From the IMG/VR virus record IMGVR_UViG_3300036985_002241, positions 1-35,841 of that record: a stretch of DNA of 35,841 nucleotides; one strand, given 5' to 3'. Position numbers and translations under genes: made by a program. This stretch comes from a virus. A model generated the notes under the pieces. That model was not told the origin of the DNA, ran no database searches, and saw nothing but the letters and a program-made list of their open reading frames with translations. How positions within the stretch are numbered: the stretch's first letter is position 1; every line of letters begins with the position of its first letter. Shown in pieces: positions 1-35,841 of this stretch.

Positions 1-37
1 GTTCTTCGTTCATAGCTTTGTGGTCTCTTTCATCCAT
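1..37 (-). CDS. Partial small ORF running off the left edge
   Basis: An ATG at 37 opens a frame that stays open to the window edge (12 codons, beginning MDERDHKAM). It lies 58 bases downstream of the repressor gene on the same strand, so it could be the next gene of that transcript. If the window were a circular genome opened here, the frame would continue for only about eight more codons and overlap the small ORF at 35716-35835, which argues against a large gene. Too little is visible to assign a function, and it may not be coding. Confidence 0.25.
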   Translation of the reverse strand, partial: MDERDHKAMNEE

Positions 38-95
38 TGTTCTTCGTATTAAAGTTTCGAGGTATTAATCAGCCACCTCGTTTAGCTGCAAAACG

Positions 96-278
96 TTATA
101 ACCCATTAAGATATTCAATAATAACCCCAATTTTAGCAGGAGCAACGTGCCGATGTCCTTTAAGTATCTCACTCATTACTGGTTGTTGTTTTATGCCGCA
201 TAGTGCCATTAGCTTTTTTTGGCTGCCATGTACTTTTTTTAAGTCGTAGTATTTAACGTGCTGTTCAGATAGTTTCAT
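96..278 (-). CDS. Small Cro/CI-like HTH repressor
   Basis: This 60-residue protein has a pattern like the DNA-binding half of XRE/Cro-type regulators: residues about 18-60 hold QKKLMALCG, a turn, then PVMSEILKGHRHV and a closing amphipathic helix (GVIIEYLNGL). Its size and position fit a phage repressor. It is transcribed away from the early operon, and the intergenic region carries two copies of ATAACGCTATATTT, one of which overlaps the early promoter. I infer that it binds these sites, represses the early operon and controls itself. The HTH call rests on sequence pattern only. Lack of a dimerisation domain suggests a Cro-like rather than a full CI-like protein. Confidence 0.6.
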   Translation of the reverse strand: MKLSEQHVKYYDLKKVHGSQKKLMALCGIKQQPVMSEILKGHRHVAPAKIGVIIEYLNGL

Positions 279-289
279 ATTTTTTTTTG

Positions 290-297
290 CAAAACTA
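290..297 (-). promoter_or_regulatory. Possible -7 box for the repressor gene
   Basis: On the minus strand this reads TAGTTTTG, which fits the Bacteroidetes TAnnTTTG box and lies 11 bases before the repressor start codon. No TTTG is visible at the expected upstream distance, where operator 1 lies instead. The call is weak. Confidence 0.3.
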
Positions 298-309
298 CAA
301 ATAATTAAT

Positions 310-329
310 TAAATATAACGCTATATTTA
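310..329. promoter_or_regulatory. Operator 1: perfect dyad, 8-base arms
   Basis: TAAATATA (310-317) and TATATTTA (322-329) are exact inverted repeats around the spacer ACGC. The 14-mer ATAACGCTATATTT inside it recurs at 374-387. Position between the repressor and the early promoter fits a repressor-binding site. Confidence 0.6.
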
Positions 330-357
330 TTAACAATTTTAATGTTAATATCTTTTT

Positions 358-388
358 TTTGGTGATTAAATAAATAACGCTATATTTG
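358..388 (+). promoter_or_regulatory. Early promoter, Bacteroidetes type
   Basis: TTTG (358-361), 19 bases, then TATATTTG (381-388) matches the known TTTG/TAnnTTTG promoter of Bacteroidetes. The expected start of transcription is near 394-396, giving a leader of under 20 bases before the ATG at 413. The -7 box overlaps operator 2, so a protein bound there should block transcription of the ten-gene early operon. Confidence 0.75.
370..387. promoter_or_regulatory. Operator 2: imperfect dyad over the early -7 box
   Basis: This site shares the 14-mer ATAACGCTATATTT with operator 1, 59 bases away. Its left arm matches the dyad at 5 of 7 bases, so it is probably a weaker site. It covers most of the TATATTTG promoter box. 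Confidence 0.55.
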
Positions 389-412
389 TGGCATAATTAA
401 AAACTAAACAAT

Positions 413-670
413 ATGAACAACGTTAACGAAATAAGAATGGAAGCAATAAGAATAATAAAAAAAGCTGTTATTTTACAAGCTAATGTAATGAACGGTTGCT
501 CTTCCGATAATGCAGCATTAATAGAAATAATGCCACGTATTGAAAAAATAAAAACATGGGCAACAACAAATAATCAAATAGCTGAAATACAAGCGTTTTT
601 TAACTCTTATAATTTTGGTCAAACAGCACAATTTTCAGCGGTAAAAATCAAATCAATTTTTTTTAACTAA
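413..670 (+). CDS. Early operon gene 1, unknown 85 aa protein
   Basis: This is the first gene after the early promoter. I do not recognise the family. The protein is mostly helical in character with Lys/Ile-rich stretches and no membrane segment. The start is the ATG preceded by ACTAAACAAT, the same A-rich leader seen before several genes of this operon, with no Shine-Dalgarno sequence. A first-position gene in a phage early operon is often involved in host takeover, but nothing in the sequence shows that here. Confidence 0.6.
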   Translation: MNNVNEIRMEAIRIIKKAVILQANVMNGCSSDNAALIEIMPRIEKIKTWATTNNQIAEIQAFFNSYNFGQTAQFSAVKIKSIFFN

Positions 671-685
671 ACTAAACTAAACAAT

Positions 686-880
686 ATGAAAAATCAAATC
701 ACATTCAGACAAATCAATTACGGACAATGGACAGCATCAACTCTTTATTATGGTAAAGAGATCTTAATGCACTTTACAGATGCACCAACTTATGACCTAA
801 TCAAATCAAAAGACAAAGGATATAAGTCAGCTATTAAAAGATTACATTCAAAAATTATTAATAATCACAAATCAATCTAA
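686..880 (+). CDS. Early operon gene 2, unknown 64 aa protein
   Basis: A small basic protein with several aromatic residues near the N-terminus (FRQINYGQW, LYYGKEI) and a Lys-rich C-terminal half. No family recognised. It starts 15 bases after the previous stop with the leader ACTAAACAATATG, where CTAAA is repeated three times. Its position in an unbroken operon and good start context support it being real. Confidence 0.6.
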   Translation: MKNQITFRQINYGQWTASTLYYGKEILMHFTDAPTYDLIKSKDKGYKSAIKRLHSKIINNHKSI

Positions 881-883
881 ACA

Positions 884-1183
884 ATGGAACTAAAAACAAC
901 AACAATGAAACAAACAGAAGGGGAATATGAAGCAATGGCAAATTCAATACTTGCATCATTTGAATATCAGTATTCAGATATTAACGAACACGTTGCACCT
1001 GCTTATCGTGTTAAGATTAGCGAATCGGGATTAAGTGCTAAATTTGAGTGCTGGTATATTGATGAAGATGGCAAAGAAGATAAGCACCATTTTACAGTAA
1101 TGAAAAACGATTCAATTAGTAAGCTAATTAGTTACGTTGAAGACAACTACCATTCACTAATGCAAATCGAACCAAACAATTAA
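884..1183 (+). CDS. Early operon gene 3, unknown 99 aa acidic protein
   Basis: The chosen ATG at 884 follows the previous stop by three bases within TCTAAACAATGG. A second in-frame ATG at 905 (MKQTEG) is possible. The protein is acidic, with a compact region that looks like beta strands (YRVKISESGLSAKFECWYI) followed by a charged loop and a helical C-terminus. No known family recognised. It lies directly before the OB-fold gene. Confidence 0.6.
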   Translation: MELKTTTMKQTEGEYEAMANSILASFEYQYSDINEHVAPAYRVKISESGLSAKFECWYIDEDGKEDKHHFTVMKNDSISKLISYVEDNYHSLMQIEPNN

Positions 1184-1206
1184 TAACCAATAAAAACAAA
1201 AACAAA

Positions 1207-1485
1207 ATGACAATTGAAATCAAAGGTACTGTTAAAGTACTAAACCAAACCGAGCAAGTAACCGACAAATTTGCCAAAAAAGAAGTGGTATTAACGATTG
1301 ACCAAGACAGCAAGTATCCGCAAGATATAAGCATCCAAGCTATTAACGATAAAATAAGCCTATTAGATAGCGTTAATTTAGGCGATATTGTTACAATCGT
1401 TGCCAACTTAAATGGCAGAGAATCTAAAGGTCGCTATTACAATTCACTAACTATTTTTAAACTAACTCAAAATTCACCATTCTAA
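1207..1485 (+). CDS. DUF3127-like OB-fold protein, possible ssDNA-binding
   Basis: The 92-residue protein fits the DUF3127 pattern: an N-terminal IEIKGTVKVL strand, the (K/Y)P-x-D/K motif near YPQDISIQ, a GDIVTIVANLNGRES segment, then GRYYNSLTIFKL at the end. The family is small, OB-fold-like and common in Bacteroidetes and their phages, often next to recombination genes. Here it directly precedes an ERF annealing protein, so a role in binding single-stranded DNA during replication or recombination is likely by context. Family assignment is from motif memory, not a search. Confidence 0.75.
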   Translation: MTIEIKGTVKVLNQTEQVTDKFAKKEVVLTIDQDSKYPQDISIQAINDKISLLDSVNLGDIVTIVANLNGRESKGRYYNSLTIFKLTQNSPF

Positions 1486-1530
1486 ACTAAACAAAATCAT
1501 GGAAACTAAACAAAATCATGGAAACTAAAA
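1484..1530 (+). repeat. 19-base tandem duplication at the ERF gene start
   Basis: AAACTAAACAAAATCATGG occurs at 1484-1502 and again at 1503-1521, followed by a partial third copy (AAACTAAA). Each full copy carries an ATG. Because 19 is not a multiple of three, the first ATG (1499) opens a nine-codon frame (METKQNHGN) that stops at 1526-1528, just past the true ERF start at 1518. Confidence 0.9.
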
Positions 1531-2054
1531 CACTACAAACTCAATTACTGGAGTTTCAAAAAAAAGTAAACGTAATTAAAAAGGATTCTAAAAATCCACA
1601 CTTTAAAAACACTTACGCAAGTTTAACCCAAATCATTAGCGAGGTTAAGCCATTACTTTCAGAAGTAGGAATCGTATTAACTCAGCCACTAATTAATGGA
1701 AATGTAAGTACATTCTTAACTTATGGCAGCGAAGTATTGGAATCGTCATTACCTTTGCCAGTAGGGTTACAGCCTCAGCCATTAGGCTCTGCAATTACTT
1801 ACTTTAGAAGATACACCTTAGCATCTTTGTTAGCTTTAGAGATTGACGATGACGATGCAAACGAGGCTACTAAGAAAGAACCTGTTAAGCCATTTCAAGC
1901 TACTGCAACCGAGTTACCACCGCTAACAGATAAGGCTTTTGCTGCTATGTTAGATGCTATTGCTAAAGGTGAGAAAGATAAGGTTAAGGCTGCATTGACT
2001 AAATACACACTTTTGAAACCACAATTAGACGAATTAACTAAACTTTTAAACTAA
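1518..2054 (+). CDS. erf: ERF-family single-strand annealing protein
   Basis: ERF-family recombinases anneal complementary single strands and serve phage recombination and genome circularisation. The 178-residue protein shows the family core: KNPHFKNTYASLTQI (residues about 25-39), EVGIVLTQP, then QPLGSAITYFRRYTLASLLAL with the acidic EIDDDDAN (about 89-115). The C-terminal third is a separate Lys/Ala-rich tail, as usual for the family. Neighbours fit recombination: OB-fold protein upstream and Gp157-like protein two genes downstream. The start is the ATG at 1518. An out-of-frame ATG lies 19 bases upstream within a duplicated leader. Confidence 0.92.
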   Translation: METKTLQTQLLEFQKKVNVIKKDSKNPHFKNTYASLTQIISEVKPLLSEVGIVLTQPLINGNVSTFLTYGSEVLESSLPLPVGLQPQPLGSAITYFRRYTLASLLALEIDDDDANEATKKEPVKPFQATATELPPLTDKAFAAMLDAIAKGEKDKVKAALTKYTLLKPQLDELTKLLN

Positions 2055-2060
2055 AATAAT

Positions 2061-2336
2061 ATGAAAATCACAAGAGTATTACAACCAGCAATAACTGAGG
2101 AAATTGAAATTACCTTCCCGTTTTATAGAGTTCAACATGGTAGATTTTACTACTATGCAATAGATAAGGATAATGTTATTTCGGTAACAGCAGAAGGTTA
2201 TTACCCTCAAATCCAATGCCTAATGTTAATTGAGGGTAATGTATTTCACAAAGAAAGCGACTACACCACTAAAGAAGAATTTGACCTTAGATTTAACCAA
2301 GCAGTAGAATTATTAACTAATTTAAAAAACAAATAA
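2061..2336 (+). CDS. Unknown 91 aa early protein
   Basis: Begins after ACTAAAATAAT, six bases past the ERF stop. The N-terminal half looks rich in beta strands and aromatic residues (FPFYRVQHGRFYYYAID), and the C-terminal part is a helix (FDLRFNQAVELLTNL). No family recognised. Its place between ERF and Gp157-like genes suggests a role in DNA metabolism, without direct evidence. Confidence 0.6.
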   Translation: MKITRVLQPAITEEIEITFPFYRVQHGRFYYYAIDKDNVISVTAEGYYPQIQCLMLIEGNVFHKESDYTTKEEFDLRFNQAVELLTNLKNK

Positions 2337-2338
2337 TT

Positions 2339-2821
2339 ATGAATTTATTTAACATACAACAACAATACTTATCCCTTGCTAATCAACTTAGCGAGGGTGA
2401 GGTTACTCCAGAATTAGAACAGGAATTAGCAATTAATGAAAGTCAACTCCAAGAGAAAGCAGTTAATTATGGCTATGTCATTAAACAATTAGGGCATGAA
2501 GTAAATGCTGTTAATGAAGAGATCAAACGTTTAACTGACATTAAGAAACGTAATGAGAAAGCAATTGAACGCATGGAAACAGCTATAAGCAATGCTATGC
2601 AATTGTACGGAATTGAGAAAGTTGATAGCAGCTTTTTAAAGTTATCGTTCCGTAAATCTGAAAGCGTTGAGATAGTTAATGAGGCTCAGTTAGCACCTGA
2701 ATACCTAACTACTAAAACCACAACTACACCTAACAAAACAGCCATTAAAGAGGCAATTAAGCAAGGTGTTGAAGTTGAGGGTGCTGTATTAGTTACTAAT
2801 AAAAACCTGCAAATTAAATGA
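2339..2821 (+). CDS. Siphovirus Gp157-like protein
   Basis: The 160-residue protein matches the Gp157 layout: an N-terminal helix (LFNIQQQYLSLANQL), a long coiled-coil region of Glu/Lys-rich heptads (residues about 35-90), then a beta segment (FLKLSFRKSESVEIVN) followed by PEYL and a short C-terminal domain. Gp157 proteins occur beside recombinases in phage early operons. An older link to phage resistance exists for a streptococcal member, but the molecular role is unclear. It overlaps the next gene by ATGA. Confidence 0.85.
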   Translation: MNLFNIQQQYLSLANQLSEGEVTPELEQELAINESQLQEKAVNYGYVIKQLGHEVNAVNEEIKRLTDIKKRNEKAIERMETAISNAMQLYGIEKVDSSFLKLSFRKSESVEIVNEAQLAPEYLTTKTTTTPNKTAIKEAIKQGVEVEGAVLVTNKNLQIK

Positions 2822-3057
2822 GCCAACTAACTAAACTAACTAACATTTTAGCCCTATCTACAATTGTAGGGCTATCATGTTGGATTGGCTACTTACTATC
2901 AGCTAATGAAAGTAAAGCCTATACAATTAACCAGTATGAGTTAAAACAGCATAGAGATAGCCTAACTATTGAGCAGCTATTTGACATTGATGCAATGCAG
3001 GATTCAATAATAGATACGATGCCGCCAGTTGAATTAATTAACTTTTTAAATAAATAA
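2818..3057 (+). CDS. Small single-pass membrane protein
   Basis: Begins inside the stop of the Gp157-like gene (ATGA), so translation is probably coupled. Residues about 8-27 form one hydrophobic membrane helix (NILALSTIVGLSCWIGYLL), followed by an approximately 50-residue charged, helical domain. The orientation cannot be fixed from sequence. An early-expressed membrane protein could act in superinfection exclusion or in anchoring replication, but no family was recognised. Confidence 0.65.
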   Translation: MSQLTKLTNILALSTIVGLSCWIGYLLSANESKAYTINQYELKQHRDSLTIEQLFDIDAMQDSIIDTMPPVELINFLNK

Positions 3058-3058
3058 C

Positions 3059-3340
3059 ATGAACATAACAGAAGAACAAAAACAAGAAGCGGATAGGATA
3101 GTTGAGAAGTATCTACCAAAAGATTTCTTTGGAGATAGTGTTGAAATGAGAAATGCTACTAAATGCGCCATTCAGGACAGGCGGTCTGTTTTGTATAAGG
3201 TAACAAAGATGAAGTTTAAGATTGACCCTATTATTCATACAAGTGCGCACACTGAATTTAATAAACAAATCCAATCGCTCGCCAACCAAATTAGTTACCT
3301 AAAATCTAAACAAATAAACAATGGAAGCAACCGCACATGA
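3059..3340 (+). CDS. Unknown 93 aa early protein
   Basis: Starts one base after the previous stop. The sequence is charged and mostly helical, with an N-terminal EEQKQEADRIVEKYLP segment and a C-terminal coiled-coil-like stretch (NKQIQSLANQISYLKSK). It overlaps the following HTH gene by 20 bases. No family recognised. Confidence 0.6.
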   Translation: MNITEEQKQEADRIVEKYLPKDFFGDSVEMRNATKCAIQDRRSVLYKVTKMKFKIDPIIHTSAHTEFNKQIQSLANQISYLKSKQINNGSNRT

Positions 3341-3614
3341 AATTAGAACAGTTAAGAAAATGATTATCGAGGGTAACTCACATGATAAAATAGCTAAGGC
3401 AATCGGTACTACTATTAATAGAGTTAGTGGTATCATGAATCACTTAACAAATGAGAACGTAGAAATGAGTTTCTTTGTAACTTTAGAACGGGTTAAAGAA
3501 ATTGAGAAAGAAACATTTGAGGCTATTGGTAACTATCATAAGAACCCAACGCTATGCAATTTAGACAAAGTTAATAATCTTTCGTCTATTTATTCAAAAG
3601 TATGCTCAATCTAA
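3321..3614 (+). CDS. Small HTH protein, last early gene
   Basis: Residues about 12-42 fit a helix-turn-helix of the sigma-region-4 or resolvase type: KKMIIEGNSHDKIAKAIGT, then TINRVSGIMNHL. The rest is a helical extension that may dimerise. The start follows TCTAAACAAATAAACA inside the end of the previous gene. As the last early gene it may help the switch to later transcription, which is inference. Its stop lies four bases from the stop of the convergent lysis operon. Confidence 0.6.
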   Translation: MEATAHEIRTVKKMIIEGNSHDKIAKAIGTTINRVSGIMNHLTNENVEMSFFVTLERVKEIEKETFEAIGNYHKNPTLCNLDKVNNLSSIYSKVCSI

Positions 3615-3618
3615 ATTA

Positions 3619-4113
3619 TTACTTTAAAGCGGCAATTATACCAACTCCGATAATGCCACCGATTAACCAGCGTTTATGCTTTTTGTGTTTCTTAACCTCA
3701 TTATTAAGCCCCACGATTGTATTGGAATCAATCTCAGCTACTTTTTTGTAGTTGGTTATAATTACGCTATCAACTTTAATAACGTGCTTTAAATCGGTTA
3801 TTAATGATGAATCGACCAATATTATAGAATCACAAAGTTTAATTATCGGAGCGCAAATGTTAGCATAAATAGTATCGTGTTTTAGTACTTTATACCTCTT
3901 AATTACCTCAACTCTTAAAGTATCTTTTTTTTTAACCGCAATTAATAACGAATCCTTTACCCTTGTTTGCTCCACAATTACTTGCTTTAAGCTATCAGTA
4001 CCATTGTAGGTAATAACCTCGCCTTTACTATTGCATTTATCAAATAGCAATAAGCAAACCACCAATATAGCAACTGCCAGTACAACCATTTGTTTATTCA
4101 GCTTTAGTGTCAT
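3619..4113 (-). CDS. Spanin-like lysis protein with two hydrophobic ends
   Basis: The 164-residue protein has an N-terminal membrane segment (residues about 9-25), a central approximately 120-residue charged coiled-coil-like region with valine/isoleucine heptads and recurring D-T/S-x pairs, and a C-terminal hydrophobic stretch (about 149-163, WLIGGIIGVGIIAALK). No clear lipobox precedes Cys27 (LFDKC), so it is not a typical lipoprotein spanin. Its position at the end of the lysis cassette, after holin and endolysin, suggests outer-membrane disruption. An alternative is an unrelated membrane-anchored virion protein. Overlaps the upstream holin-like gene by 20 bases. Confidence 0.5.
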   Translation of the reverse strand: MTLKLNKQMVVLAVAILVVCLLLFDKCNSKGEVITYNGTDSLKQVIVEQTRVKDSLLIAVKKKDTLRVEVIKRYKVLKHDTIYANICAPIIKLCDSIILVDSSLITDLKHVIKVDSVIITNYKKVAEIDSNTIVGLNNEVKKHKKHKRWLIGGIIGVGIIAALK

Positions 4114-4375
4114 GTTTACTTTGTTTATTTAATACGTTTTGGCTATAAGTTGTCATGCCTAACAATGCAGCAACAAAGCCATAATCAATAATCAACACCT
4201 CACTTAGTAGGCTAAAATCTTCATGAACAAAACAATGCTTTAGCCAAATCGAATGAGCAATTACAACCATTAATATAATAGTTGCACTTGTTAGTTTCCT
4301 CGCTGAGTAACCGCCTTTCTCAAATTTAAACGATCCACTTAGATTGTTTTTAAAATCAATTAGTATTTTTTTCAT
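4094..4375 (-). CDS. Holin-like protein, two membrane helices
   Basis: A 93-residue protein with a charged N-terminus (KKILIDFKNNL, GGYSARKLTS), two predicted membrane helices (residues about 29-46 and 58-75) and a Lys-rich tail. The SARKLT segment before the first helix followed by a VLIIDYGF helix is a layout seen in Bacteroidetes phage holin-type proteins. Its start overlaps the stop of the DUF5675 gene by ATGA. It would form the inner-membrane lesion that releases or activates the lysis enzyme. Confidence 0.6.
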   Translation of the reverse strand: MKKILIDFKNNLSGSFKFEKGGYSARKLTSATIILMVVIAHSIWLKHCFVHEDFSLLSEVLIIDYGFVAALLGMTTYSQNVLNKQSKHDTKAE

Positions 4376-4794
4376 TTTACTATTTCAATTGTATGTGTAC
4401 TTTCTTTTTGTAAAATAGTAATTAAGTCAGCCTCAGCCTTAGTACTCTCCATTATACAATCAGTTCCTTTTTTATAGCCTACTAAAATACAACCATGTGA
4501 ATGTTCAGCACTATTCCCACGATGTATTAAAACACCATCAAAACCTTTTATACCTTGTAAACGTGGTAACAACCGCCCAAACTTTGGGGACTTGTTTACG
4601 ATTAAAGGATACTTACCATAAGGAATGGCAGTAATACCAAACAGCTTTTTAGCTTGTATAGTAAATACTGATTGACTTTGATCTAATCCCCTATCTTTAT
4701 CTTCTAATGTATAGCAAAAAAATACATCATTTACATACAAAGAACCAATTGTACTTTTATCGGTGAACACTTGACGAACAACTTTAATTTTCAT
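4372..4794 (-). CDS. DUF5675 protein, endolysin candidate
   Basis: The 140-residue protein follows the DUF5675 pattern: DKSTIGSLYVNDVFFCYTLED (residues 12-32), TAIPYGKYPLIVNKSPKFGR (55-74), LPRLQGIKGFDGVLIHRGN (76-94) and HGCILVG (100-106). The His91, His98/His100 and Cys102 arrangement resembles the active-site motif of L,D-transpeptidase-like (YkuD) folds, so action on peptidoglycan peptides is plausible. The family sits in lysis cassettes of many Bacteroidetes phages. No other muralytic enzyme is visible in the window, which makes it the best endolysin candidate. Flanked on both sides by holin-like genes. Confidence 0.75.
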   Translation of the reverse strand: MKIKVVRQVFTDKSTIGSLYVNDVFFCYTLEDKDRGLDQSQSVFTIQAKKLFGITAIPYGKYPLIVNKSPKFGRLLPRLQGIKGFDGVLIHRGNSAEHSHGCILVGYKKGTDCIMESTKAEADLITILQKESTHTIEIVK

Positions 4795-4996
4795 CTTTTT
4801 TATTTTTTGGTTTAAAAATTACATTCCAAGCCTTTTTGAAGTTAATCACGATTAGCAATATAACTGAAATAATAGATAAGCAAGTCAATGCCAAATCTAA
4901 GCCTTCGTGCATACTTAAAACCGCCAATACTTTAAAAGAAAATACAGCAAATCCAAGTATTAAATTGTTGTTAGTGTTATCAATTTCTTGCATCAT
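4784..4996 (-). CDS. Second small two-helix membrane protein (holin-like)
   Basis: A 70-residue protein with two hydrophobic helices (residues about 13-29 and 34-51) and a strongly basic tail (FKKAWNVIFKPKNKKDEN), typical of small holins. The ATG at 4996 overlaps the stop of the small gene upstream as ATGA, which favours it over the adjacent ATG at 4993. It precedes the DUF5675 gene with an 11-base overlap. Having two holin-like proteins suggests a holin/antiholin or holin/pinholin pair. Confidence 0.6.
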   Translation of the reverse strand: MMQEIDNTNNNLILGFAVFSFKVLAVLSMHEGLDLALTCLSIISVILLIVINFKKAWNVIFKPKNKKDEN

Positions 4997-5172
4997 AAAC
5001 TATCTTTGTGCTTTGTGTAACCCTCTCTTATTTCTGTTTCAGCAGCTTGTTTTGGTCTGCCATAGTACTCACGAAGTCCATCTAATTTACCGCCATAATA
5101 AGTGATAAATAGTTTCTGAATGTCCCCTAATTCAAGGTGCTTAACCACTTCTAATGTTATTTTATATTCCAT
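4993..5172 (-). CDS. Small 59 aa protein between fibre and lysis genes
   Basis: A 59-codon frame starts with ATG at 5172, two bases after the stop of the fibre gene, and ends in an ATGA overlap with the holin-like gene. It contains KITLEVVKHLELGDIQKLF, YYGGKLDGLREYYG and a Lys/Glu-rich end. It fills the whole gap between its neighbours and is coupled at its stop, so I take it as real. No family recognised. It could be a chaperone or a regulator of lysis, without evidence. Confidence 0.65.
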   Translation of the reverse strand: MEYKITLEVVKHLELGDIQKLFITYYGGKLDGLREYYGRPKQAAETEIREGYTKHKDSL

Positions 5173-5174
5173 AA

Positions 5175-5708
5175 TTAATATGCTTTTAAAAAGAATTGTA
5201 ATTGTACGTTTGTTGGATTAGTAGCCCATGTAGGAAATGTTATTCTAATTTGCATTTCATCTCCAATAGTATTAGCTAATGTTGAAGCAAAATAACCCGA
5301 AGAACTTACACGTTTATCTAATGTAAATCCAGTTGTTAAGATTGCAGTTGTTGAAGTTGTTATGTTTAAAAGTTCAATTGTTGCCCCTTCAGCACTGCCT
5401 AAAGTAGTTGTAATTAATCCATTTACTTGAACCAACCAAATACTATTTGTTTTTGTTGAAGTTGGTCTATATGTACTTACTATTTCAGGCGCATTATTGT
5501 TTATCCTTCCAGAATAATAAACACCACCATCCGCTGGACTTATTGCTGTTGCATCAGAATACCATTCAGCAACAGGATAAGGCGCTTTCAAAGCCAACGC
5601 ATCAAACACCGCATCCTCACTTGGGGCTTTATCTGTTACTCCGTTGGTTATCGTTTGGCTTACTTCACTATTTAACTGCCCTTGCGGTATTTTATTCGTT
5701 GTTATCAT
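5175..5708 (-). CDS. Fibre or receptor-binding type protein (177 aa)
   Basis: The N-terminus contains TITNGVTDKAPSEDAVFDAL (residues about 19-38), a segment that recurs in phage fibre and neck appendage proteins before a distal domain. The rest is Thr/Ser-rich beta structure, probably a compact C-terminal head. It is the last virion gene before lysis, a common place for distal fibre or accessory adhesin genes. Likely a short appendage protein that joins the larger fibres. The exact partner cannot be told. Confidence 0.6.
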   Translation of the reverse strand: MITTNKIPQGQLNSEVSQTITNGVTDKAPSEDAVFDALALKAPYPVAEWYSDATAISPADGGVYYSGRINNNAPEIVSTYRPTSTKTNSIWLVQVNGLITTTLGSAEGATIELLNITTSTTAILTTGFTLDKRVSSSGYFASTLANTIGDEMQIRITFPTWATNPTNVQLQFFLKAY

Positions 5709-5711
5709 ATT

Positions 5712-7118
5712 TTATAATTTAATTGGGTCAGGTAATAATCCACCTGCTCCAAAGGTTGTTTGGTTTACGCTTGGCTCTCCCTTAGCTATTCCATTTGGGG
5801 ATTGATTAATATATCTTATTCCACTATTTCTTGAATTTCTTTTACTCTTTGTAATAACTAATAATTGTAAAGGTTTTGACAATGTGCAATTACTAATATT
5901 GACAAACTTTGCTATTTTCTCAAACCCATCTTGAAAAGCTATTGTGTAATTTGCTGTTGTTGAGCTTGAACTTATATTAGTTACAAGTGAAGGACTTCCA
6001 CTAAAAAACTCATTCATAGTTGTAGTTATTCCTGAATCAAATATTACATTCTTAAAAATTATTTTATGTAAATTTATTAAAGTTTTTATCGTAGAACCAA
6101 AACTAATAGTTGTATTATTAGATTTTACAATGCCTTTAATATATGTTAAATCTCCGTCGTGAGTTAAACTATTTGCTAATGTTATAATTCCATTTGTGTT
6201 AATAATTATAGGTGTTCTAAAGGTATTAGAAGAATTACTTGCAGTCCAAAGACCTGTTCCCATTAATACAATAGTAGATGTACCTTGTGTAATTCCATTT
6301 GCAGTTAAATTGCCACTTACATTTATATTAAATAAACCATTTATTGTAACAGTAGAATTTGTCAAATTTTGGCAATTCAAATCACTTGTTAAAGTTTGTA
6401 TGCCACTTGTTATTGTTACATTATTCCAAGTCATCCCACTTGTATTAAGTGTAGTTGCTAATGCTATGTTTAATGTACTTCCTGATGTATCTACTGTTCC
6501 TGCTGTATAAGTTAAAGTTCCTGTATTATAATATACGTTTCCGCTAATTGTAAGTGTACCAGTGGTATTAATAGTAATATTATTTCTTACAGCACCCGTT
6601 GAAGTATTACTCCAAGTACCTGTTCCATTAAATACAATATTAGTTGTTCCTGATACTGCACTTCCAGAAGTTGATGTTAAATTTGAAGTATTAATAGTAT
6701 TACCATTTATGTTTAATCCTCCTGTATTAGAAAAATTTAAAGTCCCTGTAAAGTTCCAATTATCTGCTAACGTAAAAATACCGCCACCTGAAAAAGTCCA
6801 TAATCTGCTCCAAGTTACACCACCACTTGTTATTGTAAATGTACCTGCAACTTGTATTCCAGATGCACCTGCTTGTGTATAACCACCTGTTCCTAAATTA
6901 ACAGGACCATTAATTGTAAGTAATGCAGTAAATGTTATAGTATTAACATAGTTAGTAAAGTCAATTCCAATACAAGTTGAGGCAACGTTTACAGTTAAGT
7001 TACCACTTGTCGCTGTAAAAGCAACTGTATCTAAAGTTGGGCTAGGAACTACACCACCAACCCAAGTTGTTACTGCGTTCCAATTACCACCTAATATACT
7101 AACTGTTATTACTGCCAT
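5712..7118 (-). CDS. Large beta-helix fibre/adhesin-like virion protein
   Basis: The ATG at 7118 (MAVITVSILGGNW) is preferred over a longer reading from 7187, because the longer form would overlap the upstream gene by 67 bases with an unlikely Cys/Arg-rich start. The protein has 468 residues. It opens with GGNWNAVTTWVGGVVPSPT, a motif common at the start of Bacteroidetes beta-helix surface proteins. Long Thr/Asn/Gly-rich repeats follow: one unit has GTGTWSN...LTYTAGTV...TTLNTSG and a later one has GTGLWTA...LTYIKGIV...STIKTL, about 120-130 residues apart. Likely a trimeric beta-helical side fibre or receptor-binding protein. Confidence 0.65.
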   Translation of the reverse strand: MAVITVSILGGNWNAVTTWVGGVVPSPTLDTVAFTATSGNLTVNVASTCIGIDFTNYVNTITFTALLTINGPVNLGTGGYTQAGASGIQVAGTFTITSGGVTWSRLWTFSGGGIFTLADNWNFTGTLNFSNTGGLNINGNTINTSNLTSTSGSAVSGTTNIVFNGTGTWSNTSTGAVRNNITINTTGTLTISGNVYYNTGTLTYTAGTVDTSGSTLNIALATTLNTSGMTWNNVTITSGIQTLTSDLNCQNLTNSTVTINGLFNINVSGNLTANGITQGTSTIVLMGTGLWTASNSSNTFRTPIIINTNGIITLANSLTHDGDLTYIKGIVKSNNTTISFGSTIKTLINLHKIIFKNVIFDSGITTTMNEFFSGSPSLVTNISSSSTTANYTIAFQDGFEKIAKFVNISNCTLSKPLQLLVITKSKRNSRNSGIRYINQSPNGIAKGEPSVNQTTFGAGGLLPDPIKL

Positions 7119-7120
7119 AA

Positions 7121-7540
7121 TTAATAGTCCCCTGCGTAAGCTATTGCATCTGTTTGGTCCTGCGCCCCTGCATAAACACTCATACATACTGACATTAATT
7201 GACCTGACTTCATAATAATAGCTTGGTCAAAAGTGTATATTGAACTTGCTCCTACACCTGTACTTGAACGTGTAGCTGTTGTCATAATAATTTCAGCAAT
7301 CAATCGTGGATTAACACCACCCGTATCAGTTAAAAACATTCTAAATACTTTAGCACCCGAAGCTGCTGGTGTGGCTTGTGAATTAATAAACCTAACACCA
7401 TCAACCCTTGTACCATCAGCTCCCGCTGTAACTAATAATACTAAAGTACCTGACCCATCAGATGCTGTGTTTGCTGCTGCTATTCTTGCAGGAGTAAAAT
7501 TACCTTGTTTTGTAAAAATTGGAGTTGTATTTGCCGGCAT
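7121..7540 (-). CDS. Small conserved-looking virion protein (139 aa)
   Basis: Begins MPANTTPIFTKQGNFTPARI, followed by TASDGSGTLVLLVTAGADGTRVDGVRF and a beta-rich body. This opening is familiar from phage proteins found among fibre genes, usually annotated as hypothetical or virion-associated. It starts two bases after the upstream stop. It may be a jelly-roll-like appendage or decoration subunit. Function not shown by sequence. Confidence 0.6.
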   Translation of the reverse strand: MPANTTPIFTKQGNFTPARIAAANTASDGSGTLVLLVTAGADGTRVDGVRFINSQATPAASGAKVFRMFLTDTGGVNPRLIAEIIMTTATRSSTGVGASSIYTFDQAIIMKSGQLMSVCMSVYAGAQDQTDAIAYAGDY

Positions 7541-7541
7541 T

Positions 7542-7799
7542 TTATATTAATTTATTATTATTTTGGTACTCAATTAATTCTTCGTCTGAACTCATTATTA
7601 TTTCAATGTCCATGTAATTATTATCAACTGACCTTTTGATATTAATTTGTTGGATACCGATTTCAGTTGCTGCTCCAGTCGTTTCAATAGAATAGTAAAT
7701 TCCATCAACTATTTCTGAACATTTGCAGGAGTAGTTTACTACTTTTGGATAGGGCAAACTTTCAATTATATGCCCATCGGGTGCTGTGTAAGTCATCAT
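7542..7799 (-). CDS. Unknown 85 aa protein in the fibre cluster
   Basis: Starts with ATGATG at 7799/7796. It has a YSCKCSEIVDG segment with a Cys-x-Cys pair and an acidic C-terminal half (IEIIMSSDEELIEYQ). It lies tightly between two fibre-type genes. No family recognised. It may be a fibre assembly helper or a small structural part. Confidence 0.55.
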   Translation of the reverse strand: MMTYTAPDGHIIESLPYPKVVNYSCKCSEIVDGIYYSIETTGAATEIGIQQINIKRSVDNNYMDIEIIMSSDEELIEYQNNNKLI

Positions 7800-7811
7800 A
7801 TTTTTTTGTTT

Positions 7812-9428
7812 TTATATAAAATTATAGTAAGCGAATAAATTACTTGTTGCTGATGTTCCCCCACCACCTCCTGCAGGTACGCTATATGTTCCTGTTCCAT
7901 TCAAAAACTTAGTTGCATCGTTTGGTAACTTAGGAGCGTAACCATGTTTAGAAGTTGAAACATCATTTGTCGTATTGTCGGCTAATAATTGTTTAGTTTC
8001 TGTTATTGAGTTATCTTTTACTTCGGCTGTTAATGCTTGACCTGTTAATGTGAAGTCTATTGTACTTCCATCGGTTACACTTACATCGCCTGTATTTGTT
8101 CCGCTGGTGTTACCAATAACTACTAAGTTAGCATCGGTAACATATCTTTTATTACTGCTATCAGCAATATCGCTTGTAGTTGCATCAGCACCACTTGTAA
8201 CTAAACCTTTACTATCATAAGTAATTTTTGTTTTTGTTGCACCTGTAATGGCAGTGTTTGAAGTTACTTTAGCATTTAATAAAGTATCTGTTTCTGCTTT
8301 TGTGTAGCTTGGATTAATGCCTAAAGTTGCGTTTGAATAAATAACATCAACTCTATCACTTGCTTCTAAAGTATCAATTATTGTTAAGGTAGTTGTTACA
8401 ACTGTATATTGACTTTGTCTTAATTCTTGACCATTAACAAATACCGAATAAACAGCACTTGCCGAATCACTTAATGTGAATGTTTGTGCGCCACTTGTAT
8501 AAGTAAATTCTTGGCGAATTAAATTAACTGTATTAAACCCATCTAAAATATCAGCTCTTAAATTAGCTAAAGTTAATCTTTTCCAAATTGAATTTGTAAC
8601 ATCGTACGTTAATACACTATCAGTATCTATTGGGGTTGTGTAATTTGTTGAAGTTACATTGTGCAATTCTTCTAATTCATAACCATTATCTACTTTTACA
8701 AAAATAGAACCTTGCGTAATATGAGAGTGAATAACATAACCAATTATAACTATATGATTGGGTGCAGTCGGTTTGATATTTGTTATTCTACCTGCGGTTG
8801 TTGGGCTTAGATAAACAATGTCCCCATCCGCCCACGTTTCACTTTGTAAACTTCCAGTTGTATTTATGCCTCTTACTAATCCGCTTGTAGTTATAAAGCC
8901 TTCTTGATTATTATTTATTGTTTCCGTTACAAGTCCAATTGTTTCAGCACTTAATGCGTCGTTTGTGGCTAAAGCTAAATCAACTTTTAATCGTTGCCCT
9001 TGCGCCCCTGTAACCCTTACAGCTTGATAATTAGCCTCTAATAAATTAATATTTGTAGCTGTTTTATTTACTACTCTTACAACTTGTTCCTGACCTACTT
9101 GTAGTGTAACATTACCGCCTTTTAAACCTAAATCTAAAGTTCCATCGGTATCATTCCATTGCATTACAGCAACACCTGATGTTCCCGTTGGTGTTTGGTC
9201 AAACTCAACTTGCCCTGCTTTTAATTCAAATTCTCCTAAATCAACATCACTTGTTGCACCAGTGTATGGAACACCGCCACCTGTTGAAACCTCAACATAA
9301 GCACTCCCATTCCAACGATATAACTTCTCACTATCATCTGCAATGTATAATGTTTTAGCTGCCCCCGTTACAGGAAACGATGCTAAATCATTATATACTA
9401 AAATTTGGCTATTTATATTTATGTCCAT
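7812..9428 (-). CDS. Tail fibre protein (538 aa)
   Basis: The N-terminus contains LVYNDLASFPVTGAAKTLYI and DSEKLYRWNGSAYVEVS, a module that recurs at the start of phage fibre proteins and probably joins them to the particle. The middle is a set of beta-rich segments (VPYTGATSDVDLG, a domain with ADGDIVYLSPTTAG, then FTLSDSASAVYSVFVNGQEL). The C-terminal part has DNTTNDVSTSKHGYAPKLPN and FLNGTGTYSVPAGGGGG, a hallmark of phage tail fibre ends, before a short distal stretch. Likely the main receptor-binding fibre. Its start overlaps the previous gene by 10 bases. Confidence 0.75.
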   Translation of the reverse strand: MDININSQILVYNDLASFPVTGAAKTLYIADDSEKLYRWNGSAYVEVSTGGGVPYTGATSDVDLGEFELKAGQVEFDQTPTGTSGVAVMQWNDTDGTLDLGLKGGNVTLQVGQEQVVRVVNKTATNINLLEANYQAVRVTGAQGQRLKVDLALATNDALSAETIGLVTETINNNQEGFITTSGLVRGINTTGSLQSETWADGDIVYLSPTTAGRITNIKPTAPNHIVIIGYVIHSHITQGSIFVKVDNGYELEELHNVTSTNYTTPIDTDSVLTYDVTNSIWKRLTLANLRADILDGFNTVNLIRQEFTYTSGAQTFTLSDSASAVYSVFVNGQELRQSQYTVVTTTLTIIDTLEASDRVDVIYSNATLGINPSYTKAETDTLLNAKVTSNTAITGATKTKITYDSKGLVTSGADATTSDIADSSNKRYVTDANLVVIGNTSGTNTGDVSVTDGSTIDFTLTGQALTAEVKDNSITETKQLLADNTTNDVSTSKHGYAPKLPNDATKFLNGTGTYSVPAGGGGGTSATSNLFAYYNFI

Positions 9429-9997
9429 AATATATTAACTGTTTCATTGTCTAAATCTGTCGAACTTGTTGAACTTTGTAACACCCCATCAATATACACA
9501 TTAATTGTACCTGCTGCGCTCCCCGTATTTGATGGGTATTGACTTGGATTAGTTATAGCTGCTGTAAATGGTATCTGACATCTATCATAGTCAAAAGGTA
9601 CTTTTAATGTTAAATCAAAGTAATAACCAGCATCTTCGTCATCAAAACGAGGCTCACTAAATGGACTTAATGTAACTGAATCACTAACTAACTTCCACCC
9701 ATAAATGTTACTTTGAACTTGCGCTAATATATCTAAGCAAATCTGCTGAGTATCACTAAAAACATCTAATTCATTCTTTTTACCCTTAATTAATCTATCA
9801 CACACATAAATTCTTAAAACGTGCAAATAACTACGACCTTGCACCTGGGATGGCTCATAGTCAACCCACATAGCAGGATAGTTAGTCGTGCCACTTGTAG
9901 CAAACTCTTGTATCGAACCATTACCAAAAGACTTTAATTGATAATGAGCAGATGCAATGTTACTTAGGTTCGTTATTACTTGGTTTAGTGTTACCAC
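9419..9997 (-). CDS. Tail terminator or neck-type protein (192 aa)
   Basis: The only usable start is GTG at 9997: TAA stands directly before it in frame and no ATG occurs before residue 43. An N-terminal helix (LNQVITNLSNIASAHYQL) is followed by alternating strands and helices, with VLRIYVCDRLIKGKKNE and GYYFDLTLKVPFDYDRC. This resembles the arrangement of tail terminator or tail-completion proteins. The C-terminal 30 residues (INVYIDGVLQSSTS) look like an added small beta domain. It lies directly after the connector gene, which fits a neck role. Confidence 0.5.
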   Translation of the reverse strand: MVTLNQVITNLSNIASAHYQLKSFGNGSIQEFATSGTTNYPAMWVDYEPSQVQGRSYLHVLRIYVCDRLIKGKKNELDVFSDTQQICLDILAQVQSNIYGWKLVSDSVTLSPFSEPRFDDEDAGYYFDLTLKVPFDYDRCQIPFTAAITNPSQYPSNTGSAAGTINVYIDGVLQSSTSSTDLDNETVNILWT

Positions 9998-10097
9998 TTA
10001 TGTATTGTTTTAAAAGTTTAATCTTTGTATAGTTTTTTACTCCCTTACTTGTATTCTTTTTTTTAATGTCTGTGTTTGTTTTGGAATCTTTCTTCAT
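9960..10097 (-). CDS. Possible 45 aa basic overlapping ORF
   Basis: An ATG at 10097, inside the end of the connector gene, opens a 45-codon frame (MKKDSKTNTDIKKKNTSKG...) that spans the 65-base gap and ends inside the next gene. It is very rich in Lys, Asn and Thr. It overlaps both neighbours in other frames by 35 and 38 bases. The AT-rich DNA makes such frames likely by chance, but it fills a gap that is otherwise unexplained in a tightly packed operon. Confidence 0.35.
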   Translation of the reverse strand: MKKDSKTNTDIKKKNTSKGVKNYTKIKLLKQYISGNTKPSNNEPK

Positions 10098-10626
10098 AAC
10101 TTGTAGGTTTAAAAGTTTTGCCTAAATAAATACCACAATCAAATGCTGACCTTTTAGGGTAAATAGTATCTACACCATCACCAGGATTATCATATAACGG
10201 GTAACTTGTTGAGTTTTCGCATAGGTAAGCTATTAAACGAGCCGAATGATACTGTGCTTTATCAACTACCATATTCATAAATTGATCTAACTCATTGTAA
10301 TCAATACCACTTGAGTTATCGCTGTTCTTTCTTACAATGTTTTTGTTAGTTACCTTGTATGTTAAGTAAGGTGCAGCCTCTACTAAAGTCCACCATTTTA
10401 GGGCAGGGATGATATAATTATCTAACAAAGTAGTATTTAAAGCTGTTACACTTGAAGTAGTTACTTGTGTTATTATCTCATCATACAAACCACTCCCAAT
10501 ATATTGGCGAATGTGTATTTTTTGTGCTTCTTCGATGCTAATACGGATATATTTCTCATCAACATTTTGGTCGATGAAAGTGTAATCCTTAACATAAGCA
10601 CTTGTTACTAATAATATTGTTGCCAT
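10063..10626 (-). CDS. Head-tail connector protein (DUF6712-like)
   Basis: The 187-residue protein has the look of adaptor proteins of Bacteroidetes phages: a strand followed by VDEKYIRISIEEAQKIHIRQYIGSGLYDEI (residues about 22-51), which resembles the start of DUF6712/gp6-type connectors, then long helices (PALKWWTLVEAAPYL; DYNELDQFMNMVVDKAQYH) and an extended tail. It overlaps the portal stop by one base (TAATG), and adaptor genes normally lie near the portal. It would form the ring below the portal. Confidence 0.65.
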   Translation of the reverse strand: MATILLVTSAYVKDYTFIDQNVDEKYIRISIEEAQKIHIRQYIGSGLYDEIITQVTTSSVTALNTTLLDNYIIPALKWWTLVEAAPYLTYKVTNKNIVRKNSDNSSGIDYNELDQFMNMVVDKAQYHSARLIAYLCENSTSYPLYDNPGDGVDTIYPKRSAFDCGIYLGKTFKPTSYEERFQNKHRH

Positions 10627-12551
10627 TATTTCTTAATTCTAACTACGTTTTGTACCCATACGTGTCTGCAATATGGAGTTGTTACATCTCCACCTTTACG
10701 TGTCCACCAACCGCCACGCTGCGCCCAAACATCATAACCAACTACTGAACTTATTTGTTCTATTTGTTGTCGGCTGTATATCTTACCTGCATTCATTAAC
10801 TTAACACAAAACTCACGAGAAGTAGGCAATAAAGCCTTTTGCCCTGGTCTTGGTTCGTATGTGTACATTATTCTTAAATTCTCAGTCTTTGCACCTTGCT
10901 CATCAATAACCTTAATAGCCTCTTTAGTTGGGACTCTGTTAGGTACATCTTCATTACCTAAATTAATAGCACCATCTTTAATTAACCTATCCACAGCTAC
11001 TCTAACTCTGTTTAAAGGAGTTTTTAAAGTATCTGCAATAGAATTGTTACTCATTAACGGGTCTTTGCTTAAAAGGTCTATAATGTTTCTATAAAGTAAC
11101 TTTACATCACCTTCTAAAATATCAAATCCATAAGTTTTAACTTCATTTTCAAATACATCATCAATAGAAAACTTAAATAAGTATTTCTTATCTATAAACT
11201 CAAATTTATCAATATCTTCGCCATATTGCCTAAACACTTCTATTGTACTTTCAATATCTTCTTGACTAAAAGAATGGCTACAACATTCATCTTCTTCAAA
11301 TCGGTGAACAGTTGTACTAATAACGGGTTTAATAGGTTCTACTTCTTCAATAGCTTCCAGGTTAAACATTTCTCTTATCTCATTCTTAGTCATTACTTTT
11401 ACCTTTTCTTCAATCGGTAAAACTTCTTGCATTGGTGTAACTTCTTTAAGATAAATTCTATTTGCAAAGCCTTTTAAAGCTAATAAATAGTTAAATTCTT
11501 TCTCAATCTCTTTTTGGTTTGGCTCTATGTAAGTACTACGATAAAGCAAAAAACTTTCAGATATTTGGTTTGTTCCTCCAAGTTCGCCTGGTGTTTTTAC
11601 ACCTACTAATAATGGATTAGATATTCTATGCCCTATAATTAACTCCTGAGTTACTTGCTCATTAAGTGAATCCAATTGAGTATCCACATTTTGAGGTGCT
11701 AACCTTGCAATAGTTGGCGCAGATTCTTTTGATGCACTAAAATTAATTAATAAGCTGTTTGCTTGGTCTGTTCCTACAAATTTCTCTTTTAGCTTATCTT
11801 CAATGTTTTCACGTTCCTCATCAGTTGGTCTGCCATTGTTAAAACTAATAATAGTACCTGCATTAAAACCACTCTTAATGGCATTTAATCGGTAATTGCT
11901 TAACTCAACATCAATCTCTGCATAAACACATGAAGCTAAGTAATCAGGTAAAGGATAGTAGTCTAAATCAGGTCTATATTCTTTTGCACAATAGATTTGT
12001 GATCCCGTTCCACCTTCTGGAGTGAAAGCATCAATATATTTTAAGCCCGTTGTTTCTTCGTCTTGTTTTTTATTACCCCAATCTTTTGAATACCAATAAC
12101 CATCATCATTCTTTGCCTTTCTCAAACTATTATAAGCCATGTGGTATATCTCGAATGATTTACCTGACTTATTCCAAACAATCTCTAAATAAAACCCTCC
12201 ATACAATTTCTTATCTAATACTGACTTTTGGATAACATCTTTTAGAGTATCGCCATTATCATTTTGCTTATTTAAGAAATCATTTACACTTGCTTTAGCC
12301 TCAATGTTTAATCCATGTGCATCAAAACCAACACCATTACCACAAATGTAATGCACCTTGCCATTGATAAAAGCATTTTGCTTAGATGAACGATTATACA
12401 AATAAGTAAGATAAGCAGGATAATTGTTATAATAATCACCTTTCTCAGCACCATAAATTATCCAGTCCTTTTGCTTTTCTTCTTTAAAAATCGGTGTTTT
12501 GTGAGCCGATAATTTAAGTGAAATAAAATTATATAAATTATCCTTCTCCAT
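10626..12551 (-). CDS. Portal protein with extra C-terminal domains
   Basis: The portal ring is the DNA entry and exit point of the head. Residues 1 to about 390 show portal character: QNAFINGKVHYICGNG, a helical stretch with YGGFYLEIVWNKSG, YRPDLDYYPLPDYLA, the SLLINFSASKE strand and the long C-terminal helix region with NPLLVGVKTPGELGG. Beyond the usual end, residues about 489-531 look like a winged helix (MSNNSIADTLKTPLNRVRVA). Residues about 565-641 carry LPTSREFCVKLMNAGKIYSR and GGWWTRKGGD...PYCRHVW, which resembles the C-terminal end of MuF/SPP1 gp7-type minor head proteins. No separate minor head gene is seen. Unusual length for a portal. Confidence 0.8.
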   Translation of the reverse strand: MEKDNLYNFISLKLSAHKTPIFKEEKQKDWIIYGAEKGDYYNNYPAYLTYLYNRSSKQNAFINGKVHYICGNGVGFDAHGLNIEAKASVNDFLNKQNDNGDTLKDVIQKSVLDKKLYGGFYLEIVWNKSGKSFEIYHMAYNSLRKAKNDDGYWYSKDWGNKKQDEETTGLKYIDAFTPEGGTGSQIYCAKEYRPDLDYYPLPDYLASCVYAEIDVELSNYRLNAIKSGFNAGTIISFNNGRPTDEERENIEDKLKEKFVGTDQANSLLINFSASKESAPTIARLAPQNVDTQLDSLNEQVTQELIIGHRISNPLLVGVKTPGELGGTNQISESFLLYRSTYIEPNQKEIEKEFNYLLALKGFANRIYLKEVTPMQEVLPIEEKVKVMTKNEIREMFNLEAIEEVEPIKPVISTTVHRFEEDECCSHSFSQEDIESTIEVFRQYGEDIDKFEFIDKKYLFKFSIDDVFENEVKTYGFDILEGDVKLLYRNIIDLLSKDPLMSNNSIADTLKTPLNRVRVAVDRLIKDGAINLGNEDVPNRVPTKEAIKVIDEQGAKTENLRIMYTYEPRPGQKALLPTSREFCVKLMNAGKIYSRQQIEQISSVVGYDVWAQRGGWWTRKGGDVTTPYCRHVWVQNVVRIKK

Positions 12552-12942
12552 ACGTTATGTAAGTTTTTGTTTGATTGTCGTACGCTTGTGTAATTACAGC
12601 ACTACCATTTACTTTTATCATTCCTATTTCTAATAAAGAAGTTGTATTTCTAATATCTAAATTAGTTGAACTTGTTTGTTCATAAATTGCATATTCATAA
12701 AAACCTGCATCGGATAAATTAACCACTCCGCTTGTTAGGTTTTCTGTTCCAGTTGTTTCAGTTAGTAAAAACTTATTGTATCTGTTAGGATAGATAGAAG
12801 TATCTGCAACTATAAAATTCTTTGGATTCATTTCTGTTTGCCCTTTCAAACTAAATAAGAAATAATAAGGTGCAGATAAAGTTACCTTTTCACTTAAAGT
12901 AAATACTAAAGTATTGTTTGATTGCTTTGTGATAACTTGCAT
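12538..12942 (-). CDS. Small virion-region protein upstream of portal
   Basis: The ATG at 12942 (MQVITKQSNNTLVFTL) is chosen over a TTG five codons upstream, because the TTG lies inside a repeated 33-base regulatory-looking element. The 134-residue protein is beta-rich, with PYYFLFSLKGQTE, YPNRYNKFLLTETTG and DAGFYEYAIYEQTSS. Such proteins occur beside capsid and portal genes in Bacteroidetes phages but have no assigned role that I can name. First gene of the block after a terminator. Overlaps the portal start by 14 bases. Confidence 0.6.
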   Translation of the reverse strand: MQVITKQSNNTLVFTLSEKVTLSAPYYFLFSLKGQTEMNPKNFIVADTSIYPNRYNKFLLTETTGTENLTSGVVNLSDAGFYEYAIYEQTSSTNLDIRNTTSLLEIGMIKVNGSAVITQAYDNQTKTYITYGEG

Positions 12943-12972
12943 AATAGTAAGTACCAAAAATTAACTAAGTTG
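12940..12972 (-). promoter_or_regulatory. Repeated 33-base element, copy A (late promoter candidate)
   Basis: On the minus strand it begins with CAACTT, contains TTTTGGTACTTA and ends in TATTATG, where ATG starts the next gene. Copy B at 23121-23153 matches at 28 of 33 bases. Copy A lies immediately after a terminator, where a new promoter would be needed to transcribe the portal, fibre and lysis genes. It does not contain TAnnTTTG, so a phage-specific factor may read it. Confidence 0.55.
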
Positions 12973-12973
12973 C

Positions 12974-13003
12974 AAAAAAAAAGGCAACCTTACAGGGCTG
13001 CCT
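12974..13003 (-). terminator. Rho-independent terminator after the tube-like gene
   Basis: On the minus strand AGGCAGCC, loop CTGTAA, GGTTGCCT form an 8-pair stem (one G-U pair) followed by nine U. It lies 24 bases after the stop of the gene at 13027-13539. Confidence 0.85.
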
Positions 13004-13026
13004 CTTAACTTATAAACATGAAAAAC

Positions 13027-13539
13027 TTAAACTAATAATGCTGCAATGATTCCAGATGCAACTGTGTTAGAAGGTAGAGGCTCTTTACCAGTTAAGGTAA
13101 TATTGTAACCATTCTTATCTCCTGATGCTTTACCAGTTGTAGATGCTGATGCGGTTAAGTGCATTGCTCTTGTTTCGCCTGCTAATCTGAAAACACCATC
13201 CATATCTTTAACAATAACAGCTAATCTGTTTTGAGTTAACAATCTAACAATATTCCTATTCTTAGCTGTCATTTTGTAAACAGAGAAAGTTAATGTTTGA
13301 GCGTAAAAAGTAGTTCCGTTTTCTACAGAAATAGTAGCATCTTCATTAAATAAAGCATCTTCCATTTCCAATTGAACTTCCCAAAACTTCTTACCGCTAT
13401 TCATTCCAATAGCTGAAATTGAACCCGATGCACTTGTAACAGATGCAACGTTAGCCCATTCGGTTAAGTAGATTTTATCTACTCCACCTGCCCCTTGTCG
13501 GCAATCGAGGGTTACCCCTTCAACAATTATACATGGCAT
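13027..13539 (-). CDS. Tail-tube-like virion protein (170 aa)
   Basis: Starts MPCIIVEGVTLDCRQGAGGVDKIYLTEW, then SGKKFWEVQLEMEDALFNEDATISVENGT, a long helix-strand segment (KNRNIVRLLTQNRLAVIVKDMDG), and ends with KNGYNITLTGKEPLPS. This layout is frequent in Bacteroidetes phages directly after the capsid gene and is compatible with a tail-tube or other highly expressed virion protein. It is bracketed by two terminators, so it is probably made in large amount, as expected for a major structural protein. Tube identity is inference. Confidence 0.55.
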   Translation of the reverse strand: MPCIIVEGVTLDCRQGAGGVDKIYLTEWANVASVTSASGSISAIGMNSGKKFWEVQLEMEDALFNEDATISVENGTTFYAQTLTFSVYKMTAKNRNIVRLLTQNRLAVIVKDMDGVFRLAGETRAMHLTASASTTGKASGDKNGYNITLTGKEPLPSNTVASGIIAALLV

Positions 13540-13554
13540 ATTTTAAATGTATTT

Positions 13555-13577
13555 AAAAAGGGGCTTTTTACACCCCT
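13555..13577 (-). terminator. Terminator after the major capsid gene
   Basis: On the minus strand AGGGGT, loop GTAAAAA, GCCCCT form a 6-pair stem with one T-G closing pair, followed by five U. It lies ten bases past the capsid stop and before the next start. It is shorter than the terminator at 12974, so it may be a partial terminator that lowers downstream expression. Confidence 0.7.
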
Positions 13578-13586
13578 AAGTTATTA

Positions 13587-14555
13587 TTAAGAATTTGTAT
13601 ATTGTACTACGTAGTCGATGTATTTAACTGCAACACCTGCTCTAAACTCACCATAGATTTTCATCTTACGTGTGTTTTGGTCATACCATGCTTCAAGGTT
13701 ACCTAAATCACTTTGTAAATCAGTACCAAACAATAAGTTCGATGCGTAAGTAGCAATAATACGATTTTTAACAGCAGTTGGTAAAACACCTGTATCAACA
13801 GCGTTATCGTTGTTTAAGCCTGGTACTGCGATTACTTTCATATTTGTACCTGGGTACATTAAAGTAAACTTAGCCCAAACACCATCAGTATTATAGTTAG
13901 AACCATAGATACCATAAGTAGAAGTAATCTTTGCTGCTAAAATACGGAAAGTATCCATACCACAGAAAGCTACAATCGGTTCGTTTGATAAAGCAGCAGC
14001 AGGAACTTTTGCATAAACATCATCAAAAATAGTTAATACGTTAGCAGCATTGATTGTTGAAGCAGTTGCAGCAACAGCAGTACCAGCAGTATCAATAGTT
14101 GATAACCAACCGTTGATTTGCTTTAATGTTGTGCTATTTGTGTAAGTTGTTTTACCCTGCCAAATCATACTCTCAACTTGTGAAGCAACACGTGCAGACA
14201 TTCTGTCCATAATTTGACCTTCAATAGAAGTTGATTGCTCATTTGCTCCAGCAGGTAAATACTTTTGTGTGTAGTACGCTTCTAAGTCTTTTAAACAAAA
14301 TTCCTGTGCAATTGCAATAGGCGAAGTTGCTAAAGAAATTTGGTTAATAGTAGTTGTTCCTGATGTGTTAAATGCACACGTACTACCTGATTGAAAAGGT
14401 ACACTTACATCTAAGTTAGGAATAGCCATAGTTGATTTGATACCTGTTCTGATATCTACACCTAAGCCTAATGTTACACCACCTAAGATGGCTTTTGTGA
14501 TAATGTCCGCTTTGTTTTCTTCAACGTATGCGGTTAATGATAATGAAAATCCCAT
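13587..14555 (-). CDS. Major capsid protein
   Basis: The 322-residue protein fits the short HK97-fold capsid type of Bacteroidetes phages. It has an N-terminal GFSLSLTAYVEENKADIITK, a DVSVPFQSGSTCAF strand, then LATSPIAIAQEFCLKDLEAYYTQKYLP, IMDRMSARVASQVESMIWQG, FDDVYAKVPAAALSNEPIVAFCG and MKVIAVPGLN, and ends with MKIYGEFRAGVAVKYIDYVVQY. These are in the usual order of capsid domains. It follows protease and scaffold genes and is followed by a terminator. No N-terminal delta domain is apparent, consistent with a separate scaffold gene. Confidence 0.85.
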   Translation of the reverse strand: MGFSLSLTAYVEENKADIITKAILGGVTLGLGVDIRTGIKSTMAIPNLDVSVPFQSGSTCAFNTSGTTTINQISLATSPIAIAQEFCLKDLEAYYTQKYLPAGANEQSTSIEGQIMDRMSARVASQVESMIWQGKTTYTNSTTLKQINGWLSTIDTAGTAVAATASTINAANVLTIFDDVYAKVPAAALSNEPIVAFCGMDTFRILAAKITSTYGIYGSNYNTDGVWAKFTLMYPGTNMKVIAVPGLNNDNAVDTGVLPTAVKNRIIATYASNLLFGTDLQSDLGNLEAWYDQNTRKMKIYGEFRAGVAVKYIDYVVQYTNS

Positions 14556-14574
14556 TTTGTTTTTTTGTTTTTAA

Positions 14575-15210
14575 TTAATATTTAAAGTTATTTTTTCTAA
14601 ATTCATCCAATACAGATAGTGTTGGAGTAGGTTTGCTAAATTTCTCTTTAGATGTTGAAGTAGGCTTTACACTTGGTGCATCTGCTAACTTTTCAATTAA
14701 AGAAAATAGTTTAGTGTTTAAATCATTTTGTTGAGCAATCTTTGAAGCTGCCTCTGCAATTGTTACATTAGCTTTTTGTACTTCTTGACTTGACAATTGA
14801 TTTGCTGCTTCAAGTGCTGCAATTCTTTCTTCTAAAGATGCAATCTTTGCGCTAAAATCTTCTGATTGCATTTCTTCCATAACTGGCATACCTTCTGCAA
14901 CTGGAGCTTCTTCCATTTCTTTAGGTTCTAATCCCATTACTACACCATTTTCTAAGTAAACTTTTGTAGGTACATCGTTAACCATAACTACCATTTCAGT
15001 TACATCAGCAGGTATATCCATAACACCTTCGGGAGTAATAACTTGAAGTTTAACACCTATTGCTATTTCAGGTGCATCTGTTCTAATTATTGAGCCATCT
15101 TCGGCTTTGTAGTCAATAAAAGATTGCTCTTTTACTTCTGATGCGAAAAACTCTTTACCAATGGCAGCAAGTTCGCTCATTATTTCTTTGAAAGATTGTT
15201 TATTGTCCAT
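14575..15210 (-). CDS. Head scaffolding protein
   Basis: The ATG at 15210 (MDNKQSFKEIMSELAAIG) is chosen over a TTG at 15243 that would overlap the protease. The protein has 211 residues. A beta-rich middle (EIAIGVKLQVITPEGVMDI, EMVVMVNDVPTKVYL) is followed by a Met/Glu/Pro-rich linker and a coiled coil (residues about 117-175, SAKIASLEERIAALEAANQL). The basic C-terminal tail (PTLSVLDEFRKNNFKY) is typical for scaffolds, where it touches the capsid protein. It lies between protease and capsid genes. Confidence 0.75.
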   Translation of the reverse strand: MDNKQSFKEIMSELAAIGKEFFASEVKEQSFIDYKAEDGSIIRTDAPEIAIGVKLQVITPEGVMDIPADVTEMVVMVNDVPTKVYLENGVVMGLEPKEMEEAPVAEGMPVMEEMQSEDFSAKIASLEERIAALEAANQLSSQEVQKANVTIAEAASKIAQQNDLNTKLFSLIEKLADAPSVKPTSTSKEKFSKPTPTLSVLDEFRKNNFKY

Positions 15211-15226
15211 ACTATTAAGTATTAAT

Positions 15227-15838
15227 TTATTTAGTTGTTGCAAACTTTTTTAGTTTTTCTTTTAAAGATTGGATTCTTTGTACCACCCCTTCGATTTGTT
15301 CTTGTGGCATATCTGTTAACTTTCTGTGAGCAAAAGCACCCTCAACACTAAATCCTTTAAAAACTCCAGTCTTTATAAAGTCATTCCAAACTTCATCGTT
15401 ATCAACTTTAAAAGTTCCAAACCAACTGCCCTCTGTTAGTGTTGGATAACCTTCGGGAGTTCTTATTCCTCTCGTTTTATCTATGATCATAGATTCAACC
15501 ATGTAAACACCCGTTACTTTACGCTCGGCATCGTGCATCATGTTTACGTTATGAATAAATCCACTCTTGAAATAACGTTGTGCTATCTTTTCAATTTGCT
15601 CTTTGTCAAATATTACATAGTACTCACCGCTTTCATCTCTACGATAAATTGGTAAATCGGCTGCCATTAAAGCACCGCTAATTAACCTTCTGTCTTTGTC
15701 TGCAATAAAGTTGTATTGTTTAGCCTCATTAAAAGCCATCCAATTCTTTTCAATTGCAGGTTTATCTACTAAAGCAACGAAGTCTACTCCCAACTCATCG
15801 CTATCATCTATTACTAATTTGTAAATCGGTAAATTCAT
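15227..15838 (-). CDS. XkdF-like prohead protease
   Basis: The 203-residue protein matches the XkdF-type putative serine protease pattern. It has IYRRDESGEYYVIFDKEQIEKIAQRYF, then GFIHNVNMMHDAE with a conserved His, GVYMVESMIIDKTRG, SWFGTFKVDNDEVWNDF and finally GVFKGFSVEGAFAHRKL with the likely catalytic Ser in GFS-V-EG. The C-terminus is a Lys-rich helix. It directly precedes scaffold and capsid genes, the normal place for the enzyme that processes the prohead. The opening LVIDDSDELGVDFVALVDKPAIEKNW is also typical for this group. Confidence 0.85.
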   Translation of the reverse strand: MNLPIYKLVIDDSDELGVDFVALVDKPAIEKNWMAFNEAKQYNFIADKDRRLISGALMAADLPIYRRDESGEYYVIFDKEQIEKIAQRYFKSGFIHNVNMMHDAERKVTGVYMVESMIIDKTRGIRTPEGYPTLTEGSWFGTFKVDNDEVWNDFIKTGVFKGFSVEGAFAHRKLTDMPQEQIEGVVQRIQSLKEKLKKFATTK

Positions 15839-15843
15839 AATTT

Positions 15844-17754
15844 TTATATTTTAGATTGTTCACTTAATTTATTAACTCGTTTTGATACTTCTGCGCTTTC
15901 ACTTTCTACAACGTATGCCTTAATTACTGATGGTTGCCCTTGTTTGTTTACACTACCATCTGCATTTAAAACTGTTTGGTTATTACCACCGCCACCACCA
16001 ACATTAGGGGCTTGTGTGAATGTGCCAGGTGTAGAAACGTTAACACTACCTGAATTTGATGCGCTACCACCTTCAAACGTACTAGCTAATATCTTTGCTA
16101 CGTTTGCTGCTGCTATTACTCCATTAACTGCTGCTAAAGCTATTGCACCTGGACCAAGTGTTCCTGTATTAGCTAAAGCACCCGATACTGAAAGTATCCC
16201 ATCTTGAATTGCTCGTGCAACACTAAATGCTTTATTTACTTCAAATGCTTTCTTTTGTATCTTTAGAGTTTCTGCTTCATTACCTTTTGCTGATTTTAAT
16301 TTATGTGCAAAAAAAGCATCAGATATACCTTGTAAAGCCTCAACACTTTTTTCTGCGGCTTGATTTAATTTTTCATCATCAGCTGCTTTAGCATCAGCTG
16401 CTTTTTTATCATCATCAGCTCCTTTTTGGTCAGCTTCTGCACTTAATTTATTTGCCGTTTCACGTGCATCAGCCCAATCTTTATCATCTTGTTCTTTTTC
16501 TTTTTGTTTTCTTTCTCTTAATAATTTATTATAAGCATCTATTTCTTCGGGAGCTGCAATACCTAAAGCTATCTTTGTTGATATTTGTTGTTCAGCAATT
16601 ATTTGTTCTTGCTCATCAATCTTACCTTGTAACGCATCTATTTCATAAGCTATAAATGCGGCTTGTTCTTTCCTGTAATGCTCTGCATTAGCTAAATCAT
16701 CTTGCTTTTTTTTCTCCGCTGCTGCGTTTGCCTTATCTGCATTAGCTTTATCATTATCAATCTTTTTTTGCGCTTGTTCGTTATCGAATGCTTGTAACTC
16801 TGCTGTTGAACTTTTAAATAAGTCTACTTTTTCTTTTACTAGTTTATTAGATGCTTCTGCATTTTTTTGCTCCATTAAAAGTCTGGTATCAGTCCCCGTT
16901 TGAAGTTTTAATACAGCAGCACCAATCTTTTGATACCAATCTAACTCCTTATCCTTAATTCCTTGTGCTTGTGCATTTAAAGCATCTAATTGAGCCTGTT
17001 TCTGTGTTTCAACTATTCTTTGTCTTTTTAATGCAATTATCTCTTTCTCATTTGCTGCAAGTCCACTTAAAGCTAATATCTCGTTATCAATACTCTTAAC
17101 AGTTTCCTTACTTTGCTCTATTGCTCTATTGTTAGCCTCTATGTATTCTTCTGTGGCACTCTTACTATCATCAAAAGCGTTAGCTAATAACACAGCAGCA
17201 CCAACTAAAGCAGTAATAGCTACTACCATTAACATAATTGGATTAGCAGCCATTACAGCATTCCAAACACGTTGTGCAACTGCTGCTATTTTTGTAACAG
17301 TTTCAACTCCTAATATCTGAGTTATTAATTGTTTAGCTACATTCCCTGCTACCTTTAAGCTATCACCCATTGCAGTAATACCTTTGATACCATCAGCTAA
17401 AGCACTTGCAGCTTGTACTTTTAATAAAGCCTTTTGTACTTCTTCTGATTCAGCACCAAGCAAAGCAGCAGCACCTTGTGCAGCTTGGAATCCCGATGCA
17501 ACACCACCAATAACATTACCAAATGCAGCTACCTTAGCATCTGTTCCTGCAAAGGCTTGTATCTCTGCTTTTAAATCCCCTATCTCATCTTTAACCGATC
17601 CTAACCTTTGTAAGGTTTCAATATATTTTTGAGTGCCAGGTACTAATCCATCTAATTCGGTTTGCATTTCTGCAAATTCCTTTTTTAACGTTTTCATGGA
17701 TTTTACTCCTTCGCCTACGTTAACATCTATTTCTATTGTATCTTTTGTTGCCAT
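15844..17754 (-). CDS. Tape measure protein
   Basis: The 636-residue protein starts with DTIEIDVNVGEGVKSMKTLK and the coiled coil KKEFAEMQTELDGLVPGTQK, typical of Bacteroidetes phage tape measures. An Ala/Gly-rich region follows, then a hydrophobic part (residues about 165-195, NPIMLMVVAITALVGAAVLL) and long Lys/Ala/Gln coiled coils (about 200-470). A second hydrophobic Gly/Ala segment (about 530-570) and a flexible Gly/Asn end complete it. It is short, so the tail should be short for a siphovirus, provided the whole length is used. It lies downstream of the tail chaperone pair and tail-tip genes. Confidence 0.85.
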   Translation of the reverse strand: MATKDTIEIDVNVGEGVKSMKTLKKEFAEMQTELDGLVPGTQKYIETLQRLGSVKDEIGDLKAEIQAFAGTDAKVAAFGNVIGGVASGFQAAQGAAALLGAESEEVQKALLKVQAASALADGIKGITAMGDSLKVAGNVAKQLITQILGVETVTKIAAVAQRVWNAVMAANPIMLMVVAITALVGAAVLLANAFDDSKSATEEYIEANNRAIEQSKETVKSIDNEILALSGLAANEKEIIALKRQRIVETQKQAQLDALNAQAQGIKDKELDWYQKIGAAVLKLQTGTDTRLLMEQKNAEASNKLVKEKVDLFKSSTAELQAFDNEQAQKKIDNDKANADKANAAAEKKKQDDLANAEHYRKEQAAFIAYEIDALQGKIDEQEQIIAEQQISTKIALGIAAPEEIDAYNKLLRERKQKEKEQDDKDWADARETANKLSAEADQKGADDDKKAADAKAADDEKLNQAAEKSVEALQGISDAFFAHKLKSAKGNEAETLKIQKKAFEVNKAFSVARAIQDGILSVSGALANTGTLGPGAIALAAVNGVIAAANVAKILASTFEGGSASNSGSVNVSTPGTFTQAPNVGGGGGNNQTVLNADGSVNKQGQPSVIKAYVVESESAEVSKRVNKLSEQSKI

Positions 17755-17766
17755 TTAATATTATTA

Positions 17767-20649
17767 TTATGGGTAAACTTTAATTAATATAACAGATTGT
17801 GTTAATATATCATCAGTTAAAGTACCAGCTAAATTTCTTGTTTTAATTACTATTGTATTATCGTTTTGCCTCTGAATACTCGCTAAATTATCACCACCCG
17901 TTTTGCCTAAACAAATTATAGCAGAAACTTTATCCTCAATAAACTCACCCGTTAAAGTTATACTATATTCGCCTGTTGCTGTTGCTGTTACTGATGGTGT
18001 ACCACTTAAAGTATTTTGTAAAGTAATAACCGATGGAGTGCCTCCCCCTGTTTGTGTTGCTAATATTTCATATACCTTAGCCACACTTGTACTAACCGCC
18101 ACCCCGTTAACATAGCTTGTATTACTTTCAGTTACCTCAACATCATTACTATTGATTAACGTTACATTGCTTAAACCTCCTAAAATTGTTACACCGCTAC
18201 TACCTAAGATAGTTACATTACTTGCACCCTCACCAACACTATTATAATTACCTGTTACAAGTATCCCATCGCCAATACTTGGTAAATTATTATACTGACC
18301 AAAAGACTTTATGCCATAACTATTGTTTGATAAAGTTCTATTTGTCGCTGCCGGTGCTGTGTCGTTATTGTTTAATGGAGTTACACCACCTTTTATTGGT
18401 ACACCCGTATCTTCTGCAAATGGTATAGAAGTCTTTAACTTTACAAACTCACACTTAGTAGGCTCACCACTTGAAGGGTTATAATCATAAATCTTATTTA
18501 ACCGCCAATACTCATTTTCGAAATAAAAGCTACATTGAAAGTTTAACTCATTAATATCTATTTCATCTAACTTAAAGTAACCGATAAATATTTTACTATT
18601 TTTATCTATTAACTCATTAAAGTAATCAGCCCAATAAACGTTGTATAAGTTATTTGCTGTGTAACTTTCAGTTAAGTACATAACTTCTTTAGGAACTCCA
18701 AAAGATAAATCAATAACTGGCGATGTTGGATTATCAACATGACCTGCATAACCATACGTTGATAAAACAGTTGTACCCGAAGTAGCAATGTGGTTGTAAG
18801 GATTATTAGTTGTCTTAACACCTCCATAATAAAGTAATCTTATGTTACTTGCCTTTGGCTTTATCGTGCCTTGCTCATCAACATCGTATATCTTTGGTAT
18901 TATTCTATCTATGCCAATAGTATCAACTAATGGAGTAGGACTAAATATAACCTCGTTTTTTATTTCACCTTTTAAGAAATCATTTTCAACATCTAATATC
19001 TTTTCTCCATAAATTTCTTGGTACTCATTAAAATATTGCTTATTGTAGTAATCCTCATCTTTTTTATAGGTAAAAATAAAACGCTTTGTGTTAAGTTCAC
19101 CCATTGGAACTATTTTTATTTGCCTACTATTATCAAGCTTATCAGTCCAATCTCTGACATAATCAGCTGTGTTAGGGTAAAAGTTTTTTCGAGGCTCAAT
19201 TAATAACTTGTTAGGTATTAACTTATCTTGATGAATAAATAAGTTGAAGCACTTAATAATAGATTTTAAGAACTCTGACTGCTTAAACTTTGCAGGTAAT
19301 ACGTTATTGAGTTCAACACTATCACCCTCTTGTATGTTTACATCTGATAGTTGAACAGCGTACAAAGTACCAATATTAACGTTAATTCTTTGGTAGTTAC
19401 TTACTGAGTTTGCTCCTGATAAATAAACACCTCCAACATTACCCTGGGAAATATATTCGCAATAAATAACATCTCCTGCACTTACTGCTGCTGTTACTGA
19501 TAGTTCTCCTGTTGCTTCTAATGTAGTTGTACCACTTGTTACTGTGCTACCACCATTAAGTATTGAGAAATTATTAGATAATGGAAAATTATCACATAAT
19601 CTTACAGAAGTTGACATTAGTATATTTACTCCTCCTGATTGAATTCTTATTCTAAAATTACCCAATACTGGGAACTGACCATTTAATGTTGTGTTAGCAC
19701 TTGGAAAATGTGTAACACTTACCTTTGGTTTAAATCTAAATACATAAGTACCAGACTTAGATACTGTAAACTTACTTGTAGTATTGTTGTAAACATTACC
19801 TGTATCAAAGTTTGGAGTTGTACTATCATCTTGTATATCTATTACTGATGATGCATTTCCATAGTTATTTATATAAGTTACTCCGCTACTTGTTGCTCTA
19901 AATGTTCTATTCTCTATTTGTGTATCTGTTAGCTTTAAAGCACTACCACCGCTAAATGGTATAACCAATCTTTTAAATAAATCAGTATTAAAGAAATTAC
20001 TTTCATATTGGAAACCTGCATCCCCTATTATTTTATCTATAATTGTTTTTACATAAACAGCAGGAAACAAGTGCTTAACATTCCAATCAACTCCATTGTT
20101 ATAACCATAATCAATTAAAGGGTAAACATAACCCTCACCCAAAGTAAATGGATAAGATGCACCATTCTTAGTGATGGCATAATCCCAACTATTCTTTTGT
20201 ACTTGTGCTGTGTATAAATGGTTATATGCTGAAAGGTCAACTTGAGCTAAAGTCTTATTCTCTATTGCTTGAAATATATTACCCAACTCCCCTAAGAAAG
20301 CAACCTCATAATTAATCTCGTATTCATCTAACAAGTTAACGTTAAGCAGTTGAACTATGCCTGTAAATTGTACCACATCTTTGTAGGTAATAATTGCAGA
20401 TGCTTTTAAGTTAGGGTTAAACATTGGATTGAAGTTTGTAGTACCACTTGAATTAACACTACTATTTACATTCCATATTTGACCAAACAACTTATTGTTT
20501 AATTGACTGCCAGGTATTACAACTGTCTTACTAAACGTTGTATTCCTTTTTTCAGGCTCTCTAACATCAGCAATTGCATAAGTTAATGGAATACTAACAT
20601 CATCAGTAATATCAATTAACTCGCTATTAATATAGATTTTAGTATTCAT
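17767..20649 (-). CDS. Large tail-tip/baseplate protein with beta-solenoid end
   Basis: The 960-residue protein opens with KIYINSELIDITDDVSIPLTYAIADVREPEKRNTTFSKTVVIPGS, the start of a widespread Bacteroidetes phage tail protein that is thought to form the tail tip or hub. The middle has mixed beta domains. Residues about 776-844 hold a Gly/Asn/Val repeat (ASNVTILGSSGVTILGGLSN, then VTLINSNDVEV) that looks like a beta-solenoid needle. A final approximately 110-residue beta domain may be distal. Its start overlaps the previous stop by one base (TAATG). By place and size it is the main host-contacting hub. Confidence 0.65.
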   Translation of the reverse strand: MNTKIYINSELIDITDDVSIPLTYAIADVREPEKRNTTFSKTVVIPGSQLNNKLFGQIWNVNSSVNSSGTTNFNPMFNPNLKASAIITYKDVVQFTGIVQLLNVNLLDEYEINYEVAFLGELGNIFQAIENKTLAQVDLSAYNHLYTAQVQKNSWDYAITKNGASYPFTLGEGYVYPLIDYGYNNGVDWNVKHLFPAVYVKTIIDKIIGDAGFQYESNFFNTDLFKRLVIPFSGGSALKLTDTQIENRTFRATSSGVTYINNYGNASSVIDIQDDSTTPNFDTGNVYNNTTSKFTVSKSGTYVFRFKPKVSVTHFPSANTTLNGQFPVLGNFRIRIQSGGVNILMSTSVRLCDNFPLSNNFSILNGGSTVTSGTTTLEATGELSVTAAVSAGDVIYCEYISQGNVGGVYLSGANSVSNYQRINVNIGTLYAVQLSDVNIQEGDSVELNNVLPAKFKQSEFLKSIIKCFNLFIHQDKLIPNKLLIEPRKNFYPNTADYVRDWTDKLDNSRQIKIVPMGELNTKRFIFTYKKDEDYYNKQYFNEYQEIYGEKILDVENDFLKGEIKNEVIFSPTPLVDTIGIDRIIPKIYDVDEQGTIKPKASNIRLLYYGGVKTTNNPYNHIATSGTTVLSTYGYAGHVDNPTSPVIDLSFGVPKEVMYLTESYTANNLYNVYWADYFNELIDKNSKIFIGYFKLDEIDINELNFQCSFYFENEYWRLNKIYDYNPSSGEPTKCEFVKLKTSIPFAEDTGVPIKGGVTPLNNNDTAPAATNRTLSNNSYGIKSFGQYNNLPSIGDGILVTGNYNSVGEGASNVTILGSSGVTILGGLSNVTLINSNDVEVTESNTSYVNGVAVSTSVAKVYEILATQTGGGTPSVITLQNTLSGTPSVTATATGEYSITLTGEFIEDKVSAIICLGKTGGDNLASIQRQNDNTIVIKTRNLAGTLTDDILTQSVILIKVYP

Positions 20650-21866
20650 TATCTTCTTTGTCTTACTCTGTTATAATTATATCTAAAACTTAATGAGAGG
20701 TTAAATAGTTGGTCATTTGATACATACTTAGTTTGATAGTTTGTATCAACAATATTAACAGCAACTAAGTTGCTACCCTCGTAAACATAAACATCAGGCG
20801 AACTAACTAACTGCTCTAACCATACACTTTGAGCCTCTGTTATCCAATCTGACTGAACATTGATAGTATCATTTAATACTGTTTCAAATTGTGTAGTACC
20901 TCTGTTTCTTGCATTACCTAAATAACCTGATGTACTCCACTTGTTATTATCACTCTTATATAAATTTTTCTTTATGTCTGTATTCTTTTTTGTAGCACCT
21001 AAGAAAGTAAAGTAATCATACTTGCCATAGTTATTCATAAACTTAAAACGTACTGGAGTTCCTTTTGTGCATTGGTCAACTAAGTAAATAGTTAACGTTT
21101 CAGAAGATGCTACACTTGTACTATCTAACATACAAATAGTATAAGAGCCAGGATTAAGTAAAAAAGGCGCAGTTCCAGTTACAAAGTCTGCAGTTACTAA
21201 ACTATTTAACCATGCAAAGCCTACGTTTAAATCAATTGACCTATCTGTATTTGCGCTAATTGTGTTATAAGGATTTAGAATAGTAACAGTATCGGCAAAG
21301 CTACCATCAGGCTCATAACTCGAAATTTCTAAAAACTTACCCTCATCTGTTGTATTGTTTAAAAATCCTATGTTTAACTTATCTGTTGCTGTTACTTCTA
21401 TTCTTGGATTATCGGTTAAGAAGTTACTTGAAGTATCGCCTAACTTGTATAGGTTTTGATTATAGCTTAAATAGTCAATAGGATTAAACACCCCGTTATA
21501 AGCGTATGCTGTTTTACTTGTTATGTTTGGATAAGTTGTTACACCGCTACTTGCTCCATACTGCTCACCAAATTGCACCACATAGCTACAAATATGGTTA
21601 CCACATTGCTTAAAGGTAGTTGTGTTATCTTCGGCATTACTTGTTAAATAGCTTTGTACTATTCCACTAATATCTACTACACCACTTGAATAGGTAGGAT
21701 GCGCAACCACTTCAATACGATTGTAAGTAGATGCACCATTAATGTAGATATCTGCAATGTATCTAAAGTTAGCTTGTGCTGTATTAGTAGATGACAATGT
21801 ATAAAACATATCATTGTTTGCAGGGTAAAATCCACTATCCGCTAATCCTGTTATTGTTAGTGCCAT
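20649..21866 (-). CDS. Tail structural protein (405 aa)
   Basis: A beta-rich protein that opens MALTITGLADSGFYPANNDMFYTLSSTNT and ends with WITEAQSVWLEQLVSSPDVYVYE, then VNIVDTNYQTK and FNLSLSFRYNYNRVRQRR. The C-terminal pattern is shared with baseplate-type proteins located directly before the large tail-tip protein in related phages. The start overlaps the previous stop by one base, and its own stop overlaps the next start, so the three tail genes are translationally linked. Likely a distal tail or baseplate component. Confidence 0.6.
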   Translation of the reverse strand: MALTITGLADSGFYPANNDMFYTLSSTNTAQANFRYIADIYINGASTYNRIEVVAHPTYSSGVVDISGIVQSYLTSNAEDNTTTFKQCGNHICSYVVQFGEQYGASSGVTTYPNITSKTAYAYNGVFNPIDYLSYNQNLYKLGDTSSNFLTDNPRIEVTATDKLNIGFLNNTTDEGKFLEISSYEPDGSFADTVTILNPYNTISANTDRSIDLNVGFAWLNSLVTADFVTGTAPFLLNPGSYTICMLDSTSVASSETLTIYLVDQCTKGTPVRFKFMNNYGKYDYFTFLGATKKNTDIKKNLYKSDNNKWSTSGYLGNARNRGTTQFETVLNDTINVQSDWITEAQSVWLEQLVSSPDVYVYEGSNLVAVNIVDTNYQTKYVSNDQLFNLSLSFRYNYNRVRQRR

Positions 21867-22378
21867 TATTTAACTAATTGTTGTTCTAATACTTTTAATA
21901 TGTTTTCTTTGAATCCTGGTAACTCAGAAGATAAAAACTTACTCCCTTTGTAACCGAATTTCTTTATCGTTCCTTTTTTCAATATAGCTTTTGTTATTAA
22001 ATAGGCTAATGTTTCTCGTTTCTTTACTTTGCTTAATTGTTGTACGCTTGGTTTGTTAGCTATCCACTTCATTATCTGTGGCAGCATTTTAGCTATATTA
22101 TCTTTAGTTGCTCCTTTTGGTTTAGTGCCTTCGTCTATATCCTTCCAGTAATCATTTAACTCTATTCTTATTTTAACCACTCCTGCGCTCGTTATTGTTG
22201 GCAATGGTACAATAGATGCACTTAACTGCCCCGATGCGTTTAAATCGTTTGTTTCTAAGTTCTGCTTAACATCGCCAATGAACTGCTGAATAACCACATC
22301 AATCTCATTATAGGTCAAATGCTCAAAGTCATTAATCCTTTTGTCAAATGAATTTAATAAGTTATCTAACTGTCCCAT
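21866..22378 (-). CDS. HK97 gp10-like tail completion protein
   Basis: The 170-residue protein is helical at the N-terminus, has ASGQLSASIVPLPTITSAGVVKIRIELNDYWKDIDEGTKPKG (residues about 48-89), and ends with a helical Lys-rich part. The short strands followed by YWKDIDEGTKP resemble the Y-x-x-(Y/I)-x-E-x-G-T motif of gp10-type tail or head-tail joining proteins. It overlaps the frameshift ORF by 13 bases. Such a protein near the tail chaperone is common. Confidence 0.6.
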   Translation of the reverse strand: MGQLDNLLNSFDKRINDFEHLTYNEIDVVIQQFIGDVKQNLETNDLNASGQLSASIVPLPTITSAGVVKIRIELNDYWKDIDEGTKPKGATKDNIAKMLPQIMKWIANKPSVQQLSKVKKRETLAYLITKAILKKGTIKKFGYKGSKFLSSELPGFKENILKVLEQQLVK

Positions 22379-22641
22379 TTATTCCTATCCTTTACAAAAC
22401 TTAAATAATTAAGAAATGCTACTATATTCATGTTTAAAAAGTAATCCCATTTCTCCCTATCTTTATTTGCTAACTTATCTAAGGTTACATACCACCCCCA
22501 ATGTTGGAAATGCTTATCCTGTTCTGTTAACTCAACTCTATCTCTTTCGCTATCTTCTGTAATATCTTTTCCTTTTCCTTTTCCAAATAACCCTTTATAA
22601 CGGGTAATAAATTGGTTAAGACCTTGCAAAAAAAAACACAT
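22366..22641 (-). CDS. Tail chaperone extension (GpT-like) in the -1 frame
   Basis: This frame overlaps the chaperone gene by 115 bases and is in the -1 frame relative to it. It could be read alone from the ATG at 22641 (91 aa), but I think it is the C-terminal part of a fusion made by a -1 slip on nine U at 22628-22636. That would join chaperone residues 1-165 to 87 residues starting LQGLNQFITRYKG, giving 252 aa. The C-terminal HFQHWGWYVTLDKLANKD and FLNMNIVAFLNYLSFVKDRN recall small proteins found after tail chaperones in Bacteroidetes phages. Lambda makes GpGT the same way. Confidence 0.65.
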   Translation of the reverse strand: MCFFLQGLNQFITRYKGLFGKGKGKDITEDSERDRVELTEQDKHFQHWGWYVTLDKLANKDREKWDYFLNMNIVAFLNYLSFVKDRNKWDS

Positions 22642-23123
22642 ACAGGGTAAATAACACCTACATTAATTGTCTTAATTAGTTCTAACCTTTCTTTGTAATC
22701 CATTTCAACAGGCACATATCTAAACCATTTACGCTTGTAAGGTTTAACAAAGATTGAAGTTATCTCTGCCATGTTCATAATTACATCATCTTCGGTTGTG
22801 CTTAATTTAGTTAAACTTATGAAGTCAGCAGAAGATATCTTACTAATATCGTATTTTACATGCCATTTATACCCTGCATGATTAAACCACTCAACTGGTT
22901 GTGGAAACTCTAACTTAAAAATAAATCTTACCTTTTTGATTAGATCTCTTAGCTGACCAAGTTCAATAGCCTCAATTTCTGCAACTGATAAGCCTGTTAA
23001 AATAGATATTAATCGAACCTCTTTATCAATAGGCTCAATATCTTTATCATTTATAATATCGTAAATAAGTGGGAATTGTTCTATTGTGATAGATGCCCAG
23101 CTTTTTGGAATTGATACCTTCAT
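22527..23123 (-). CDS. Tail assembly chaperone (GpG-like)
   Basis: The ATG at 23123 (MKVSIPKSWASITIEQF) is chosen over an upstream TTG. The 198-residue protein has PLIYDIINDKDIEPIDKEVRLISILTGLSVAEIEAI near the N-terminus, which fits phage tail chaperones, and a predominantly helical body. It follows the terminase and precedes tail genes. A U9 run near codons 163-166 lets ribosomes enter the -1 frame that ends at 22366. Unshifted ribosomes finish the Lys/Glu-rich C-terminus (KGYLEKEKEKILQKIAKE). Confidence 0.65.
   Translation of the reverse strand: MKVSIPKSWASITIEQFPLIYDIINDKDIEPIDKEVRLISILTGLSVAEIEAIELGQLRDLIKKVRFIFKLEFPQPVEWFNHAGYKWHVKYDISKISSADFISLTKLSTTEDDVIMNMAEITSIFVKPYKRKWFRYVPVEMDYKERLELIKTINVGVIYPVCVFFCKVLTNLLPVIKGYLEKEKEKILQKIAKEIELS
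22628..22636 (-). other. Candidate -1 frameshift (slippery) site, U9
   Basis: On the minus strand, nine consecutive U follow GUG. In the chaperone frame they read GUU UUU UUU UGC, so the heptamer U UUU UUU is available for simultaneous slippage of both tRNAs. After a -1 shift the ribosome reads UUG CAA GGU and stays open to 22366. A run of this length could also cause transcriptional slippage. No strong downstream stem was evident by eye. Confidence 0.65.
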
Positions 23124-23153
23124 AATAATAAGTACCAAAATTTAGTGAAGTTG
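23121..23153 (-). promoter_or_regulatory. Repeated 33-base element, copy B (late promoter candidate)
   Basis: This is the second copy of the element at 12940-12972: CAACTT at the upstream end, TTTTGGTACTTA, and TATTATG ending at the chaperone start codon. Five of 33 bases differ. It fills nearly the whole gap between the terminase stop (23156) and the chaperone start. A weaker relative, with TACTTA and TATG at matching distances, precedes the scaffold gene at 15208-15225. Confidence 0.55.
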
Positions 23154-23155
23154 TA

Positions 23156-24361
23156 CTAAGAAACCATGTAACGACCGCCTTTATTTTTAACATAGCACTC
23201 ATAAGCAATGCAAGTACTCATTACACCATCATCGTGAAAACCACTTGGAGCTGAGTATCTTATATGCCTTGTTTTGGGATTGTATTCATAGCTAAACATC
23301 TCTAACTCTTTATCTAACCATTCAGCATTACAGAAAGTAACCTCTGCATTTTGATTAGCCACAATTAACTGCTCAACTACTTCCTTTTTACTTTGTGCGG
23401 TTGTGGTAAATGGTTCTACTCTGCAATAACTTCTTAATTCCTTTTCAAGTAGTTCAAAGATAACATCGCCTATACTATTGACCTCAACTAATACAGACCT
23501 AACATTGTTTTGTCTTATACCTTCTGCTATGTTTTTAACTATTGCACTCCAATCGGTATGCCTCCAACGTTCAATGTATATCTGTTCGCCCCTTTCATTA
23601 AAGATAGATAGTACTGAGTAATCATCTGCCCTACCTAAGTCAATCCCTGCATAAGCATTACCATAAGGCTGTGAATCTTTTAACACTCGGTTGTTAAATA
23701 ACAATGCACTACCATCAACGAACTCTGCCAGGTATTCTTGCTTAAAAATCATTTCTGGCAATGTATAACGGGCATCGTCAATCTCTTTGGGGTTAATCAT
23801 TGGATTGTCGTATGAAGTCATTGTAAAAGACTTATACTGCTCGTTGTTCCCATCTAATTGATGTAACCTATAAAAATGATTTTTACCCTTTGGAGTTGAG
23901 ATAAGTAGTACTTTCTTACCTTTAACTAATACAGTTGCTCTAAGTACTTCTGTCCATGCTTTCTCATCCATAAAAGCAAACTCATCACAAACAAGGTAAT
24001 CGAATGTAAAGCCTCGAATGTTATCGTATCTTTCAGCTGAAAAGAATTGAAGTGTTGAGCCATTGCAGAAACCTATCTTTAACTTTTGGCTATCCTTTTT
24101 AACTATAATACCCTCACTATGTGCAAAGGCTCTTACTACTTGCTCATATACTTTGTTAGCTTGATTGTAAACGGGTGATACCCATGCACACTCACACTTA
24201 CCTTTAAGTAACCAAAAAAGTATTTGATTTGTAGCTAATAAAGATTTACCAAACTGCCTACCAATGTTTATAACATAGTATTTGTATGGTTCTTTATTAA
24301 TTGAATCATGTATCTTGGCTTGGTTCGGATGGGGGTTGTATAGTGTTACCGAAGTCGACAT
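23156..24361 (-). CDS. terL: Terminase large subunit
   Basis: The ATPase-nuclease that packages DNA into the prohead. Walker A is GRQFGKS (residues 34-40), Walker B is YLVCDEFAF with Asp126-Glu127, and the coupling motif is LLISTPKG (152-159). The RNase H-like nuclease shows GIDLGRADDYS with Asp241, VLVEVNS with Glu293 and GFHDDGV with Asp377/Asp378. At 401 residues it is a compact member of the family. It overlaps the small subunit by 56 bases, typical of a paired operon. The stop lies just before a repeated 33-base element. Confidence 0.95.
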   Translation of the reverse strand: MSTSVTLYNPHPNQAKIHDSINKEPYKYYVINIGRQFGKSLLATNQILFWLLKGKCECAWVSPVYNQANKVYEQVVRAFAHSEGIIVKKDSQKLKIGFCNGSTLQFFSAERYDNIRGFTFDYLVCDEFAFMDEKAWTEVLRATVLVKGKKVLLISTPKGKNHFYRLHQLDGNNEQYKSFTMTSYDNPMINPKEIDDARYTLPEMIFKQEYLAEFVDGSALLFNNRVLKDSQPYGNAYAGIDLGRADDYSVLSIFNERGEQIYIERWRHTDWSAIVKNIAEGIRQNNVRSVLVEVNSIGDVIFELLEKELRSYCRVEPFTTTAQSKKEVVEQLIVANQNAEVTFCNAEWLDKELEMFSYEYNPKTRHIRYSAPSGFHDDGVMSTCIAYECYVKNKGGRYMVS

Positions 24362-24761
24362 TAACAGATTGGTTTATATTGTTTTGTGTGCTTTCATCTT
24401 TCCAACCTGCTTTATTCTTTAGCCAAAATATAGCACCTTGTGTAGAACCTGCCCAGCTTAATTTTTTCTCCCATGAAGCCTCTAACATTTCTTCAATATG
24501 GCTAATGGTGTTAAAGTAATCGGGATAATTATGTTTATAATTGTGCCAATCAGTTCTGTTCATTCCAACAAACAATCGTAACTCAGCGAATGAGAACTTA
24601 CCCTTATCTACTTCTGTACACCAATCAAAGTATTCTAAAGCCTTATAAGCAAGTTCTTCAGGTGTAGGGTATTTCTTTGGTTGCCCTATACGTGTTCTCA
24701 TTAAAGACCAAATATTCTTTTCGGTAAACCTACCTTTCTCATCTCTACCTTCCTGGCTCAT
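24306..24761 (-). CDS. terS: Terminase small subunit
   Basis: The 151-residue protein starts with a basic segment (EGRDEKGRFTEKN), then has TPEELAYKALEYFDWCTEVDKGKFSFAELRLFVGMNR, the DNA-recognition part of this terminase class, and finally AIFWLKNKAGWKDE, a signature near the C-terminus. It recognises phage DNA and starts packaging with the large subunit. Its start overlaps the preceding small membrane gene by ATGA and its end overlaps terL by 56 bases. Confidence 0.85.
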   Translation of the reverse strand: MSQEGRDEKGRFTEKNIWSLMRTRIGQPKKYPTPEELAYKALEYFDWCTEVDKGKFSFAELRLFVGMNRTDWHNYKHNYPDYFNTISHIEEMLEASWEKKLSWAGSTQGAIFWLKNKAGWKDESTQNNINQSVNVDFGNTIQPPSEPSQDT

Positions 24762-24937
24762 TTACTTAGTAGTATAAATAACACTATCCAAAATAGGATT
24801 GTATTAAATGTTATTAATTGTCTAATATATTTTAACCTATCATACATAAATGATATTCTTTGTAGGTTATCTACTTCGGCTTGTGTGCGCTTTTCATTTT
24901 CTTTTAAAAACGCATCAATTATTTCTTCGTTTGTCAT
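24758..24937 (-). CDS. Small C-tail-anchored membrane protein (59 aa)
   Basis: A 59-codon frame from ATG at 24937 to a TGA that overlaps the terminase small subunit start (ATGA). Its own start overlaps the previous gene's stop in the same way. Residues 1-38 are charged and helical (NEEIIDAFLKENEKRTQAEV), and residues about 41-57 form one membrane helix (ITFNTILFWIVLFILL). Double ATGA coupling in a gap of 170 bases makes it convincing. The layout recalls small holin- or XhlA-like proteins, but its place before the terminase is not a lysis context. Confidence 0.7.
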   Translation of the reverse strand: MTNEEIIDAFLKENEKRTQAEVDNLQRISFMYDRLKYIRQLITFNTILFWIVLFILLSK

Positions 24938-25137
24938 ATTCCTTTATCTTTAATTATTGTTAAAATAAAAATTGCTAAGTCTGTTCTACATGATCCACAT
25001 CCAATATTAAATGGTTGGTTGCCTACTTCAATAGCTAATTGGTTTAAGTCTACCCAATCAATTGAAAGGGAATAGTTTTTACCATGCTGTTCCCAATCTA
25101 ATAGTGTTTGCTTGTATTTCAGTAGTTTGTCAATCAT
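24934..25137 (-). CDS. Small protein with CGSCR motif (67 aa)
   Basis: Contains a helical N-terminus (KYKQTLLDWEQHGKNYSL) and NIGCGSCRTDLAIFILTIIKDKG at the end. The Cys-x-x-Cys followed by Arg could bind metal or be redox active. ATGA overlaps on both sides tie it to its neighbours. No family recognised. Small proteins of this kind occur near terminase genes of Bacteroidetes phages. Confidence 0.65.
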   Translation of the reverse strand: MIDKLLKYKQTLLDWEQHGKNYSLSIDWVDLNQLAIEVGNQPFNIGCGSCRTDLAIFILTIIKDKGI

Positions 25138-25367
25138 CTTAATAAGTACTTATCGTTAGCTTGTTCAATCCATGCAGCTACTAAAGCCATTGCCAAAGGT
25201 ACGCAAATTAAATTAAATATACCACTATAATTGAAACATTGATACGTTAATTGTGTCCAAAAGGTTAAACATAAGGGGCAGTTAAAAGGTTTTCTTCTTA
25301 GTACTTTTGGTTTTGGAATGTACTTAGCTATTATGTAAGCTGCGAGTAAAAGTATTATTTTATTCAT
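25134..25367 (-). CDS. Small membrane protein with CPLCLTFW motif (DUF1360-like)
   Basis: The ATG at 25367 (MNKIILLLAAYIIAKYI) is preferred because it lies 11 bases after the upstream stop. A longer reading from 25403 would overlap that gene. The 77-residue protein has two hydrophobic segments (residues about 3-14 and 46-63). Between them lies FNCPLCLTFWTQL, close to the CPxCLxFW motif of DUF1360-type membrane proteins. Function unknown. The Cys pair may bind metal. Overlaps the next gene by ATGA. Confidence 0.65.
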   Translation of the reverse strand: MNKIILLLAAYIIAKYIPKPKVLRRKPFNCPLCLTFWTQLTYQCFNYSGIFNLICVPLAMALVAAWIEQANDKYLLR

Positions 25368-25378
25368 TTTTTGTTGTT

Positions 25379-26065
25379 TTAATATCCAGCACTTAATAAA
25401 CATACTGAGTTTGCGTGGGGTAAGTGTCCTGGATTACCAAAGTAAGCAAAGTATGTTGAGTGTGGATGTAATATTTTAATATTGTATTTGTTTGCTAATA
25501 TACTCATAACTGATTGATCGTGCCTATGACCTTTTACTCTATTATCTATACTTACTTGGTTAGCCTCATTTGTCCAATCCCCTTTAAATACTTCTATAGA
25601 GTTTAAATAATCATTTAGTATTTCGTTTGCTAACTTACTTGTGAAATCAAAAGCCATTAAACAAGCCATAATCATTTGATTATCAAAAGCTTCATTTCTT
25701 GTCATGTTCAAATGGTTTAAGCATTGATCACTTGTATAATCTCCAATGGTGTAGCCTATGTTATCAAAGAATACAACTGACCTGTTAATAGTTTCTTCAA
25801 TAAACTTGTTTAGTTTTTTGATTGCGTAAACTGGAGAATCCATCCATATTACTATATCATAACCCATATCTTTAACTTTTTTTATTGCGTATGGTTTAAA
25901 AGCGTATGGAATTTCTAAATGTGATGGACTATTTATTTCACCAAAAGAATTGAAAGCAAAGTAATCACCTTCAAAACCAACATCTATTAAAGATTGTTGC
26001 TGCCTTTTTTGACCTAAGATGTAACGTTCTTTGTCATCGTAATATGTAACTATTGCTATCTTCAT
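25379..26065 (-). CDS. Glycosyltransferase-like protein (GT-A type)
   Basis: The 228-residue protein opens MKIAIVTYYDDKERYILGQK, with a Rossmann-like start, and has DMGYDIVIWMDSPVYAIKKL (residues about 66-85), where WMDSP may serve as a metal-binding DxD-like motif. Later parts include ACLMAFDFTSKLANEIL and HRHDQSVMSILANKYNI, which fits the acceptor side of nucleotide-sugar transferases. It is the last of seven glycan genes and starts with a one-base overlap. Substrates cannot be told. Confidence 0.6.
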   Translation of the reverse strand: MKIAIVTYYDDKERYILGQKRQQQSLIDVGFEGDYFAFNSFGEINSPSHLEIPYAFKPYAIKKVKDMGYDIVIWMDSPVYAIKKLNKFIEETINRSVVFFDNIGYTIGDYTSDQCLNHLNMTRNEAFDNQMIMACLMAFDFTSKLANEILNDYLNSIEVFKGDWTNEANQVSIDNRVKGHRHDQSVMSILANKYNIKILHPHSTYFAYFGNPGHLPHANSVCLLSAGY

Positions 26066-26646
26066 TAGTAAAGTTTATTGTAATTAATGTATCTGTAATC
26101 GTAAATTGGTTTTTCTATTTTATATTCTGTTTGAATTAGTTTAGAATCTCTAAGCCTCATACAGAAGTCGTAATCTTCTTGGTTTGACTTATCGGGGAAT
26201 CCGATTACAAGTGAATGTACTCTTTTCATTGGTGTAATATGGTTTGGTGGTCTTAAAAATACTTCCAAGCCATTAAGAGTTGATGCAATGTATTTATTAT
26301 CCTTGCTAATAAACCATTGTGTTAACTTTTCTCCATTTTCTGACCACGTGCCATTGATTGCAAAAGCATCAGGGCTTTCTTCAATCCCTTTTAATATATC
26401 AGCTATTGCTGTATCACTTACCCAATCATCATCATCTATAAACCAAACATAATCACCCTTTGCTGCAAGTAGTAGGTCGTTTCTTTTTTGTCCCGTTGTT
26501 TTTGAGCCTACTGCTGCATTATCAGAGATAACCTCAACTAAACCAAAGGCATTGCATAAGTCAATTTGATTCATAATATGTGCATGGAGTTCCATAAACA
26601 TTGCAACTCTTTGTGGTACTGTTGGTATTAATATAGATAGTTTCAT
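26065..26646 (-). CDS. Family 2-like glycosyltransferase
   Basis: A compact 193-residue GT-A enzyme. It shows KLSILIPTVPQR at the start, GQKRNDLLLAAKGDYVWFID (residues about 52-71) and the metal-binding DDDDW, and QEDYDFCMRL with the ED pair of the acceptor site near residue 164. It probably transfers one sugar from a nucleotide-sugar donor. It overlaps neighbours by one and four bases. Confidence 0.8.
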   Translation of the reverse strand: MKLSILIPTVPQRVAMFMELHAHIMNQIDLCNAFGLVEVISDNAAVGSKTTGQKRNDLLLAAKGDYVWFIDDDDWVSDTAIADILKGIEESPDAFAINGTWSENGEKLTQWFISKDNKYIASTLNGLEVFLRPPNHITPMKRVHSLVIGFPDKSNQEDYDFCMRLRDSKLIQTEYKIEKPIYDYRYINYNKLY

Positions 26647-27257
26647 TTTATGCAGTATGCTATTTCGTTAAACATTTTAATCTTTTTATGGTGTATGTAC
26701 TTTCTAACTGCTTTTTTGCAGCCTTGTAAGTTCCAATCATCAAATATAATAACACCACCTTTTACTACTTTACTTAATAAATGTTCTAAAGGTATTATTG
26801 TTGATTCGTATAAATCACCATCTAAACGAAGCATTGCAATAGTATCAATCTCTTTTGAAGTAGGCTCTATTGTATTTTGAAACCAACCTTTTATTAGTTT
26901 CAAGTTGTTTGTGGGTAAATTCCATAACTTAAAGTTAGCTAATACATCTTCTAAACTATGTGAAGATATGCCAGTTGTTTCTAAAGCACCTAACTTTGTT
27001 TTGTCTATTTGACCTATTCCTGGTTGCTCGGTATCTTCACTTGAAGCATAGGGAATACCCTCAAATGAATCAAACCCATAAATAGTTCTTTGCTCTTTTG
27101 TATCTACTAAAGCTTGTTGTATAGCACCTATTTGAGAACCTGCTGCCACTCCGCACTCTATAAAATCACCTTTAATGCCTTTCTCTATTAGTTGCTTACT
27201 CATATTGTAAGTAAACATTAATGTTTCTTCTGTGCTGTAAACTGGGTGTACTCTCAT
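26643..27257 (-). CDS. TylF/MycF-type O-methyltransferase
   Basis: The 204-residue protein has the TylF pattern: KGDFIECGVAAGSQIGAIQQ (SAM-binding loop, residues about 29-48), TIYGFDSFEGIP (57-68), then AMLRLDGDLYESTIIPLEHL and KGGVIIFDDWN with metal-binding acidic residues. Family members methylate sugar hydroxyls, for example in macrolide antibiotics and surface glycans. Among glycosyltransferase genes it probably caps or decorates a sugar. ATGA overlaps on both sides. Confidence 0.85.
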   Translation of the reverse strand: MRVHPVYSTEETLMFTYNMSKQLIEKGIKGDFIECGVAAGSQIGAIQQALVDTKEQRTIYGFDSFEGIPYASSEDTEQPGIGQIDKTKLGALETTGISSHSLEDVLANFKLWNLPTNNLKLIKGWFQNTIEPTSKEIDTIAMLRLDGDLYESTIIPLEHLLSKVVKGGVIIFDDWNLQGCKKAVRKYIHHKKIKMFNEIAYCIK

Positions 27258-27868
27258 ACTACTGCTATTAAGTTTTCGTTATTTTGGTATATCACTCTCA
27301 TATTGAATTTAGTTAGGTAATCAATGTACTTTTGTTTTTCTACTCCATTGTGTTCGATACATAAACAACTGCAACCTAAATCTAATAAGTCAATTTGCTC
27401 CAGTATCTTATAATCATACCCTTCGGCATCTATTGTAATGAAATCATATTTGCGCTCTATTCGGTTCTTCATAAAATCGGTAAAAGTAAAAGCCATAACT
27501 GTTACCTCATTCCAGGTAGTTGTGTGCTCCCACTTTTGTTTATCTGCTAAAGATAACGTACTAAGTAAAGCACTATCACCTGTTCCTAAATGTGTACCAC
27601 TTATCCAAAAAGACATTAAGCCTGTGTAATCACAAATGGCAGCTTCAATTGTATTTACTTTATCGTTTGTAATATACAAGTCATTTAGCTTTTTGTATGT
27701 TAATGGGGCAGGTTCTACTAAATCAGCACTCCAACCATTAAGTATTAAGGCTCTGCTATTAGATAGTGTTTCCCCATCATTTTCACCTATCGAGAGTAAA
27801 GTACCTACCTTATCACCAAAGTAATTAAGTATTATTTCTTGTTCTTGGTTCTGACTAAAGTTTTGCAT
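27254..27868 (-). CDS. FkbM-family methyltransferase
   Basis: The 204-residue protein has a weak SAM loop (GTLLSIGENDGETLSNS), ADLVEPAPLTYKKLND, EAAICDYTGLMSFWIS, and FDFITIDAEGYDYKILEQID-like motif KYDFITIDAEGYDY (residues about 140-153), the FkbM hallmark. FkbM enzymes add methyl groups to oxygen atoms of sugars and natural products and are common in phage and bacterial glycan clusters. The usual VGAN is replaced by SIGEN, a variation seen in some members. Confidence 0.8.
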   Translation of the reverse strand: MQNFSQNQEQEIILNYFGDKVGTLLSIGENDGETLSNSRALILNGWSADLVEPAPLTYKKLNDLYITNDKVNTIEAAICDYTGLMSFWISGTHLGTGDSALLSTLSLADKQKWEHTTTWNEVTVMAFTFTDFMKNRIERKYDFITIDAEGYDYKILEQIDLLDLGCSCLCIEHNGVEKQKYIDYLTKFNMRVIYQNNENLIAVV

Positions 27869-28553
27869 ACTTCGGTGGATTAATTATTAAATGTTTAGGT
27901 AAGTCATATTGCCTTGCTTTACGTTCTAAAATTACTTTGTAATCGTGTTCCCACATTTCGGGTGCTTCTGTCTTTTGATATTGTGCATCTGTTGGAGCAA
28001 GTCCCCACGCAGGATGTAAGTGTTTGAACAGTATCTTATTATCACCCATGTATTTGTACTTACCTAACATTACTGCAACATCGGTAGCTTCGGCATCACA
28101 CCACAAGGATTTGTAATCGGGATGATAAATGTAATTGAATGTTTTATAATAGTCAACTCCCATGATTGACATGGTACTAATGTTTTCTTTTTGATTCCCA
28201 TCTGAATAATGAATGAATTGGTCAAAGTTACCTGTAAAGTCCTGGCGAATAATATCGTCAAAGCCTTTAACCTGGAATACCATATCATCAGAAGTATTAA
28301 TAAGTATATCAAATTTAGGTGCTATATACATATCTCTGTTAATAGCATCTATTTTAGACTTACTAATTCCGTAAACTATTGTAACGTTTGAATGTACATA
28401 GCTAAAGTTCTTCATGGTATCATCGTCAAAGTCGGCACTAACTAATATTGTAAAGTTATCGGATAGGCAGTTTTCAATTATGTTATTAATTGAAGCCCTT
28501 GCCTTTTCAGGTCGTGAGCGTGTTGCAAGTTTAAAAAGGATGTGTTCTTCCAT
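27855..28553 (-). CDS. Glycosyltransferase-like protein (GT-A type)
   Basis: The 232-residue protein opens ILFKLATRSRPEKARASINN, typical of GT-A enzymes that act like family 2. ILVSADFDDDTMKNF and PKFDILINTSDDMVFQVKGF supply the acidic metal-site motif (SDD). The C-terminal part has LWCDAEATDVAVMLGKYKYM and LFKHLHPAWG, which fits an acceptor site. Starts by a one-base overlap, and ends 14 bases into the FkbM gene. Donor and acceptor unknown. Confidence 0.7.
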   Translation of the reverse strand: MEEHILFKLATRSRPEKARASINNIIENCLSDNFTILVSADFDDDTMKNFSYVHSNVTIVYGISKSKIDAINRDMYIAPKFDILINTSDDMVFQVKGFDDIIRQDFTGNFDQFIHYSDGNQKENISTMSIMGVDYYKTFNYIYHPDYKSLWCDAEATDVAVMLGKYKYMGDNKILFKHLHPAWGLAPTDAQYQKTEAPEMWEHDYKVILERKARQYDLPKHLIINPPKYAKL

Positions 28554-29203
28554 TATATAAAATTAACAAAATAATTATTACTATTAACTTCTTCAACAAA
28601 CTTTATTCTATTTTTATCTATCTCTTTTTGCTTTACCTCATCGCTTACTGATGATTGGATTTTACCTTCGTAATCTAATGCTTTCAAGTATTTATCTGTA
28701 TTTCTTAGCATTTGGTAAGGTGCTTTTGTAAAACCTGCTTTGTATATCCTTTGTGAGTATCCAGCGTGTTCAAATCCGTAAACACCATAATTACCAAAAG
28801 CCCCTACTTTAGCAACTACTTCCTTTGTAAGCATCATAAACACACCGCCACAATCTCTATAATAAGCTGTGCTACCCTTCCAATATATTAAGCCATGTGA
28901 ATCGTTTAAAAATAAAGTGTGGTATTCATTTGAACTTGTAAAGAAATTTACCCACTCATCATGGATAGGAAAACAGTCATCATCAAATAGAAAAATATAA
29001 TCACAATCCTTTAATGCTTTTAAGTTCTCATTTTTTGAGTAAGCAACCCCACGATAATTAATATCGGTATGAACGTGCAAATGGTAAGGCTCTTTAGTGT
29101 TATTTCTAAAGTTAATTAGCCATTGCTCTAATAAATGTTCTCTGTTTGGTGTGGTTGTTACACCAATACCGATCTTAGTATTTGTTTTCTCGTTTCTGTC
29201 CAT
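28553..29203 (-). CDS. Family 2/27-like glycosyltransferase
   Basis: The 216-residue GT-A protein has IGIGVTTTPNREHLLEQWL at the start, GVAYSKNENLKALKDCDYIF with LFDDDCFPI (metal-binding DDD near residue 74), and YGFEHAGYSQRIYKAGF (about 141-157). The last motif resembles the G-x-E-H/D acceptor motif of galactosyl- or GalNAc-transferases. Overlaps the preceding GT-B gene by 46 bases, suggesting strong translational coupling. Confidence 0.8.
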   Translation of the reverse strand: MDRNEKTNTKIGIGVTTTPNREHLLEQWLINFRNNTKEPYHLHVHTDINYRGVAYSKNENLKALKDCDYIFLFDDDCFPIHDEWVNFFTSSNEYHTLFLNDSHGLIYWKGSTAYYRDCGGVFMMLTKEVVAKVGAFGNYGVYGFEHAGYSQRIYKAGFTKAPYQMLRNTDKYLKALDYEGKIQSSVSDEVKQKEIDKNRIKFVEEVNSNNYFVNFI

Positions 29204-30192
29204 TTGTTTATATCGTAGTTAGTTCGTGTGTAATATTCTAAAGCATCTGCCTTATCCTGTCTGTAATCAGGTTCGTTAATCATTTTCTTGATAGCCTTGT
29301 ACCAATCACTTTCATCGTTTATCCAATGTCCTACATTTTTAGGTAAAGTGTTATAAGGTAAAGCATTTTGTACTATTACAGCGTTTCTGTGCGCTCCTGC
29401 CTCCAACATCTTTATCTCACTTTTAAACGGAGTGAATACACTTGAAGCTAATGGTATCAAACTAACATCAATATAATTGTAAGCCTTACCATATTCTGTT
29501 ACTGGCATAGCATCAATACGCTTGTAATGTTGTTTGCCTATTCCGTTGCAGCTTAGTACATTTTCATAATAGTTATAGTGTGGATTGTTATTGTAACCGC
29601 CTAAAACAAATTGACAATCTAATTTAAACATTGATTTCTTTATTCCTGCTGCCATTAGCCTAACATCTTCAATATGGTGAACTCCTGCCACATAACCAAA
29701 CCTTAACTTATAACCTTGTACTTTGTTTTGTTTCCATTGTTCTTCGTTAGTATCTAAGCAGTTAGGTAATACATAAACATTTTTATTATACTTTCTTACT
29801 TCTTTTGCCAGGTGTTCAGTAGTACAAGTTACTAAGTCAACTAACTTTAATATCTCAATTGTTTGCGCACTTATTTTGTGTTCTTTGTAGGCTTTATGTA
29901 GCCAATGTGTAGCAGGTAGAATCCAATAGTCATCAATATCAAAAATTACTTTAAGCCCTAAAGATTGGTAACGTTTGATTAATTCGGCACTTCTGCCTTG
30001 TATATCAATCTCTCTTTGGTAAACAATAGCATCGAAATTTTGTAACTGCTCATCAGTCATGTTATGAGGCTCGTTATAAACATCACATTTGAACTCTACT
30101 AAATCACTTACCTTTGTGTAAGGTACAAGTAGCCTATGATAGTTAAGTCCTGATAACTCTTGTATGTTTGTTTTAATCAGTATTTTCTTCAT
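29158..30192 (-). CDS. GT-B (family 4-like) glycosyltransferase
   Basis: The 344-residue protein has two Rossmann-like halves. The N-terminal half has KILIKTNIQELSGLNYHRLL, VIFDIDDYWILP and LVDLVTCTTEHLAKEVRKY. The C-terminal half has LRFGYVAGVHHIEDVRLM and the donor-binding segment FTPFKSEIKMLEAGAHRNAV, corresponding to the E-x7-E region of GT4 enzymes. It is the first glycan gene after the sigma-like gene, overlapping it by 20 bases. It is the largest transferase in the set. Confidence 0.85.
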   Translation of the reverse strand: MKKILIKTNIQELSGLNYHRLLVPYTKVSDLVEFKCDVYNEPHNMTDEQLQNFDAIVYQREIDIQGRSAELIKRYQSLGLKVIFDIDDYWILPATHWLHKAYKEHKISAQTIEILKLVDLVTCTTEHLAKEVRKYNKNVYVLPNCLDTNEEQWKQNKVQGYKLRFGYVAGVHHIEDVRLMAAGIKKSMFKLDCQFVLGGYNNNPHYNYYENVLSCNGIGKQHYKRIDAMPVTEYGKAYNYIDVSLIPLASSVFTPFKSEIKMLEAGAHRNAVIVQNALPYNTLPKNVGHWINDESDWYKAIKKMINEPDYRQDKADALEYYTRTNYDINKWTETRKQILRSVLV

Positions 30193-30655
30193 TGTGGGCT
30201 TTCTTTAAATTGTCTTTAATTGTCTTAATATCATTTGCAACTGTTCTGTAAGGAATGTTAGTTTTTCGGCTTACTGCTCTGCAATCTCCTAACTTAACGT
30301 ACATTTTAAGTAGGTTCTTTTCGTAGTAGTCAAAGTCATCGGAGTATTTATCGTTAAGCATATTTACTATTTCGTTATAAATAACCTCTTTTTGTTCTTG
30401 TTCTTCAACATCCTGGTTCTCCTGCAATGGCTGAAATGGTGTGATGTACTTTTGTCTAAACTTATTAGAGTGCCATGTTAACCAAACCACTTTAGCAAAA
30501 AAAAAGGATAAGTTTCTAATTTCGGTAAACTCATATTTCTTTTCGTGAATAAATAGTATAGCTTCGGAGTGTAGATCATCTACTAATTCATTATTCTTAC
30601 ATACGTTTTCTGTAATTATTCTATATTTTTTATTTAATAATTCAGCAAAACTCAT
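30173..30655 (-). CDS. Sigma-factor-like late transcription regulator
   Basis: The 160-residue protein resembles a small sigma-70 family factor. Residues about 24-70 (LVDDLHSEAILFIHEKK, then IRNLSFFFAKVVWLTWHSNKF) fit region 2, with aromatic residues for core binding and promoter melting. Residues about 118-150 (KMYVKLGDCRAVSRKTNIPY, then RTVANDIKTIKDNL) form an HTH like region 4. A Glu/Gln-rich linker separates them. It is the first gene of the run leading into glycan, terminase and virion genes and has its own Bacteroidetes-type promoter. It probably directs host RNA polymerase to late promoters. Poor similarity to named sigma groups is expected for phages. Confidence 0.7.
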   Translation of the reverse strand: MSFAELLNKKYRIITENVCKNNELVDDLHSEAILFIHEKKYEFTEIRNLSFFFAKVVWLTWHSNKFRQKYITPFQPLQENQDVEEQEQKEVIYNEIVNMLNDKYSDDFDYYEKNLLKMYVKLGDCRAVSRKTNIPYRTVANDIKTIKDNLKKAHNEENTD

Positions 30656-30659
30656 TATG

Positions 30660-30689
30660 CAAATGTAATTAAAATTTTATAGTTGCAAA
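30660..30689 (-). promoter_or_regulatory. Promoter of the sigma-like gene
   Basis: On the minus strand TTTG (30689-30686), 18 bases, TACATTTG (30667-30660) fits the host promoter consensus. The box ends only four bases before the ATG at 30655, so the mRNA should be leaderless or nearly so. The promoter lies wholly in the 45-base gap after the nuclease gene. Confidence 0.7.
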
Positions 30690-30700
30690 CTTTATACAAT

Positions 30701-31057
30701 TTATTTTAATAAGTTGTTAAAATGGGTCAACTCCTTAAATTGATCTAAAGATCTAATCAAATGATATTCATATCCAGCCTTAGTTATTCGTTGCTCAAAA
30801 TCCTTTTGCTCAGCACTTTGAATACCTTTATCAGTCTTTAATTCAATAAAGCATAGTTTACCATTCGGGAATATTACGACCAAATCGGATGCACCCTTTA
30901 AAAGTCCAGTTGCTTTAAAAGTCATAGCCTCACGAATATTCCTTGTGCCTCCATTTGGAATTGAGAATATTAGGCCTCTGTTTGGATTGTTTGTTAAGCA
31001 ATAGTTATTGTTGAACCAAAGGTAAATCTGTTGCTGTAAGTAGTTTTCGCTTTTCAT
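30701..31057 (-). CDS. VRR-NUC domain nuclease
   Basis: The 118-residue protein is a stand-alone VRR-NUC module. It shows IPNGGTRN near residue 33, then ATGLLKGASDLVVIFPNGKLCFIELKTDKGIQSAEQKDF with the catalytic D...E-x-K pattern (Asp57/58 region, Glu72, Lys74) and Gln82, and finally AGYEYHLIRSL. Related phage proteins cut branched DNA or act with helicases. It overlaps the SF2 helicase gene by 53 bases, which suggests that the two work together. Confidence 0.88.
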   Translation of the reverse strand: MKSENYLQQQIYLWFNNNYCLTNNPNRGLIFSIPNGGTRNIREAMTFKATGLLKGASDLVVIFPNGKLCFIELKTDKGIQSAEQKDFEQRITKAGYEYHLIRSLDQFKELTHFNNLLK

Positions 31058-32510
31058 TTATTAAAGTTGTTATAAAGTTTCTATGCCAATGATTGTTTTT
31101 TTTATTGTATTTCTTGCACCATTTAGATAATTCAATTAGACTAATATTTTCACAATATTCATTAGTTACTAATTCTTTATGCTTGTTTTGGTAATTAACA
31201 ATATGTTCAGCCACCTTGTGAAGTATAGCGTATTCCTTCCATCCTTTCTCTGCGGCTACTTCATAAAGCCTTTCTGTTGGTATATTGATAGGATTTTTTT
31301 TGATAAGCAAATATAGTTTCTGTTCTTTTTCTTGTGCATCTTGCTTTGATTTTTCTTCTTCAAAGCTATGGCCACAATTCTCACATATCAACTTTCTTGT
31401 ATGTTGAATAAAACTACACTTTGGACATTCTTTTGATGGCATAACTCCATTACCATCTGATTTAGTGCCTTGTTTAAAATACTTTTCCCAATCGTAATAG
31501 TCATCATAAAAACCAAACCTGTCAGTATTTTTACCTAAATCTATTATTGTAAAATGCTCCTTACCTTCATAAAGCCTTGAACCTCTGCCAATCATTTGAA
31601 GATATAAAGCAAGTGATTTAGTTGCTCTGTTTAAGAATATAGTTTTAACACTTGGCTCATCAAAGCCAGTAGTAAGCACACCAACATTACATAGTATGGC
31701 ATCATCTTCTAATTTAAACTTTTGAAGTATAACCTTCCTTTCGTTTGCAGGAGTTAATCCGTCTAAATAATAAACATTATAACCGTCGTTTCTAAAAGCA
31801 TTATAGACACAATTATTATGGTTAATATTAACATTGAATATAAGTGCTTTCTTATCTAAAGAATATTCCCTGTATGCTTTTAATACATTAAAAACCATTT
31901 GCTCTGATGAATAAAACTGGTCTAATTGATTTGTATCAAAATCGCCTCCTTTTGTTTTAAACTTCTGAACACCAACAACATCAGATGCAACTCCATAAGC
32001 TTTAGCATTTAATAAATAACCACTTTCAATTAAATTTGAAATTGTAGTAGGCATTAATAATTTTTGATATACATTACAAAGAGGATCAGTTCCAATTGGT
32101 GTGGCAGTAACACCCAATACTTTTACATTTTCATCAGTAAAAAAAGGCATCTTTTTAAAGTTTCCAATGTGGCACTCATCAATAATAACAAGCCCAAACT
32201 TTGGAAGTTTATTAATCCTTCTATGTATTGTTTCAACCATACCTACATAATAATCATAATTATTAGGTATTACCTTTATTCCATCTGAAATTGAGAAACA
32301 TCTTTCGCCTAAAGACTTTTTTGCTTGTTCAAGTAATTCAGTCCTATGTACTAAAATTAGTATCTTTTTAACTTCAATAGCAAAAAACCTTTTGGCAATC
32401 TCGCAGAATGTAAATGTCTTTCCTGCTCCAGTAGGTAATTGTAATAGTACGTTTTTTTCTGTGCAACTTTCAATATCTTGAATTGATTGCCATTGATAAT
32501 CTCTTAGCAT
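31005..32510 (-). CDS. SF2 DEAD/DEAH-type helicase with zinc ribbon
   Basis: Motifs appear in order: Q-like LRDYQWQSI, Walker A PTGAGKT (residues 26-32), VHRTELLEQA (Ia), DECH (111-114), TATP (135-138), then LTTGFDEPSVK and QMIGRGSR (305-312). A zinc ribbon follows with Cys362, Cys365, Cys376 and Cys379. The C-terminal 110 residues are helical and charged. Similar phage helicases of the RecG/UvsW/RadD-like type remodel branched DNA. The zinc ribbon after the helicase core resembles RadD. It is next to a primase-helicase and a VRR-NUC nuclease. Confidence 0.9.
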   Translation of the reverse strand: MLRDYQWQSIQDIESCTEKNVLLQLPTGAGKTFTFCEIAKRFFAIEVKKILILVHRTELLEQAKKSLGERCFSISDGIKVIPNNYDYYVGMVETIHRRINKLPKFGLVIIDECHIGNFKKMPFFTDENVKVLGVTATPIGTDPLCNVYQKLLMPTTISNLIESGYLLNAKAYGVASDVVGVQKFKTKGGDFDTNQLDQFYSSEQMVFNVLKAYREYSLDKKALIFNVNINHNNCVYNAFRNDGYNVYYLDGLTPANERKVILQKFKLEDDAILCNVGVLTTGFDEPSVKTIFLNRATKSLALYLQMIGRGSRLYEGKEHFTIIDLGKNTDRFGFYDDYYDWEKYFKQGTKSDGNGVMPSKECPKCSFIQHTRKLICENCGHSFEEEKSKQDAQEKEQKLYLLIKKNPINIPTERLYEVAAEKGWKEYAILHKVAEHIVNYQNKHKELVTNEYCENISLIELSKWCKKYNKKNNHWHRNFITTLINEKRKLLTATDLPLVQQ

Positions 32511-32511
32511 A

Positions 32512-34884
32512 TTAAAAAGGATCTTCTAAAAGTTCGTTACTTACTATTGCACCCTTTTCAACACTCCCTATAACAAACCATCTTTGGCCATTAGTATTTC
32601 CTTCTGAGTATGTTAATTTCTTAAACTCTGCATATTTTTTTATCCATTTCATAATTGTTCTGTTTGTTACAAATTTTCTAGCATCCGGATACTCTTCGCA
32701 ATATTTATTTAAAACTTCATTTTTACCAATCCTGCAATTAATATCAATAGATCCATCGTTTGTCCATTCGTAGAATTCTTGGCTTGTTTCATTTATAAAT
32801 TTACGCAACTCTAAATTATTAGTACCTGACTTTACAAGGCCATTTGCTAAATAATATTGAATACAATTTATCATAAATTTATCAAAAAGCTGCCATTCTA
32901 AATCAGACCATTCATCAAATAATAAATTTCCAAATTCATCTAGAGGGGTGTGATTTACTCCAAAATAGTTACTCATTTCTATTTCAAAAATTCTACGTTG
33001 AAAAGAACCTCCATCTGTTTTAATAGTATAGTTAGTGCTAATAATAATTTTAGGACTATCTTTTACTGGTATTTTAATAGCATCCTTACCCTTATATTCA
33101 ATAGTTATACCTTCGGTAATTACTGAAAACAATCTTTCAAACTCAAAGTTTTTACGAACATCATCAAAGGCCAACACTTGCGTATCTGTGTTTACGGTCT
33201 GAAATGCAAATGATTTATTAAAATCAAAGGTTTTACCATCAATTGTTGATGTCTTTTTCATGTGAGAAATAGAGTTGATAATAATTCCCTTTCCGCTTCC
33301 GCCATTTGGAGTATCGCTAATTGTTTCATCATTAAAAATAATAGCCTTATTATTACTTGCAGTCTTATGTGAGTGTAATAAGTAACCTATTACTGACTTC
33401 ATGGTATTGTACTTTTCCTTACTCTGGCCACTAGCAAACCAAATAAAACTCCTAAACTGACTTTCGTGATGATCAACATCCACGTACGTTCTATTTATTA
33501 TCTGTGTTTTCCAAACAAAAGAACTCATATTGTTGTACTCTATTTTTTCTATTGAGTCTTTTTTTATCTTAAGTGCTAAATTTTGGTAGTAAATCATAGC
33601 AAAATCATTACTATCTTTATCAATTGATACGTCTGCTGTGTCAACTATTGATAAGTATTTAGGAGTAAACATTGAAAGTTTTTCGGCTGCAACGTCAAAA
33701 GCCTCTATGTTATTAGATTGAACTAAATTTACTAATATTTCATCTTTTATCTGAAACTCAGTTATTATATCAATAAAGTTATTTTCTTTCTTTACAAAAA
33801 TAAAGGTTTTTGTTTTTTCAGTTGGGTAATATTTAAAGTAATTAAGGCTTTCAAGATATAATTTAAATCTGTAAGCTGAAATTTCTAATTTTCCTTTGTC
33901 GTCAAAATCCCAAAAAACATCAAACTTTATGTTTTCTTTTATTATGTTTATTTCGGCCTCTATGTTATTAGATGAAATTTCCTTAAACTTATCTAAAATT
34001 TGCTTATTGTTTTTACCAGATAAAACTAAATTTTCTAGTACTTTTCTTTTATTATTATCTTCAAATTGCTTACTACCAAAGTTAGCTGAATTTTTATATG
34101 CCGAATTTATTAAGTTATTTATTTCATCTTCGTTAAAATCTTTTTGGGAAAAAGTATGCAGGTATCTAGTGCATACCATTTTATCAACTCCAAAATCGTT
34201 AAAAGCAATGGCCAACTTAAAAAGACTTGAGTTTCTATTGTTATGGTCAAATTTTGATTTAAACCACTTTACTAGCCTATTTGCAATCTCATCACTATCT
34301 ATTATTGGAACATTTGTTACGCACCCTAAATTTATTGTTTCAATAGTTTTTTCAGGGTAAGTAGGTATAAATTTATTGGAATCTAAATTTATATAAATAT
34401 CCTCATCCCAGCTTTCATAACATAGCCTGCTAATATCTTTTCCGCTATCATCAACATTTGGAAATATATCTTTTAATTGCTTAAAAATTTCCTTATATTC
34501 AAAATCAGTATTTACAACAGGTATTTTTACAAGTGCTTTTAATCCATTACCACTAGGAGAAACCCATGCAGAAAAAATTAAATTATTGTTTTTTAAATTT
34601 TCTTTAAAATCAACAACGTCTTCTAAATCGTCAAAGTCAAGTATTGCAAGTCCTGAACCTTGCTTAAAATCAGCCTTACTTCTTACTGAAAAAGTACCGC
34701 AAAAAGTAACTGCCGACAATTTGGATTTAAGTAAATTTCTTTTTTGTTTATCGACCTCTGCCCTTATCTGAGTTACTATATCTTTATGTTTTCCATTTTG
34801 AATCCTATCTAAATAATAAACAGCATCCTTTGGCCTTTCATCGGGAGAAACCGACTTGTTATTTTTAAAATAATTAACTTTCAT
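32512..34884 (-). CDS. Primase-helicase (BT4734-like N-terminus, SF3 helicase)
   Basis: The 790-residue protein combines replication activities. Residues about 60-170 fit the BT4734-like primase-related domain: GTFSVRSKADFKQGSGLAIL, then LDFDDLEDV with Asp83/Asp85, AWVSPSGNGLKALVKIP, and SGKDISRLCYESWDEDIYI. A helical linker follows (about 190-320). The C-terminal part is a phage D5/P4-type SF3 helicase with Walker A GGSGKG (Lys532), Walker B VLAFDDVR and sensor-like KIIISTNY, then the arginine-finger stretch SFQRRIFEIEMS. It should prime and unwind phage DNA. The iteron-like repeats near 35.3 kb may be its origin. Confidence 0.88.
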   Translation of the reverse strand: MKVNYFKNNKSVSPDERPKDAVYYLDRIQNGKHKDIVTQIRAEVDKQKRNLLKSKLSAVTFCGTFSVRSKADFKQGSGLAILDFDDLEDVVDFKENLKNNNLIFSAWVSPSGNGLKALVKIPVVNTDFEYKEIFKQLKDIFPNVDDSGKDISRLCYESWDEDIYINLDSNKFIPTYPEKTIETINLGCVTNVPIIDSDEIANRLVKWFKSKFDHNNRNSSLFKLAIAFNDFGVDKMVCTRYLHTFSQKDFNEDEINNLINSAYKNSANFGSKQFEDNNKRKVLENLVLSGKNNKQILDKFKEISSNNIEAEINIIKENIKFDVFWDFDDKGKLEISAYRFKLYLESLNYFKYYPTEKTKTFIFVKKENNFIDIITEFQIKDEILVNLVQSNNIEAFDVAAEKLSMFTPKYLSIVDTADVSIDKDSNDFAMIYYQNLALKIKKDSIEKIEYNNMSSFVWKTQIINRTYVDVDHHESQFRSFIWFASGQSKEKYNTMKSVIGYLLHSHKTASNNKAIIFNDETISDTPNGGSGKGIIINSISHMKKTSTIDGKTFDFNKSFAFQTVNTDTQVLAFDDVRKNFEFERLFSVITEGITIEYKGKDAIKIPVKDSPKIIISTNYTIKTDGGSFQRRIFEIEMSNYFGVNHTPLDEFGNLLFDEWSDLEWQLFDKFMINCIQYYLANGLVKSGTNNLELRKFINETSQEFYEWTNDGSIDINCRIGKNEVLNKYCEEYPDARKFVTNRTIMKWIKKYAEFKKLTYSEGNTNGQRWFVIGSVEKGAIVSNELLEDPF

Positions 34885-34886
34885 GG

Positions 34887-35114
34887 TTATGATGCAGTTG
34901 TTGTATATGAGTAATAAAATATTGTTTTTGTTTTATATTCAATTTTAGTTAAATCAAATATAACTATGCCATCATCACTGTATGAAACACATATTGTTTC
35001 TTGAATTTCTATTGATTCGACAACTTGCTTTTCCAATTCCGATAAAATTTTAAATTGATTATTAAAACCAATTTCAAAAAACTCTTTTAAATTAAGAACA
35101 ATTAATTTTTTCAT
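34887..35114 (-). CDS. Unknown 75 aa protein behind a structured RNA leader
   Basis: The ATG at 35114 (MKKLIVLNLKEFFEIGF) is preferred over an in-frame ATG at 35150, whose extra 12 codons (MKASKVFLFINI) would be made from the 3' side of a pseudoknot and its U run. Residues 1-45 look helical and amphipathic, and the rest beta-rich with many Tyr and Thr. No family recognised. It lies two bases before the primase start and may be a replication accessory protein. Expression may depend on the leader RNA. Confidence 0.55.
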   Translation of the reverse strand: MKKLIVLNLKEFFEIGFNNQFKILSELEKQVVESIEIQETICVSYSDDGIVIFDLTKIEYKTKTIFYYSYTTTAS

Positions 35115-35127
35115 AATATTTATAAAT

Positions 35128-35211
35128 AAAAAAACCTTAGAGGCTTTCATCGGGCACGACTACTCACCAATAAGGTTTAATTTTAAATTTCTTTAAATTA
35201 GCTTGTGCCCC
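35128..35211 (-). ncRNA. Structured RNA: H-type pseudoknot ending in a U run
   Basis: On the minus strand, GGGCAC (35210-35205) pairs with GTGCCC (35157-35152). AAACCTTA (35178-35171) pairs with TAAGGTTT (35139-35132). The two stems interlock (order A, B, A', B'), making a pseudoknot of about 80 bases. Seven U follow in a row, so the second stem can also act as a terminator with a 31-base loop. It begins eight bases after a TATATTTG promoter box. It could be a free small RNA, an attenuator or a ligand-binding leader. Confidence 0.6.
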
Positions 35212-35219
35212 AGCTTTTG

Positions 35220-35253
35220 CAAATATAATAATAAATTAAATACAAAATACAAA
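35220..35253 (-). promoter_or_regulatory. Promoter for the structured RNA and replication genes
   Basis: On the minus strand TATATTTG (35227-35220) matches TAnnTTTG exactly. TTTG at 35253-35250 lies 22 bases upstream, slightly farther than the usual 19. Transcription would start near 35212-35215, right at the 5' arm of the pseudoknot. The TTTG overlaps the first AGTACGAT octad, so a protein bound there could control it. Confidence 0.6.
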
Positions 35254-35459
35254 GTACGATAAATATTTTTTAAAATACTTTGCGTTGCGGTTCAATCCCA
35301 ATAGTTACGGGCAATAGTACGATAGTACGATTTTTTTACCCTATATGAAAATATTACGGAAAAGATGTGTGTTGCGTGTGTTATCTTACATTATTACACA
35401 CACACAATGTATATTTACCTATAGTGTAGAGTAGGAGGTTTTTTACGTACTATCGTACT
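35253..35459. repeat. AGTACGAT octad repeats, possible operator or origin
   Basis: AGTACGAT occurs at 35253-35260, as a perfect tandem pair at 35316-35331, and inverted at 35452-35459 with a partial second inverted unit (AGTACG, 35451-35446). The tandem and inverted clusters share 14 bases (35316-35329 and 35446-35459). The region from 35115 to 35499 has no convincing gene and includes AT-rich DNA and an imperfect GTGTGT/ACACAC dyad (about 35369-35405). Iterons beside a primase-helicase gene suggest an origin. Tandem octads beside a ribbon-helix-helix gene suggest operators. Confidence 0.6.
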
Positions 35460-35465
35460 TTAAAC

Positions 35466-35492
35466 AAAAAAGCCCCCCATTTCTGAGAGGCT
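35466..35492 (-). terminator. Terminator after the ribbon-helix-helix gene
   Basis: On the minus strand AGCCTCTC, loop AGAAAT, GGGGGGCT form an 8-pair stem with two G-U pairs, followed by six U. It lies eight bases after the stop of the gene at 35500. It separates that gene from the replication operon. Confidence 0.8.
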
Positions 35493-35499
35493 ATTCATA

Positions 35500-35682
35500 T
35501 CAAAAAGGCATTTTAATTATTTCTTTACGTTCTTTTATTTGCTTCCAATCTTTTTGGAGTTTCTCTTTTATTGCAATTCTTATAAATTGGCTAACATTTA
35601 CATCATAACTTTTAAGAATAGCTAAACTTTCAGCTTGTTTTTTGCTTATCATAATAGTTTGTCTTTCAGTATATTGTTTCAT
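35500..35682 (-). CDS. Ribbon-helix-helix (Arc/CopG-like) DNA-binding protein
   Basis: The 60-residue protein opens MKQYTERQTIMISKKQAESL, a strand followed by a helix, then LKSYDVNVSQFIRIAIKEKLQ, the typical second-helix pattern of ribbon-helix-helix proteins (N-V-S-x-F-I-R-x-A-I). The C-terminus is basic. Such proteins bind as dimers to short tandem repeats. Tandem AGTACGAT octads lie 40-180 bases downstream, beyond its own terminator and next to the promoter of the replication side, so they are likely targets. It could set the timing or copy control of replication. Confidence 0.75.
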   Translation of the reverse strand: MKQYTERQTIMISKKQAESLAILKSYDVNVSQFIRIAIKEKLQKDWKQIKERKEIIKMPF

Positions 35683-35715
35683 TTTATTATAATATTTTTT
35701 GCGGTTAGCGAGTAG

Positions 35716-35835
35716 TTATGCCTCATTGTGGTGGACGCACCCAAAACCCTCCTCTGTAACAAAACAGTATCTACTTTTGTCAGTTGCACCTATTGGCACT
35801 TGGTTGTTTTGATTTTCAAATCTGTTTACACCCAT
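35716..35835 (-). CDS. Small 39 aa ORF with CxxxxxxCVHH end
   Basis: An ATG at 35835 opens 39 codons (MGVNRFENQNNQVPIGAT...) that end with RYCFVTEEGFGCVHHNEA. The Cys27, Cys34, His36, His37 cluster could bind metal. The frame is also open up to the window edge, so it might be the end of a longer gene. It lies 33 bases before the ribbon-helix-helix gene on the same strand. Coding status is uncertain, though the composition looks protein-like rather than random. Confidence 0.45.
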   Translation of the reverse strand: MGVNRFENQNNQVPIGATDKSRYCFVTEEGFGCVHHNEA

Positions 35836-35841
35836 AAATTT

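Follow-up and report, generated by a model that had tools for sequence, protein, structure and literature searches.

The genome of an uncultivated phage carries, in front of several virion genes, a two-part element that is probably a phage-specific late promoter, read by host RNA polymerase carrying an ECF-type sigma factor encoded by the phage itself (Table 1). The window, that is, the whole stretch of DNA analyzed here, corresponds to the IMG/VR virus record IMGVR_UViG_3300036985_002241 (35,841 bases), and the phage probably infects Bacteroidota. Because the window encodes a primase with a BT4734-like domain, contains host-type TAnnTTTG boxes upstream of early genes, and has a portal protein whose best match is that of Nonlabens phage P12024S (28%), the host is likely to be a member of Bacteroidota, probably a flavobacterium. 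A search with the major capsid protein (MCP) across GTDB genomes found neither a prophage nor a host, and among named phages there was no match to the window MCP or to the sigma-like protein.

Table 1. Features of the window relevant to the candidate late promoters and their proposed recognizer.
Feature	Coordinates	Strand	Remarks
Candidate late promoter, copy E, before the gene heading the portal operon	12940..12975	-	Core conserved in relatives after sequence-diverged terminators
Candidate late promoter, copy C, in the gap between terL and the next gene	23121..23156	-	
Third, weaker candidate site G, before the scaffold gene	15208..15243	-	GGTACTT or TGTACTT in relatives
Intrinsic terminator-like hairpin (11 pairs and a T run), directly 5' of copy E	12979..13006	-	
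ECF-type sigma-like protein, 160 aa, two predicted domains (sigma2 and sigma4); proposed recognizer	30173..30655	-	NCBIfam family match and predicted fold
Candidate host-type promoter of the sigma gene, TTTG-N18-TACATTTG, ending 4 nt before the ATG	30660..30689	-	Single match, 0.48 expected by chance
Portal protein	10626..12551	-	PHROG portal families
134-aa gene heading the portal operon, 3' of copy E	12538..12942	-	
Likely scaffold gene, downstream of site G	14575..15210	-	Between protease and major capsid genes
198-aa gene, 3' of terL and copy C	22527..23123	-	
Terminase large subunit (terL), 5' of copy C	23156..24361	-	

The initial annotation drew attention to two 33-base stretches, at 12940-12972 and 23121-23153, that match at 28 of 33 bases. 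Both are real, lie on the minus strand, differ at five positions and end on the ATG of the following gene, and comparison of the two downstream proteins confirms that they are unrelated. Copy E follows the terminator-like hairpin, as had been described, and consists of TTGCAAC (12975-12969), a 13-nt spacer, GGTACTT (12955-12949), ACTATT and the ATG (12942-12940). Copy C, with GTACAAC (23156-23150), again 13 nt, GGTACTT (23136-23130), ATTATT and the ATG (23123-23121), fills the gap after terL, its -35-like part extending to the last base of the terL stop codon. The weaker version reported before the scaffold gene proved stronger than claimed, as it also has the upstream part: TTGCAAC (15243-15237), 13 nt, AATACTT (15223-15217), AATAGT and the ATG (15210-15208), and in relatives the scaffold-gene site has GCAAC at the same spacing from its core. 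The role of this gene is a likely one, deduced from its position beside the genes for an XkdF-type protease and the MCP.

When up to three mismatches were allowed, the joint pattern had exactly two matches in the window and none in 100 dinucleotide shuffles. The relaxed pattern RCAAC-N13-RRTACTT, with a genome-wide expectation of 0.1 in Markov simulations, has four matches in the window, all on the minus strand; three are found at late-gene starts (12975-12949, 23156-23130 and the weaker 15243-15217), and the fourth, at 186 inside a gene, is probably due to chance. No exact TAnnTTTG, the -7 box of Bacteroidota sigmaA promoters, occurs in copies C and E, in agreement with the initial annotation. 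Each copy has TA-N3-TTTG, but a host reading of this word was rejected because relatives do not conserve it; a sigma-70 consensus reading was also rejected, with scan matches at or below chance.

The 33-mer was rejected as the conserved unit, its flanks being variable among relatives; this unit is the two-part RCAAC-N13-GGTACTT (RCAAC-N13-RRTACTT at the window sites). Close relatives keep both copies, with variable bases between CAACTT and TTTTGGTACTT, and in relatives with terL proteins 73-81% identical to that of the window, the gap between terL and the next gene retains GGTACTT and the A/T stretch before the ATG but not the longer flank. In a motif search of relatives, GGTACTT was the top upstream heptamer, preceding 40 of 443 called gene starts in an unbiased count (0.44 expected), and in A/T context it occurred 39 times in the clade-1 set, a median of 1 being obtained with its 420 letter permutations. 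Of 46 copies in this context from 12 relatives, 44 pointed in one direction per record, the reversed control giving no match, and the heptamer is found almost only on the coding strand, the sense of short contigs being set by gene direction. RCAA lies exactly 18 nt upstream of the core in 8 of 31 site clusters, other offsets being represented at most twice, and none of 5000 shuffles reached this peak. In the same clusters, the five bases 3' of the core are nearly all A or T, which matches the expectation for a melting region. In some cases GCAAC overlaps coding sequence or a terminator, and intragenic GGTACTT often encodes Gly-Thr. A copy (site A) that coincides with the last codons, RYL/RYL-stop, of the gene preceding g24934 was left uncounted, as it may reflect coding conservation.

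When the core was mapped relative to orthologous genes, relatives had it before the tape-measure gene (D), the scaffold gene (G) and a tail-region gene of 93 aa (F), and also before the genes that follow terL (C) and head the portal operon (E); phages whose small terminase is of another type have it before that terminase gene as well (B). The window holds C, E and the weaker G. A comparison aimed at relatives that keep the protein starts and lose the element showed that the core is retained at both sites of the initial annotation, as it is at orthologous virion-gene starts with diverged flanks, but also that neither the window nor its closest relatives have the tape-measure site. At site E, a terminator hairpin stands just upstream in both clade 1 and clade 2, although the hairpin sequences differ, and a promoter would be needed at this site because of the terminator directly upstream. 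The terS type of many relatives (L086-L099) differs from that of the window, and these have their own GGTACTT copy upstream. A second hairpin with a short T run (13559-13577, minus strand), between the MCP gene and g13027, recurs in both clades, where the stem sequences differ, and is not followed by a promoter; it may serve in attenuation or protect an mRNA end.

Outside clade 1, the whole set of sites has changed. In clade 2 (ten contigs, MCP 60-66% identical), GGTACTT was not found before genes; instead, the orthologous portal and scaffold sites have GTnACA-N14-NNCACTT, and one contig has this signal at C too. In the cultured Nonlabens phage P12024S (JQ823122), all six plus-strand copies of CGTTAMTA lie exactly 12 nt before annotated starts and a seventh (CGTTAATT) 11 nt before another start, the genes with copies including the first gene of the portal operon; no fixed -35 was found with CGTTAMTA. 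Each of the three groups has a gene for a small sigma-like protein. Such a set-wide promoter change is what a trans-acting recognizer predicts (compare phages phiEco32 and 7-11; PMC8948821). Tentatively, and with slightly less than even confidence, it can be proposed that several flavobacterial phage lineages share a late switch, made up of a fast-evolving ECF sigma and co-evolving, near-leaderless promoters at fixed genome positions, whose specificity would have been rewritten genome-wide at least twice (GGTACTT, NNCACTT, CGTTAMTA) with the promoters unmoved.

The initial annotation proposed the sigma-like protein as a natural candidate recognizer of the element. The sigma likeness is backed by an NCBIfam family, the predicted fold and homologs; the pairing with the sites is circumstantial. 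The NCBIfam family sigma70-ECF matches 15 of the 26 family members over their full length (best E-value 7e-6), and the window member alone has a remote match to it (TIGR02937; 0.0016), whose 18.1 bits fall short of the curated cut-off of 42.9; a search of the window genome with TIGR02937 found nothing. There was no clear match in Pfam (where no sigma family was hit), PHROG or PDB sequences, apart from a weak match of only 8 of the 26 members to PHROG 1740. A first AF2 model, built from 7 sequences, was discarded as too weak (pLDDT 60), and the model from 26 sequences has a pLDDT of 76, with the linker (residues 74-91) below 50. In a Foldseek search with the latter model, the top ranks were nearly all sigma factors (best E-value 0.011), and in fold comparison residues 1-78 match sigma2 and residues 87-159 match sigma4, including region 4 of sigmaE bound to -35 DNA. 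The predicted fold thus shows the ECF layout of sigma2 and sigma4 joined by a short linker, with neither sigma1.1 nor sigma3. Because VIA Z values are below 8 (rmsd being large for the two-domain matches), this support for the sigma identity is good but not conclusive.

Homologs are present in the clade-1 genomes that include this region and in the one clade-2 record that is long enough; the clade-2 protein has 177 aa. In P12024S, the sigma gene, which encodes gp33, directly follows a VRR-NUC gene, the same order as in the window, and the VRR-NUC proteins of the two phages are homologous (39%, E-value 7e-23). The P12024S sigma itself has a weak hhalign match to the window family and was not found in the profile search A4. 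The interval from the sigma-like gene to terS (25379-30192) holds a row of glycosyltransferase- and methyltransferase-like genes, and in the clade-2 phage L222 a glycosyltransferase likewise lies downstream of the sigma gene. Contigs with the sigma4 helix RTVANDIK often keep RCAA at -18, whereas those with QTVFYDLK (L085, L157, L158) have it in none of 14 sites and keep GGTACTT; this covariation amounts to about one lineage contrast and is no more than suggestive. Like the letter permutations, it was evaluated on named contigs; grouping by shared words had merged unrelated contigs.

In the close relative L106, the candidate host-type promoter of the sigma gene persists in the form TTTG-N18-TATATTTG; this promoter would fit production of the sigma before the late genes. 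It contains TTTGCAAC, the -35-like word of the late promoters, at nearly the same spacing, for which dual recognition or autoregulation is possible. A divergent early region at 278-413 combines TAGTTTTG (290-297, minus strand) and TATATTTG (381-388, plus strand) with a repeated TAACGCTATATTT-like stretch of operator-like appearance, beside a small putative DNA-binding gene (96-278).

Under the proposed mechanism, host RNA polymerase would first transcribe phage genes, the sigma gene included, from host-type TAnnTTTG promoters. The phage sigma would then bind core polymerase and direct it to the late sites, RCAAC serving as the -35-like part and GGTACTT with the A/T-only stretch as the -10-like part, 13 nt apart, and late transcription of the virion-gene blocks would begin at C, E and G. 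With the flavobacterial box spacing (TAnnTTTG at -12 to -5; PMC9723704), starts are predicted at or within a few bases of the ATG, and the late mRNAs would therefore be leaderless or have very short leaders. Leaderless mRNAs are rare in Flavobacterium (5.5%; PMC9723704), which counts against a start at the ATG. Recognition of the sites by this protein, the lateness of the genes and the transcript starts are all three what we infer.

The sites could also be late promoters with another recognizer, either a phage activator acting with a host sigma or an alternative sigma of the host. In its favor, the sigma-like protein is remote and its link to the sites is indirect, and among the several ECF sigma factors of P. 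gingivalis and F. psychrophilum hosts there is one that uses a -10 box with CGT (PMC9723704), comparable to CGTTAMTA in P12024S. This reading is nevertheless rather unlikely, for the sites are devoid of a conserved host TAnnTTTG, the change between phage clades extends to the whole set, and all near-complete related genomes that were checked have a homolog or syntenic counterpart of the sigma-like gene. A role of the core in the mRNA, as a signal for translation initiation, is very improbable. The core always lies 5' of ATGs, and the window copies have A at -3 and -6, as favored in F. johnsoniae (PMC6847099), but they have GG at -13/-12, where that species favors A; moreover, the distance from core to ATG varies between about 10 and 30 nt, the core is limited to a few genes per genome, and it comes after a terminator and is accompanied upstream by a partner at fixed spacing. 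Least probable is a recent duplication, a mobile fragment or a site bound by a repressor or another DNA-binding protein, for although the two copies are 28/33 identical and any protein could bind the core, the element is non-palindromic and directional, and the core stayed while its flanks diverged over many orthologous sites in relatives.

The phage late promoter reading is thus favored by several lines of sequence evidence, namely the conserved core, the -35-like part at a fixed distance, the coding-strand bias, the terminator upstream of the portal site and the set-wide change in a distant clade. With respect to the functional kind "phage late sigma and cognate late promoters," a shared motif precedes several operons considered late from their virion functions, and a sigma-family protein is encoded, with a remote match below the curated cut-off. 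Phage 7-11 already exemplifies the combination of an ECF-type phage sigma and late promoters in two parts, which is therefore a known kind. New with respect to the literature searched are the host phylum, the promoter sequences and the sigma group; no account of late promoters or phage sigma factors from Bacteroidota phages was found there. For work on the late-gene switch, the finding supplies concrete promoters, a sigma candidate and a phage with its host in culture (P12024S on a Nonlabens/Persicivirga host); it also supplies a natural series in which a sigma and its whole promoter set appear to change specificity together.

Salmonella phage 7-11 encodes the ECF-type sigma SaPh711_gp47, with region 4, and has several bipartite late promoters, GTAAtg-16-aCTA; it shares promoter locations, but not sequences, with the related phiEco32 (PMC8948821). 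The window phage resembles it in having a predicted ECF-type sigma and bipartite candidate late promoters, and the 7-11 sequence is close to the clade-2 GTnACA-N16-CACTT, although the sigma proteins are not detectably related: between the window sigma and gp47 there is no BLASTP alignment and the hhalign probability is 4%, so that homology to the gp47 family (PHROG 1740) is not indicated. The two phages differ in host phylum and genome, and the 7-11 starts have been mapped and transcribed in vitro, whereas those of the window are predicted. The gp36 protein of phiEco32, likewise a phage sigma for late promoters, reads middle and late promoters with a single element, tAATGTAtA, and lacks region 4 (PMC8948821). 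T4 gp55 is another small, diverged late sigma, sigma2-like without sigma4, that requires gp33 and the sliding clamp (PMC2988020); the window protein is not of this sigma2-only type, as both domains, including a C-terminal sigma4-like one, are predicted, and its sites have a -35-like part. Among host systems, the Flavobacterium sigmaA promoters (TTTG/TAnnTTTG; PMC9723704) resemble the likely promoters of the early genes and the sigma gene, and the CGT -10 box of the ECF motif SM6 (PMC9723704) resembles CGTTAMTA of P12024S; the late cores GGTACTT and NNCACTT are unlike both. P12024S differs from the window phage in the sequence and exact 12-nt placement of its core and in a sigma only weakly similar to the window family, but it is likewise a flavobacterial phage, its sigma gene also follows VRR-NUC, and an element recurs before several of its genes, the head of the portal operon among them.
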